The notes under the pieces: generated by a model | Seen by the model: only the letters and a program-made list of their open reading frames with translations | What the model was told of the DNA's origin: nothing | Database searches by the model: none | Made by a program: the position numbers and the translations under genes | Assembly (NCBI GenBank): GCA_028280505.1 | Contig: JANQLO010000055.1 | Location: 1-53,520 of the forward strand | Direction: 5' to 3' | DNA length: 53,520 nucleotides | Origin: Chromatiales bacterium | Lineage (GTDB): Bacteria; Pseudomonadota; Gammaproteobacteria; Chromatiales; Chromatiaceae | In this document: piece after piece, positions 1 through 53,520 of the stretch | Layout of the letters: every line of letters begins with the position of its first letter | How positions within the stretch are numbered: position 1 is the first letter of the stretch

Positions 1-23
1 TCTGTGTAGCGTTTGCGCTTCAT
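1..23 (-). CDS. Start of an IS3-family transposase OrfA (partial)
   Basis: Only the first seven codons are inside the window. Read leftward from 23 they give MKRKRYT, the usual opening of IS3-family OrfA proteins, and a strong AAGGAGGT ribosome site lies a few bases upstream (about 31-38). The rest of the gene runs off the left edge. The call rests on this short N-terminus and the ribosome site, so it is tentative. It fits the decayed, insertion-rich character of the next kilobase. Confidence 0.4.
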
Positions 24-153
24 CTTGGGACCTCCTTGGGGTCAAAATACAAGGAAATCCCACATCTCGCATGGCTCGGATTACGGGGATACGGTCAGAA
101 GGATTGCGGGAATAAGGGGGCGCATTTATTTTTGAGGGTAAAATTTTGTTTGA

Positions 154-433
154 ATGGTTGGGTGTGCCAGATTTGGGTTCTTGTGGATCTACGCGCTACG
201 ACTGGATGATAAAGAGTCTGACTATGACTGGTTTCCAGAAAAATTTATCTGCCTGCTAAAGCATCCGGATGAGCAAGTTCGTGATGTGACACTGATTTTT
301 ATTAGGATCCGGCAAGACTGATCCGAATGCCGACGGAAAACGTTTGTTGTCAATTCTGTGTCCATTTCTATCAGATTCGGCAATTGTTGGGCAAGTGGAA
401 GATACGGTTGATGATGTTTACTTTATTATATAA
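154..433 (+). pseudogene. Frameshifted relic, immunity-protein-like
   Basis: This stretch is A/T-rich compared with the rest of the window. From ATG 154 a frame of 55 codons reads in a protein-like way (KESDYDWFPEKFICLLKHPD, then EQVRDVTLIFI) and stops at 319-321. The sense continues one frame over from about 296 (DPNADGKRLLSILCPFLSD, then a tail ending VYFII) to a TAA at 431-433. The two halves look like one small helical protein broken by a single-base shift near 296-318. The acidic, tryptophan-containing, HEAT-like wording resembles immunity proteins of polymorphic toxin systems, but I cannot name a family. It could also be two unrelated fragments. Confidence 0.35.
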
Positions 434-712
434 ATAAAAAGGTAATACCTATGAAGGGCGAGTTGACAAGTGGGCAGTGTAAAATGAAATTGATATTATG
501 ACCCTCCTAATGACGGAGTGATTGGGGTCGTTGTGGAATTCGATTTTTGACAAACACTAGGGGCGTATCCATTTATTTTAACGCTGACCCAAAACTCATT
601 ACTCCAAATCCACTAAATTAACGATGAAACTGGATTATGTCGATAAGGGAATCGGTTGTTGCGCATTCGTAAATTCAACAGTCCTGAGGTTTTACTGAGA
701 GAAGGAGAAATA
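434..712. other. A/T-rich stretch with no intact gene
   Basis: No open frame of convincing size is present. A short coding-like tail (reading NDGVIGVVVEFDF then stop, about 510-549) suggests a further decayed gene from the same toxin/immunity-like neighbourhood. The right end carries the ribosome site of the small secreted protein gene. Confidence 0.4.
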
Positions 713-1036
713 ATGGTGAAATTACATGTAATGGTCGGATTATGGTTTGTCTCGATGCAAGCATATTCACTTGAAGCACATGTCTTATATACAGGGACTT
801 GGGGTAATGGAGGAGTATTTATCCAATTGGATACCACCTACGAACTATCTGGTTGTTCGTCACCAGAAATTTGGATTGCCGCTAACCACCCGGCGAAAAA
901 AGAGATCTTGTCTGTGGCCATTGCCGCTTCGGCTGCTGGTAAGCAAGTTGGCATCTCCGTTGGCTCATGTAGCGCACCCGGCGGCAGGCCTTTGTTTACC
1001 GAGGATACGGATAGTCATATATATTTAAAAGGTTGA
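713..1036 (+). CDS. Small exported protein of unknown function
   Basis: This encodes a protein of 107 residues. ATG 713 is chosen because GAAGGAG (701-707) lies at proper distance and the protein then opens with a signal peptide (residues 1 to about 19, ending MQAYS). A longer frame starting at 656 has no such support. The mature part is small, contains two cysteines (residues near 48 and 84, in SGCSS and GSCSA) that could form a disulfide, and ends in a beta-like segment. Similar short exported proteins of unknown role occur in other gammaproteobacteria. I do not recognise a named family. It lies 30 bases before the relic reading frame at 1067, and its base composition matches the A/T-rich left edge, suggesting acquisition. 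Confidence 0.6.
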   Translation: MVKLHVMVGLWFVSMQAYSLEAHVLYTGTWGNGGVFIQLDTTYELSGCSSPEIWIAANHPAKKEILSVAIAASAAGKQVGISVGSCSAPGGRPLFTEDTDSHIYLKG

Positions 1037-1094
1037 TAACGTATTTTGTGGAGCTAAGGAGAAAATGTGAAGAGTTTTCTGTCTATTGCCTTAG

Positions 1095-1109
1095 CAGGCT
1101 GTTGAAAAT
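1095..1109 (+). repeat. IS5 left terminal inverted repeat
   Basis: CAGGCTGTTGAAAAT pairs exactly with 2379-2393 in inverted orientation. The target duplicate TTAG lies immediately outside at 1091-1094. Confidence 0.93.
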
Positions 1110-1239
1110 GGCCTGACTTTTACGACCAAGCTAGCGAATAGATCAATTTGCAGGTTGGCAAACGCGACGCAAGCGCCCCTATTGCCGCCCAGCAGTCGGT
1201 TTTCCCGTCCTCCAGGCAGACCACCCCCACTGCAACTGC

Positions 1240-2325
1240 TCACTGACATGAGGCCACCCCGAGATTGCGCATCCGCACCAGATTGTAGGCCGCCATCGTC
1301 AGGACAAATTGAAAGTCCAGCTTCTCGCGGCCGACAAACCGGCTCTTGCGCATCCCGCCGATGGTCTTGGCCCAGCCAAAGCATTCCTCAATGCGCTTGC
1401 GCAAGCGTTGGCTGACGGCATAGCCCTCGTGGTGGGTGGTGCGTCCATCGATCGCCGATGAACGATTGCGCGTGTTCTGCGCAACGTGCGGTGTCGCATT
1501 CGCACACCGCAGTCTGTCCACGCAGTCGCGGGTGTCGTAGTTTTTGTCCGCGCCCAGCGTCACGCGTTGCGTGCCACCGAGCGCTTCAACCATTTCAATG
1601 GCTGCATTCCGTTCGGCCGTGCCCGTCGCTTGCGTGACCTGAGCATCAGTGACTAAACCGTTGCGGTTCTCCATCAGAATATGGCTGAGGTAGCTCAGCT
1701 TGGCCGTGGTCCCGTTGCTCTTACGGTACAGGTAGGCGTCTTTGTCCGTCTTCGATTCGTGCGTATCGCGGCTGCGCTTGTGGCCTTTGAAATCAACGTC
1801 AGGATTGCGACCACCACTGCTCGGAGGCTCGTCTTCATCTTTCGGGCGGTAGCTCTTCAGCGAAGCCAGTGCCTCGATCATCGTGCCATCCACGCTGAAA
1901 TGTTCTTTCGATAGCAGATCCGCTTGCTTGGCCTGACCCAGAACCCGGGTGAAGAACCGACGGGCAATCTCGCCACCAAGCAGGCGGTCTCGGTTCTTAG
2001 TGAAGGTCGAGTGATTCCAGACCGCGTCGTCCATTGAGAAGCCGACGAACCAGCGGAACAGCAGGTTGTAGTTGATCTGTTCGACCAACTGCCGTTCGCT
2101 GCGGATCGTGTACAACGCCATCAGGAGTTGCGCTCGCAGCAGTTTCTCCGGCGGAATCGAATCCCGGCCAAAGTCGGAGTAAATCGCATTGAAGTCAGCA
2201 TCAAGATCAGCCAGTGCCTCATCAACCATCGTGCGTATCGGCCGCAGTGGATGGTCCTTCGGCACCCGAGATGCCGGACTGGTCGTACTGAACAGGGTGT
2301 CTTGCTGGATATCGGGGCCGCGCAT
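1240..2325 (-). CDS. IS5-family DDE transposase
   Basis: This 361-residue enzyme cuts and joins the ends of its own element. The DDE catalytic triad is visible: an aspartate in HFSVDGTMIEA, a second in TLGADKNYD, and the glutamate in RKRIEECFGWAKTIGG, the last being the IS5-type Y-R-E-K region. The N-terminal region (LRPIRTMVDEALADLD onward) and the middle motif QLVEQINYNLLFRWFVG are standard for the family. There is no frameshift or internal stop, so the protein is probably active. ATG 2325 lies 68 bp inside the right end of the element. Confidence 0.95.
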   Translation of the reverse strand: MRGPDIQQDTLFSTTSPASRVPKDHPLRPIRTMVDEALADLDADFNAIYSDFGRDSIPPEKLLRAQLLMALYTIRSERQLVEQINYNLLFRWFVGFSMDDAVWNHSTFTKNRDRLLGGEIARRFFTRVLGQAKQADLLSKEHFSVDGTMIEALASLKSYRPKDEDEPPSSGGRNPDVDFKGHKRSRDTHESKTDKDAYLYRKSNGTTAKLSYLSHILMENRNGLVTDAQVTQATGTAERNAAIEMVEALGGTQRVTLGADKNYDTRDCVDRLRCANATPHVAQNTRNRSSAIDGRTTHHEGYAVSQRLRKRIEECFGWAKTIGGMRKSRFVGREKLDFQFVLTMAAYNLVRMRNLGVASCQ

Positions 2326-2378
2326 CGTCTTGTTTGTCGTCCTCGCTTCGTTATCGGTATCTTCCCAATCAGGTGGGG

Positions 2379-2393
2379 ATTTTCAACAGCCTG
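2379..2393 (-). repeat. IS5 right terminal inverted repeat
   Basis: This is the complement of CAGGCTGTTGAAAAT, followed immediately by the second TTAG copy (2394-2397). Confidence 0.93.
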
Positions 2394-2515
2394 TTAGATG
2401 CGCTTGCGACTACCAATCTGAATGCATTAGTCATGGGTGATCTCCGACCATATAAAGCTTTACTGACTCGCGGCATTGAAGAGGTCGGTCAGTTTCTGGC
2501 GGCGGCAGGTGTTCG

Positions 2516-3259
2516 ATGATTGACTTTCACTGTCACGTCGACCTGTACCCCAATCCGCATGAGATTGCTCGGGAATGTCGTGAGCGAAGCCTCAGATTGC
2601 TGTCAGTGACCACGACGCCTAGCGCGTGGGACGGAACCTCGGCTCTAGGCGGTGGCACGATCATAACCGCACTTGGTCTTCACCCTCAGCTTGCCCACGA
2701 GAGAAAGGGTGAGTTGCCGTTATTTGATCGCATACTTCCCGGCAGTGCCTACGTAGGCGAAGTTGGATTGGATGAGGCGCCGGAGTTCAAGACTCATTGG
2801 CAAGACCAGGTCGATGTCTTTCGACACGTACTTAACGCGTGCAATGAAGCCGGTGGAAGAGTTATGTCGATTCACAGTCGTCGAGCAAGTTCACCGGTGC
2901 TTGATCTATTGGAACAGTATCCGGGATCGGGTACGCCGATACTTCACTGGTTTACAGGAACAGTTGGTGAGCTGAACCGGGCTATCTCTCTGGGGTGCTG
3001 GTTCAGTGTCGGCCCTGCAATGCTCAAGAGCAAACGTGTAAAGGACTTGGTGATGAAAATGCCAAGGGAACGTGTGCTTACAGAGTCTGACGGCCCATTT
3101 GCACAACTAGGAGGAAGATCGATTTTGCCCTGGGAGGTGGGAGTGGCCGTAGATGCTTTGGCAGGGTGCTGGGACTTGGATCCGGGATTGGTAGTAAGAA
3201 CGTTGAGCGAGAATTTATCAAAGCTGTCTGCTGGTGCATCGATCGGTTCCGAGGCGTAG
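2516..3259 (+). CDS. qatD: TatD-family metal-dependent hydrolase, QatD-like
   Basis: This 247-residue TIM-barrel nuclease is of the TatD type. Metal ligands are in place: HCH at residues 5-7, the glutamate of GEVGLDE, the histidine of SIHSRRASS, HWFTG, and the aspartate of LTESDGPF. The length is close to normal for TatD proteins. The start ATG overlaps the preceding stop as ATGA, which indicates translational coupling with the upstream, now IS-split frame. In Qat anti-phage systems such a protein (QatD) acts with the ATPase QatA, QatB and the QueC-like QatC. Here only QatD is intact, so it is probably an orphan. A housekeeping TatD is the alternative, but the accessory setting and divergent sequence favour QatD. 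Confidence 0.75.
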   Translation: MIDFHCHVDLYPNPHEIARECRERSLRLLSVTTTPSAWDGTSALGGGTIITALGLHPQLAHERKGELPLFDRILPGSAYVGEVGLDEAPEFKTHWQDQVDVFRHVLNACNEAGGRVMSIHSRRASSPVLDLLEQYPGSGTPILHWFTGTVGELNRAISLGCWFSVGPAMLKSKRVKDLVMKMPRERVLTESDGPFAQLGGRSILPWEVGVAVDALAGCWDLDPGLVVRTLSENLSKLSAGASIGSEA

Positions 3260-3587
3260 GGCAAAGAGCGGGTAATTGGCCTGCATCGTTCCTTTAAATA
3301 TTTGCCAACTTGCTTCCGACGCGCATTCGCCAAAGCCGCCGAGCAAAGAAATGTTTGTCCAAGGGCGTTCTGACGCGCTTGGATAGACCCCTAGCTGGAA
3401 CGGGAAAGGCTCGGCATGCTCGCTTGAGCGTGGGCTGCCCAAGTTGCAGAACACGCTTCTTAATCGACAGGGCAGATGAAAACAGCACATAAGGCATTAA
3501 ATATTATAATATTTCGCAATCTGCGATAGGCTGGTAAAAGTGTTGCGGTCTCGTAGAAGGGAATCCGTATGAATAACTACCGATGCG
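3260..3587. other. Spacer between qatD and the helicase gene, no supported gene
   Basis: The sequence has no reading frame with a ribosome site or recognisable product. A 60-codon frame from 3310 ends with a zinc-ribbon-like CPSCRTRF but lacks a second cysteine pair. The segment 3480-3580 is A/T-rich and is the likely promoter region for the helicase gene. A 26-codon frame from ATG 3569, preceded by GAAGGGA, could act as a short leader. Confidence 0.5.
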
Positions 3588-6500
3588 GTGCGCAAATTGG
3601 GGGAGAGTCAAGGAGATTTCAGGCCACGCTGCCTTTCCATCGACCTTGAAGTAGGCGTCAAGGATAATCGCATCCACGAGTTTGCTGCGGTCCGCGGTGA
3701 TGACGGGAAGTCTTTGGTCCGTGGGAACCAAAACCTCCATGCCGGATTGAAAAAGCTGGATGCGTTTGCTGAAGGTTTGACATTCCTGCTGGGGCATAAT
3801 CTCATTGCTTTCGATCTACCACATCTTGCGGCAGTGGAACCGGATCTAGCGATCTTGGCGTGGCCTGCGGTCGATACGCTATGGCTGAATCCGTTGGCGT
3901 TTCCGCGAAATCCTTACCATCGCCTCGTCAAGCATTACCAGGATGGCCAGCTCCACCGTGGACGGCTCAATGATCCAGAGCTTGATGCGCAGCTCACGCT
4001 GGATGTCTTTCATGACCAGCGCGATGCGTTTGTTGAGCTTGCGCGCGAAGCGCCGGATCTTCTGCTTGCTTGGCATTGGCTCACGACGGGCAATGATGCC
4101 GTAACCGGCCTCAACGCTTTCTTCACATCTATACGTCAGGCGCCGCGACCGACCGATGATGCCGGTATTCATGCCGTCGAGAACTACCTGCTGGATCGTT
4201 GCTGTGTGACCGCCGCACGTGAAGCCCTGGCCGATGTCGGGGTACACGCTTGGCCGCTGGCCTATGCCATGGCTTGGCTCTCGGTCGCCGGCGGGAACTC
4301 CGTAATGCCGCCTTGGGTGTGGCACCAGTTTCCAGAAGCCGGTCAATGGGTACGAAAGCTCAGAGATACCCCCTGCGAGAATCCCGAATGCGAATGGTGC
4401 CGAGAGCGCCATGACGCTCGAAAGGAGCTTAAACGTTGGTTTGGGTTCAATGATTTTCGCCCTGAGCCTGTAGACGACCAGGGCATGCCCCTACAGGGTG
4501 TCATCGTAGAAGCGGCGATGCGTGGTGAGCACGTATTGGGGGTGCTGCCAACCGGTACCGGAAAATCGTTGTGCTACCAGATTCCGGCGCTCTCTCGTTA
4601 CGAGAAGACGGGTGCGCTGACACTGGTTATCTCGCCGCTCGTAGCACTAATGGCGGATCAGATGGCGGGATTAGAGGCGCGTGGCATCACGGCCTGTGCG
4701 GCGCTCAACGGCTTATTGTCGATGCCCGAAAGAGCGGATGTGCTGGACTGTGTGCGCTTGGGCGACATCGGCATTCTGATTGTCTCTCCTGAACAACTCC
4801 GCAGTCCTACGTTGCGGAAGGCGTTAGCCCAACGGGAAGTCGGCGCCTGGGTGCTGGATGAGGCACATTGTATTTCCAAGTGGGGTCATGATTTTCGGCC
4901 TGATTACCGGTATGTCGGACGATTCATCAAAGAGTGGTCCGGGGAGGGAGATGTGGCGCCGGTGCTTTGTCTTACCGCAACCGCCAAACCCGACGTGATC
5001 GCCGATATTCGTGGTCATTTTCGGGACAAAGTGGGCGTTGATCTCAAGGCTTTCGATGGGGGTGCGAATCGCCACAATCTCGAATTCGATGTCATTCCAA
5101 CCACCCGGGTCGCCAAGTACGAGGATATCTATCGCTTGCTGGAAACGGGTTTACCAGAGGAGCAGGCCGGAGGGGCGATCGTCTACTGCGCAACGCGCAA
5201 GCAAACAGAAGAGGTTTCAGCGTTTTTGCGAGAAAAGGGACTGGCGGCAGACGGCTTCCATGCCGGACTGCCTCCTGAGACGAAGAAGACGACTCAGGAG
5301 GCGTTCATCAAGGGGGCGCTGCGTGTCATCGCTGCCACCAACGCCTTCGGAATGGGCATCGACAAACCCGATGTGCGTTTGGTGATTCATGCCGATATCC
5401 CCGGCTCCTTGGAAAATTACCTGCAAGAAGCCGGAAGGGCTGGGCGGGACCGTGAAGCAGCCCGATGTGTGCTGCTCTACTCGATTGACGATGTCGAGCG
5501 GCAGTTCAGTATGTCGGCGCACTCCAGACTGTCTCACCGGAGCATCGTCGCGATCCTCAAGTCTCTCCGGCGTTTGGGTAGCAAAAAGCGCCAGGGTGAT
5601 GAGATCGTGGCGACGGCCGGGGAGATACTCGCCGAGGAGGAAGGCGTATTCGAGCGCGACTCTGCAACGGACGATACCCGGGTTAGAACGGCATTACTCT
5701 GGCTGGAGGAGTCACATCTTCTGACCCGAGAGGAAAACCGGGTCCAGGTTTTTCCGTCGTCTTTGCGCGTCCCTACCACCGCGGAGGCGGAGAAACGTCT
5801 CGCAAAGGCGGACATGGTCAAAGAGTACAAGGAGCAACTGATTGAACTCGTTGACTGTTTGATCGATGCCGATGCGGATGAAGGGATCTCCACAGACGAG
5901 TTAATGGGGGCGACAGGGCTCACCGCTGATGGTGTGCGTCGCGCTTTGTACGATCTCGAGCATTTCGGAATTGCGACCAACGATACGGCACTGACCGCTT
6001 ACGTACATCATGGTGTGGCGCGATCATCGAAAAACCGATTCGAAGACGCTGAAGGGCTTGAATCGGAGTTGATCGGCTTGCTGCGTCAAGATGCACCGGA
6101 CTTGAGTAAAGGCGAGGCCTCAGTCTTCCATCTTCGTCAGGCGACGCAACGTCTAAAGGACCAAGGACATCAAGACGCACTCCCGGAGAGAGTCTGGCGA
6201 CTGCTCCGAAGTCTCTCGATGGATGGCCGGAGCGATGCAGGAGGCTTGGGCAGTATCCGCCTCAAGAAGCTCGACCGAGAGACGGTGCAAGTCACCCTGC
6301 AACGGGATTGGCGAGACCTCGACACGACGGCGAAGTTGCGTCGAGCTGGCGCGGCGGCCTTGCTGAACCAGCTTTTGTCGACGTTGCCAGAGGGCGCCAG
6401 AGGCAACGATCTACTGGCCGAAACCACTCTGGGCAAGCTCCGCCAGGCGATCGATGAAGACCTCCCCTTGCGATCGGCCAACATCAGAGATCCGGCGAAA

Positions 6501-8711
6501 CTCATCGACTACGCGTTGCTCTGGCTGCATGAGCAGGAAGTGATCCGGCTCAATAAAGGTATGGCAGTCTTCCGACCGGCCATGACCATAAACCTGTCGG
6601 ACGAAAAACGGGGCTTTCTGAAAGCCGATTTCGTTCCGCTCAAAGATCACTATGAAGAACAGGTACTCCAGATCCATGTGATGGCGGAGTATGCCCAGCG
6701 CGCGTTGAAGGCAATGGTCGATGCCCTTCATCTGGCGATGGACTACTTCAGCATGCCGCAAGATGAATTCATCAAGCGTTGGCTGCCGGATCGTGGGAAA
6801 GAACTGGGCATGCAAACGACGCCGGAATCCTGGCGACGCATAGTCGATGAGCTCAGCAATCCGGTCCAACAACGAATTGTATCGGACGAGCGTGAGCAAA
6901 CGAACGTGCTCGTGCTTGCCGGCCCCGGATCGGGCAAGACCCGGGTCTTGGTGCATCGTATTGCTTACCTGGTCCGGGTGCGACGCGAGAATCCGAGGGG
7001 GATATTGGCACTCGCTTACAACCGTCATGCGGCTGTTGAGATTCGCCGCCGTCTGGTGTCACTGATAGGGAACGATGCCAAGGGCGTCACGGTACTGACC
7101 TGCCATGCACTCGCCATGCGAATGATGGGGGCGAGCCTTGTCGGGCGTGGTACCGACACCGACACTGACACCTTTGACGAGATTCTCAGGCAAGCCATCG
7201 CACTGCTGAAAGGTGAGGGATTGGCGCCGGATGAGGCTGACGCGCAGCGAGAGCAGCTGCTCGCGGGTTTCCGGTGGATTCTCGTCGATGAATACCAGGA
7301 TGTGGCCCTCGAGCAGTATGAACTCATCTCTGTGTTGGCAGGAAGGACACTGAATGATCCCGACGGTCGACTGAGTTTGTTTGCCGTGGGTGACGATGAC
7401 CAGAATATCTACGCCTTCAATGGGGCCTCTGTCGAATACATCCGTCGATTCGAGCAAGACTATTCAGCCAAACCCGGCTATCTCACCGAAAACTATCGAT
7501 CGGCACGCCACATCGTCGATGCGGCAAACCAGGTGATTGAGATCGCGGCTAATCGGATGAAGGTAGACCATCCGATTACGGTGGACCGAGCGCGCGAAAA
7601 GGCACCCGCAGGTGGCGATTGGGAGGCGCTGGATCCGGTCTCGAAAGGGTGTGTTCAGATCTTGCGCTCGGAAAACAGCCTGATAAGCCAGGCCGTGGTG
7701 GCCATGAAGGAGTTGGAACGTACAGCGGCATTGGACGCGGACTGGGATTGGTCGAATGTCGCTGTCATCGCTCGGGAATGGAAGTTCCTGGAGCCGGTGC
7801 GCAGTTACTGTGAGCGCGAAGGGATTCCGGTGCAAATGGCGGACGAGCAGCCGCTGCCGATGTGGCGTCTGCGGGAAACGCGTCAGTTGATGGGCTGGAT
7901 GGAAAGTCGCGGTTCCCACCTTACGAATATCTCCAGCATTCGAGAGTGGCTTCAGTCGCAAGGCCGAGGACCTTGGTGGGAGCGGCTCGAGGAGGTGGTC
8001 GAAGCGCTGAGCCTGGAGGTAGGGCAGGCCGAGATACCGGTAAAGCATTTTGCTGAATGGCTGATCGAGTGGGGTAGGGAGATTCGGCGCAGGCAGACGG
8101 CGCTATTGTTGCTCACCGCCCATCGAGCCAAGGGGTTGGAATTCGATCATGTTGTGGTGCTGGATGGTGGGTGGGAGAAGATCGGTAAGGGGGAAGATCG
8201 GGATGCTTCACGTCGCCTCTACTACGTGGCCATGAGTCGTGCGAAACAGACGTTGTCGTTGCTACGTTTCTCCAGAGCACATCCTTTCCTCGATTCCTTG
8301 GATACCGGTTCCGAGCCGTTTATTGAACGAGCCGCGCTTGAGGTCGTACATCACGACCAGACAGGCCTCGACAGGCGTTATCTTCGCTTGAGGTTGAAAG
8401 ACGTCGATATTGGTTTTGCTGGTCGGTTCATCAGTGGCCACGCCGTCCATTTGGCTATTGCAAGTCTAAAACCGGGTGATGGGCTTCGGTTGCAGGCGAA
8501 CGGTAGCCGTTGGGACCTATCGGACGAGCGGGGAAGGCTTGTAGGGCGACTGGCTAAATCGTTCGTGCCGCCTAGAGATATGACGTTGGAGAGCGCACGT
8601 GTGACCGCCGTTATTCAACGGTGCCGGGAGGACAGCTCGGCAGAGTACCAGTCCTTGATCAAGTGCGATCAATGGGAGGTGGTCGTGCCTGAGTTGATCT
8701 TTGGGCGTTGA
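3588..8711 (+). CDS. Exonuclease-RecQ-UvrD triple fusion helicase
   Basis: This is one chain of about 1707 residues with three parts. Residues 15-140 form a DEDD-type 3'-5' exonuclease: CLSIDLEVG supplies Asp and Glu, and GHNLIAFDLPHL the second site. Residues about 300-760 form a RecQ-type superfamily 2 helicase, with Walker A GTGKSLCYQIPAL near 323, LDEAHCISKWGHDFRPDYR near 423, and AGRAGRDREAARCVLLYS. Residues about 1090-1570 form a UvrD-type superfamily 1 helicase: AGPGSGKTRVL near 1110, VDEYQDVALEQYELI near 1233, GDDDQNIYAFNGAS, LTENYRSARH, TAHRAKGLEFDHVVVLDG and YYVAMSRAKQ. All motifs look intact. GTG 3588 is the earliest start giving the conserved N-terminus; no strong ribosome site is seen. 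Substrate and role are unknown. The island setting suggests genome defence, but repair is possible. Confidence 0.88.
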   Translation: MRKLGESQGDFRPRCLSIDLEVGVKDNRIHEFAAVRGDDGKSLVRGNQNLHAGLKKLDAFAEGLTFLLGHNLIAFDLPHLAAVEPDLAILAWPAVDTLWLNPLAFPRNPYHRLVKHYQDGQLHRGRLNDPELDAQLTLDVFHDQRDAFVELAREAPDLLLAWHWLTTGNDAVTGLNAFFTSIRQAPRPTDDAGIHAVENYLLDRCCVTAAREALADVGVHAWPLAYAMAWLSVAGGNSVMPPWVWHQFPEAGQWVRKLRDTPCENPECEWCRERHDARKELKRWFGFNDFRPEPVDDQGMPLQGVIVEAAMRGEHVLGVLPTGTGKSLCYQIPALSRYEKTGALTLVISPLVALMADQMAGLEARGITACAALNGLLSMPERADVLDCVRLGDIGILIVSPEQLRSPTLRKALAQREVGAWVLDEAHCISKWGHDFRPDYRYVGRFIKEWSGEGDVAPVLCLTATAKPDVIADIRGHFRDKVGVDLKAFDGGANRHNLEFDVIPTTRVAKYEDIYRLLETGLPEEQAGGAIVYCATRKQTEEVSAFLREKGLAADGFHAGLPPETKKTTQEAFIKGALRVIAATNAFGMGIDKPDVRLVIHADIPGSLENYLQEAGRAGRDREAARCVLLYSIDDVERQFSMSAHSRLSHRSIVAILKSLRRLGSKKRQGDEIVATAGEILAEEEGVFERDSATDDTRVRTALLWLEESHLLTREENRVQVFPSSLRVPTTAEAEKRLAKADMVKEYKEQLIELVDCLIDADADEGISTDELMGATGLTADGVRRALYDLEHFGIATNDTALTAYVHHGVARSSKNRFEDAEGLESELIGLLRQDAPDLSKGEASVFHLRQATQRLKDQGHQDALPERVWRLLRSLSMDGRSDAGGLGSIRLKKLDRETVQVTLQRDWRDLDTTAKLRRAGAAALLNQLLSTLPEGARGNDLLAETTLGKLRQAIDEDLPLRSANIRDPAKLIDYALLWLHEQEVIRLNKGMAVFRPAMTINLSDEKRGFLKADFVPLKDHYEEQVLQIHVMAEYAQRALKAMVDALHLAMDYFSMPQDEFIKRWLPDRGKELGMQTTPESWRRIVDELSNPVQQRIVSDEREQTNVLVLAGPGSGKTRVLVHRIAYLVRVRRENPRGILALAYNRHAAVEIRRRLVSLIGNDAKGVTVLTCHALAMRMMGASLVGRGTDTDTDTFDEILRQAIALLKGEGLAPDEADAQREQLLAGFRWILVDEYQDVALEQYELISVLAGRTLNDPDGRLSLFAVGDDDQNIYAFNGASVEYIRRFEQDYSAKPGYLTENYRSARHIVDAANQVIEIAANRMKVDHPITVDRAREKAPAGGDWEALDPVSKGCVQILRSENSLISQAVVAMKELERTAALDADWDWSNVAVIAREWKFLEPVRSYCEREGIPVQMADEQPLPMWRLRETRQLMGWMESRGSHLTNISSIREWLQSQGRGPWWERLEEVVEALSLEVGQAEIPVKHFAEWLIEWGREIRRRQTALLLLTAHRAKGLEFDHVVVLDGGWEKIGKGEDRDASRRLYYVAMSRAKQTLSLLRFSRAHPFLDSLDTGSEPFIERAALEVVHHDQTGLDRRYLRLRLKDVDIGFAGRFISGHAVHLAIASLKPGDGLRLQANGSRWDLSDERGRLVGRLAKSFVPPRDMTLESARVTAVIQRCREDSSAEYQSLIKCDQWEVVVPELIFGR

Positions 8712-8728
8712 AACACACACTTGAAGGA

Positions 8729-8749
8729 GGGTTCGAATCTCCCGAACCC
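8729..8749. terminator. Stem-loop between convergent genes
   Basis: GGGTTCG (8729-8735) pairs perfectly with CGAACCC (8743-8749) around a 7-base loop. It sits just after the helicase stop codon and just past the end of the convergent AlpA-like gene. There is no T-run, so termination is only a guess. Confidence 0.35.
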
Positions 8750-8757
8750 CGTGGCTA

Positions 8758-8934
8758 CTACAATCCGACTAACTCTGCGATCGCTTTATCTGCCTCATCC
8801 TCCGGGGTGACGTTGCGATTTCCGAGCTTCTTCGGCTTGGGAAGCTTCCCGTCGCGACGCAGGTGCCAGATCGTCATCTCTGAGCAGCCGCCGAGTTTCT
8901 GCCGGAGCTGCTTGTCGGTTATCAGTCGGAACAT
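8758..8934 (-). CDS. Small AlpA/MerR-type DNA-binding protein
   Basis: This 58-residue protein opens MFRLITDKQLRQKLGGCSEM and then TIWHLRRDGKLPKPKKLGNR. That is the helix-turn-helix plus wing pattern of AlpA-type excisionases and small MerR-superfamily regulators, including the typical short GKLPKP turn. AGGAG lies 7 bases before ATG 8934, and the frame ends at TAG 8758. AlpA-type proteins control excision or integrase genes of islands and prophages. Its place 220 bp from the candidate attachment repeat at 9154 fits that job, although no integrase is seen in the window. The usual tryptophan or arginine following the wing is absent, so a plain regulator is possible. Confidence 0.6.
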   Translation of the reverse strand: MFRLITDKQLRQKLGGCSEMTIWHLRRDGKLPKPKKLGNRNVTPEDEADKAIAELVGL

Positions 8935-9153
8935 CCGCCATCTCCTGCTATATCAGGTGCTAACGGTTTGTGATCCTACCGGTGGCGCTGGAAAGCGCCC
9001 CGGAAAACCAATTCATCGGGCGTCGTGGGTCTCAAATTGTGGATCTCTTGAGAAAAATCGACAGTGAATGTGAAGTGATCTGCCGGTCACTGGGTCTCCG
9101 TCGATGCCTTTGCAACGGAATCGAGGTAGTCCGCCCAGCATTGCATCATCCGC

Positions 9154-9196
9154 TGAGTTTTCAGAGGCCTGAAACTCGATGTTGGTGGAGGCGGCG
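9154..9196. repeat. Candidate attachment site, copy of the ssrA 3' region
   Basis: These 43 bases match 22351-22394 in the same orientation. Both start TGAGTTTTCA, run through an AGGCC-centred inverted repeat and end in TGGTGGAGGCGGCG, which is the reverse complement of the tmRNA 3' terminus including CCA. This copy is imperfect (the central palindrome differs), and the match fades after AATC at about 9202. Such a repeat is expected at the far end of an island integrated in the 3' end of ssrA. The surrounding 8935-9307 stretch has no supported gene. Confidence 0.65.
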
Positions 9197-9307
9197 ACAA
9201 TCACATCGCCTTATGAATCAATACGTTGCGCTGCTAAATGCCAAAAATGCCCCCATAGATACTTCCAGATGACTTCGCCTGGCTTTTTGGCTAGATTCCG
9301 GCGGATT

Positions 9308-10654
9308 TTAACGCTCTTCAGGCGCTCGCCATGCGCTGAATCGCTCCAGCGCATCAGTGCTGCCGATCAGGGCGCGCGCCCGTCGAAGTCGCTCTATTGT
9401 GCGCTCCCGTTGCTCGTCAGGTAAATCCTGCGCGCGGCGTTCGGCGTCCGTGAAGAACTCCTCGAGTCGCTTGGCTTCCGCCCAGGCATCGATGACCTGG
9501 AGCAGGTCCTCTTTGCTGTCCTTCAACGCCTTCGCGGCCTGCCGCGCCTCCTCTTCGCGACGCCAGCGCTCATACTCAGCTTCCCGGCGTTTTCGTTCGA
9601 TCTCCGCCTGGCGCTCCCCCTCCTCGACGAGCCGCGCGATTTCGACCGTGGCCTTCTCCAGCTCCCGAACAATGGATGGGATCCTGCCGGACAGCTCCCG
9701 GGACGGTGTCTCTCGCCATTGCTGGGTCCAATCTGCCCGCGGGTACGGCGAGTAAGCCTGGAGACAGAGGCGCCCGGTCGGGAAGTCGTGGGTGCTCGTC
9801 CAGCCATAGTCGTGAACGTATCGGCCACGGCGCTTGGGCACGTAGTCGGGCAGCCGAACGTACTCGCCGTTCACATACCGGGCCTCGGCGGCCTCTGACA
9901 TCTCGATGACGGTGAGGCCGATTGCCACGGTGCCGATGTAGACCACCGTGCAGCGCATCGGTGATCACAGATTGTTATGGTGGTGACCTTTCCCAGGGTT
10001 CTCCCGCTCGTCGACATCCGCGCGATGGAATCGCTCCGAATTTGGCGCGATGACCACGCGATGGTCCCTGGCCTCGAAGGCCAGGAAAAGTTCGTTCGCA
10101 AAGGCGATAGCCTTGTCCAACCCGGTCTGGGTGACGGCCAGGTCGACGAGCAGTTTCTTGGTCGGCTTGAGGTATTTGCCGTGCCAGGAGAGACGACCTG
10201 CCTCGAAGAGCGGCTTGGCTCCGCTGACCAGTGGATGCCGATCCGGAAGCTGCCGCTTTACCGTGCGCTTCCCTCGTGGCCGCTGGTCGGGTGGCTTCGG
10301 GAGGGATCGGGCCCGCTTCGGCAAGGCTCCGTCCCGCGTCCACTCGAGCGGGTCGCCCGGACGCGGTTCGGGGAGCGGCGGTTGCTTCGGCGCTTTGCCG
10401 ACCGCCAGCTTCGCCCAATAGCCGCGCTCCGGCCGGGGTACGTTGAGCAGCGTGCAGACGCGGGCCATGTAGCTGGACGAGACGCCGAACCGGGCCGCCA
10501 CCCGGAGCATGGGCTCGGACCAGACCATCTCGTATAGCGCTTCTCGACTGACCGGGCCCTCGCTGCTGTCGGTCAGCGACGCCGGTACCTGCGTTGTATC
10601 TTGTTCCTCTATCACGATGCTCGACTGACCCCAGATCCGCCCGCCAGCGCTCAT
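9308..10654 (-). pseudogene. Unknown gene interrupted by an in-frame TGA
   Basis: Two long frames (10654 to 9965 and 9958 to 9308) are in the same phase and separated only by TGA at 9965-9967, where the text reads HHHNNL-stop-SPMRCTVVYIG. The simplest reading is one protein of about 448 residues with a nonsense change, possibly Trp to stop. The N-terminal part carries a helix-turn-helix-like segment (REALYEMVWSEPMLRVAARF, then GVSSSYMARVC). The C-terminal part is a long charged coiled coil (about residues 330-420, rich in ERKRREAEYERWRREEEA). A DNA-associated role is a guess. It is divergent from the AbiE pair and shares a 74-bp intergenic region with it. ATG 10654 is a weak start choice; GTG 10615 and TTG 10687 are alternatives. 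Confidence 0.65.
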
Positions 10655-10679
10655 TGAGGTGGCGCGCCGCGCGGATAGA

Positions 10680-10728
10680 TGATACAAATCCTCGGTATCT
10701 AGGGTCTACACATCGAGTATTTGTATCA
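10680..10728. promoter_or_regulatory. Palindromic operator of the AbiE operon
   Basis: TGATACAAATCCTCG (10680-10694) and CGAGTATTTGTATCA (10714-10728) are inverted repeats matching at 14 of 15 positions with a 19-base spacer. The right arm touches the ATG of abiEi. AbiEi-type antitoxins are known to bind inverted repeats in their own promoter and repress it cooperatively, so this is the expected operator. It could also govern the divergent interrupted gene. Confidence 0.7.
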
Positions 10729-11346
10729 ATGGCAAAGCCCCGAACGCAGCGTGAGCTCGCCCAAACCCTGCTGAAGAAGCAGGGAATCATGCGCCTGCTC
10801 GAGCTGCGCGAGGCCGGCGTGACCGCGGCGACAATGAGTCGTATGGAGCGGGCCGGCGAAGTCATCCGCCTGTCGCGGGGCGTCTATCAGCTGCCAGATG
10901 CCGACCTGGACCCCAATCACAGCCTGGCGGAGGCCGCGAAGCGGGTGCCCAAGGGCATCGTGTGTCTCGTCTCGGCTCTGGCATTCCTTGGCCTGACCGA
11001 CCAGCTACCTCCGAAAGTCTGGATGGCGATCGGACCCAAGGACTGGGCGCCGCAGCGCAGCGGTACGGGCATCCGTATTGTGCGTTTCACAGACAGCCTG
11101 CTGAGGGAAGGCATCGAGACGCACGTGATCGAAGGCGTGTCGGTGAAAGTCTTCGGCGTGGCCAAGACGGTGGCAGATTGCTTCCGACATCGCGGGAAAG
11201 TGGGCCAGTCTGTCGCGATCGAGGGGCTCCAGGAGGCGCTGAGGCAACGCAAGGCGACTCCGGCGGAAATTGCTCGTCAAGCCGAGAAGGGCGGGGTGTC
11301 CACAGTCGTGCGGCCGTATCTCGAGGCACTGACTGCCAATGCCTAG
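10729..11346 (+). CDS. abiEi: AbiEi-type antitoxin (type IV)
   Basis: This 205-residue protein has an N-terminal winged helix-turn-helix (TLLKKQGIMRLLELREAGVT, then AATMSRMERAGEVIRLSRGVYQL, residues about 10-52). It is followed by the AbiEi antitoxin domain (LAEAAKRVPKGIVCLVSALA onward, with VFGVAKTVADCFRHRGKVG near 142-160). In the AbiE abortive-infection system this protein counteracts the nucleotidyltransferase toxin and represses its own operon. ATG 10729 is chosen because the family N-terminus starts there and it abuts the operator; no good ribosome site is seen, so the transcript may be leaderless. It overlaps the next gene by 8 bases, indicating coupled translation. Confidence 0.9.
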   Translation: MAKPRTQRELAQTLLKKQGIMRLLELREAGVTAATMSRMERAGEVIRLSRGVYQLPDADLDPNHSLAEAAKRVPKGIVCLVSALAFLGLTDQLPPKVWMAIGPKDWAPQRSGTGIRIVRFTDSLLREGIETHVIEGVSVKVFGVAKTVADCFRHRGKVGQSVAIEGLQEALRQRKATPAEIARQAEKGGVSTVVRPYLEALTANA

Positions 11347-12214
11347 GGAGATCAGAAACGTCGGCGCCTCCGTGCGGGCACGTCTGCAGAATCTCTCCCG
11401 AGAAACGGGACAGAGTTTCGAGCTGATATTCACCCGCTATGCGTTGGAACGCCTGCTTTACCGTCTCAGCACGTCGGCCTTCTCGGACCGATTCGTGCTC
11501 AAGGGCGCGATGCTGCTGACGAGCTGGTTTGCGGACCCACACCGGGCTACTCGTGATCTCGACCTGTTGGGGTTCGGCGATCCAAGCCCGGAGGCGATGG
11601 TCGCAGCATTCAAGGAGATTCTCGCGATAGACGTCGAGGATGGTGTCGAATTCGATTCGAACGCGGTACGTGTCGACCAGATCCGGGAGGAACTCGAGTA
11701 CGGCGGACTGCGGCTGCGCACGACCGCATCGATCAGTGGTGCCCGTATCGCTGTAACAGTCGACGTCGCATTCGGAGACGCGTTGGAGCCGGGTGCCGAG
11801 GTCATCGACTACCCGTGCATGCTGGACCTTCCCGCACCTCGCCTGCGCGCGTATGCCCGCGAAACGGTGATTGCCGAGAAATTCCAGGCCATGGTGGCGC
11901 TTGGGCGCGCGAACAGCCGGATGAAGGACTTCTATGACATTTGGCTCCTCAGCCAGTCGTTTCCGTTCGACGACGACCGGCTCGCCCGCGCAATCGCCGC
12001 GACCTTCGAACGGCGCGAGACCGAGATCCCGGCCGACCTGCCTGATGCTCTTACCGCGGCCTTCGCCGAGGATGAGCAGAAGCAGCGTCAGTGGAATGCT
12101 TTTCTGGAGAACGTCGCGCTTCGTCCTGGCAGCCTGGGCGATGTGGTCGCGATTATTGCTGAATTCATCATGCCGCACGCAATTGCATCAGCGAAGATGG
12201 GCAAAGGCCACTGA
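11339..12214 (+). CDS. abiEii: AbiEii-type nucleotidyltransferase toxin
   Basis: This 291-residue protein is the toxin partner of AbiEi. The nucleotidyltransferase core is visible as FVLKGAMLLTSWF followed by RATRDLDLLGFG (catalytic DLD near residues 71-75). The downstream lysine motif is in RETVIAEKFQAMVALGRANS, followed by RMKDFYDIWLL (residues about 175-205), the conserved AbiEii signature. MenT-type relatives transfer nucleotides to tRNA 3' ends; that activity here is inferred. All motifs look intact. The gene starts inside the antitoxin gene (ATG 11339) and ends 40 bp before the STAND gene, which may be read from the same promoter. Confidence 0.92.
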   Translation: MPREIRNVGASVRARLQNLSRETGQSFELIFTRYALERLLYRLSTSAFSDRFVLKGAMLLTSWFADPHRATRDLDLLGFGDPSPEAMVAAFKEILAIDVEDGVEFDSNAVRVDQIREELEYGGLRLRTTASISGARIAVTVDVAFGDALEPGAEVIDYPCMLDLPAPRLRAYARETVIAEKFQAMVALGRANSRMKDFYDIWLLSQSFPFDDDRLARAIAATFERRETEIPADLPDALTAAFAEDEQKQRQWNAFLENVALRPGSLGDVVAIIAEFIMPHAIASAKMGKGH

Positions 12215-12254
12215 TGGAGCGAACAGATTTTCACTGACGATATCGGAGACTTGA

Positions 12255-15200
12255 TTGGTTCCACCTAGGAAAACATCGAAGGCGACCCGGTCAACCGACC
12301 AGGGGAACCGTGATCCTGCGACCCTGCGGTCGACGAGCGGTGCCGGTTTCGAGTTCGAGGACCTAATTGCTGCGTGGCAACTGGTGAAGGCCCTCTCCGG
12401 CGAGCAAGTGCCCGGGGTCGGAGGTGTCGGGGCGCAGCTCCAAGCGCAGGTCTCAACCCTCGGCTGGCGTGTCGATGATCTGCTGGTGACTAGCGAAGCC
12501 GAAGGAGGGCCGCGCCGGCTTGCCATCTCCGCAAAGGGCAATCAACAAGTCAGCGCTTCCAGCCTGCCGTCCGACTTCGTGACACGGGCTTGGGAGCAGT
12601 GGCGTGACCCACACGGGCCGTTCAATTCCGCCGTCGATGGGTTGGCGCTGGTGACGCGCGGGACGCTCCCGGCGTTTCAGGCGACCTGGGTAGAGGTGAA
12701 GAACGCGTGCAGCGGATCCGACGCCGCGCTCGTGATGGGCCGCATTCGGAGCAACTCCAAGCAGTCGCGCGTCTTCGATAGCGTCATGAATCCGGGCGAT
12801 GGCGCAAGCGAGGGTGAAACGATCGAACTCATACGCCGGCTCCATGTGCTTCCAGTGGACCTGCAGTTCGAGCCTTCCGAGACCGCAAACCAGTCAATCG
12901 CCTCGTGCCGGCGCCTACTGGAGTCTGGTGCCATCAGCGAGGCCGAAGCTCTTTGGCAGGAGCTCCTGAAGGTAGCAGCCGACGTGCGGTTGCGGAAGGG
13001 AACCATCACGATTCCGGATCTCTGGTCCCGTCTGCGGGGCCAATTCGGGCTTCGCCAGCAACCAGATTTCGAGCGAGATTGGGAGTCGCTCTCCAACATC
13101 ACGTCGGACCACAAGGCTCGCATAGAGACGGAACTGCCTTCGGGCTATGCCGTCCCGCGAACCGCGGAGAAAGAATCGTTCCGGACCGCCGTCGCGGACC
13201 ACGACGTGATTGTGGTGTTCGGCGAGTCAGGCTGCGGAAAGTCGGCCTTAGTGAAGTCCGTGTTGAACAACGAGTTCCCATCTTGGACCCAGGTGTGGTT
13301 CGGTCCTGAAGAGCTCGAGAAAGCGTTGAGCGGAGCGCGGCGGGGAAGCCTGTCGCTCCAGCACGAGCTGTCGCGGGTCCTTAATGCAGCGGCTACACGG
13401 AACAACGTCCTCATCATCGACTCGGCGGAGCGCATTGCAGCGACCGAGTTCGGGGTCATTCGTCAGCTACTCGATGCCATTCTCACGGCTTCAGCTCAGG
13501 CCGAGGCAGCGTGGCGTGTAGTCATCGTGACTCAGATCCATGCATGGGTCGAAGGCGAAGCGATGATGCTCGGTGGGCGAAGGGCCAAGCTCGTCGAGTT
13601 AGGACAACTCACCAGCGGCGATGTGAAACTGGCGCTTTTGCCTTCGCCGGCCCTGGGCTGGCTGGTCGGCCATGACGACACCATCGCGGCGCTGACGAAT
13701 CTCCGGACCTTGGGTTGGGTCATCAGGGCGGGCTCTGCGATGGGCTCGAATGCCAGCGGACTCGCGTCGCACACCGCCATCGCGGATAGGCTGTGGAAGT
13801 ACTGGACCCAGGACCGATCCGACGTTCAGGGGCTCATGATGCGCCTTGCGCAGCGCGATGCATCCTTCGAGCGCAGCTTTGCGCTGACCAACCTGGATCC
13901 TGCCGATGCTGCGACCTTCGACAAGAGGCCGCCAGAATTTCCGTTGAGGAAGAACGATCGGACGAATCGGGTGGAGTTCGAACACGATCTCGCCGCGGAT
14001 TGGGCGCGCTTTCAGTATCTGAAGCAGGTTTGGACAGACACGCAGCAATGGGCAACGCTTGCCGGGAATCCGCTCTGGACGAACGCGCTGCGGATGCTGG
14101 GTCAGTTCCTCCTGCGGCAGTCCGACGATGGCGGGACAGCGTGGGACACAGCCTTCGATGCGGCCGTCTCCGCGAAGAACGAGCTATCAGGCGACATCCT
14201 GCTCGACGCACTTTGTCTCGACCCGGAAGCCGAGCGCTTCCTGACTGACCGACTCGAGTTGCTGCTCGCGGATCACGCCAAGGTCTTAACGCGGCTGCTC
14301 CAGCGTTTCCACCACATCGCGACGGTTCCGACTGGCGGCACGATGGCGCCAACCTCCGTCCTCGGGCTCTACCTGGATGCTCAAATCCGCTCCATTGTCT
14401 TTGGCCGGTGGCCACCGCTCCTACGTTTCCTCATCGCGCAGCGCGAGCAACTGCACGGGCTTGTCTCGCCCGCCCTGGCGATGGTCATCGAAACCTGGCT
14501 CACGAAGACGCCGCGAAAGCTGAGTAACAGAGCGCCGCTGCCGTTCCGGCGCGAGATGGCCGAGATGGCACTCGCCATGGCCCGGACTGTGCAGGTCGAG
14601 AAAGGCCATGGCGTCATGTACGTGACCCGGGAGTACTCGCTGTACACAGCCCCTCTGGCTGGCGCTGCAGATCTCCCGGAAGAAGTCGGCAACTGGGCGT
14701 TGGAGTTGGCTGGGCGACGCAAGGTCGACGCGGATGTCGAGCGGCGGATAGCCGAGGTCAGGCGAGAGCAAGCCTTGGCGCACGCCAAGCGTTTGGAGAC
14801 GGACCCGGAGTACAAGAAGCGGCATGAGCAGCGGCGGCAAATGCCGATCTCGATCGGCTCGTTCCGTGAGCGCCTACCGCCCTGGCCTCTCGGGGCAAGC
14901 CACAGGGTCGACATGGACTTCCGGAAAGCATGCTTCAAGCAGAATGGCATTCAGCCGTTGATGCGTGCTAAGCCAGAGTTGGCAGCGGAAATTCTGCTTG
15001 CGCTCATCATCGAGGACCAGCCGGAACGGGAATATGAGTCCGCCCGCCTTGAGGTGAACCTGGGCCTCGACTTCCCGGAAGACGCTTACCCAACCGCCTT
15101 CTGGAAGAGTCCGTTCTCTCTTTTCCTGCAAATCGCGCCCGATGTTGCCCTTGGTGCGCTCATAGCACTAGTGAACTTCTCGACGGAACGATGGATCGCC

Positions 15201-17519
15201 GAGGTGGTGGGCAGCGAGGGTGAGCCGCCGGGCGTGACACTGCAGTTCGAAGATGGGTCGAACAAGACCTTCCCAGGCTGGGGACATGTGTTCAACTGGC
15301 CACAGTCCAACTCGATGCACAACGGAAATCTCTTCTGCGCGCTTGACGCGCTTGAGCGATGGCTGACGTTCAAACTCGATGCCGGCGAGGACATAACCAT
15401 GTTCGTCGAGCGGCTGCTGCGCGAGGGAAGTTCCGCAGCACTCGTAAGTGTCCTCGTCAACGTGGCCAAGTATCGGCCGTCACTGCTCACCGGCTCGCTC
15501 GGCCCGCTTCTGACGTTTCCGAACCTGTTCTATTGGGACAGCGTCCGTGTCGAGCAGATCGGCTACAACTTCATCGGTTGGAGCTGGCTTCAGGGCGGTG
15601 AGGTGATGTTCGACTTTGCCCGCAATTGGGTGCTCGCCCCCCATCGCCAGAAGAAGTTCTTGGATGTCGTGGTCGAACTTCTGCTTGCCGACGACGACGT
15701 CGCCGGGCGTCTTCAAGCGCTGGTGCCGATATGGACGTTGCCTGAAGACCCGAAGGAAGCGCTTGAGTTTAAGCTGATTTATGCTGCCCTTGACCGTGCG
15801 AATTATCGGACGGTGACGGATCCCGAGACCGGGGCAGAGGTCAAGCGCTTTGAATGTCCCGGTGAACTGAGCTTTGAGGTCCAGTCGTGGCAAAGCGAGA
15901 AGGCGCAGCCGCTCACGTACCTTCTCATGCCGGACCGCTGCGAGCGGCGCCTTCAAGCCGGGCAGGCGCTGACCGAAGAAGAGGCGGTGTATCTGTACGA
16001 CCTAATCAAGACCTGCGAGGCCGGCACGGAAGACGATGAGGCCGGTAAATCCAAGTGCAGGCTCGCGGCAGCAGCCACGTTGGTCGTCCTAGGCGAGGCG
16101 TGGTTGGCGAAGACCCCCGAGGCGCAGACCCACTCCCTTGCAGTTGTCCGTGCCGCGCTTTCCGGGATCCCATCGACGAGTGGCGAGATTCGCAACCAGC
16201 GCATGGGGAGCATGCGCGACGAACTGAAGTTCGCTGCTCACGCCGTGATGCACCTGTGGTTGTCCGGTGACGCCGGCCCTGAATGGGAGGCCGATGTCCT
16301 TCGCCTCCTGACGAGCGGCGATATGCGCGCTTTGGGGGCGGTGGTCGGGATTGCCCACGCCAACCGGGACCGGTTAGGGCCCACGTGGTGGCGGCTTCTG
16401 CAGGCCGGGGTCCTGTGGTCCGGCCTGATCCTCCTCGCGCCCCATCACGGAGACGAAGAAGACACTGAACGTGGGTGGATCAACTGGCTCGCGCGGCTGC
16501 GGCGCTTTCCGTTGCGGGGCAAGGACGCGAACGCCGACAGTTTCGACTTCAAACGGATCGCGGCCGGCTGTGGCCGGCTGGAGTTCTACAGGAAGATGCG
16601 TCTCTACACGTCCGGTGAGAGGACCTGGCGCGGAAAGCCGGAGCGCCGACCGGGCGTGTCGCTTGACGGGCATGTCCTCGAAGTAGTGTTCGGTTGGCTC
16701 ATCCACGGCGCCGGAACGGGCGACCGGTCGTTGGACACGCGCCTTGCTCTCCGCATCTGGGACTACGACGCTTCGCGCGCGAAGGCCCGGGCCAAGACGG
16801 ATAAGAGCGGCGAGTACGACCTGCCGACGCAGAACTTGGGCTACGATGCCCTCCTGAAGGTCGCCGCCTTGTCGCTCGCCGCGCCCGAAAATGAGGCCCG
16901 GGCTGTTTGGGAGCCTGTTCTCGCGCACGGGCCGGCTGCGCATGTCGCGCTGCAGCACTTTATCCAGGGTCTCTATCTACGGCTCAGGGAACTTGATGAC
17001 CCCGCAGCATTTGAGCCCGTCTGGCGAGCGGTCGCAGAGTACGGGCTGGCGGCCGATTGGTCGAAGCCGGGCCTATGGTTTTACGGCGAGCGGCTGATCT
17101 GCGACCTGCTCGGGTTCGGGAACGAAGATGCCCTCGCGCGGCTAGCGCCGGGTAGTGCTCTCCGGATGAGGGATGTCTACGAGCTGTGGGCGCAAGTGCA
17201 TCTGGCTCGTGATGAAGAGTGCGTGACCCGTTTCTCGCACTTTCTCACGACGACCTTCGGTGGACCGCTTCGTCTGGACGGCCTTCGTTGGATCGCCGCA
17301 ATGCTGAAGGCGGAGAACCCGTCCAATCACTGGTATCGCGAGGGCACAGGTAACGCTCTGGTCGAACTCGTGGCGGCGGCCTTGAGTTCGGACGCCCAGG
17401 CGCTGTCCAAAGATGCCGAGGCGCGGCAAGCGCTGGTCGAGGTCGCGGCGGCGCTGGCCGCCAAGAACATACCCGCCGCCCTTGCCCTGCAGGAGCGCAT
17501 CAAGCTCCTGCGACGTTGA
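12255..17519 (+). CDS. Avs-like STAND NTPase with N-terminal Cap4-like nuclease
   Basis: This large protein has 1754 residues. Residues about 28-135 resemble the Cap4-type PD-(D/E)XK nuclease domain: GAGFEFEDLIAAWQLVKALS, then GWRVDDLLV (acidic metal ligand near 72), RLAISAKGNQQV (catalytic lysine near 94) and FVTRAWEQW. A P-loop follows, with Walker A FGESGCGKSALVKS near 322-335 and Walker B NVLIIDSAER near 388. The rest (about 500-1754) is helical and probably repeat-built, as expected for a sensor. This layout fits STAND anti-phage proteins in which the C-terminal sensor binds a phage protein and the nuclease then destroys DNA. The start is TTG 12255 with a weak CGGAGA site. No adjacent partner is obvious. 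Assignment to a particular Avs type is not possible from reading alone. Confidence 0.72.
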   Translation: MVPPRKTSKATRSTDQGNRDPATLRSTSGAGFEFEDLIAAWQLVKALSGEQVPGVGGVGAQLQAQVSTLGWRVDDLLVTSEAEGGPRRLAISAKGNQQVSASSLPSDFVTRAWEQWRDPHGPFNSAVDGLALVTRGTLPAFQATWVEVKNACSGSDAALVMGRIRSNSKQSRVFDSVMNPGDGASEGETIELIRRLHVLPVDLQFEPSETANQSIASCRRLLESGAISEAEALWQELLKVAADVRLRKGTITIPDLWSRLRGQFGLRQQPDFERDWESLSNITSDHKARIETELPSGYAVPRTAEKESFRTAVADHDVIVVFGESGCGKSALVKSVLNNEFPSWTQVWFGPEELEKALSGARRGSLSLQHELSRVLNAAATRNNVLIIDSAERIAATEFGVIRQLLDAILTASAQAEAAWRVVIVTQIHAWVEGEAMMLGGRRAKLVELGQLTSGDVKLALLPSPALGWLVGHDDTIAALTNLRTLGWVIRAGSAMGSNASGLASHTAIADRLWKYWTQDRSDVQGLMMRLAQRDASFERSFALTNLDPADAATFDKRPPEFPLRKNDRTNRVEFEHDLAADWARFQYLKQVWTDTQQWATLAGNPLWTNALRMLGQFLLRQSDDGGTAWDTAFDAAVSAKNELSGDILLDALCLDPEAERFLTDRLELLLADHAKVLTRLLQRFHHIATVPTGGTMAPTSVLGLYLDAQIRSIVFGRWPPLLRFLIAQREQLHGLVSPALAMVIETWLTKTPRKLSNRAPLPFRREMAEMALAMARTVQVEKGHGVMYVTREYSLYTAPLAGAADLPEEVGNWALELAGRRKVDADVERRIAEVRREQALAHAKRLETDPEYKKRHEQRRQMPISIGSFRERLPPWPLGASHRVDMDFRKACFKQNGIQPLMRAKPELAAEILLALIIEDQPEREYESARLEVNLGLDFPEDAYPTAFWKSPFSLFLQIAPDVALGALIALVNFSTERWIAEVVGSEGEPPGVTLQFEDGSNKTFPGWGHVFNWPQSNSMHNGNLFCALDALERWLTFKLDAGEDITMFVERLLREGSSAALVSVLVNVAKYRPSLLTGSLGPLLTFPNLFYWDSVRVEQIGYNFIGWSWLQGGEVMFDFARNWVLAPHRQKKFLDVVVELLLADDDVAGRLQALVPIWTLPEDPKEALEFKLIYAALDRANYRTVTDPETGAEVKRFECPGELSFEVQSWQSEKAQPLTYLLMPDRCERRLQAGQALTEEEAVYLYDLIKTCEAGTEDDEAGKSKCRLAAAATLVVLGEAWLAKTPEAQTHSLAVVRAALSGIPSTSGEIRNQRMGSMRDELKFAAHAVMHLWLSGDAGPEWEADVLRLLTSGDMRALGAVVGIAHANRDRLGPTWWRLLQAGVLWSGLILLAPHHGDEEDTERGWINWLARLRRFPLRGKDANADSFDFKRIAAGCGRLEFYRKMRLYTSGERTWRGKPERRPGVSLDGHVLEVVFGWLIHGAGTGDRSLDTRLALRIWDYDASRAKARAKTDKSGEYDLPTQNLGYDALLKVAALSLAAPENEARAVWEPVLAHGPAAHVALQHFIQGLYLRLRELDDPAAFEPVWRAVAEYGLAADWSKPGLWFYGERLICDLLGFGNEDALARLAPGSALRMRDVYELWAQVHLARDEECVTRFSHFLTTTFGGPLRLDGLRWIAAMLKAENPSNHWYREGTGNALVELVAAALSSDAQALSKDAEARQALVEVAAALAAKNIPAALALQERIKLLRR

Positions 17520-17591
17520 GCGTCAACCATCTTGGCCGCCCGCCGTGCATCGAATCGCTGTAACGAGTCGGGGCAAGCAGACAAAGGCAGG

Positions 17592-19862
17592 TTAGTCGAC
17601 CGGAGCGGCCACATCTCTTGGCGTCCAGTGCTTCGCTGTCCGCATGTCAATCCAGTCGCAATGCAGCTCCAGGCGGATCTCTTCTTCACCGGTAGGAACC
17701 AAAAATTGTTCCAGCGCCTGCGGGATCGGGAAGTAGGTGCCGTCGAACATCTCTTGTAGCGGCTGCTCGAGTTGGATTGCACCTTCGGCCCTGGCAACGC
17801 CGTTGAGGTTCGCGACCACAACTTCATCGACCCTGATTTCATACTGAAACGCCGCGCTGACGGCATCCGATGCGACGTACATGATCTTGTTGCCTGCCCA
17901 GACGACACCCCGGCTGTCACACTCTGGAAGTAGGTCGCCGTATGCCCTGAATGCTGTGTCAGGGAGGCGAATGTAGTATCCGGCCAAGTTCGTCGTGTGC
18001 TGCTCGTCCAAGACGTGAATGATACGAGGTGGCTTCCCTGGTGGGCGGTCCTGAGGAGGCTGAGCCGGTCTGTCCCCTACGTTGACGACATGGATGTCCG
18101 ATCTTGTGACTACTTGCTTCTTGCCACCCTTGCGGACGACCCCGATATCGTCCTTGAGAAGTATCCAGAGCTCGGAGCGGCGCTTCGCGAGCATCTCAAG
18201 ATTGAGCGCACCGTCCCCAAAAAAACGCGGGCTGAACTTCTTAAGTGATGGACCGAGATACTCGCGGCAAAAGGTTCCAATCAGCGAGTAGAGAAGCTGC
18301 GTATAGCCAAGGTCCTCGAGTTTTGCGATCTCCTGGTGGCGAACGTCCACAAAGATGTCGATCGCCTGACTGCCACCATGCTCCCTAACAAAAACTGGAA
18401 TGTCTTCGGTCAGCTTCCCAGGTATAAGTCGGAAGTTCGCGACCTCATATGACTTCGAAATGCTCAACTCCAATTCGCTCAGGAAAACGCGCTCGAATCG
18501 GCTCAGTTCTGCGTAGCGCTCTGCACAATCAATCATCCCGTCGAACGGCTTCGCTCCGCAGTATTGCTGCAAGTACCGCGTCTCCGCGTCCCTGCGATAC
18601 CTGTCCGCTGATAAAAGCACGACGATGTGGCCGCGCGCCTGCATGATCTGATTGAGGGCCTGTTTCTGCGCCGTGCCGAAGAACACGCCGACGCCGCCTT
18701 GTTCAGCCCGTTTGCGAATGGTGCCGAGCAAGGTTTCGGTTCCATCGGCTAGGTTGACTTTGACATGAGAAAGCCTGTCGGTCAGGCCTTGCCGAACGAT
18801 ATAGCGAAAGACGCGCGTGTGCTGCGCGATCCGTTCCGGGTTCTCCAGAACCGCTTCAACGGCGATGCGCTCCATTGCCTGCGTAATCCGGCCCAGCAGG
18901 CTGGTGGTGTCACCATCAAGCGAGTCACGCCCGGCCGTTGGAACGAAGCGGTCGCAATCAAGCCGCCCCGATACTCCAATCGTCGAGCCGACCTGCGTCG
19001 CGCAAAGCTTGAAGCCGCGCTTGAACACATCGATCGGACCGTTTTCGAATCGCAAGTGACCCACGAGATTGACGGCTTCGCCGTCAATGCTCAGACCTTC
19101 AATCGATGCCGTCAACGCGTGGCCGCGATCTTCGTACAGACGCCCGGTGATGGTCAGATTGCCGCTGTGCCAGACCTGCGATCCACCGGAGATTTCGGTG
19201 AGATTTTCCCGGTCTTCGAGGTCGGAAAGGTTTCGCTGTGAGACTTTGTCGCCATTGAAATAGATTGCAGTCGGTACGTACCGGACGAAATCCCGCAAAT
19301 AGTTCCGAAGCTGATCTATGTTCGGCGTTTCTCGCAAATATCCGACGACGAGCGTTCCGCGCGGCGCGGCATCGTTTGAGCTTCGCATCGTGACATCAGG
19401 AATGGCGCCCCCCGCGTTATCAATATCCTTCTCGGAGAGCCGTGTCAGCGTGCCTTCAGCCGCGTCTTCGGTTTGTGAAGTGACCTCCAGGGCTTCGCAC
19501 ACGCCAAAGTTTGCAAAGCCGCCGATGCCGAACGTACCGACGCAGCCTGCGGCGAGTGCTTCCTGCGTTCTCTTGCCGCTTGCCCCGATCGTCCAAAAGA
19601 AGTTCCTTAGGTCATCGGCCGACATTCCGGTGCCGTTGTCGCGGACGCGGATGACCCGATCCTCGACCGTAATATCTATCCGGTACCCGGCATCACTGGA
19701 TTGCATTTGATCCCGGTAGGCCTGGATGCGAACAGCATCGACGGCGTTCTGGACGTTCTCGCGAATGAAAGCGAGCGGCGTCTCGTAGATCTGCTTCGAG
19801 ATAATCCGCAGCACGCTCGGAAAATCGATTCCCGCCTTAAATGACTTATGCTCGTCAGCCAC
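17592..19862 (-). CDS. HSP90-like (Bergerat-fold) ATPase, defence-island type
   Basis: This protein has 756 residues from GTG 19862, preceded by AGAGAGGT; a longer frame from ATG 19928 would overlap the upstream gene by 74 bases. The GHKL ATP site is intact: ENVQNAVDA (residues 35-43, Glu35 and Asn39), DNGTGM (75-80) and GTFGIGG near 113. A middle segment (GVGVFFGTAQKQALNQIMQA, then RGHIVVLLSADRYRRDAETR) recalls the HSP90 middle and C-terminal region. The last 200 residues are unlike housekeeping HtpG. The start lies inside the last codons of the metallophosphoesterase gene (8-base overlap), so the two are translated together. It is probably a partner or switch for the phosphoesterase, which is inference. 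It converges on the STAND gene with a 72-bp gap. Confidence 0.82.
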   Translation of the reverse strand: MADEHKSFKAGIDFPSVLRIISKQIYETPLAFIRENVQNAVDAVRIQAYRDQMQSSDAGYRIDITVEDRVIRVRDNGTGMSADDLRNFFWTIGASGKRTQEALAAGCVGTFGIGGFANFGVCEALEVTSQTEDAAEGTLTRLSEKDIDNAGGAIPDVTMRSSNDAAPRGTLVVGYLRETPNIDQLRNYLRDFVRYVPTAIYFNGDKVSQRNLSDLEDRENLTEISGGSQVWHSGNLTITGRLYEDRGHALTASIEGLSIDGEAVNLVGHLRFENGPIDVFKRGFKLCATQVGSTIGVSGRLDCDRFVPTAGRDSLDGDTTSLLGRITQAMERIAVEAVLENPERIAQHTRVFRYIVRQGLTDRLSHVKVNLADGTETLLGTIRKRAEQGGVGVFFGTAQKQALNQIMQARGHIVVLLSADRYRRDAETRYLQQYCGAKPFDGMIDCAERYAELSRFERVFLSELELSISKSYEVANFRLIPGKLTEDIPVFVREHGGSQAIDIFVDVRHQEIAKLEDLGYTQLLYSLIGTFCREYLGPSLKKFSPRFFGDGALNLEMLAKRRSELWILLKDDIGVVRKGGKKQVVTRSDIHVVNVGDRPAQPPQDRPPGKPPRIIHVLDEQHTTNLAGYYIRLPDTAFRAYGDLLPECDSRGVVWAGNKIMYVASDAVSAAFQYEIRVDEVVVANLNGVARAEGAIQLEQPLQEMFDGTYFPIPQALEQFLVPTGEEEIRLELHCDWIDMRTAKHWTPRDVAAPVD

Positions 19863-21648
19863 GTTTACCTCTCTTCCCCAGTCTTTGCTCCATCCGCTCG
19901 CGAAACGCTCTGTCCCCCGTAGATTCAACTATCCGATGGCCGATCTGAGAAAAGTACTCTGCGTGTTGTTCGGGAAATACGTCGATCGCTCGGATAACAA
20001 TGCTCTTCGCACTATCCGTGTCGCCCGTTTCTAGTAAAAGATTCGCAAGATTGCCAAAATCGGTAGGGACTGCATCCGGACCGGCGCAGAGCGCGCGATA
20101 GAGTTCAATTGTCTGCACCTTGTCCGCCGGCACTTCTGAATGTGCAAGAGCGAGCGCCAACATTCTTCGAGCATGAATCGAAAGGTCGGCATCAGCGATA
20201 TCGACGTATCGAACCGCATGCGCGTGCAGTTCCTTCCATTCATGATTGCGGGCAAGCTCATCTAGAAGCGACACCGTGTGAGCAAAGCTGCCCGATGGTT
20301 CTGTGTTCGCCAAAGACCGCGCTTCCTGCTCCTGTACCTGCAGGCGGGTTGCTAATGAGGGATCCTGATTGCTGAGCTCAATGAGCATGGCACCATAGGT
20401 ACAGATTGACGCTCCATGTCGCGCCAAAATCTGCTGAACCGGCAAGCGGTCATATAGAGCGCGGAGCACATTCCGGAAGGCTATAAAGTGTGAGGTCCTC
20501 TCCTTCAGCGGGCTGTCGTCCTGACGACTAAGGACAGCAAAAGAGCCGAAGACGTACCCATTCTGTGCGGGTATCGGAAGCTCTGCTTTTTGGTCGAGAA
20601 GCAGGGCGGCAAGATATGCTGCAAGACTTCGCAGCTCTGCGCGATAGGCGCAGAGCTCTGCCATCAGCTCTCCTACATTACATGTATTCTTTGGGGCGAC
20701 TTCAAAAGGGAAATTCTCACGTGACTCAGTTGAAAACGATCCGACCTGTGGCTCGTAGTGAAGCGTTGTGACTTGCCGTTTCGCATTCAAGATATCTATC
20801 GTGATAATCGAGAACGTGTTTTGCGATTGACGGGTCTCAAACGACGCTCCTGCAGCCAGAACAAGGCAGCCGGTGCCGCTCTGGCCTACAGCCCTCACTT
20901 CCGGGAGATGCAAATGTCCGCAATGGAAAAACTGAGAATCACGCTCGATGCGCCCCTGCACGGGTGATCGGTCAAATTCCCGCAGTAGGTGGCATGGATG
21001 ATGGGCCATGCTTATGACAACATGTGGCTGGATAGCTCCGGTCTGCGTCAGCGACACGGCATTGATAACCTGACGTTCACCAATCAGAAGATTGCCGTGG
21101 TCGCTCGCGCCACCTTCGGAAGCCCACGCCGAGTCCAGCCCGACGATTACAAGATGTATGTCGTCGATGACAAGGCGGCTTATGTAAGCGAGTCCGTCGG
21201 GCGTCGACGTTCTCTCTTGATTTGAAAAAAAGTCATTCTGGAACTGGCGGTAACTCTGTTCTCTTTCTAACAACGTTGCGAGATCATCGTCGGGAGCGAG
21301 AACCTCGTCGACGAGCTGTTGGTTTACAAGCGACGACCGAGCTCCCTTAAAGCACAGCTTTTGGCGAGAGCGGTCGATGTCGTGATTCCCTGGCACACAG
21401 AACACCCGTTCTGTCGGGACGCCCGATGCATTGCAAAGGGCGTCAAAGAAATCCCTTACAAGCGCGTATTCTTCAGCCTTTCCAGAATAGGCGAGATCGC
21501 CTGTCGTCAGGATGAGGTCGGGTGCGACGCCATCTTTGCGCATCTGGGCTACTCGCTCACACATCGCCTTCAGCACCACATCTTGAGACCAGGCGTCGCG
21601 CACGCTCATATGGATGTCGGACACGTGGAGCCAGGAGATGGGGCGCAC
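19855..21648 (-). CDS. Calcineurin-like metallophosphoesterase with helical repeat tail
   Basis: This protein has 597 residues. Residues 1-270 are a metallophosphoesterase with all metal motifs: DIH (11-13), GDLAYSG (50-56), GNHD (87-90), AHHP and GHLHLPE near 245. The C-terminal 300 residues are helical and TPR-like (for example AVRYVDIADADLSIHARRM and NLANLLLETGDTDSAKSIVI), suggesting a protein-binding scaffold. The family cleaves phosphomonoesters or phosphodiesters; nuclease or cyclic nucleotide substrates are both possible here. It is the first gene of a two-gene operon with the HSP90-like ATPase, overlapping it by 8 bases. The pair sits among defence genes on the ssrA island. I do not recognise it as a named system. 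Confidence 0.85.
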   Translation of the reverse strand: MRPISWLHVSDIHMSVRDAWSQDVVLKAMCERVAQMRKDGVAPDLILTTGDLAYSGKAEEYALVRDFFDALCNASGVPTERVFCVPGNHDIDRSRQKLCFKGARSSLVNQQLVDEVLAPDDDLATLLEREQSYRQFQNDFFSNQERTSTPDGLAYISRLVIDDIHLVIVGLDSAWASEGGASDHGNLLIGERQVINAVSLTQTGAIQPHVVISMAHHPCHLLREFDRSPVQGRIERDSQFFHCGHLHLPEVRAVGQSGTGCLVLAAGASFETRQSQNTFSIITIDILNAKRQVTTLHYEPQVGSFSTESRENFPFEVAPKNTCNVGELMAELCAYRAELRSLAAYLAALLLDQKAELPIPAQNGYVFGSFAVLSRQDDSPLKERTSHFIAFRNVLRALYDRLPVQQILARHGASICTYGAMLIELSNQDPSLATRLQVQEQEARSLANTEPSGSFAHTVSLLDELARNHEWKELHAHAVRYVDIADADLSIHARRMLALALAHSEVPADKVQTIELYRALCAGPDAVPTDFGNLANLLLETGDTDSAKSIVIRAIDVFPEQHAEYFSQIGHRIVESTGDRAFRERMEQRLGKRGKRG

Positions 21649-21811
21649 TCTTACCTCCGTTCGTCAGGGGAGAGCCCGGGTATCCACCGGACGGCGAGTG
21701 GAGTGCTTGGCAGATCAACCATTCGGTCGCGCGGGGCTTCTACTCGTGTTTGGATTATCGCCATGGTCATCATTGCTCGTCGATTCAATTTGCTCGTCGT
21801 GATCGGCGGGG

Positions 21812-22204
21812 CTAAACCACCTCCCCCTTGAACACGACCACCCCGCAAATCGTCGCATTCGAGTTCACTTCGATGATCCGGTTTGGCCAGTCCGGATTCA
21901 GCGCCTTCAAGTACTGATGGCCTTCTTCGATGATCAGTTGCTTGAAAGTCGCTTCCTGGGAGTCTTCCAAACGAACCACGACGTAGCGGCCGCTGACCGG
22001 GGCGACCTGGGGATCCACGAAGATGAGCTCGCCGTCGTGGAACTTAGGTTCCATGCTCTCACCGCGCACCCGCAGGACAAACGTGTCCGCGCTGCACCGG
22101 ACCGGGCATGGGAGCAGATCCTCGGCGTCGCCGAGTGCGAAGTCGCTGGCGATTTCGGTCCATTCGCCGACCTTCGCGTTCTTGATTTCCTGGATCGTGA
22201 GCAT
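21812..22204 (-). CDS. S24 (LexA/UmuD-like) peptidase domain protein without HTH
   Basis: This protein has 130 residues. The S24 catalytic Ser/Lys pair is present: Ser50 in RGESMEPKFHDGELIFVDP and Lys88 in ATFKQL. Phage CI-type repressors share this half, but the N-terminal helix-turn-helix is missing and no Ala-Gly cleavage pair precedes Ser50. In size it resembles UmuD, although the wording is repressor-like. It could be a truncated island repressor, or a RecA-responsive protein that acts by pairing with another repressor. ATG 22204 follows an AGGAAA site and sits directly under a striking palindromic operator. It lies 163 bp before the phosphoesterase gene on the same strand, so it may lead that operon. 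Confidence 0.75.
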   Translation of the reverse strand: MLTIQEIKNAKVGEWTEIASDFALGDAEDLLPCPVRCSADTFVLRVRGESMEPKFHDGELIFVDPQVAPVSGRYVVVRLEDSQEATFKQLIIEEGHQYLKALNPDWPNRIIEVNSNATICGVVVFKGEVV

Positions 22205-22205
22205 C

Positions 22206-22243
22206 TGGGGGTATTTCCTGACTGGGGGTATTTTATACCCCCA
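22206..22243 (-). promoter_or_regulatory. Palindromic operator and promoter of the S24 gene
   Basis: TGGGGGTAT (22223-22231) and ATACCCCCA (22235-22243) form a perfect 9-bp inverted repeat with a 3-base spacer. A further half-site TGGGGGTATTT lies at 22206-22216, exactly 17 bp away in direct repeat and 2 bp from the ATG. Read on the minus strand, the centre is TATAAAAT, a good -10 box, so a protein bound here would block transcription. This is a classic autoregulated repressor layout, although the gene it controls has lost, or never had, its DNA-binding half. Confidence 0.7.
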
Positions 22244-22321
22244 GGAAGAGTGAAAAGGCGGGAGATGGCGCGATATCCGGAGATAGCCTTTTGCTAAACG
22301 TATTTGCTTGATTTAGATAAG

Positions 22322-22346
22322 AAAAAAGCGCCGCTGAGAGCGCTTT
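22322..22346 (-). terminator. Rho-independent terminator of ssrA
   Basis: On the minus strand AAAGCGC (22346-22340) pairs with GCGCTTT (22331-22325) and runs into a T-tract (22327-22322). It lies 35 bases beyond the tmRNA 3' end, on the island side of the attachment core. Confidence 0.7.
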
Positions 22347-22350
22347 CTCG

Positions 22351-22394
22351 TGAGTTTTCAAGGCCTTGAAAACTCGGTGATGGTGGAGGCGGCG
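22351..22394. repeat. Attachment core at the ssrA 3' end
   Basis: This is the partner of the 9154-9196 copy. It contains a perfect 24-bp palindrome (22352-22375, GAGTTTTCAAGG then its complement) followed by the last 14 bases of ssrA (22381-22394). The 3' end of ssrA is a well-known integration target for islands and prophages. Confidence 0.65.
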
Positions 22395-22762
22395 GGAATC
22401 GAACCCGCGTCCGCAAGTCCTCTGCCTTCGGTTCTACATGTTTAGTCGTGTCGATTATTTTTAACCGTACTGCCGCCCGACCGACAGGGCATACAGCACG
22501 GCGATTCCGGTAAATTTTTTAGCGATTCTGCCCCGGACGTGCTTCCTCGCGATCTTGTGAGATATGACGCCTGAATTGTTCCGAGGAACGCTGGACGCAC
22601 AAGCACGGCTCCAGTCAGACGGCTTTCTACCGGTTATTAAGCGGCGAGAGCGTAGTTGTCGTCGTTGGCAACTATAAAGTTTGCGAATGGATTAACGAGG
22701 TATTTCGCACCTCGACATGCACCTCGGGTTTCGCTACCCACGTCGAAAGCCGTGTCGCCCCC
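22381..22762 (-). ncRNA. ssrA: tmRNA
   Basis: The 382-nt RNA begins GGGGGCGACACGGC (from 22762) and ends CGCCTCCACCA (to 22381). The 5' GGGGGCG pairs with 3' CGCCTCC to form the acceptor stem, and the T-arm reads GGGTTCGATTCCC. The resume frame is at about 22637-22671: GCC AAC GAC GAC AAC TAC GCT CTC GCC GCT TAA TAA. It encodes the tag ANDDNYALAA followed by a double stop. tmRNA frees stalled ribosomes and marks the unfinished protein for proteolysis. Its partner smpB lies 51 bp upstream on the same strand. The CCA is encoded, and the 3' end also serves as the island attachment site. Confidence 0.97.
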
Positions 22763-22813
22763 AAGTACCTGATCCGACTGCATCGCAGCCGGCAAGTTCC
22801 GTTAGTTTAGCAC

Positions 22814-23293
22814 TCACCCGTGCTTGAAGATGCGTTGTTTTTCGCGCTGCCAGTCGCGTTCTTTGACGTCGGCACGCTTGTCATGCAGTTTTTTGCCCTT
22901 GGCCAGCCCGACTTCGAGCTTGGCGCGGCCGCGCTTCCAATACATCGCGGTGGGTACGAGGGTGTAGCCCTTGCGTTCGACCAGACCGATCAGCTTGTTC
23001 AGCTCCTCGCGATGCATGAGCAGCTTGCGGGTGCGGGTCGGGTCGGGATGGATGTGGGTCGAGGCCGTGGGCAAGGGTGAGATGGTGGCACCGAACAGAA
23101 AGGCCTCGTTGCCTTTGAGGGTGACATAGGCCTCGGTGAGATTGATTTTGCCGGCGCGCAGGCTTTTGACCTCCCAGCCTTCGAGTGAGAGCCCGGCCTC
23201 GTAGCGGTCTTCGATGAAGTATTCGTGTTTGGTCTTTTTGTTGAGCGCGATGGTGGCACCACCTGCACCGCTTTTTTTCGCCTTCTTCGCCAT
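22814..23293 (-). CDS. smpB: SsrA-binding protein SmpB
   Basis: This 159-residue protein binds the tRNA-like part of tmRNA and places it in the empty A site of stalled ribosomes. Diagnostic segments are [49 protein letters not shown] and the basic tail [23 protein letters not shown] 23293 gives the standard length and N-terminus (MAKKAKKSG). The same frame is open upstream to 23434, but those residues are not family-like. It is followed 51 bp later by ssrA on the same strand. Confidence 0.97.
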
Positions 23294-23407
23294 GGCGCGC
23301 GAGTGTAACACGGTGATGACACCTGTGATGCCGCGCTTGTGCAGGATGGTGCGATTCGCGAAAATGGCGCGATAACTAGACGAACTGTCGCGATTTCGGG
23401 GAATTTG

Positions 23408-24820
23408 ATGGCTAATCAGCGCGTGTCGGTACACGGCATGTGGTCGTCACGGGCGGTCTTCATTATGGCCACGGTGGGGTCCGCGGTCGGGCTCGGCAAT
23501 ATTTGGAAGTTTCCCTACATCACCGGCGAGTACGGCGGCGGTGCTTTTGTCATCGTTTATCTGCTGTGTATCGCATTGATCGGCATACCGATCATGATGG
23601 CCGAGGTGTTACTGGGTCGACGTGGGCGTTCCAGCCCGATCAACACCATGAAACGGCTGGCGCGGGAGCAGGGTTCGTCTCCGGCCTGGAGCATCGTCGG
23701 TTATTCGGGGGTCGTGGCCGGGTTTCTGATTTTGTCGTTTTATAGCGTGGTCGCCGGCTGGGCCCTGGCCTATATCTTTCAGGCGGCCAGCGGCGGCTTG
23801 AATGATGTTTCGGCGACCGATGCAAAGGCGCTGTTCGAGGGGCTGATCGGGTCGCCGGATCAACTGATGATCTGGCACTCCCTGTTCATGATCATGACGA
23901 TGGCGGTGGTCGCGCGCGGGGTGCGTGACGGGCTGGAGCGGGCGATCAATATCCTGATGCCGGCATTGTTCGTCATGTTGCTGATCATGGTGGGCTACGC
24001 CTTTGTGGAAGGTGATATCAAGCGTGGCCTGGGCTTCATGTTCAACATCGATTTCTCCAAGGTCTTCCAGATCTGCGTCGAAGAGGCCGGCCAGGTTCAG
24101 TGTCGGTTTACCGGTGAGCCCTTGCTGGTCGCGATGGGTCAAGCCTTTTTTACGCTGAGCCTGGGTATGGGCGCGATCATGGCGTACGGCGCTTATGTGC
24201 CCAACCATGCATCGATTACCGGGGCAACGGTGACGATTGCCGCGGCGGACACGGTGGTTGCGCTATTGGCGGGGATTGCGATTTTTCCGATTGTGTTCGC
24301 CAGCGGTTTGGAGCCGGCAGCCGGTCCGGGACTGATTTTCCAGACCCTGCCGATCGCGTTCGGCAATATGGTGGGGGGACAGTGGTTCGGAACGGTGTTT
24401 TTCATTCTGCTGGTTTTCGCGGCCTGGTCGTCGGCGATCTCGATCAGTGAGCCGGCGGTCGCCTGGCTGGTTGAATCGCGTAAGTGGGCGCGTGCGCATG
24501 CCGCGATGGTGATTGGTGTATTCGCCTGGCTGCTGGGTATTGGCTCGGTGTTGTCTTTCAATCTTTGGGCGGGCGAGGAGTACCGGTGGTTCGGTAAGAC
24601 ATTATTCGATCTGAAAGACTATCTGGCGTCGAACATCATGCTACCGCTTGGCGGATTGCTGATCGCCTTGTTTGTCGCGTACGGTGCGGGCCGACAGATG
24701 GCGTTGGAAGAACTGTCGATCAGTCGACAACGCCTGTTTGACGCCTGGTGGGTGATCATTCGCTATATATCGCCGATTGGAATCGCCCTGGTATTCCTGA
24801 ATTCCGTGGGTTTGCTTTGA
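23408..24820 (+). CDS. Sodium-dependent transporter, NSS (SNF) family
   Basis: This 470-residue inner-membrane symporter has about 11-12 transmembrane segments. The family signature is at the start: [20 protein letters not shown], then [20 protein letters not shown] (residues about 20-60), covering the Na+ and substrate site of LeuT-fold proteins. Members import amino acids or related amines with sodium; the substrate here cannot be read. ATG 23408 puts the conserved segment at the usual distance from the N-terminus, with a weak GGGGA site. The gene is divergent from smpB and 83 bp ahead of ratA. Confidence 0.93.
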
Positions 24821-24903
24821 GCGGCTTGCAGCAACCCCGCATGGTTTCGAGACGACACGAATGACCAAAGACCGAAGTACGCCGTCATCGCGAGGGTGGG
24901 CAT

Positions 24904-25338
24904 TTGGCCAACGTTGAGAAATCGGCCCTGGTGCCTTTTTCGGCCCAGGCCATGTTCGATTTGGTGGCCGACGTCGAGCGCTACCAGGAGTTTCTGCCGT
25001 GGTGCAGCAATTCAAGATTGGTCTCGCGCGACGATCAGCGGCTGTGCGGTTGGATTGAGGTTTCCCGGCTGGGAATTACCCAGGCCTTTTCGACCTGCAA
25101 TGAACTGGATCCGCCCGGCCGTATGGGTATCGAGTTAATGGAAGGCCCATTCAAACGCTTGCATGGCGAGTGGCAGTTCGTCGAACTTAGAGAGGATGCC
25201 TGTAAAGTGATGTTGCGCATGGAGTTCGAGTTCGCCGGCCGGTTGATCGATGCGGCATTCGGTAAAGTATTCCATCAGGTGGCCAATACGCTGGTGGAGT
25301 CGTTCGTGGAACGGGCAAAAGAGGTTTACCGTGGTTGA
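24904..25338 (+). CDS. ratA: START-like coenzyme Q-binding protein RatA
   Basis: This 144-residue START/Bet v1-like domain protein opens VEKSALVPFSAQAMFDLVAD and then VERYQEFLPWCSNSRLV, the standard Coq10/RatA opening. It ends FGKVFHQVANTLVESFVERA. Relatives assist ubiquinone function in respiration; the E. coli protein was first described as a toxin acting on ribosomes. The start is TTG 24904, the position matching family N-termini, after a GAGGGTGGG stretch. It overlaps rnfH by 8 bases, the conserved gammaproteobacterial pairing. Confidence 0.93.
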   Translation: MANVEKSALVPFSAQAMFDLVADVERYQEFLPWCSNSRLVSRDDQRLCGWIEVSRLGITQAFSTCNELDPPGRMGIELMEGPFKRLHGEWQFVELREDACKVMLRMEFEFAGRLIDAAFGKVFHQVANTLVESFVERAKEVYRG

Positions 25339-25648
25339 CGCACAAATAACGGTTGAGGTGGTGTTCGCTAAACCGGATGAACAGGTCCTCGAGCAGTTGG
25401 TCGTTGCGTCCGATGCGACGGTCGAGACGGTGATCCGTCAGTCGGGTCTGCTCGAACGTTTTCCCGAGATCGATCTTTCGGTCAATAAGGTCGGGGTATT
25501 CGGCAAGGCTGCGCCGCTGACCGCCGGTCTTCACGACGGCGATCGCATCGAAATCTACCGGCCGTTGATCGCCGATCCCAAAGAGGCGCGCAAAAAACGG
25601 GCGGCCGAGGGCAAGGCGATGAAAAAGGGCGCGCGTACCGGGGATTAA
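25331..25648 (+). CDS. rnfH: RnfH family ubiquitin-like protein
   Basis: This 105-residue beta-grasp (ubiquitin-like) protein is named after its association with Rnf electron-transport genes. Its molecular role is not settled. Family segments are ITVEVVFAKPDEQVLEQLVV, FPEIDLSVNKVGVFGKAAPL, then DGDRIEIYRPLIADPKEARK with the usual RKKRA basic tail. Start GTG 25331 lies inside the end of ratA (8-base overlap), so the two are coupled. The end overlaps the convergent bamE gene by 4 bases. Confidence 0.94.
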   Translation: MVDAQITVEVVFAKPDEQVLEQLVVASDATVETVIRQSGLLERFPEIDLSVNKVGVFGKAAPLTAGLHDGDRIEIYRPLIADPKEARKKRAAEGKAMKKGARTGD

Positions 25649-26142
25649 TCGTCGCCCAGACCGACCGTATCCAGGGTTTTGCGCCAGAACGATTTTTTCG
25701 GCGGCTCCCAGTCCGGTACCGAGACCACGATTTCCTTCTTCACCTCTTCCTGCTCCGATTCCGGCTGCGGGCGCATATCGCCGGCAATACGGGTGAGGCG
25801 GTCGTTCTCGAAATAGACCGTGACCTGACGGAACTCTTCCGGTGTGCTGCCTACGCCTTCGGTATAGGCATAATCCCAACGGTTGGCATGAAACACGTCG
25901 GTCAGCATGGGCGTGCCGAGTAGAAAGCGCACCTGGCGTTTGGTCATGCCCGGACGCAGCGCGTTGATTTGTTCCTGGCTAACTACATTACCCTGTTGGA
26001 TACTCGGTCGATAGATCAGCGGCGCTTCGTTCAATGCGTCGGGGATAACATTGGTCACGCCACCGAGCGAGCGTAAGCCGTCGCCCACCGTGCTGCACCC
26101 GGCGGTTGCGAGCGTTGCGATGAAAATGAGAAGCTTACGCAT
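25645..26142 (-). CDS. bamE: Outer membrane assembly lipoprotein BamE
   Basis: This 165-residue lipoprotein of the BAM complex stabilises BamA-BamD during insertion of outer membrane proteins. The lipobox is TAGC (Cys16) after MRKLLIFIATLA. Family segments are IQQGNVVSQEQINALRPGMT, then KRQVRFLLGTPMLTDVFHAN and RWDYAY. The C-terminal extension of about 45 residues (PQPESEQEEVKKEIVVSVPD onward) is acidic and somewhat longer than in E. coli. ATG 26142 gives the correct signal peptide. It is divergent from fur with 86 bp between them, a common gammaproteobacterial arrangement. Confidence 0.95.
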   Translation of the reverse strand: MRKLLIFIATLATAGCSTVGDGLRSLGGVTNVIPDALNEAPLIYRPSIQQGNVVSQEQINALRPGMTKRQVRFLLGTPMLTDVFHANRWDYAYTEGVGSTPEEFRQVTVYFENDRLTRIAGDMRPQPESEQEEVKKEIVVSVPDWEPPKKSFWRKTLDTVGLGDD

Positions 26143-26228
26143 GTCTAAATAGGTACTATGTCGTGACGGCTGAGCAGGCGGGGATGATAGCGAAATCCTC
26201 GGCAAGATGACATGTCTTGGAGGTAAGG

Positions 26229-26657
26229 GTGGAGAATCAGGATATTCGCAAGGCGGGGCTGAAGGTCACGTTGCCCAGGGTCAAAATCTTGGAGATCCTG
26301 GAGTCCAGCGAGTCGCGCCACATGACCGCAGAGGATGTCTACAAGCAACTGCTCGAGCGTGGCGAGGACATCGGTCTGGCGACGGTTTACCGCGTGCTGA
26401 CCCAGTTCGTGAACGCCGGGCTTGCCGAAAAGCATCATTTCGAAGGCGGTCAGGCGGTGTTCGAGTTGGACCGCGGACGTCACCACGATCATATCGTGTG
26501 CCAGCAGTGCGGGCGGGTCGAGGAATTCGTCGACGACACCATCGAAAAGTGTCAGCGCCAGATCGCCGACAAGAAGGGTTTCGAGATCATGGACCACTCG
26601 TTGATCATCTATGGGCGCTGCATCCGCAAGACCTGCCCCCATCGCGACGACGCATAG
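26229..26657 (+). CDS. fur: Ferric uptake regulator Fur
   Basis: This 142-residue iron-responsive repressor has a winged helix in residues 1-80 (DIRKAGLKVTLPRVKILEIL, LATVYRVLTQFVNAGL). The dimer/metal domain carries HHDHIVCQQCGRVEEF (metal histidines and the first CxxC) and a C-terminal GRCIRKTC (second cysteine pair). GTG 26229 is chosen over TTG 26217 because GGAGG (26219-26223) stands at correct spacing and the protein then starts VENQDIRKAG like its relatives. With Fe2+ it represses iron-uptake genes. It is transcribed divergently from bamE. Confidence 0.96.
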   Translation: MENQDIRKAGLKVTLPRVKILEILESSESRHMTAEDVYKQLLERGEDIGLATVYRVLTQFVNAGLAEKHHFEGGQAVFELDRGRHHDHIVCQQCGRVEEFVDDTIEKCQRQIADKKGFEIMDHSLIIYGRCIRKTCPHRDDA

Positions 26658-26782
26658 CCGTTCTCGTCACGCGGACGCAAAACGCCCCGAAGTTTCAGGT
26701 ATCTATGTTCCCTGCCTTTACTAAGCTAATAAGGCCGGTGGATGACAAATGCCGAGAAGAATTGAATTCCTGAGGAGGAGAG

Positions 26783-27796
26783 ATGAGGCAAGCGATAAGA
26801 AAAGGTGTGATGTTTCTGGCGATCGCGGCATTCGGTGCGGGTTCGTCGACGGCCGCACTGGCACAGGGCGACTATTTGCTGGCCACCGCAAGTACGGGCG
26901 GGACCTATTATCCGGTCGGCGTGGCATTGTCGACCCTGGTCAAGGTCAAGTTGCAGCCCAAACACAAGATCAATATGTCGGCGATCAACTCGGCCGGCTC
27001 GGGCGAGAACATCAAACTCCTGCGCGAGAACGAAAGCCAGTTCGCTATCCTGCAGGGTCTTTACGGCTCCTATGCCTGGAACGGTACCGGCCCTCTCGAG
27101 AAAGACGGACCACAGACCGGCCTGCGCGCCGTGACCATGCTGTGGCAAAACGTCGAGCACTTCAGCATGCCGAGCGACAAGGCGCCCGCCGGCAGCATCA
27201 GCGACGCATTGGCGGCAAAAGGTGTCGCGGGATTCGGCAAAAAGAACTCGGGTTCTCTGGGCTCCAGCCGTACCGTCTTCGGCAACCTGGGTGTCGATAT
27301 CGATAAACAATACGAGCTTTTCTACGGTGGCTACGGCGCACTTGCCGGGGCTTTGCAGGACGGCAAGGCCGACCTCATCGGCACGCCTGCCGGGGTGCCG
27401 GTCGGTGCGGTCACCAAGCTGATGGCGGCGCGCAGCGGTAAGGTGAAACTGCTGTCTTTCACGCCCGAGCAGGCCAAGCAGGCCGACGGTGGACTCGGTT
27501 TGTGGACGCCTTATCTGATCCCGGCCGGCACTTATCCCGGTCAGGGCGCCGATGTGAACACCATTGCGCAGCCGAACTTTCTGGCGGTACGGGCGGATAC
27601 CCCGGAAAACGATGTCTATATGATCACCAAGACCATCTACGAGAATCTCGGCTTCCTCAACGCCATCCACAAAGCGACCAAGGCAATGGCGCTGGAAAAG
27701 GCGATTGCCGGCCTGCCCATGCCTTTGCATCCGGGTGCAGCCAAGTACTTCAAAGAGGCCGGACTCAGCATTCCTGATCATCTGATGGTCAAGTAG
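26783..27796 (+). CDS. TAXI-family TRAP transporter binding protein
   Basis: This 337-residue periplasmic solute-binding protein has a signal peptide (residues 1-27, cleavage after AALA). It belongs to the TAXI class: LLATASTGGTYYPVGVALST near the mature N-terminus, then INSAGSGENIKLLRENESQF and a later DGKADLIGTPAGVPVG. TAXI proteins feed TRAP permeases, with glutamate-like or other carboxylates as typical ligands; the ligand here is unknown. A strong GAGGAGGAGAG site precedes ATG 26783. The fused permease follows after a hairpin, so the binding protein is probably made in excess. Confidence 0.93.
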   Translation: MRQAIRKGVMFLAIAAFGAGSSTAALAQGDYLLATASTGGTYYPVGVALSTLVKVKLQPKHKINMSAINSAGSGENIKLLRENESQFAILQGLYGSYAWNGTGPLEKDGPQTGLRAVTMLWQNVEHFSMPSDKAPAGSISDALAAKGVAGFGKKNSGSLGSSRTVFGNLGVDIDKQYELFYGGYGALAGALQDGKADLIGTPAGVPVGAVTKLMAARSGKVKLLSFTPEQAKQADGGLGLWTPYLIPAGTYPGQGADVNTIAQPNFLAVRADTPENDVYMITKTIYENLGFLNAIHKATKAMALEKAIAGLPMPLHPGAAKYFKEAGLSIPDHLMVK

Positions 27797-27809
27797 CCCA
27801 TGCGAACGA

Positions 27810-27840
27810 CGGCCGCCTTCGGGGCGGCCGCGGCTTTTTC
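27810..27840 (+). terminator. Hairpin with T-run between binding protein and permease
   Basis: CGGCCGCC (27810-27817) pairs with GGCGGCCG (27823-27830) around TTCGG, followed by a five-T run at 27835-27839. The T-run ends one base before the permease ATG. It looks like a leaky terminator or RNA-stabilising end that would give more binding protein than permease. It also leaves the permease without a visible ribosome site. Confidence 0.65.
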
Positions 27841-29967
27841 ATGAGCACTCAAGAGACCCAGCCCGAATCCGGCGGCCTTTACGCCGGGCTTCGAGAGCAA
27901 CCCTGGGTGACGGCGGCTGTTTATTGGCTGGGCGCCGCGATCGCGGTGCTGCATCTGGTGATGAATTTCACCACGCTGTTTTCGACCCAGTGGCAGAGCG
28001 CCCTGCATTTCATCGGTCTTGCCGCGTTGGGAATGCTGCTGTATCCGCCGTTGCGTGCGGGTTGGGCGGCAGGTTCACGCACCTTGTTGGCGATCGATAT
28101 CGCGCTGGGCGTGGTCTTCATCGCCGCGACCGTTTGGATCATCGGTGCCGAGGATGCCATCTACGACCGCGGCGTGAACATGACGCCTTGGGAGCAGGGG
28201 CTGGCGGTCGTCACCATAATCGCCGCGATCGAATTGACCCGGCGGACGACCGGCCTGGTCATCCCGGCGCTGATTATCATCGCGCTGACCTATGTCATCT
28301 GGTGGGGCGGCTGGATCGACAACATCTTCAAGTTCGCCGGGCTGAGTGTCGAGACCGTGCTGTTTCGCAGCATCTATGGCGACGATGCGCTGTTCGGGAG
28401 TATTGCGCGCATCTCGGTGACTTTCGTTTTCATGTTCATCTTGTTCGGCGCCTTTCTACTGCGCTCGGGTGCGGGCGACTTCGTTATCGCGATAGCGCGC
28501 GTCGTCGCCGGACGGGTCACCGGTGGCCCCGGTCTGGTTGCGGTGGTGTCATCGGGCCTGACCGGTACCATATCGGGTTCTTCCATCGCCAATACCGTCT
28601 CGACGGGCGTGATCACCATTCCCTTGATGAAAAGGGCCGGGTTCCCGCCACGTTTCGCCGCCGGGGTCGAAGCGGCGTCCAGCACGGGTGGCCAGTTGAT
28701 GCCGCCGATCATGGGGGCCGGCGCCTTCGTCATGGCCAGCTATACCCAGATCCCTTATACCCATATCGTCGTGGTCTCGTTTCTGCCGGCCTTGTTGTAT
28801 TTTCTCTCGGTTGCCTTTTTCGTCCGAATAGAGGCCAAACGTTTGGGTTTCACTACCACGTCCGCCCCCGAGGGCGAGACCTTGGGCAAGGTGATGCGCG
28901 AAGGCGGTTTGGTGTTCGTGTTGCCGATTACGGTGCTCATTGCGATGCTGGTCTCGGGGTTCACGCCGACCTACGCAGCAGGGATTGCCATCCTGACGGT
29001 TATCGGATCGAGCTGGCTGACGCCGCGCAAAATGGGTATCAGGGACATCATCGACGCGCTTGCATTGGGTAGCCGTAACATGGTCACGACAGGTCTGTTG
29101 TTGGTTGCGGTCGGCTTGGTGGTGAACGTGATCGCGATGACGGGCGTGGGCAACACCTTGTCGCTGATGATTCAGGATTGGGCCGGCGGTAGCCTGGTGA
29201 TTGCATTGATACTGATCGCGTTGGCCTCGTTGGTGCTGGGCATGGGGCTTCCGGTAACGGCGGCGTATATCGTATTGGCAACCTTGTCGGCGCCTGCGTT
29301 GTACAACCTCATTGCCGATGCCCAGTTGGTGAACGTGATCGCATCCGGCCAGGCCTTGCCCGAGGCCGCCGGTGCGATGTTGATGTTGGCCGCGCCGGAC
29401 AGCCTGGCCTTGTTGGGGCAAAGCATGAGCCATGAAGAGGCCCGCGGCATTATCGATGCGCTGCGTAGCATCGACCCCTCGCTGGTGATCGGCCTGTATG
29501 AGCAAATGCTCGATCCGACGCTGATACTGGGTATATTGCTGTCGGCACATATGATCATCTTCTGGCTCAGTCAGGACAGCAATGTCACGCCACCGGTTTG
29601 TCTCACCGCCTTCGCGGCCGCGGCAATCGCCGGCACGCCTCAGATAAGGACAGGATTCACGGCCTGGAAACTGGCCAAGGGTCTGTACATCATGCCGTTG
29701 CTGTTTGCCTATACGCCCTTCCTTTATGGCGACTGGGCGGTGATGATCGAGATCTTTTTCTTCAGCCTGGTCGGGCTCTATGCCTTTGCCGCGGCTTTTC
29801 AGGGGCATTTGGAACGAGATCATGGCATGGTTGCGCGTTTGTTGTTGGCGGCGATTGCCGTGTGTTTATTGTTCCCCGGCCAGCCATGGCTTCACTGGGG
29901 CGGCTTGATCGCTTTCGTGGTGTTCTTCGCATGGGATCGAATACAGGCCGGCAGACAATCGTCGTGA
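27841..29967 (+). CDS. TRAP transporter fused permease (4TM + 12TM)
   Basis: This 708-residue inner-membrane protein fuses the small (DctQ-like) and large (DctM-like) TRAP subunits, as is usual for TAXI-type systems. The first about 160 residues hold four hydrophobic segments. The large subunit carries GTISGSSIANTVSTGVITIP and the LMPPIMGAGAFVMASYTQIP segment near residues 245-305, typical of DctM. It drives uptake with a sodium gradient. It follows the TAXI binding protein by 44 bp. ATG 27841 has no ribosome site, being preceded directly by the terminator-like T-run. A later start is unlikely because the first hydrophobic segment begins near residue 25. Confidence 0.94.
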   Translation: MSTQETQPESGGLYAGLREQPWVTAAVYWLGAAIAVLHLVMNFTTLFSTQWQSALHFIGLAALGMLLYPPLRAGWAAGSRTLLAIDIALGVVFIAATVWIIGAEDAIYDRGVNMTPWEQGLAVVTIIAAIELTRRTTGLVIPALIIIALTYVIWWGGWIDNIFKFAGLSVETVLFRSIYGDDALFGSIARISVTFVFMFILFGAFLLRSGAGDFVIAIARVVAGRVTGGPGLVAVVSSGLTGTISGSSIANTVSTGVITIPLMKRAGFPPRFAAGVEAASSTGGQLMPPIMGAGAFVMASYTQIPYTHIVVVSFLPALLYFLSVAFFVRIEAKRLGFTTTSAPEGETLGKVMREGGLVFVLPITVLIAMLVSGFTPTYAAGIAILTVIGSSWLTPRKMGIRDIIDALALGSRNMVTTGLLLVAVGLVVNVIAMTGVGNTLSLMIQDWAGGSLVIALILIALASLVLGMGLPVTAAYIVLATLSAPALYNLIADAQLVNVIASGQALPEAAGAMLMLAAPDSLALLGQSMSHEEARGIIDALRSIDPSLVIGLYEQMLDPTLILGILLSAHMIIFWLSQDSNVTPPVCLTAFAAAAIAGTPQIRTGFTAWKLAKGLYIMPLLFAYTPFLYGDWAVMIEIFFFSLVGLYAFAAAFQGHLERDHGMVARLLLAAIAVCLLFPGQPWLHWGGLIAFVVFFAWDRIQAGRQSS

Positions 29968-29998
29968 ATTCGGCCATGACATTTGAGACGATCGCTCG

Positions 29999-30739
29999 AT
30001 GACCCTTACCGAAACCCAGGAACTCCAACTCAATCACCGTTCCGTACGACGCTTTCAATCACGCCCGCTCGATCCGGGTCAACTCGAATCACTGATTCGC
30101 TGCGGCCAGGCCGCGGCCAGTTCCAGTTTTATCCAGGCCTATTCGGTGATCCGGGTAACCCGGCAGGCGTCGCGGGCGGCGATCGCCAAGGCGGCCGGTG
30201 GTCAGGTATGGATCGAGCGTGCGCCCGAGTTTCTGGTGTATTGCGCCGATCTGCGTCGGGTCGACGATGCTTGCCGGAGGTCCGGCAGCGGTGAGCTGGA
30301 AGGTTATACCGAACACGGCGTAGCGGCGATCGTCGATGTCGCGCTCATGGCGCAGAACGTGCTGCTGGCCGCCGAGTCGCAAGGTCTCGGCGGCGTTTAC
30401 ATCGGCGGCATTCGCAACGATCCGCAGGTCGTCGTCGACGAACTCGAGTTGCCGGCATTGGTGGTGCCGGTCTTCGGCATGTGCCTGGGCTGGCCGGACG
30501 AGTCGCACGAGGTCAAGCCGCGCATGCCGGTCGAGTTCGTTCTGAAACAGGATGTCTATCGGGATATCTCCGATACCGATATGGCTTCCTACGATGACCG
30601 CATGGCAGCGTATTACGCCAGTCGCGGCGCCAACGTGAAATTGAGCGACTGGCGTCGAGCGACGGCGGCCGCAACCCAAGGGAAGAAACGTGAACACCTG
30701 TTGGGGTTTCTCAACCGGCTGGGATTCTTCCGACGTTAA
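29999..30739 (+). CDS. nfsA: NfsA-like oxygen-insensitive NADPH nitroreductase
   Basis: This 246-residue flavoprotein of the NfsA/FRP branch of nitroreductases has LNHRSVRRFQSRPLDPGQLE at the N-terminus (FMN phosphate contacts). It also has QAAASSSFIQAYSVIRV, ALMAQNVLLAAESQGLGGVY and VPVFGMCLGWPDE, all NfsA hallmarks. The family reduces nitro, quinone and flavin substrates with NADPH; the physiological substrate is unknown. It sits 31 bp after the TRAP permease and 25 bp before a DctP-type binding protein, so all four genes may be one transcript. The link between transporter and reductase is not explained by sequence. Confidence 0.9.
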   Translation: MTLTETQELQLNHRSVRRFQSRPLDPGQLESLIRCGQAAASSSFIQAYSVIRVTRQASRAAIAKAAGGQVWIERAPEFLVYCADLRRVDDACRRSGSGELEGYTEHGVAAIVDVALMAQNVLLAAESQGLGGVYIGGIRNDPQVVVDELELPALVVPVFGMCLGWPDESHEVKPRMPVEFVLKQDVYRDISDTDMASYDDRMAAYYASRGANVKLSDWRRATAAATQGKKREHLLGFLNRLGFFRR

Positions 30740-30764
30740 CCGAATCATCAAGGGAGTCGAATGC

Positions 30765-31847
30765 ATGTGGGTCGATACGTTGCGCTTAGGTCTTTTTCTG
30801 TGTCTGATGTCGGTCGTCGCGATGCCGGCGTTGGCCGAAAAACGGGTTCTCCTGAAGACGGCGGTCTACGTACCTTTGAATCTCAAAGGACTGGGCACCA
30901 TCCCGGTCGGCTTGGCGGAACAGCTCGAACAGACCAGTGCGGGCTCGATCAAGTTCAAACTGTACGGTCCCGGCAAACTCGCGGCGGCCAATCAGATCTT
31001 CGAAGCGGTGCACATGGGGCAGCTTCAGGCAGGCTACACGACCGCCGGTAATCAGTCGGGCGTATTGGGGCGCAAAGCGGCCTTTTTCTCCTCGGTTCCC
31101 TTCGGTCCCAATGCGACGGAATATCTGGCCTGGCTTTACCACGGTGGCGGGCGCGATCTATGGCAGGAGATGTATCGCAAGGCGGCGTTCAATGTCCATG
31201 CGATTCCTTGCGGCCTGTTGCCTCCCGAGACGTCCGGTTGGTTCTCGCGGCCGATCGACAAACCGGAAGACCTCGAAGGCCTGCAGATGCGTTTCTTCGG
31301 TCTGGGTGCGCTGGTGATGGAAAAGCTCGGCGTTTCGACCAGTCAGCTTCCCGGCGCCGAGATCTTTCCGGCGCTGGAGAAGGGGGCCATCGACGCAACC
31401 GAGTTCTCGATGCCGTCGATTGACGAAAATCTCGGGTTTCACAAAATCCTCAAATACAATTATTTCCCCGGCTGGCATCAACAGGCCACCTTGCTGGAAC
31501 TGGTGATCAACCTCGAGGTTTGGCAACAACGTTTGTCCGATGCACAACGCGCCCAGATCGAAACCGCCTGCAAAGCCACGGTGCTCGACAGCCTGGCCTT
31601 CAGCGAGGCGATTCAACTACCGGTGATGCAGCGGAACATCGAGGAACGCGGCGTCGAGAACCGCTATTGGTCGGACGAAATGCTCGCGACTTTCAAGCGC
31701 ACGTGGCTCGAAGTGGTCGCCGAGGAGTCGGCCAAAGACCCGGACTTCAAGCGTATCTGGGAACATCTGGCGGACTTCCGCAAAAGTTACGCCATATGGG
31801 ACCGCTGGGCCTTCCTGCCGCCGCCGGGCAGTCGACGGGCCGAGTGA
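30765..31847 (+). CDS. DctP-type TRAP solute-binding protein (orphan)
   Basis: This 360-residue periplasmic binding protein has a signal peptide (1-24, cleaved after PALA). DctP segments are visible: LYGPGKLAAANQIFEAVHMG, GLQMRFFGLGALVMEKLGVS, then PGAEIFPALEKGAIDATEFS, the arginine region that contacts carboxylate ligands. It is of the mannitol/chloroaromatic-like subgroup rather than the TAXI class. No DctQ or DctM partner follows, and the nearest permease belongs to the TAXI binding protein. It may share that permease or use one elsewhere. ATG 30765 has a GGGAGT site; longer upstream codons overlap nfsA and do not look like a signal peptide. Confidence 0.9.
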   Translation: MWVDTLRLGLFLCLMSVVAMPALAEKRVLLKTAVYVPLNLKGLGTIPVGLAEQLEQTSAGSIKFKLYGPGKLAAANQIFEAVHMGQLQAGYTTAGNQSGVLGRKAAFFSSVPFGPNATEYLAWLYHGGGRDLWQEMYRKAAFNVHAIPCGLLPPETSGWFSRPIDKPEDLEGLQMRFFGLGALVMEKLGVSTSQLPGAEIFPALEKGAIDATEFSMPSIDENLGFHKILKYNYFPGWHQQATLLELVINLEVWQQRLSDAQRAQIETACKATVLDSLAFSEAIQLPVMQRNIEERGVENRYWSDEMLATFKRTWLEVVAEESAKDPDFKRIWEHLADFRKSYAIWDRWAFLPPPGSRRAE

Positions 31848-32166
31848 TCCTGGTATATGGGTAAAGCCGGCGAGCCCGGAGATCGGGCGCCGTTTGTGAC
31901 GCCGGGCCTGAACGACGAATGTTCTATGCCGCTTGAGTGGAGCCTGTAAGCGTCGGCTCGTGGGTCAATGTGCAAACGCCGGCCCCGGTACCCCACCATT
32001 TGATGCGGGCCGGATCGATCGTATTGACGATTGGGGAACATAGCCGTAAGCCCGGCCGGAGATTGCCGGCCGGATCGATGGCCAAACGCCGACGCTAACG
32101 GACGCGAAGAGGCGGCGCTTTGGGGCTGGACGGCGTTTACGTTGCCTGAACGGGGAGCCGACCGTA
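31848..32166. other. Intergenic, no gene seen
   Basis: This 319-bp G/C-rich spacer contains several imperfect GCCGGC-type inverted repeats (for example around 31985 and 32050) but no supported frame and no clear T-run. It separates the end of the transporter cluster from a convergent minus-strand gene, so it probably holds terminators for both. Confidence 0.5.
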
Positions 32167-32601
32167 TCAGGGCAAGGGCATCACGTTCCGCATCAGGTTC
32201 TGTGGGACGGTAAAGGTGCGTGTCCCATAGTTGATATCCCGCGACATGACCGAAACGTTACCGGACATCGCCTGGACTGCACCGTTCATCGCAGCCACGT
32301 TGTTGTTCAGGTGGGTGACGTTTTCGGACATGGAACTCAGCTCTATTTCCATCTGTTCCTGGATCCCGTGGATATCGTTGTTCATTTCCACAATGACATT
32401 ATCGATATTGGAGATTTCCCGATACATGCCCGACATATCCTTGCGCATCTGTTTGACGTCCCCTGCCATCCCGGCCACCGAGGCGGTCATGGTGCCCATG
32501 TAGCCGACCATGTCGTACATCAGCTTGCCCATGAAACCTGCCGCGCCGAGTCCGGCGACCATCAAGACTCCGACAAGGATGTTTTTCCGGCGTTGTTCCA
32601 T
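32167..32601 (-). CDS. Membrane-anchored coiled-coil protein, unknown
   Basis: This 144-residue protein starts MEQRRKNILVG and has one hydrophobic anchor (residues about 8-30, ILVGVLMVAGLGAAGFMGKL). It is followed by a long methionine- and asparagine-rich heptad region (DVKQMRKDMSGMYREISNID, MEIELSSMSENVTHLNNNVA) to about residue 125. This suggests a coiled coil in the periplasm, or on the cytoplasmic side if inverted. AAGGAAAA precedes ATG 32601. The gene ends near 32167 facing the transporter cluster. I do not recognise a family; its look recalls chemoreceptor or MCE-type helical spacers, but nothing defines a function. Confidence 0.7.
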   Translation of the reverse strand: MEQRRKNILVGVLMVAGLGAAGFMGKLMYDMVGYMGTMTASVAGMAGDVKQMRKDMSGMYREISNIDNVIVEMNNDIHGIQEQMEIELSSMSENVTHLNNNVAAMNGAVQAMSGNVSVMSRDINYGTRTFTVPQNLMRNVMPLP

Positions 32602-32846
32602 TGCATTTTCCTTCAGATAAATTCCGATTTCATCAGTTTGGGTTTTCGAACCCGAGAAGCATTTTATCGCCAAAAAGAATCCGGAGCTAAGCGGGGTTTC
32701 GTGCAGGGCCGATCAATCGAAACGGTTCGTTCCGGACCATTTCGGTGACCGTTTCGATGATGCCGTGCCAGTGTGCCGACGGGTCCACGCGTCGGCGTTG
32801 CCGATACCGAACGCGTTTCTTCGGTCCCGGTGAAACACACGCGATC
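32602..32846. other. Spacer with no supported gene
   Basis: This holds the promoter side of the coiled-coil gene and the downstream side of the retropepsin-like gene, both on the minus strand. No frame with a ribosome site is present. Confidence 0.5.
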
Positions 32847-33929
32847 CTACGAACGCGGCTTCAGGTGTAACCGTGCCGTTTGCTGGTCGATGAAAAACTC
32901 GAAGTGTTTGAGATAGTCCATACCCAGCAGGCCATCGGTTTCGATGCTGTCGTGCAGGGTGACGACCGAGAGATTCATTTGAGCGATTTCGAGGCCGCCG
33001 AGCGAGAGCTGCTGGTTTCTCAGCAGCGGCGTTTCTATCAAGCCATTGGCGGTGCTGAGGTTGATCTTTTCGGCGGACAAGGACAGATTGTTGCCGCTTG
33101 CGACGGCAGGCGAGATCGTGCTGATCGACGCCCCGGTATCCAGCAACATTCTGAGAACGACGCGTCGGTTCAACAGCGCCTGGGCATAATAATGTTCTCC
33201 AACGCGTTCCAGCGGTATGGTCGTGGTGTAGGTATTGGCCAGTTTGCGCTGTCGTTGGGCCTGTTTGCGTAAGGCGGTGGCGCGTTCTCCCCAGTTTGGG
33301 TCGTACTCGATTTGCTGTGCCTCCAGTATGGCCTCGTGATGACGGCCCATCGACAGCAGTTGCTGGGCGGTATGGAAACGGTAGTCGGCCCGTTCCGGTG
33401 CATTGGTGGAAAGCATTTGATAGAAATCCAGCAGTCTTGCCGGATCGTCGTTTTCCTTTAGCTGTTTCCGCTGGCTCGAGATCAGCCGGGCAAGAAGGCG
33501 CTCGGTCGTTTGCCGCAGGGTGCCGTCCGGTCTGAACTCCAGCAATCGGTAGAGTTCGCGTATCGCGGCTTGCTCGTCGCCCTGCTGTTGATGAATCTGT
33601 GCGGACAGATACATGGCACGGGTATCGTAGAGGTCGCGGTCCTGGAATGCGTCCAGCAGCTCACGGGCTTCGGGCAGTCGGCCTTCCCGGATCAGGGTGG
33701 CAATCCCGTTCAGGGCGGCGCCGGGTTCGGTGTGGGAGGCGGGTGGTTCCGGGGGTGCGACGGCTGAAGGTTGCCGTGCGGAGGCGGCCGGCAAAGGGAC
33801 CGGGGCCTGTTTGTCCGTGTCGGCGGTGGTCGGGCCTTGCCAGTAGCGCTCAAGCGGTTCATGGAGAAAGTAGGCGCCGACCAGTAAGCCGCAGATAAAG
33901 CTGGTGGCATGGGTGACGACGGACTTCAT
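32847..33929 (-). CDS. TPR and retropepsin-like aspartic protease, membrane-anchored
   Basis: This protein has 360 residues from ATG 33929 (GGGAGAG 6 bases upstream); a longer open frame to 34157 is not protein-like. There is an N-terminal hydrophobic anchor (about residues 8-25, TSFICGLLVGAYFL), then a proline-rich linker. TPR-like repeats occupy about 70-225 (LIREGRLPEARELLDAFQDR, QIHQQQGDEQAAIRELYRLL). A clan AA aspartic protease domain fills the last 130 residues, with LLDTGAS as the catalytic signature and TDGLLGMDYLKHFEF near the end. It is probably a periplasmic protease. Its partner is unknown. It is transcribed away from the type II secretion operon. Confidence 0.85.
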   Translation of the reverse strand: MKSVVTHATSFICGLLVGAYFLHEPLERYWQGPTTADTDKQAPVPLPAASARQPSAVAPPEPPASHTEPGAALNGIATLIREGRLPEARELLDAFQDRDLYDTRAMYLSAQIHQQQGDEQAAIRELYRLLEFRPDGTLRQTTERLLARLISSQRKQLKENDDPARLLDFYQMLSTNAPERADYRFHTAQQLLSMGRHHEAILEAQQIEYDPNWGERATALRKQAQRQRKLANTYTTTIPLERVGEHYYAQALLNRRVVLRMLLDTGASISTISPAVASGNNLSLSAEKINLSTANGLIETPLLRNQQLSLGGLEIAQMNLSVVTLHDSIETDGLLGMDYLKHFEFFIDQQTARLHLKPRS

Positions 33930-34799
33930 GGCTCTCTCCCTGGCACAGGCGGGCGGCGGCATTGGCGGCACGCAGTTCCCTTCGGGCATGCCCGATGCGA
34001 TCTGTGAGGTCATGGCGGCCCCGGTGATCGGTTCGCATGGTAGCCGATGTGCGGCCGGGTTCGAACAATGCCGCTGCCGAACCGTGAGCCGGTGCCGGCC
34101 GGCGGCCCGATGACCTGGGAACGGTATTCCGATCACCCGGCGTTTCGGCCGTTTCACGCCGAAAACTGGGGCGGTAAGCCGCCTCGGTATGCCAAACGGT
34201 GGGATCGGAAGCCCATTCGGAGCGTCGCTTTGGCACGATCTGGATCAAAATTGCACAGACCGATCTGACCTACAATATGTCGCGCTGTGGCTTGCGGGAA
34301 GCGGCGGCGAGATGAGCGGTATGGTGTTTTTTTGCCCGTAAGAGGAAACGGTACCTTCGCCGCCGACACGGATCGAGTCCGTCTACAGACAGGGATAGGT
34401 CAGGTGCGAATCCCCCAGATCCCTGTTGACGCGGACGCCGCCCGGGCCGCTGCGATTGGCGTGTCTGCAGGGTGCTCGGGATGAGTGTAACGGGCGTGAA
34501 AGGCGTGCGATACGGGTCGGGCAGGGGCCCGGATTAAATTGATTTTCGCTCGGTCGTTAGTAAGTCGCTATCGGCATTGAGGAAACGGCGCCGAGCGCCG
34601 GTCGGAAGTAGGGGCGGCAACACCTGCGAAAGGTTTCGCGGGGTTTGTCGGGTAAAGCATTGGTGGGCAGTGGCCTTCCGGGTTCCGGACGCACGCGATG
34701 GTGTTCGGCGGATCGCCGGGATGCCGCTGCGCAACGTGGGTTTGTCTCGGATTTAGGCCATTGGGACCGTTGTAACAGTTAAAGGGTTTAACTTCAGGG
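33930..34799. other. 870-bp leader region upstream of the gsp operon
   Basis: There is no convincing gene in this long spacer. It must hold the promoters of the divergent protease gene and the gsp operon. CGGCGGCGA (34302-34310) and TCGCCGCCG (34357-34365) form a perfect 9-bp inverted repeat enclosing a seven-T run, so a structured transcript or a terminator for an upstream short RNA is possible. A GGTGCGAATCC string at 34403-34413 resembles part of the cobalamin riboswitch core, but the rest of that fold was not found. Confidence 0.5.
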
Positions 34800-35777
34800 A
34801 TGTCTATGATCACAGTCCTCCGTACAAGTGCTTTTTCGGTTAAAGGGCGAAACAGCGGGCGGATTCGACGTGCGGCGTGGTGGCCGGTTTTTCTGCCGCG
34901 ACTTTTGCTCGTGGCGGCTCTTGCCCTCGCTTCGCTCAGTGTCTACACGAAGTACCAACGCCATGTGGCGGGTGATTTCCCGGTGGTGGACGCGACCTCC
35001 TCGCGCGCCGCGGATGCGGCCGCGCCGGTAACGCAGGCCGCTGAAGCCATGGGCCCGGGTAAAGCCCTTGTCGGGTTGTTCGGCGACGCAAAAGCCAAAC
35101 CCGCGCCAAAGGCCAGGCGGCAGGAAGCACCGCCGACCCCGCTGAAGCTGCGATTGCTGGCCGTGATGGCCTCGGACAGGCAGGGGGAAGGGCTGGCGGT
35201 GATCGCCGAACAGCGCAATGCGGAAAAGGGCTACCAAGTCGGTAATGAAATACCGGGCGGGGCGACGCTCGAACAGGTGCTCGTCGATCGGGTGATCATC
35301 TCCCGTAACGGTCGTCAGGAGACGCTGATGCTGACTGACGGCAAGCCTGCGCCGAATGCGTCGGCGGGCGGCAGCCGGCGCACGGCCTCGGTTCGGGAGG
35401 GGACGAACAAACCGATATCATCGCGCGAGGCTTCCGCGGTGACCGGAAATGGCGATACCCGGGTGCTCCCGGAGCTGGCCGATTATCAGGCCAAGTTGTC
35501 GAGTGATCCGAAGCGGCTTACCGGTTTGTTGAGATTTCGTCCGGTGCGTCAGGGGCAGACCTTGAAAGGTTACCGGGTCTTTCCGGGGCGTAATCCCAGC
35601 TTATTGGGTCGAGCCGGGCTTCGCGTGGGAGACATCATCACGTCGGCCAACGGTGTGCAACTGAGTTCGGAAAATGCCGGCAAAGAAGTCATTGCCCAAT
35701 TGGCCCATGTCAATAGTCTGGAGTTGGAGGTGCTGCGCAACGGCAAGCTACGCGCCGTGACCCTGGCGACGCAGTAA
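34800..35777 (+). CDS. gspC: Type II secretion protein GspC
   Basis: This 325-residue inner-membrane protein couples the inner-membrane platform to the secretin. There is one transmembrane segment near residues 30-50 (FLPRLLLVAALALASLSVYT) and a homology region around 112-180 (LKLRLLAVMASDRQGEGLAV, YQVGNEIPGGATLEQVLVDR). A C-terminal PDZ domain lies at about 235-325 (GYRVFPGRNPSLLGRAGLRV, then GDIITSANGVQLSS). The length is somewhat above the E. coli and Vibrio proteins because of a linker. It is the first gene of the gsp operon, with gspD following after 8 bp. Confidence 0.93.
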   Translation: MSMITVLRTSAFSVKGRNSGRIRRAAWWPVFLPRLLLVAALALASLSVYTKYQRHVAGDFPVVDATSSRAADAAAPVTQAAEAMGPGKALVGLFGDAKAKPAPKARRQEAPPTPLKLRLLAVMASDRQGEGLAVIAEQRNAEKGYQVGNEIPGGATLEQVLVDRVIISRNGRQETLMLTDGKPAPNASAGGSRRTASVREGTNKPISSREASAVTGNGDTRVLPELADYQAKLSSDPKRLTGLLRFRPVRQGQTLKGYRVFPGRNPSLLGRAGLRVGDIITSANGVQLSSENAGKEVIAQLAHVNSLELEVLRNGKLRAVTLATQ

Positions 35778-35785
35778 TTAACGGA

Positions 35786-37933
35786 TTGGTATGCCTGATG
35801 GAAAGATCGAATGAAGTTGGATGGCGACACTTGTCCGATCAGGCCGCCGGGACAGGGTTCGTAAACAGACGCGGGGCAAGCGTTTGGATTGCGCTGCTGA
35901 CGATATGGCTGAGTTTGCTGTCGAAGCCGTCACCGGCCGCCGAGCAGATGACCTTCAACGTCAAGGATGCCGAACTGACATCGGTGGCCGAGATGGTGGC
36001 GAGCGTCACCGGCAAGAACTTCATCATCGATCCGCGGGTTAAGGGCAAGGTGACCGTGGTGTCTTCCCACGGTATGGAGCCGGAAGAGTACTACCAGGTG
36101 TTTCTGGCGATTCTCCAGGTTCACGGTTTTGCCGCCGTTCCCTCGGGCAAGGTCATCAAGATCGTGCCTGTCGCCGATGCCAAGCACAGTGGCGCACCCC
36201 ATGTGACCGACGTGGCGCCGGGCGAGGGCGACGAACTGGTGACCCGGGTGCTGCAGGTCGAAAACATTGCCGCCGATCAGTTGGTTCCCCTGCTCAGGCC
36301 GTTGGTGCCGCAGCAGGGGCATTTGGCGGCCTATCCCCCGACCAACGTCATGATTATCTCCGACAGGGCGCGCAACATCGATCGCCTGGTGACCATGGTG
36401 CGGCGTATCGATAAGGTCAGCGACAGCGAGGTCGAGGTGGTGCATCTGGCCCATGCCGTGGCGACTGAAGTCGTGCGGGTACTCACCAGTTTGAACCAGG
36501 GCAAGGGCGCGGCGAGCGGCGAGCGCCAGGGTTCGACCTTCGTCGCCGACGAACGCACCAACAGTATCCTGATCAGCGGGGATCATCAGCAGCGTCTCAA
36601 ACTGCGTGCATTGATTACGCACCTGGATACACCGGTCCAGTCGGAAGGCAACACCAGTGTGATCTATCTGCACTATGCGAAGGCCGACACCTTGTTGGGG
36701 ATTCTGCAGGGCGTGAGCGAGACGTTGACAAAGGCACCCGGTGGGGGCACGACACCGCAAACGCGCGACATCGGAATCCAGGCGGACGAGTCCACCAATG
36801 CCTTGGTGATTACCGCGCCGCCGGATCTCATGCGTTCGTTGCGGGGTGTCATTCGTCAACTGGATATCCGCCGGGCCCAGGTACAGGTGGAGGCGGTCAT
36901 CGCCGAGGTGTCCAGCGAGACCGCCAGTGAACTCGGCGTGCAGTGGATGGCGGACGGCTTTTCCGGTAACGGCAAGGGTGCTGTGGGGATGATCAATCTC
37001 ACCGGTGGCAGGGCGCCGACCCTGGGCGGGCTGACGGGCGGGCTGATCGATATCGATACCGGTACCGACTTCGGCGTCTTCGGTATCGGTAAGGTCAGTG
37101 GGGATACCGTCAAGTTCGGTGCCCTGGTGCGTGCATTGGCGACGGATGCCAATACCAATATCCTGTCGACGCCCACGCTGGTGACATTGGACAACGAAGA
37201 GGCGGAGATTATCGTCGGTGAGAACCGCCCCTTCCTGACCGGCTCCTACACCAGCATCGGTGACAGCGGCAGCAACCCCACCAACCCCTTTCAGACCATC
37301 GAACGTCAGGACGTGGGGCTCACCTTGAAAGTGAAACCGCAGATCAACGAAGGCGATACGGTACGCCTGGATGTCGAGCAAGAGGTCTCGAGCGTGGTGC
37401 CCGGCACCGCCAACACCACCGAGGTGGTGACCACCAAGCGGTCTATCAAGACCAGCGTATTGGTGGAAGACGGACAGGTGATCGTACTCGGCGGTTTGAT
37501 CGACGATCAATTGCAGGACAGCTATCGCAAGATCCCCGGCCTGGGCGATTTGCCGATGCTCGGCAGTCTGTTCAAGTACCAAGACGCCACCAAGACCAAA
37601 CGCAATCTGATGGTCTTTTTACATCCTCGTATTCTGCGCGATGCCAAGATGGAATCGGTGGTGACCGGCGGTAAGTACAATTACATGCGTCGTATTCAAC
37701 AGGCCGGTCGTCTGCGCGATTCCGGCTTGGGGCCCAACGACAATCCACCGACCCTCAAGCCGCTGGATGTCTTCATGAAAGAGGGTATCGGCGTCGGGGG
37801 GGATGATGTCCCGACCGAGCCGCAGCAAGCGCCGTCGACGGGGACGGAAAAAGGGCAGGCGCCGACGGACGCCAAAGCGGCCTCTCCCGACAATGCCGGC
37901 GGGCTATCCGTGTTTCACGATTTCGAATGGTGA
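35786..37933 (+). CDS. gspD: Type II secretion secretin GspD
   Basis: This 715-residue outer-membrane secretin forms the exit channel. A signal segment ends near AAEQM (residues about 35-53). The N0 domain begins [21 protein letters not shown]1-N3 repeats run to about 400 ([40 protein letters not shown]), and the secretin core ends with [20 protein letters not shown] and [20 protein letters not shown]. The tail after about 650 is proline- and glutamate-rich. Start ATG 35786 is taken; ATG 35798 is an equally good choice. It overlaps gspE by 7 bases. Confidence 0.96.
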
Positions 37934-39495
37934 CGGGGTGCCCCATGGCTGTCGAGGAACGGGAGGAAACGGGCGAAGAGCGAACCGAGCCGCCGCAGAC
38001 GGCGGACAGCTATCCGCCGTTGTCGTTCTCCTATGCCAAACAGCATGGGGTGGTCGTTACGGGCGAGCACGGTGACGCGATGTCCTTGGTGCATCGTTCG
38101 GATGTCACCTTGGGCGTGCTGTCGGAAGTCCGCCGACACTTGGGCAGACCGTTGTGCCTGAGCCGGATCGCCGATGAGGATTTCGCCAAGCTGCTGTCCG
38201 AGAGCTACCAACAGGGCAAGGATACGGCGATACAGGCGGTGGCCGACATTCCCAGCGATGCCAACCTCGATCAGGTGGCGCAGCAATTGGCCGAGCCGGA
38301 AGACCTGCTCGAAAGCGATGACGACGCCCCCATCATCCGCCTGATCAATGCGCTGTTGACCGAGGCGATCAAAGAGAATGCCTCGGACATTCATATCGAA
38401 CCGTTCGAGAACCGACTGTCGGTGCGTTTTCGTGTCGATGGCGTGTTGCGTTCGGTACTGCAACCGGCCCGTACGTTGGCACCTTTGCTGATCTCGCGTA
38501 TCAAGGTCATGGCTCACCTGGATATTGCCGAGAAACGGCTACCCCAGGACGGTCGCATCTCGTTGAAGGTTGCGGGTCGTCCGGTCGATGTGCGGGTGTC
38601 GACGATTCCGTCGGGGCACGGTGAACGCGTGGTACTGCGTTTGCTCGATAAACAGGCCGGTCGATTGGATCTGTTTCATCTGGGCATGACCGAAAACGCC
38701 TACTCGAATCTGGATGCGCTGATTCATCGACCCCATGGCATCATCCTGGTGACCGGCCCCACGGGCAGCGGCAAGACCACGACGCTGTATGCGGCCTTGA
38801 CGCGATTGAACAACGACCGGCGCAACATCATGACCGTCGAGGACCCGGTGGAGTACTATCTCGACGGTATCGGCCAGACTCAGGTGAACGCCAAAGTCGA
38901 CATGAGTTTCGCCAGAGGTCTGCGGGCGATTCTGCGTCAGGACCCGGATGTGGTCATGGTCGGTGAAATCCGTGACGGCGAGACCGCGGAGATTGCCATT
39001 CAGGCCAGTCTGACCGGTCACCTGGTGTTATCCACCCTGCATACGAACTCTGCCGTCGGCGCCATCACACGTTTGCGCGATATGGGTATCGAACCCTTTT
39101 TGCTCTCGTCGACGCTGATCGGCGTATTGTCCCAGCGTCTGGTGCGGGTGCTCTGTGAGGATTGCCGCAAACCGATAACGCTGAGTGCGGAACAGGCCGC
39201 CGATCTCGGTTTGAATGACGGCAAGCCCCTGGACGTTTACGAATCGACGGGCTGTCCCGCTTGCAACCACATTGGTTACGTCGGACGGACCGGCATCTAC
39301 GAACTGGTCACGGTGGACGATGAGCTTCGGCGTTTGATCCATCAGGGCGACGACGAGCAGGCGTTGGTGCAGGTGGCGCATCGTGATAGCGCCACCCTCT
39401 GGCAGGATGGTTTACGATTGGTCGAGCAGGGACGCACCTCGGTGGACGAATTGCTGCGAGTCACGCAAGTCTCTGCCGGTGCCAAGGGGGCATAG
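37927..39495 (+). CDS. gspE: Type II secretion ATPase GspE
   Basis: This 522-residue cytoplasmic ATPase powers pseudopilus assembly. Walker A is [12 protein letters not shown] near residues 276-287. An Asp box, Walker B and a His box follow ([60 protein letters not shown]). A tetracysteine zinc motif lies at about 410-450 (CEDC and CPAC). The N-terminal region binds GspL. ATG 37927 overlaps the end of gspD; ATG 37945 is an alternative start and neither has a strong ribosome site. Confidence 0.96.
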
Positions 39496-39539
39496 ATGGC
39501 GGCCGCGTGGATTGAGGTACTGGCCGGGGAGGCGGGCTG

Positions 39540-40760
39540 ATGGGCGCCTTCGAGTACACCGCCGTGGACAACGCCGGGCGCCGGCAACGTGGCGTGCAGG
39601 AGGCGGACACCCTGAAACATGCCCGACAGCGTTTGCGTGAACGCGGGTTGCTGCCGTTACAGGTTGGCGAGTTACAGGGCGACAGCGACCACACCGGCAA
39701 GAGGGGGCGCCGCCAGTCGCGCACCAGTATCGGCACCGCCGAAGTCGCCCTCATCACGCGACAGTTGGCCACCCTGGCCCGGTCCGGCATGCCGGTGGTC
39801 GAGGCCCTGACGGCGGTCGCGGAACAGAGTGAGAAGCGCAAGGTTCGCAATACCGTTTTGGCGGTGCGTAGCCGGGTGATGGAAGGTTATGCCTTTGCCG
39901 ATGCGCTCAATGAGTTTCCCGGTGTGTTTCCGGAGATGTACCGGGCTACCGTGGCGGCGGGCGAGCAGGCCGGCCACCTCGAGGCGGTGCTCGAACGTCT
40001 GGCCGATTACATGGAAGAACGCAAGGCGGCCGGTCAGAAGATCATGCTGGCGTTTCTCTATCCGCTGATACTGGTCATCGTTTCCCTGTTGGTCGTCGTC
40101 GGCCTGCTGACCTATGTGGTGCCGGAGATCACTCGCGTGTTCGAGACCAGCGGTCAGACGCTGCCCGGGATCACGGTGTTGCTGATCAATCTCAGCGACG
40201 GCCTGCGCGAACACGGGGTGGTGCTCGGGCTGGGAATACTGGCGGCATTGTTTCTGGCACGTCAGCTCTACCGTATCGAGATCGTGGCGGAAACGGTGCA
40301 GCGTCAGATGCTGCGCCTGCCGGTCGTCGGGCGGCTGGTGCGCGGACACAACACCGCCCAGTTCACCCGCACCCTGAGTATCCTCTCTGCCAGTGGCGTG
40401 CCCATTCTGGATGCATTGCGGGTGTCCGCCAGGGTACTCAGCAATCTGCCGATGCGTAAAAGCGTGGTGGCGGCAACGGCGGAGGTCAGGGAGGGTGTCA
40501 GCCTGTCCAGCGCGTTGGAGAAGACGCGCCGGTTTCCCGTGATCACGCTGAGGCTGATCGGTGCCGGTGAGGCCGGCGGTAACCTGGACACGATGCTGGA
40601 ACGTGCCGCCGACGCCCAGGACAAGGAGCTGGACGCCGCGGTGGCGCTGCTGCTCGGCATCCTCGAGCCCCTATTGATCCTGCTGATGGGGGGCATCGTG
40701 CTCTTCGTGGTGCTGGCCACCCTGCTGCCGATTTTCGACATGAACCAACTGGTTCGCTGA
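39540..40760 (+). CDS. gspF: Type II secretion platform protein GspF
   Basis: This 406-residue polytopic inner-membrane protein turns with GspE to build the pseudopilus. It opens MGAFEYTAVDNAGRRQRGVQ and has the two repeated GspF domains, with YRATVAAGEQAGHLEAVLER in the first and LRLIGAGEAGGNLDTMLERA in the second. Three hydrophobic segments are seen, near residues 170-190, 225-245 and 370-400. It lies 44 bp after gspE. Confidence 0.96.
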   Translation: MGAFEYTAVDNAGRRQRGVQEADTLKHARQRLRERGLLPLQVGELQGDSDHTGKRGRRQSRTSIGTAEVALITRQLATLARSGMPVVEALTAVAEQSEKRKVRNTVLAVRSRVMEGYAFADALNEFPGVFPEMYRATVAAGEQAGHLEAVLERLADYMEERKAAGQKIMLAFLYPLILVIVSLLVVVGLLTYVVPEITRVFETSGQTLPGITVLLINLSDGLREHGVVLGLGILAALFLARQLYRIEIVAETVQRQMLRLPVVGRLVRGHNTAQFTRTLSILSASGVPILDALRVSARVLSNLPMRKSVVAATAEVREGVSLSSALEKTRRFPVITLRLIGAGEAGGNLDTMLERAADAQDKELDAAVALLLGILEPLLILLMGGIVLFVVLATLLPIFDMNQLVR

Positions 40761-40784
40761 GTTAACCAATGTGAGGAATACTTC

Positions 40785-41297
40785 GTGTGCACTGATTTGA
40801 ATCGATTATCTATCGTCATGCAAAAGGATGTCGCCTGTCGTAGGTGTCGTCGCGATGCGTCGGGGTCCGTCCGCAAAAGCAGCGCGGGTTTCACGCTGCT
40901 CGAAATCATGGTGGTCGTCGTGATCCTGGGCGTGCTTGCCAGCTTCGTGGTACCGCGTGTCATGGACAGGCCCGACGAGGCGCGGGTCGTCAAAGCCAAG
41001 CAGGATATCCGGGCGATCTCGGGTTCGCTCAATCTGTACCGTTTGGACAACTTCGTCTATCCGAGTACCGAGCAGGGCTTGGAGGCGCTGGTGACCAAAC
41101 CGAGCGGCTCGCCGGAGGCCAAGCACTGGAAGAACGACGGTTATCTGGATGCGTTGCCGGTCGACCCCTGGGGCAACGAGTACCTGTATCTGCAGCCCGG
41201 AGAACACGGTAAGTTCGATGTGTATTCGCTCGGTGCCGACGGTCAGCCCGGCGGCGAGGATGTCGCGGCGGATATCGGCAACTGGCAACTGGACTGA
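40785..41297 (+). CDS. gspG: Major pseudopilin GspG
   Basis: This is the main pseudopilus subunit. The prepilin peptidase site is SSAG before FTLLEIMVVVVILGVLASFV, with Glu at +5. The mature C-terminal part has the calcium-site and globular wording VYPSTEQGLEALVTKPSG, WGNEYLYLQPGEHGKFDVYS and LGADGQPGGEDVAADIGNW. From GTG 40785 (GAGGAA site upstream) the leader is 35 residues, unusually long; ATG 40818 would give 24. Maturation needs a prepilin peptidase encoded elsewhere, since gspO is not in the window. Confidence 0.95.
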   Translation: MCTDLNRLSIVMQKDVACRRCRRDASGSVRKSSAGFTLLEIMVVVVILGVLASFVVPRVMDRPDEARVVKAKQDIRAISGSLNLYRLDNFVYPSTEQGLEALVTKPSGSPEAKHWKNDGYLDALPVDPWGNEYLYLQPGEHGKFDVYSLGADGQPGGEDVAADIGNWQLD

Positions 41298-41309
41298 CCG
41301 GTTCCGTTC

Positions 41310-41810
41310 ATGCGGCGATTGCACGCGAGAGGTTTCACACTGCTCGAAATCGTGGTGGTGTTGGCCGTCGTGGGAATCATGATCGGTACCGCGGTGCTTT
41401 ATATACAGCCGCCCTCCGCGGAAAAGATCAGGCAACAGGCCGCCGAGGAACTGTGGGCAGTGAGCCGGGCCGCGAGGGATGAGGCCATCATGCTGCGCCG
41501 CGTGCTGGGCATTCATCTGGACGAGGACGGTTACCGGCTTCAGGTCCGGCGTGGCAGGGACTGGTCGTCACCGCCCGACGATCCGATCTACCGCATGCGG
41601 TCCCTGCCGGTCGGTTTGGAGATTCGCATCAATGAAACGGCTTCGGGCATGACCTCCTTCGCGCTTGACGAGTCGGACGAAGAACGGCTGCCGCAGTTGC
41701 TGTTCCTGCCGAACGGCGAGGTATCGCCGTTCGAGATCGCCGTTGTCGACCAAAATGGCGGCGGTACAAGAGTCTTTACCGATGAATACAACGAGATTCG
41801 GCTGCGCTAG
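41310..41810 (+). CDS. gspH: Minor pseudopilin GspH
   Basis: This 166-residue minor pseudopilin has a short leader (MRRLHARG) and then FTLLEIVVVLAVVGIMIGTA with Glu at +5. The globular part (EELWAVSRAARDEAIMLRRV, LGIHLDEDGYRLQVRRGRDW) is as expected for GspH, which joins the core to the pilus tip complex. It starts 12 bp after gspG and overlaps gspI by 29 bases. Confidence 0.92.
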   Translation: MRRLHARGFTLLEIVVVLAVVGIMIGTAVLYIQPPSAEKIRQQAAEELWAVSRAARDEAIMLRRVLGIHLDEDGYRLQVRRGRDWSSPPDDPIYRMRSLPVGLEIRINETASGMTSFALDESDEERLPQLLFLPNGEVSPFEIAVVDQNGGGTRVFTDEYNEIRLR

Positions 41811-42216
41811 GTCCCGGTGTGCAAACGGCACACGCGGACGGCAGGCCCGTGCAGGGGGCTTTACCCTGCTCGAGACCCTGGTGGCCCTGGCCATTGTGGC
41901 GATCTCCCTGGCGTCGGTGACCAAGCTGGTGTATCAGCTTGCCGGCGATACGTCCGCGGTGTTCGATAAAACCATGGCGCTGCTGGTGGCGGAGAACCAG
42001 TTGACCCGGCTTCAGTTGGGGTTGGGCACTCCGGATGCTTCCGGCGAGCAAACCCTTCTCAATGTTGCCTGGCGTTACCGGGTAGAACGTGAGGACACGC
42101 CGGATCCGCGTGTCGAAAAGGTGACCGTGGTGGTGTCCTTGGCGTCGGGGCCCGACGACCGTCTGGCGAGCTTGACCACCTACCTGGGTAAAGCGGTGAG
42201 GAGAACGGGCCGGTGA
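41782..42216 (+). CDS. gspI: Minor pseudopilin GspI
   Basis: This 144-residue minor pseudopilin of the tip complex (I-J-K) has a peptidase site RAGG before FTLLETLVALAIVAISLASV. The mature protein has MALLVAENQLTRLQLG, typical of GspI. ATG 41782 lies inside the end of gspH and gives a 26-residue leader. The stop overlaps the GTG of gspJ, so translation is coupled. Confidence 0.92.
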   Translation: MNTTRFGCARSRCANGTRGRQARAGGFTLLETLVALAIVAISLASVTKLVYQLAGDTSAVFDKTMALLVAENQLTRLQLGLGTPDASGEQTLLNVAWRYRVEREDTPDPRVEKVTVVVSLASGPDDRLASLTTYLGKAVRRTGR

Positions 42217-42857
42217 AGCGATCGCCAAGACGGCAGAGCGCGACGTGCCGGCGGGCGGGCTTTACGCTGCTTGAATTGGTGGTGGCCGTGGCGATCTTCG
42301 CCGTGGTGGGTGCGGCGCTCTTCACCGGTATGAATCAGTTGCTCGGTGTCAAAGGCGGGATCGAGGAACGCCTGGTGCTCGCCCGCGAGGCCCAGCGGAC
42401 ATTCAGCTTCATGCGCGACGATTTGCTCCATTATGCCGATCGATCGATACGGGTAGCCTACGGCGATAGCGAACCGGCGTTCGCCGCCAATACCGGGGAC
42501 TACGGTACGCTCCTGTTGCTGACCCGGCGTAACGAGGGTTTGGATGGGGAACTCGTCGAGCGGGTGGGTTATCGTTTCGAGGAGGGTGAACTCGTTCGGC
42601 TGCGTTGGCCTGTATTGGACCGGGGCTATGACGCCCAACCGCGCAAACGCGTGCTTTTGCGACATTTAAGCGACGTGAGCCTGCGGGTACTGGACCATGA
42701 AGGGAGCTGGCATCGCAGTTGGCCGCCGCTTCAAGACAATGACGAGCCCCCACGGCCGGTGGCTGTGGAGTTGCGGTTCGTGCTCGACCGGGAGGGCGAA
42801 CTCACGGGGCTGATGGCCCTGCCCGCTACGCATCGCCTGCAAGAGGTGGCGAGTTGA
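42213..42857 (+). CDS. gspJ: Minor pseudopilin GspJ
   Basis: This 214-residue minor pseudopilin has a leader of 16 residues (to RRAG) and then FTLLELVVAVAIFAVVGAAL. The globular domain has REAQRTFSFMRDDLLHYADR and LLLLTRRNEGLDGELVERVG and ends with VAVELRFVLDREGELTGLM. GTG 42213 overlaps the gspI stop, and the gspJ stop overlaps the TTG of gspK. Confidence 0.93.
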   Translation: MKRSPRRQSATCRRAGFTLLELVVAVAIFAVVGAALFTGMNQLLGVKGGIEERLVLAREAQRTFSFMRDDLLHYADRSIRVAYGDSEPAFAANTGDYGTLLLLTRRNEGLDGELVERVGYRFEEGELVRLRWPVLDRGYDAQPRKRVLLRHLSDVSLRVLDHEGSWHRSWPPLQDNDEPPRPVAVELRFVLDREGELTGLMALPATHRLQEVAS

Positions 42858-43810
42858 GTCGGCCGTCCAAGCCTTGTTTCGGGCAACGTTTCGGGCGGCG
42901 CCAGTCGGGTGCTGCGTTGATCACGGTAATCAGCGTTGTTGCCTTCCTGGTCATTCTGTCTACCGGCATGGCGGTCACCCTGGACCGTGAGGTGCGTTTG
43001 AGCGGCTACAATCAGGCCGGTCGTCAGGCGGAATGGCTGGCTCAGGGCGTCGAGGTCTGGTCGACGCAGACACTGGCCCTGGATGGCGAAGAATCGGAGC
43101 ACGACAATCTGGCCGAGATCTGGGCCGCACCGTTGCCGGTGACCGCCATGGAGCACGGCAGTGTTTCCGCCCGGATCGAAGATCTGCAGGGACGTATCAA
43201 TCTGAACGGTTTAATCAAAGACGGGCAGCGGCAGCCGTTGCAGGTCGCTCGCCTGCGACGATTGTTGACGTTATTGGATATCGATGAAGAACTGGTGTAC
43301 GTGATCCTCGACTGGTTGGACGAGGACGACCGGGTTTCTTTCCCGCACGGTGCCGAGGACGACTACTATCTCAACCAGACACCGGCGCGACACACGGCCA
43401 ACGGACCGATGGCCAGTATTGCGGAACTGAAATGGCTCAAGGGGGTGAATGAAGCGCTGTTCACCCGGCTCGCCCCGCACGTATCGGCGCTGTCGCCCGA
43501 GGTGGGCGGTATCAATATCAACACCGCCGGTGCCGTCGTCCTGGCTTCCCTGGCCGATGGTCTGACCGTACAGTCCATGGAACAGTTGACGGAAGAACGC
43601 GAGCGGACGGAAGGCTTCAGCATGGAGGCGTTCGTCCAGCATCCGGCGTTCGCCGGGCGCGAGCTGCCGACACAGGAACTGGTGTTGACCAGCAGCTATT
43701 TTCAATTGAGCGCCGATGTCCGTTTCCAGGACATCGCTCTGCGTCGTATTGCCCGCATTTGGCGCGATAACGACAATAAGGTTCAGGTCATCGGACGTTG
43801 GACCGATTAG
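42854..43810 (+). CDS. gspK: Minor pseudopilin GspK
   Basis: This 318-residue large minor pseudopilin caps the pilus tip. The leader ends RRQSG before AALITVISVVAFLVILSTGM. As in other GspK proteins, the +5 glutamate is absent. The helical insertion domain is seen as LNLNGLIKDG-type wording (RINLNGLIKDGQRQPLQVAR), and INTAGAVVLASLADGLT follows. Start TTG 42854 overlaps the gspJ stop. Confidence 0.94.
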   Translation: MSRPSKPCFGQRFGRRQSGAALITVISVVAFLVILSTGMAVTLDREVRLSGYNQAGRQAEWLAQGVEVWSTQTLALDGEESEHDNLAEIWAAPLPVTAMEHGSVSARIEDLQGRINLNGLIKDGQRQPLQVARLRRLLTLLDIDEELVYVILDWLDEDDRVSFPHGAEDDYYLNQTPARHTANGPMASIAELKWLKGVNEALFTRLAPHVSALSPEVGGININTAGAVVLASLADGLTVQSMEQLTEERERTEGFSMEAFVQHPAFAGRELPTQELVLTSSYFQLSADVRFQDIALRRIARIWRDNDNKVQVIGRWTD

Positions 43811-43819
43811 GCGACAGTC

Positions 43820-45022
43820 ATGTCTCACGCCATTATCACGATCAATGCGGAAGGGCTCAGCATCGGCTGGCTGACGGAGAACGCCGTCGAGTCGGTACGG
43901 CGTTTTGACGATCCGGCGCAGCTGGACGACGCATTGCTGCGGCGTCTCGACCAGGCGCGACAGACGGTGTTGGTGCCCACCGAAGATTGTCTGATCCGCC
44001 GCCTGCAACTGCCGTTACGCAACGACAAGCAGATAGAAACGGCGATTCCCTTCGCGCTTGAAGATCAGTTGGTCGGTGAACTGGAGGACGAGCATATCGC
44101 CTTCGCTTCCCGGAGCGGCGGTACGGTCGATACCGTGACCGTCTCCCATGCACGGATGCGTGATTGGCGTGAGTCGCTCGATCGCTATGCCTTGTCTCCC
44201 GATGTGATGATGCCCCTCGCATTGGCCTTGCCGCATGAAGAGGGCCTGATTCACATTCTGATCGAACGGGGTATGGCCCATGTCAGGCTCGGGGACTTCG
44301 CCGGCTTTGCGGTGGAGGCGCACGATCTGGTCGATTGGCTCTCCCTGGCGCAAAAGGACGGCGGCGATGTGGGAGAGGACGTGCCCGAGCTGGCGTTGGC
44401 CGGTGACGACACGGATGTCACGGCCGATTTGGCCACGCGCCTGGTGTCGGCCGGCTGGTCGGTCCGGGATGCGCAGACGCAGATGTCCGAACGCCGGCTC
44501 GTGGACTTCAACCTGTTGCAGCGTACCTACAAGATCGATCGGCAAGGCGGCGATGCCGCCCGCGGCTGGCGCTGGCTGGCTGTCGGCGTGCTGTTGCTCG
44601 GGGCATTGGAAATCGGCTATATGGCATGGGACAACAGCCGCCTGCAGGCGCGGTCCGACGACATGGCCGACAAGATCAAGGCGGTTTATCTGGCCGCCAA
44701 TCCGCAGGCGACCCGTATCGTCAACCCGCGGGCGCAGATGAAACATCTGCTCGCATCGAGAGGACCGAACGACGACAAGGGATTCCTCGCCTTGTTGAAT
44801 GATTTCGCGGACAGCTTCGTTCAGGCCGACGGCGGTGAAATCTCACGGCTGAGCTTCAATCAGGGCCGGCTGGATATGGATGTCAGAGTCAATGACGTCA
44901 GCGCGGTCGAAAAGCTCAAAGTTGGGCTCGATGCCGGCAACGTCGAGTTGACGGTGCTCTCTCTCAACAGCGTGGAGCGGGGTATCGAGGCCCACATTCG
45001 CCTGGAGGAGTTCACGCAATGA
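43820..45022 (+). CDS. gspL: Type II secretion protein GspL
   Basis: This 400-residue protein has an actin-like cytoplasmic N-terminal half that holds GspE (QTVLVPTEDCLIRRLQLPLR, ETAIPFALEDQLVGELEDEH). One transmembrane segment lies near residues 255-275 (WLAVGVLLLGALEIGYMAW). A periplasmic ferredoxin-like domain follows. The gspM start overlaps its stop by 4 bases. The start is ATG 43820, 9 bp after gspK. Confidence 0.93.
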   Translation: MSHAIITINAEGLSIGWLTENAVESVRRFDDPAQLDDALLRRLDQARQTVLVPTEDCLIRRLQLPLRNDKQIETAIPFALEDQLVGELEDEHIAFASRSGGTVDTVTVSHARMRDWRESLDRYALSPDVMMPLALALPHEEGLIHILIERGMAHVRLGDFAGFAVEAHDLVDWLSLAQKDGGDVGEDVPELALAGDDTDVTADLATRLVSAGWSVRDAQTQMSERRLVDFNLLQRTYKIDRQGGDAARGWRWLAVGVLLLGALEIGYMAWDNSRLQARSDDMADKIKAVYLAANPQATRIVNPRAQMKHLLASRGPNDDKGFLALLNDFADSFVQADGGEISRLSFNQGRLDMDVRVNDVSAVEKLKVGLDAGNVELTVLSLNSVERGIEAHIRLEEFTQ

Positions 45023-45510
45023 ATGCGCGCTTCGCCAATGTGAGCGATCGGGACAAACGCCTCCTCGCCGCCGGCGGGTTCGTGTTGATGCTCATCCTCG
45101 GCTACTTCCTGCTCTACGAGCCCCTGTCAAATGACAACCGGCGATTGCGGGCGGCCCTGGAACGCCAGGACATCGACCTGGCGTGGATGCGGCAGGCCAG
45201 TCGCAGTCTGCGTGACCGCCCCGTCGTTCAGGCTGCTGCCGCTGCCGACGAACCTTTGTTGGTGATCGCCGACCGGACCATTCAGGCGGCCGGGCTCAAA
45301 CAGCAGTTGAAACGTATCCAGCCCGACGGTGACGACAAGATCCGACTCTGGCTGGAACACGCGTCGTTCGGCGCCGTCATCAAATGGCTGGACACCATGC
45401 AGCGACAACACGGGATTCGGGTCGACGCCGCGACGGTGGACCGGCAAGAGGCGACGGGGGTGGTGAATGCCAAGCTGGTGCTGGTGACCGGGGAAGTCAC
45501 CGGCTCCTGA
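45019..45510 (+). CDS. gspM: Type II secretion protein GspM
   Basis: This 163-residue inner-membrane partner of GspL has a transmembrane segment near residues 17-36 (AAGGFVLMLILGYFLLYEPL). A periplasmic ferredoxin-like domain ends LWLEHASFGAVIKWLDTMQR and then QHGIRVDAATVDRQ. It overlaps gspL by 4 bases (ATGA). It is the last gene of the operon; no gspN or gspO follows. The 56-bp gap to the convergent next gene has no clear terminator. Confidence 0.92.
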   Translation: MNARFANVSDRDKRLLAAGGFVLMLILGYFLLYEPLSNDNRRLRAALERQDIDLAWMRQASRSLRDRPVVQAAAAADEPLLVIADRTIQAAGLKQQLKRIQPDGDDKIRLWLEHASFGAVIKWLDTMQRQHGIRVDAATVDRQEATGVVNAKLVLVTGEVTGS

Positions 45511-45566
45511 TACGTGAAACGGCGTGCCGATTCGAAGGGATAGGCACATCGTCGCGGCCGGGCGCG

Positions 45567-47024
45567 TCAGGGAACGCGCGGCGGCACATGCGGAAACTCA
45601 CCCAAATACTCGCTTACCCAGATGTCGCCGCTTTGCCGCCGCGCTGCCGGCGTCGTAAAACGGTATCGATAGGACAGTGCGCGCACGTAGCGTGGCCCCT
45701 TATCGGGGAACGGGTTGTGCGAGAGCAGGCCGGTGACACTCGGCGAGTTTTGATGCAGTCGCCACAGAAAGGCCTCGAACCAGGGCCGCATGAACGGGTG
45801 CTGTGACGGAACGAACCAGATCATCCAGTCCAGTCGCGGATGCAGCGGTACGATGAACGCCGGTCGTTCCTTCGTGTCGTTCGGTTTGTATCGAAAACGA
45901 TAGGCCTGCCAGTGAATGCCGTCGTCGCTGCCTTCGATCACCAGTTCGTGACGTTCGGTCTGCATGTTGGGAAACACATGGTAGGCATTGCCGAGCCCCC
46001 AGCCCCGCACCCAGTTCGCCGGTGCATGCCAAGTGGTTTGCGGGCGTGTGCCGGCGACGAATTCGTAGGCGGCATAGACACTGGTCGAGACGAGGGCGAT
46101 AGCGAAGAAAGGGAGTATCGATATCCCCGCGAGCGACACGCCACGCCGTGACGTCGCTCGATCGGATCGGCCCGGAACGAACGATCGGATCGCGCGGTCG
46201 TCGAGCAAAAACAGACACAGGGCGATCGTGAGCAAATTGATGAAGTTGTGATTACTGGTCGCGATGATCAACAGCTGAATCAGAATGGTCGCGAAAGCGG
46301 CGAACAGCCGAAAGGGGCGCGGCAGAAAAATAAAAAACGGCACGATCAGTTCGACGAACAGCGTGAATCCCGTGCCGGTGCGCAGCAACCAGTCCGGCAG
46401 ATGGTGGGCATACCAGGAACCCATGTGGGGCAACGGCTGGGTTTCGAAGTAATAGCGCAGCGTGGTCAGGTTGCGCCAGGTGGGGTCTTCGCTGAGCAGC
46501 TTCGACAAGCCGGACAGGAAGCGCAGCCGAAACAGCAACCAATGAAACAGGAACAGCAGTAAGCGGTTGGGACCGGTCGCGGCGAGAAAGATCGACAGGA
46601 AACCGGCTTCGAATAACAGGTATTCCCACTGAAAGTTGAAAAAGGTCTGGCCGACACGGAACAACGACAGATAGAGCGCGAACAACACGATGGTCGACAG
46701 CAGCGGCCGCCAACCGACGAGTAGCATCACGGCGAAGAAGCAGCCGGCATAAGCTGCCGCGAGCAGCGCCATGTCGCTGTGGTTGAACCAGAACAGGGTG
46801 GGGAAGCGCAGCCAGGCGATTTGCCCGAATCGTTGTTCCAGGCCGTTGAGGTATCGCTCGGCCGGCAAGATGCCTTGCTCACCGACCAGCCCGGTGATTT
46901 CGAGCGCCGTCGAGATGAAGGCCGCCAGATAGATCAGGGCCAGCAGTCGCAGGAACCAGCGGCTGACCGCCAGATAACGGTCGTCGGTTTTCAGCAGAAA
47001 GGCAAAAGGGCTTGTGAGACTCAC
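45567..47024 (-). CDS. Lipase maturation factor-family membrane protein
   Basis: This 485-residue polytopic protein has about nine hydrophobic segments in its first 335 residues. It then has a soluble domain (about 340-485) with the family wording HELVIEGSDDGIHWQAYRFR and PLHPRLDWMIWFVPSQHPFM, as in lipase maturation factor 1-like (LMF1/HTTM) proteins. The eukaryotic relative helps fold lipases in the endoplasmic reticulum; the bacterial role is not established. FQWEYLLFEAGFLSIFL is a conserved core segment. Its place just downstream of a type II secretion operon, which often exports lipases, is suggestive only. It is convergent with gspM. Confidence 0.85.
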   Translation of the reverse strand: MSLTSPFAFLLKTDDRYLAVSRWFLRLLALIYLAAFISTALEITGLVGEQGILPAERYLNGLEQRFGQIAWLRFPTLFWFNHSDMALLAAAYAGCFFAVMLLVGWRPLLSTIVLFALYLSLFRVGQTFFNFQWEYLLFEAGFLSIFLAATGPNRLLLFLFHWLLFRLRFLSGLSKLLSEDPTWRNLTTLRYYFETQPLPHMGSWYAHHLPDWLLRTGTGFTLFVELIVPFFIFLPRPFRLFAAFATILIQLLIIATSNHNFINLLTIALCLFLLDDRAIRSFVPGRSDRATSRRGVSLAGISILPFFAIALVSTSVYAAYEFVAGTRPQTTWHAPANWVRGWGLGNAYHVFPNMQTERHELVIEGSDDGIHWQAYRFRYKPNDTKERPAFIVPLHPRLDWMIWFVPSQHPFMRPWFEAFLWRLHQNSPSVTGLLSHNPFPDKGPRYVRALSYRYRFTTPAARRQSGDIWVSEYLGEFPHVPPRVP

Positions 47025-47220
47025 CGGGATCTCGATTGGCCGCCTGGTTTCGTCGACGATCTAACAGGCCTGAATCCGTGCTGTCCAGTCGCAGCTTTTC
47101 TGTCGCCGCACCCGATCGGCACCGCTGCCCGGCTATGTCGGAAAAATTTACAATTTAATAAATCACTTTAAGTTTGGCGTCGCCTAAGTCGTTGAGTTTT
47201 CACGGTCCGGGTGTCGGGGC
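47025..47220. promoter_or_regulatory. Divergent promoter region
   Basis: This spacer lies between divergent genes. An A/T-rich patch around 47139-47172 contrasts with its G/C-rich surroundings and probably holds the promoter for the lytic transglycosylase gene. No operator motif was recognised. Confidence 0.4.
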
Positions 47221-48045
47221 ATGGATTCTGCTTTCGCGGGGTTCATGCGTTTTCTTTCATTCAAATCAGGGCACTCGGTACGGGTTCTTTTGCTCAGCCT
47301 GCTGCTGGGCAATGTTGCGGTAGCGGCGACCTTACCGACTTCGGCGCAATGGACCGAAGAGGGCCTGCGCTATCTGCATGGCGAGGGTGTCGGCCGCGAT
47401 ACCGATCGCGCGGTGGTCTACTTGTGCGCCGCCGCGGTTCGAAACAATGCCAGGGCCGCCTTCGAACTCGGTTGGCTGTATCTCGAAGGGCGCGGCGTAC
47501 TCCGACGCGAAGGTCTCGCGCTGGCCTGGTTCGAGCGTGCCGCTGAACTGGGCGAATCGACACCGGAAAAGCTGATGGCCAGTCTGCGTTCGGTGAAGGC
47601 CGACCCGAGAGCCTGTGTGGACAGTCGTGGCCAGGATCTGGAATTGGGCAAGCCCAGGCGTGCTGAACTCGCGGTGGCGATCTACGAGCTGGCGCCGACC
47701 TTCGAACTCGATCCGGCGCTGGTGTTGGAGGTCGTGCGGGCCGAGTCGAATTTCAACCCGCGGGCGAAGTCGCACAAGGGCGCCCTGGGTCTGATGCAGT
47801 TGATCCCCGCGACGGCGCGTCGCTTCAACGTCGAGGATCCTTTCGAACCCGTGCAGAATTTGCGCGGTGGCATGGCTTATCTACGTTGGCTGTTGGAACA
47901 CTTCGACGGCGATTTGAAATTGACCCTCGCCGGTTACAACGCCGGCGAAGGTGCCGTGGCCCGGCACGGCGGCGTGCCGCCCTACGCCGAGACGCGCGCC
48001 TACGTGCAACGCATCCTCACGCGTTACCAGAACAGCAAAGCCTGA
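47221..48045 (+). CDS. Lytic transglycosylase with Sel1 repeats
   Basis: This 274-residue exported peptidoglycan-cleaving enzyme has a signal segment near residues 19-37 (VRVLLLSLLLGNVAVAATLP). Sel1-like repeats follow (GLRYLHGEGVGRDTDRAVVY, FELGWLYLEGRGVLRREGLA; about 45-115). An SLT domain lies at about 150-270, with catalytic Glu in RAESNFNPRAKSHKGALGLM and then LAGYNAGEGAVARHGGVPPY. It cleaves the MurNAc-GlcNAc bond to leave anhydro-MurNAc. ATG 47245 is an alternative start giving a more standard signal peptide. Confidence 0.92.
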   Translation: MDSAFAGFMRFLSFKSGHSVRVLLLSLLLGNVAVAATLPTSAQWTEEGLRYLHGEGVGRDTDRAVVYLCAAAVRNNARAAFELGWLYLEGRGVLRREGLALAWFERAAELGESTPEKLMASLRSVKADPRACVDSRGQDLELGKPRRAELAVAIYELAPTFELDPALVLEVVRAESNFNPRAKSHKGALGLMQLIPATARRFNVEDPFEPVQNLRGGMAYLRWLLEHFDGDLKLTLAGYNAGEGAVARHGGVPPYAETRAYVQRILTRYQNSKA

Positions 48046-48091
48046 ACCATCAAATAATCGTCAAACAAACAACCGTCGAACAAACGGTGGC

Positions 48092-48616
48092 TCAGTATCT
48101 GCCGTGTTGTTTGCTGATGTAATTGGTCATCTCGACATACTGGCTGTTCATCTTGCCGAGAATACGGTGCGCCGCCCGTACGATGGTACGCATGACCTGG
48201 TACACCAGTTCGGGATCGGTCGAGATCAGTCCTTCCAGGCTGGCGCGGTCCAGCGTGAGCAACTCGCACCGGGTGAGTGCGCGGATGCCGGCGCTGTGAC
48301 TGACACCGTCGACGAACCCCAGGATGCCGGCCATATCACCGTCGTGCAGCAGCTGTAACGTGACGAAATCACCGCCGCCGGTCGGTTTGAAAACCTCGAG
48401 ACTGCCGCTGACCACCACATAGAGGGTGTCGTCGGTATGGCCTTCGTCGAGCAGGGGCGAGCCGGCCTCCAGGCCAATGACGCTGGCGACATTGGCGAGG
48501 CTTGCGCATTGCGCATCGCTGATATCCAGGCCGAGTGGTGATTCTCTTATGGCGCGTGCGCTGACGACACCGGTCTCGCTTGGGCTGTTCACTGCGCTTC
48601 CTCCATGCTCGTTCAT
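48092..48616 (-). CDS. Cyclic nucleotide-binding domain protein without HTH
   Basis: This 174-residue protein has a single CRP-like cNMP-binding domain (about residues 30-145; LEAGSPLLDEGHTDDTLYVV, VSGSLEVFKPTGGGDFVTLQ, LLHDGDMAGILGFVDG). A helical tail holds YQVMRTIVRAAHRILGKMNS. No DNA-binding domain follows, so it probably senses a ligand and signals through a protein partner. The usual arginine of the cAMP phosphate cassette is not obvious, so cAMP binding is uncertain. ATG 48616 is chosen by domain fit. An FNR-like palindrome lies 71 bp upstream of the start. Confidence 0.85.
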   Translation of the reverse strand: MNEHGGSAVNSPSETGVVSARAIRESPLGLDISDAQCASLANVASVIGLEAGSPLLDEGHTDDTLYVVVSGSLEVFKPTGGGDFVTLQLLHDGDMAGILGFVDGVSHSAGIRALTRCELLTLDRASLEGLISTDPELVYQVMRTIVRAAHRILGKMNSQYVEMTNYISKQHGRY

Positions 48617-48686
48617 GTTCGCGATTCTCATCCCAAGTATAGTGAATAGCCCTCCCGAACCGTCTGCTTGCATGCCTTCGAATATC

Positions 48687-48700
48687 TTGCCCCGGGTCAA
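48687..48700. promoter_or_regulatory. FNR-like palindrome upstream of the cNMP-binding gene
   Basis: TTGCCCCGGGTCAA differs by one base from the perfect palindrome TTGACCCGGGTCAA at 52501. It lies 71-84 bp before the start of the divergent minus-strand gene and 118 bp before the PilZ gene, so it could serve either. Confidence 0.4.
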
Positions 48701-48817
48701 AAAAACGCATTAATTCATCTGCCCCTAGGGTATTCCCCAGTTACCCGTTCCGTCGTTTGGTCATAAACCTGAAGCACAAAAGCAATATTGCCGGCTCGAC
48801 CGGCGGGGAGGGGGAGC

Positions 48818-49261
48818 GTGGGCGAGCGACGAAGCGAGCCGAGAATCGCTTTTCGACATGATGTCGATATTTATTGCACCCGGCAGTCTTCGGCCAGGCA
48901 TTGCTGGATCAGCAATCTGAGTTTGGGTGGTTTGTACGCCAACGACGCCGTTTGGCTGCGACCGGGCGAGACGTTGCGTATCGCCTTGGGGAGGCCCGAG
49001 CGGCATGATCTGGTGATCGAGGGCACGGTCGTCCATCAGGGTTCCGGGGGTGCCGGTGTCGCGTTCGATGTCGCGCATCCCGAGCAACAGGCGCGCCTGC
49101 GCGCGATGTTGACGCCGGGTTGGGACGGTGAAAACTTGCTGGACGGCGTGGTCGAGATGGCGCCCTGGTATCGCCAGGCCGATTTGGTCGGCTGGATGCG
49201 ACTGACCGCCTTGGTTACGGGGTGGCAACGGCAATTGCGGTTCAGGCACTGGTGGCACTGA
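48818..49261 (+). CDS. PilZ domain protein (c-di-GMP binding)
   Basis: This 147-residue protein starts at GTG 48818, chosen because GGGGAGGGGGA lies just upstream; a frame open from 48788 lacks this. The c-di-GMP motifs are RRSEPR (RxxxR type, residues about 4-9) and NLSLGGLY ([D/N]xSxxG, near 33-40). The beta-barrel is followed by a helical tail ending in an aromatic RHWWH. PilZ proteins switch motility, polysaccharide or secretion functions when c-di-GMP binds; no target gene is evident. The end overlaps the convergent membrane protein gene by 20 bases. Confidence 0.9.
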   Translation: MGERRSEPRIAFRHDVDIYCTRQSSARHCWISNLSLGGLYANDAVWLRPGETLRIALGRPERHDLVIEGTVVHQGSGGAGVAFDVAHPEQQARLRAMLTPGWDGENLLDGVVEMAPWYRQADLVGWMRLTALVTGWQRQLRFRHWWH

Positions 49262-51660
49262 CGGCTTGCCGATGGCGCGGCAGGGCCAGCGGCAGCAACA
49301 GATAGGCCGCGACTGCGGTCAACACCAGGCCGCTGAAGCCCCATGTCAGCGCATACAACGGCGCACCGGCGGCGCTGATGACCGAGGCACAGCCGTTGAT
49401 CCCCCACGCCCAACCGATGGAGCCGGGACTGATGCTGCCGAATCGCCGCAGACCGAGCGAGAAAGGGACGCCCATCGCCAGCGCCAAAGGCGCAATCAGG
49501 ACGAGCACGATTGCGATACGGAGCGCCAGGTGTTGGTCTGCGAGACGGTTGAGCAACCCGGGCAATAGCAGCACGTAGGCGATACCCATCAATGCAATCG
49601 TCCATACCGCGATGCGAAGCGCGGTATGTTCGTGCCCCTCGTCCAGCCGTTGTGCCGACAGGCTGCCGAGGCCGGCAAAGAACAGAAACGATGCCAGTAC
49701 GATGACGGTCGCGAAAAGTGGCTGGTCGAGAAAGAGTTGCAGGTGCTGGATGAGCCCGAGTTCGACGAACAGAAACGCGATGCCGGTCAGGCCGAAGTAA
49801 ACCAGCACTCGAAGGCGTATCGACGATTCGGGCATTGCGGCGGTCTCGCGGCGTACCGCGATCAACGGCAGCAGGATGAGTATCACGCTGAATAAACCGG
49901 CCACCAGCAACGTCAGGGATGCAGCGAGTAGCGCAATGTCTATCTGGCGTGCGTGATCCGGTTGATTGCCGCGCATGGCCTCACGTATCTGAGACCAGCT
50001 GGAGAAGCGGTAGGGAAAAGGCCGGTCGTCGCTGGCGCCCGAATAATCGTAGGGTCCGACCGGTTCGTCGTTCAGGATGCGTTTGGCGGTGAGATGATAG
50101 TGCGCGATGTTCAATTGTTGGAAGCGGTTGACCTCCTCGGCCTTGATACCGGGTAGCCAGACCGGATCGAAGCCGTATCGGTCGGCAAAAGCGCGTGTCG
50201 TTGCGATCTGTGCCGGCGTGAATGTCTTTTGTTTCGCCAACAGTAAGAAACGCTGCCAGCCGCGCAGCAGAATGACGTGTTCAGCCGGGTTCGCTGCCCG
50301 CTTGTCCGGCCAGAAGATCGCGCACGCTTCGCAACAGACGCATCGATAACCTGGGCGGTAGACGGGTGTCGCCCTGGAACATCAGGATGCCGTCGTCCGC
50401 GAGGTGTTTGAAGTAGCCGGCGACGGCCTCCCGGCTGAGGTCGAAATCGACGTTCAGGGCATCCAGGCCTGCGATGTCGACCGCGATGTCCAGACCGATC
50501 AGATCGAAGGCCTGATGTTCGGCGGCCATGAAACCGCGTGCGGTCTGATTGCGCCAATGCACGCGTGTCGGATCGCATATCGTCTCGCCGAGTGCCCGAA
50601 AACGCCCGCAGGTCAATGCGATGAGCTGGGGGTTCGGCTCGATGGCGGTGACGCGGTCGGCGCCCAATGCCAGGGCCTGATGGATCCCGAAGCCGGTACC
50701 GGCGTTGAGCAGGGCGACGTCGGGTCGGTCGAGCAAACGGTAGGGCAGCGCGGACAGCATGTCGCCGAGAAACCGGGCATTGACATCGCTATCCCCGGCA
50801 TCGAGCAGGGTGCCGCGAAGATCGCCGTCGACGAATACCGTCGGTTGCGCCGGTGGGGTCACGGTGCTGTGCAGACTGAGTCCGGGCGCATAGCGTGTGG
50901 GCACCCGGGTATTGCGCACGACACTCGAGGTGCCGCTGATTCCGCTTTGCCGGTGCACCAGTTCGGCACCGACCACATTGAGGCTGCGTGCCAAATCCTT
51001 GTAAGGTGCCGGCGCGATGTCGGGACGCACCGCCAGCCACAGTGCGCCGAGCAGCACGGCGCCCGTCAAACCGGTGGTCCACGGGTGCCAATGCAACTGC
51101 CACGCGACACGCAGCGCGGCCAATACGCCGCCGAACGTGATGCCGAGTAAAACGTCGATGGGGTGTAGGAAGGCGAGTGCGGCCGTCAACAGCATCGCAC
51201 CGAGCGCGGCGCCGATCAGATCGGTGCCATAGACGCGCGGGATGAGGTCGCGGAACTTCGCCAGCGTCAGACCGATACAATTCGCCGCGGCGAACAACGG
51301 CACCGCCAGTACCAGGAAGGTCGCCGCGAGGCGCACGAGCTGTGCGGGGTCCTCGGTGAGTGCCTGCGGATCGAATTGCAGTTTCTGGGCGAGCTGGATA
51401 CACAAGACGGCGCCGAGCGAGAACAACAAGGCGTTGACGACAAACGCCGGTACGAACCGTCGCCGCAGGCGTTCACCGAAAATCGCCAGGAAACTGCCGC
51501 TGGCGCCATAGCCGAGTAACGCCAGGCTGACGACCGTCGCCACGAGTTGATGCCAGTGCACCATGGCGAACACGCGCGTGAGCAGGATTTCGTAGGCCAG
51601 CGCGGATGCTGAAATCATGCCGACCGCGAACAGCGGTGCGACAAGCGTTTTCGGGGCCAT
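49242..51660 (-). pseudogene. Spermidine synthase-like membrane protein, frameshifted
   Basis: Two frames form one expected protein of about 800 residues. The first (51660-50281, 459 residues) has N-terminal membrane segments (FAVGMISASALAYEILLTRV) and a methyltransferase-like fold (VALLNAGTGFGIHQALALGA, VTAIEPNPQLIALTCGRF). The second continues out of phase (HVILLRGWQRFLLLAKQKTF, at 50285-50226, then ATG 50240 onward) with seven more hydrophobic segments to 49242. The phases differ by one base near 50285, where the first frame ends AGSEPG-stop. The intact family joins a permease-like part to a polyamine synthase-like domain; its role is unknown. This is either a true mutation or a one-base sequence error. 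Confidence 0.8.
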
Positions 51661-51677
51661 CCTCGGTGCAATCTTGG

Positions 51678-52415
51678 TTAACGCTGACCGGTCAGCGGAA
51701 CGAAGGTTACCGCCATCAGTTCGCGCGTCGTGACTTTACCTTCCTCGTCTTTGTTGACCATGACCAGCTTCTGGGTGAGATAGCGACTGCCGACCGGGAT
51801 CAGCATGCGTCCGCCCGGTTTCAGCTGTCGGATCAACGGCGGCGGTATATGTTCACTGGCGGCGGTAACGATAATGGCGTCGAACGGCGCTTCGGTGTCC
51901 CAGCCGAAATAGCCGTCCCCGATGCGTGTCCGTACCGACCGGTGACCCTGCCGGTCCAGCGTGCGTCGTGCACGCTCGCCGAGCGGTTCGATGATCTCGA
52001 CGCTGAATACCTTCGTGCCGAGCGCATCGAGCACCGCGGCCTGATAGCCGGAACCGGTGCCGAGTTCGAAGACCTTGTCGCCCGGCCCGACGTTCAACAT
52101 CTCGGTCATGGTCGCGACGATCAGGGGCTGTGAAATCGTTTGGCCGTAACCGATCGGCAACGGCCGGTTGATATAGGCGTTGCGGCGCTGGTCTTCGGGG
52201 ACGAAGGCATGTCGCGGCACGCTTCGCAAAGCGCGTCTGACGGGGTCCGACAAGCGGTCCCAGCCGAGTTCCGAGCGCAGACGGGTGATCTGGAACTCGA
52301 CATCGGCCCAGAGTGCCTGATTCTCGCGTTCGAAGGCTTGGTCGCTTACCGCCGGTGCGCCGGCGAAAAACGCGCCGGTCAGCAAACCGACCAGCATGCG
52401 GTACGACGGTCTCAT
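51678..52415 (-). CDS. Exported protein-L-isoaspartate O-methyltransferase
   Basis: This 245-residue enzyme transfers methyl from S-adenosylmethionine to damaged isoaspartyl residues. Motifs include YGQTISQPLIVATMTEMLNV, the SAM-binding loop KVFELGTGSGYQAAVLDALG, and AIIVTAASEHIPPPLIRQLK with PGGRMLIPVG. Start ATG 52415 has GGAGGG just upstream and yields a signal peptide (RMLVGLLTGAFFAGAPAVS, about 6-26). The repair enzyme would thus act in the periplasm, unlike the cytoplasmic Pcm. Periplasmic members exist, but how SAM would be supplied there is unclear. It lies 17 bp before the split spermidine synthase-like gene on the same strand. Confidence 0.92.
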   Translation of the reverse strand: MRPSYRMLVGLLTGAFFAGAPAVSDQAFERENQALWADVEFQITRLRSELGWDRLSDPVRRALRSVPRHAFVPEDQRRNAYINRPLPIGYGQTISQPLIVATMTEMLNVGPGDKVFELGTGSGYQAAVLDALGTKVFSVEIIEPLGERARRTLDRQGHRSVRTRIGDGYFGWDTEAPFDAIIVTAASEHIPPPLIRQLKPGGRMLIPVGSRYLTQKLVMVNKDEEGKVTTRELMAVTFVPLTGQR

Positions 52416-52500
52416 GGGCCCTCCGACATGGTGATGACGGTGGATGACTCTCAGACTATTAGCGTAGAACGCGGCTGTAAATCGGCATGCCCCGGAGGGT

Positions 52501-52514
52501 TTGACCCGGGTCAA
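52501..52514. promoter_or_regulatory. Perfect FNR-like palindrome upstream of the methyltransferase
   Basis: TTGACCCGGGTCAA is a perfect 14-bp palindrome of the FNR/DNR form TTGAC-N4-GTCAA. It lies 86-99 bp upstream of the methyltransferase start, in a suitable place for an activator. Confidence 0.5.
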
Positions 52515-52532
52515 TCACCCGGGCACCGGGAT

Positions 52533-52967
52533 TCAGGCCAATGACAATACGAAAAGATTGAAAAGCAAAAGCCCAATGGCGACATAACCGAAGGTATCGA
52601 ACAACCGTGTTTTGAATTGCTTGAGTCGCACGAAGCGATTGGCCCACTCGGCGATCTTTTCGGTTTCGCCATTATCGAGCGCGGGGTCGAGATAGACACG
52701 CTGATGCTTGAGTTCGAGCGACTCGACGGCAGCGATCGCCCTCGCCAGCGAAACGCGATACATATGGCCGTCCGGATCCAGGAGTCGGCGCTTGATCAAT
52801 TCATGCGTGTGCATCAACGCAGCATCGCGATCGTTGAAGCGGGCGACATAGCGCAGCCGGTGCCGGGTAGCCCCCGGGTCGGGTTCCGGGGAGACGTCGC
52901 TCAGGTAGAAGCGCACCAGCTCGGGTTTGTCGCGATGCGTCTCTATCGCGAGGAAGCCGTGATCCAT
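52533..52967 (-). CDS. Hypothetical protein with C-terminal membrane anchor
   Basis: This 144-residue protein opens MDHGFLAIETHRDKPELVRF and is soluble for about 120 residues, with a conserved-looking core (RLRYVARFNDRDAALMHTHE, LIKRRLLDPDGHMYRVSLAR). It ends in one hydrophobic helix (LFDTFGYVAIGLLLFNLFVL), giving a tail-anchored arrangement. I do not recognise the family. It is the last well-supported gene in the window and is on the same strand as the methyltransferase, 117 bp upstream of it. Confidence 0.75.
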   Translation of the reverse strand: MDHGFLAIETHRDKPELVRFYLSDVSPEPDPGATRHRLRYVARFNDRDAALMHTHELIKRRLLDPDGHMYRVSLARAIAAVESLELKHQRVYLDPALDNGETEKIAEWANRFVRLKQFKTRLFDTFGYVAIGLLLFNLFVLSLA

Positions 52968-53520
52968 GCCCTATGTCTCAACGTACGGTGATACTTCAAG
53001 TGTGGTCGCCGAATCGGCAGGCGTCCAATCGGTCGAAAAATCGTCAAAAACAAGCAGCTTTTCCGACTTGCCGTAAAGCGCAACGAGAGGTTTGAATTAT
53101 ACGAGAGGCCGGGTTGGCGGTCTGCCGGCAGGCGGATATACGACGACTTCTCCATCCCGAGACAAATCCGGGCTTCGACGCCACCCGGTCCGCCCCCGTC
53201 CTGGCCTGCTCGACACGCTCGCCGGTACCCGGGCCGCGACCGGCGGACAGATGCCCGTCGATGGGTACGAATCGTACCTTTATTGACCTGGGTCAATTTG
53301 CACCGAGGCCGAGGTTCGGTAAGTTTACGCACACAGTTTCATCACCATGGATGGGTTCGCCAATGCTCCCCAACCTCAAGCACTCCACTGCGCAGCTAAT
53401 CTCGTCTGTCGGTGTGAAAGACTGTTCGATGGTTATATCACGCACAGCAGTTACCTTAGCTTCGAAAAAACCGAGTGTTACAGACGCAATTATCTACGGT
53501 TTTGAATGAATATGAAGTTG
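52968..53520. other. Window end, no supported gene
   Basis: Two overlapping short frames near the right edge (ATG 53348, 52 codons; ATG 53363, 48 codons) have no ribosome site and no recognisable product. The region is more A/T-rich towards 53400-53520 and holds one FNR-like palindrome at 53283. A promoter for a gene beyond the window is likely. Confidence 0.5.
53283..53296. promoter_or_regulatory. FNR-like palindrome near the window end
   Basis: TTGACCTGGGTCAA has perfect TTGAC and GTCAA arms around CTGG. It shares TTGACC and GGGTCAA with the 52501 copy. It lies 316 bp from the start of the tail-anchored gene and may serve a gene to the right of the window. Confidence 0.45.

Follow-up and report, generated by a model that had tools for sequence, protein, structure and literature searches.

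A metallophosphoesterase gene paired with an Hsp90-type ATPase gene suggests an unnamed bacterial defence system with exchangeable effectors

What might a metallophosphoesterase (MPE) and an Hsp90-like ATPase, encoded by overlapping genes in a Chromatiales bacterium, do together? The pair lies on contig JANQLO010000055.1 (assembly GCA_028280505.1), analysed over its whole stretch of 53,520 nucleotides, hereafter the window. The original prediction proposed a candidate new defence pair on a probable ssrA island. The features concerned are:

17592..19862, minus strand: Hsp90-like GHKL ATPase gene (756 aa), proposed regulator or sensor
19855..21648, minus strand: MPE gene (597 aa), proposed effector
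19855..19862, minus strand: 8-base overlap of the MPE and ATPase genes, read from the sequence
19868..19873, minus strand: Shine-Dalgarno GAGAGG for the ATPase, within the MPE gene, read from the sequence
21654..21658, minus strand: Shine-Dalgarno GGAGG for the MPE, read from the sequence
22381-22762, minus strand: tmRNA (ssrA), found in the window

Both genes were found where they had been placed, with the predicted overlap and the ribosome site of the second gene inside the first. The MPE gene ran from a GTG start (21646-21648) to a TGA stop (19855-19857), and the ATPase gene from a GTG start (19860-19862) to the end of its frame at 17592, each start lying 5 nt from its Shine-Dalgarno sequence. 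The raw ORF list gives the ATPase as a 778-aa frame opening with TTG; this is probably longer than the true gene, and the GTG start was preferred. Promoter-like sites numbered 2, against 2.0 ± 1.4 in shuffled sequences, and terminator-like sites 7, against 4.3 ± 2.4, neither figure being telling. Members of the calcineurin-like metallophosphoesterase superfamily carry the motifs DxH, GD, GNH, H and GHxH. The N-terminal part of the MPE (about residues 1-315) was such a domain (Pfam Metallophos, 3.4e-9), and motifs and fold together placed the protein in this superfamily; the metal motifs, all of which had been predicted, were invariant in the 15 aligned MPEs (D11, H13, G50-D51, G87-N88-H89-D90, H216-H217, G244-H245 and H247). 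The C-terminal tail (about 325-591), predicted to be TPR-like, was indeed all-helical in the structure model, but the TPR label was not supported, as no TPR family was matched there in Pfam at E 0.01.

The GHKL/Hsp90 superfamily is marked by N, G1 and G2 boxes. The ATPase matched Pfam HATPase_c_3 (3.2e-10) and comprised an Hsp90-type N domain and a middle-domain-like part with an invariant PTAGR (R312); N domain, boxes and fold made it a member of the superfamily. Its ATP site was intact, as proposed, with E35, N39, D75, G77, G109, G112 and G114 invariant in all 13 aligned ATPases. Model confidence was poor over the final third of the ATPase (pLDDT mostly under 50), and dimerisation is therefore not shown by the model. 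Although of Hsp90 type, the ATPase is not the HtpG of its host: a genome search with PF00183 reported a separate host HtpG and not the ATPase of the pair, which also fell below the HtpG cut-off and is not an HtpG chaperone proper. One related ATPase, cut by a contig end (L006), does not enter the ATPase tree or the distance test, and in two genomes (L010 and L014) one TAG fell inside the profile match, the ATPase frames used there being open.

Adjacency of the two genes was conserved across genomes. Among the 18 loci with DNA upstream of the ATPase gene, an MPE gene lay directly upstream in 17. None of the 71 HtpG-like controls had one, although 66 of these loci offered 1.5 kb or more of upstream DNA, and the difference is far beyond chance. 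At the one exception (L090), an ATPase of the same subclade (99/100 support) was kept with a different enzyme, a PNP-type nucleosidase (PF01048, 1.6e-20), in place of the MPE. This nucleosidase matched the PADLOC model 'Effector, PN-superfamily' (1.7e-13) and the window MPE matched 'Effector, Endonuclease' (5.6e-21), both models belonging to CBASS. The swap rests on that single locus, and a search of plasmids for the PNP partner gave no match at 1e-10. Relative to the MPE stop region, the ATPase start in the 17 pairs lay between 13 bases ahead of it and 3 bases beyond it, with a 4-base overlap in 11. MPE and ATPase distances were correlated over 15 pairs (rho 0.943; 0 of 5000 permutations as high), and no third gene recurred in more than two of the 18 loci. 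The two genes thus form a closely spaced unit that is conserved as such, and so are its catalytic motifs. Two sequences that begin inside the ATPase gene and have no upstream DNA (L096 and L097, repeated as L138 and L139) were dropped from the count, L096 being kept in the ATPase tree. A locus whose MPE is in two pieces (L012) was counted as MPE-paired, but enters neither the alignment and tree of the MPEs nor the distance test; another (L107) is in the trees only and absent from alignments A3 and A4. Three Pseudomonas plasmid records were near-identical, and one was examined.

A single clade of HSP90-linked MPEs was rejected when 9 outside MPEs were included (p-AU 8.8e-5, in a tree with long branches) and not rejected with 6 (p-AU 0.216). 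For all four long-type MPEs, each of the 6 outside MPEs outscored every short-type HSP90-linked MPE; the window MPE scored 79-101 bits with outside MPEs, compared with at most 55 with the short type. From sequence comparison we favour two sources for the HSP90-linked MPEs. The 18 loci span genomes named to five phyla, plasmids and viral contigs, and the distribution is rare, sporadic and scattered: the family-level search found the pair type in 3 of 210 genomes (own genome included) and in none of 8 congeners, the order-level search covering the same 210 genomes. Two scans returned the same five viral contigs with relatives. The L088 ATPase brought up no relative in a single-protein viral scan, and the L003 ATPase had no match among 50,697 phage records.

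Defence-like neighbours (Hma, AbiE, Septu-like and ABC-3C) were seen at 6 of the 18 loci, a raw, uncorrected count over those neighbours that were scanned. In a Poribacteria MAG (L007), whose ATPase is 67% identical, Hma defence genes surround the pair (HmaA 1e-169, HmaB 4.6e-112, HmaC 9.3e-69); the pair's own proteins are not part of Hma, as neither matches it at E 0.1. Beside the window pair, the predicted AbiE was present, and the predicted STAND neighbour was plausible but below Pfam cut-offs. Seven of ten neighbours scanned beside L009, L010, L014 and L107 had no PADLOC match. Ordinary genes also lie near some loci, FGAR-AT by L009 and a threonyl-tRNA-synthetase-like gene by L014. The proposed ssrA island was not borne out. 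The tmRNA is present and the flank beyond it varies among relatives, but the ssrA 3'-end repeat that would mark a second att site was single copy in the window, which may not hold the far end, and in the genome; the 13 ORFs that were scanned to the left of ssrA included one IS transposase and no integrase. By repeat and integrase, a genomic island integrated at ssrA is not supported.

Taken together, the two genes probably make up a mobile conflict system, with anti-phage defence as its most likely purpose, in which the Hsp90-type ATPase controls its partner enzyme. A defence role is likely by analogy, from kinship and context, because the MPE is kin to the anti-phage proteins DS-8 and DS-9, defence-like genes neighbour a third of the loci and one pair is nested in Hma. 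Of the candidate new defence pair, conserved pairing, lack of a named match and defence kinship stand, while anti-phage activity is what we infer from them; the original prediction is thus partly supported, and neither outcome that it had named as its refutation, missing adjacency elsewhere or identity with a named system, came up. We postulate that the ATPase would be the fixed regulator. It would cycle with ATP and, before infection, either keep the enzyme beside it inactive or assemble that enzyme. An infection signal would change the conformation of the ATPase and so release or activate the MPE, which may then cut a phosphodiester in a cyclic or other nucleotide or in nucleic acid and so bring phage growth, or the cell itself, to a halt. 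Contact with the ATPase might be made through the MPE's helical tail, though this is a guess. More tentatively, the Hsp90-class ATPase could be a dedicated immune sensor or gate whose Hsp90-type conformational cycling takes the place of a NACHT, STAND or GTPase switch, with exchangeable suicide or antiviral enzymes as effectors (two phosphoesterase lineages and a nucleosidase). If so, Hsp90, known as a client-handling chaperone, would join the switches of bacterial immunity. The nucleosidase-type partner, at its one locus, predicts a regulator that works with more than one enzyme, and since regulator and effector are separable in the MPE pair, substrate, trigger and gating can be addressed one by one.

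The Hsp90 N domain and fold, with the tight coupling of the genes, would also suit a folding chaperone whose one client is an unstable phosphoesterase with activity of its own, the chaperone having no part in sensing or gating. We consider this unlikely: an ATPase of the same subclade is coupled at one locus to the unrelated PNP fold, and related MPEs are fused to NACHT (DS-8, PMC13092281) or occur in GASH/GTPase gene sets, both of which argue for the NTPase as a regulator. The original idea that the ATPase folds the phosphoesterase was not supported, as the nucleosidase-type partner points to control of a more general kind. The overlap of the two genes, and their carriage on plasmids and viral contigs, would also fit a toxin-antitoxin pair, the MPE toxic and the ATPase neutralising it, which mainly retains mobile elements; this is compatible with defence but improbable on its own terms, given that the putative antitoxin would be a 750-aa ATPase with conserved catalytic residues that is translated second, and that DS-8 and DS-9, to which the MPE is related, defend against phages (PMC13092281). 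The cyclic-nucleotide phosphodiesterase Rv0805 and SMPDL3A/B are among the solved folds that match the MPE model, as might be expected if the MPE removed signalling nucleotides (ring-nuclease-like or anti-CBASS) and the pair tuned or countered other defences instead of acting on phage, but no CBASS or type III CRISPR genes were recognised among the window ORFs scanned, and we give this little credence. The neighbouring Hma, AbiE, Septu-like and ABC-3C systems are not known to use signalling nucleotides of this kind. A stress or metabolic pair with no defence role, to which the ordinary genes adjoining some loci would be congenial, is hardly credible against the rare, scattered distribution, the carriage on plasmids and viral contigs and the nesting in Hma.

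The defence reading leaves the question of whether the pair already has a name. In keeping with the original prediction, neither PADLOC 2023 nor NCBIfam 2026 offered a named system that fitted it, the pairs compared (window, L003 and L004) giving partial MPE-domain and weak GHKL matches only. Among the literature matches listed, as titles and abstract starts of mostly non-subscription papers, none described an MPE and Hsp90-like pair with defence, which is weak evidence of novelty. Sequence similarity makes the MPE domain kin to two proteins with validated anti-phage function, DS-8 (MPE-NACHT) and DS-9. According to PMC13092281, MPEs have only recently been validated in defence, through these two systems, and mutation of the catalytic residues of the MPE abolishes the defence in both. 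Like the window pair, DS-8 (DefensePredictor; NF053861) joins an MPE to an NTPase (PMC13092281), and its model DS8_antiphage matched window MPE residues 8-312 at 5.6e-35; DS-8 is, however, a single protein with a NACHT NTPase, whereas the window pair is two proteins with an Hsp90-type ATPase, matches no NACHT family at E 0.01, and its MPE scores 120.4 bits against a whole-protein cut-off of 790. DS-9 is likewise described there as two genes with the MPE first. Its MPE subunit (NF053862) matched the window MPE domain at 1.7e-17, but the score is 63.5 bits against a cut-off of 420 and the DS-9 partner is a HAD phosphatase, not an Hsp90-like protein. PADLOC candidate PDC-S60 shares an N-terminal MPE domain (3.9e-40 over window MPE residues 7-313), although only the first third of its 1027-position model matches. 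Mza is not the answer either (MzaB, 13.8 bits against a cut-off of 850).

On plasmids, 4 of the 9 loci examined had a related MPE ahead of an NTPase-linked gene set in which GASH or GTPase genes are annotated, and the window MPE scored 79-86 bits with these four; there GASH and GTPase genes replace the Hsp90-like ATPase, and the stretches covered around them have no gene annotated as Hsp90-like. The ATPase itself resembles the Hsp90 chaperones HtpG, TRAP1 and Hsc82 in N-domain sequence, whole-chain fold and GHKL residues, and a weak profile alignment sets R312 against the S-R-E arginine of HtpG, but its C-terminus is divergent and it lies below their cut-offs (PRK14083, 80.6 against 455; HtpG, 59.6 against 371). 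A parallel in regulation is VcSduA, a Shedu protein whose GHKL ATPase domain is proposed by its authors to control the effector, although there the two are one protein with a fused PD-(D/E)xK nuclease (PMC12137116). These comparisons suggest that the pair is an NTPase plus an MPE, an already known combination, and that its new part is the Hsp90-type regulator.

The metallophosphoesterase (MPE) and Hsp90-like ATPase genes overlapped by 8 bases, with the ribosome site of the second inside the first, and these features and the gene positions were all confirmed in the sequence. The pair and its neighbours in the window are arranged as follows:

2516-8711, plus strand: QatD-like TatD nuclease, then a 1707-aa protein that combines RecQ-type and UvrD-type helicase regions
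10594-12214, plus strand: AbiE, neighbour of the pair
10594-17519, plus strand: the AbiE genes just listed (AbiEi, AbiEii), then a 1754-aa frame (TTG start), a probable STAND protein
17592-19862, minus strand: ATPase gene, GTG start at 19862, GAGAGG ahead of the start and within the MPE gene
19855-21648, minus strand: MPE gene, GTG start at 21648, TGA at 19855-19857, GGAGG ahead of the start

Both proteins matched Pfam domains (Metallophos, 3.4e-9; HATPase_c_3, 3.2e-10). The metal motifs, originally predicted to be intact, were invariant in all 15 aligned MPEs (D11, H13, D51, N88, H89, H216, H217, H245 and H247), and we take these residues to be the metal-site motifs of the superfamily. The GHKL ATP site (E35, N39, D75, G77, G109, G112 and G114) was likewise unchanged in 13 of 13 aligned ATPases. 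The stretch carrying the pair was single-copy in the host genome, which also encodes a separate, ordinary HtpG (454 bits, PF00183).

The window ATPase is an Hsp90-type ATPase, since its profile matched Hsp90 N domains (GRP94-like proteins, TRAP1, Hsp82 and HtpG; best 4.8e-23, positions 4-209), its structure model (mean pLDDT 71.9, with a poor final third) aligned to full-length Hsp90s across about 650 columns (4.8e-23, TM 0.44 and 0.53), and its PTAGR motif (window R312), present unchanged in all 13 ATPases aligned, coincided with the Hsp90 S-R-E motif in a profile alignment that was weak (E 0.35). The middle-domain catalytic arginine of Hsp90 lies in S-R-E. It is nevertheless distinct from HtpG, because it failed the HtpG cut-offs, was split from five HtpG rows in the ATPase tree with 100/100 support, and was not reported by a PF00183 search of the genome that did report the host HtpG. 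A reading of the ATPase purely as a chaperone is possible.

A scan of one genome per species across 84,980 species confirmed at least 141 relatives, of which the best 80 loci were retained. Nine of these (L006-L014) contained true ATPase relatives, scoring at least 255 bits against a profile of three members (the L006 ATPase being a fragment), and an MPE adjoined the ATPase in all nine, whereas none was found anywhere in the DNA examined around the remaining 71 HtpG-like control loci (75 bits or less; at least 1.5 kb upstream in 66), also with two stronger MPE profiles. Further members came from two genomes of the window's family (L089, L090), viral contigs (L093-L095) and a genome from the same phylum as L009 (L107). 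A plasmid search with the window ATPase returned four records. Three are Pseudomonas aeruginosa plasmids carrying the annotations 'metallophosphoesterase' and 'ATP-binding protein' (one examined, L003); the fourth is a Rhizobium plasmid (L004) on which an open frame at 8511-9983 codes for an MPE immediately ahead of the ATPase. The adjacency at the centre of the original prediction was thus kept across genomes, with an MPE in 17 of 18 loci with upstream DNA, the exception being L090. Across these 17 pairs the nearest ATPase start ranged from a 13-base overlap to a 3-base gap, with a 4-base overlap in 11; in Methylobacter (L012) the MPE gene was split into two frames (570-2029, plus strand) and the ATPase gene was open. 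As pairing was conserved, MPE and ATPase pairwise distances were correlated (rho 0.943 over 15 pairs, a value reached in 0 of 5000 permutations), and, within 6 kb, two of the 18 loci at most had any third gene in common, the unit is one of two genes. At L107, an 800-aa protein (11933-14335, minus strand; no PADLOC match at 1e-5) lay 118 bases upstream of the pair on the shared strand, its N-terminal part GHKL-like by eye only.

The MPE domain matched those of two anti-phage systems, DS-8 (5.6e-35) and DS-9 (1.7e-17), both far under the whole-protein cut-offs. It also matched PADLOC PDC-S60 (3.9e-40) and the 'Effector, Endonuclease' model (5.6e-21), a CBASS model. The DefensePredictor study describes DS-8 as an MPE-NACHT protein and DS-9 as an MPE with a HAD phosphatase, defence by both being abolished by mutating predicted MPE catalytic residues and their MPE substrates being not yet identified there (PMC13092281). 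The first structural match of the MPE model (mean pLDDT 81.3) was YydB in the integrative model of B. subtilis YydD-YydB (5.2e-17, TM 0.41 and 0.50). Next came Rv0805, a cyclic-nucleotide phosphodiesterase (TM as high as 0.69 when normalised to target length), followed by SMPDL3A/B, GpdQ and Mre11/SbcD nucleases. The MPE therefore probably cleaves phosphodiesters, with a nucleotide or a nucleic acid as substrate. Nine plasmid loci with related MPEs (L005, L127-L134) were examined from searches listing 23 and 5 records: in one, an MPE-containing protein was followed by a NACHT gene, four encoded long fused proteins, one of them (L133) a full DS-8 (1101 bits against a cut-off of 790), and in four the gene set included GASH or GTPase genes. 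These last four, on conjugative plasmids (L128, L129, L132, L134), represent a further NTPase-MPE arrangement; at L128 the GASH or GTPase genes lie behind an insertion sequence.

At L090 (8697-12594, minus strand), the ATPase was coupled to a 525-aa PNP_UDP_1 (nucleosidase-type) protein in place of the MPE. In the ATPase tree this ATPase grouped with the window type (99/100), and the enzyme beside it belongs to the phosphorylase superfamily (1.6e-20), so that a single ATPase lineage is found next to two unrelated enzymes, as judged from this one locus. The partner also matched MTA/SAH nucleosidases (1e-18, under cut-off) and the PADLOC 'Effector, PN-superfamily' model (1.7e-13). HSP90-linked MPEs were themselves of two types, long (window, L006, L007, L089) and short (the others), the long type scoring higher against the MPEs found in GTPase and fused systems than against short-type MPEs; acquisition of an MPE by the ATPase on two occasions was favoured by one tree test, and a second did not reject a single origin.

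Defence-like neighbours occurred at six of 18 loci, a raw count from neighbours scanned in part. In the window, AbiE was located beside the pair as originally predicted, and the STAND protein is only probable (PADLOC candidate PDC-M54A 6.5e-12, Avs4 1.2e-6); its frame follows AbiEii by 40 bases on the shared strand, and the three may form a single transcription unit. The TatD (QatD-like, 6e-87) and RecQ-UvrD proteins are possibly a further defence unit. L007, whose ATPase was the closest of the retrieved ones from beyond the family (67% identical), carried the pair nested in an Hma-type locus (3928-20509, plus strand), with HmaA preceding it and HmaB and HmaC following, all on one strand, HmaB beginning 10 bases past the ATPase gene. 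Other neighbours were ABC-3C, LmuB/DUF3732 and a weaker ZacB match (L010), a PtuA-like ATPase (L013), ABC-3C and DUF6088 genes (L003) and a GmrSD N-terminal-domain protein (L089). No PADLOC match was obtained for seven of ten neighbours scanned beside L009, L010, L014 and L107. Between the MPE and ssrA lay a 130-aa S24 peptidase-like protein (21812-22204, minus strand; 4.3e-26; no PADLOC match at 1e-5), 163 bases upstream of the MPE and on its strand.

The ssrA-smpB region was matched in all ten relatives searched, several matches being partial, and DNA past the ssrA 3' end varied among them. Stretches from four congeners held no homologues of window ORFs, and that of a related genome (G508) held one (9308-9958, 81%). 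The predicted integration at ssrA was not borne out: no repeated att site was found in the window or genome, and no integrase among 13 ORFs scanned left of ssrA. Recorded hosts included Pseudomonadota, Bacteroidota, Chloroflexota, a Poribacteria MAG and an Acidimicrobiales MAG, MAG contigs being open to misbinning. The unit is rare: among 398 genomes of the window's phylum it was in its own genome alone, and other counts were 3 of 210 genomes of the family (own genome counted), 0 of 8 congeners and, for two further groups, 2 of 296 and 1 of 247 (seed genome counted in each). The pair was carried by conjugative plasmids, with serine-recombinase genes nearby at L014 and L095, and this rarity and setting are typical of a mobile accessory module.

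The analysis itself showed the conserved coupling, the kinship of the effector and a single case in which the effector is exchanged. The most likely mechanism for the pair is an NTPase-gated effector, for which we infer sensing, gating and outcome: the ATPase would sense infection or loss of a cell function and would control its partner enzyme. A toxin-antitoxin reading of the pair is possible. DS-8, DS-9, Mza, Hma and HtpG were each tried as its identity and none fitted, so the pair belongs under no named system among these, as the original prediction held. The pair looks like NTPase-MPE defence systems, with an Hsp90-type regulator, a role for which we found no description in the literature searched. 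Parallels are DS-8, an MPE linked to a NACHT NTPase (PMC13092281), and VcSduA, in which a GHKL ATPase is fused to a nuclease that it is proposed by the authors to control (PMC12137116).
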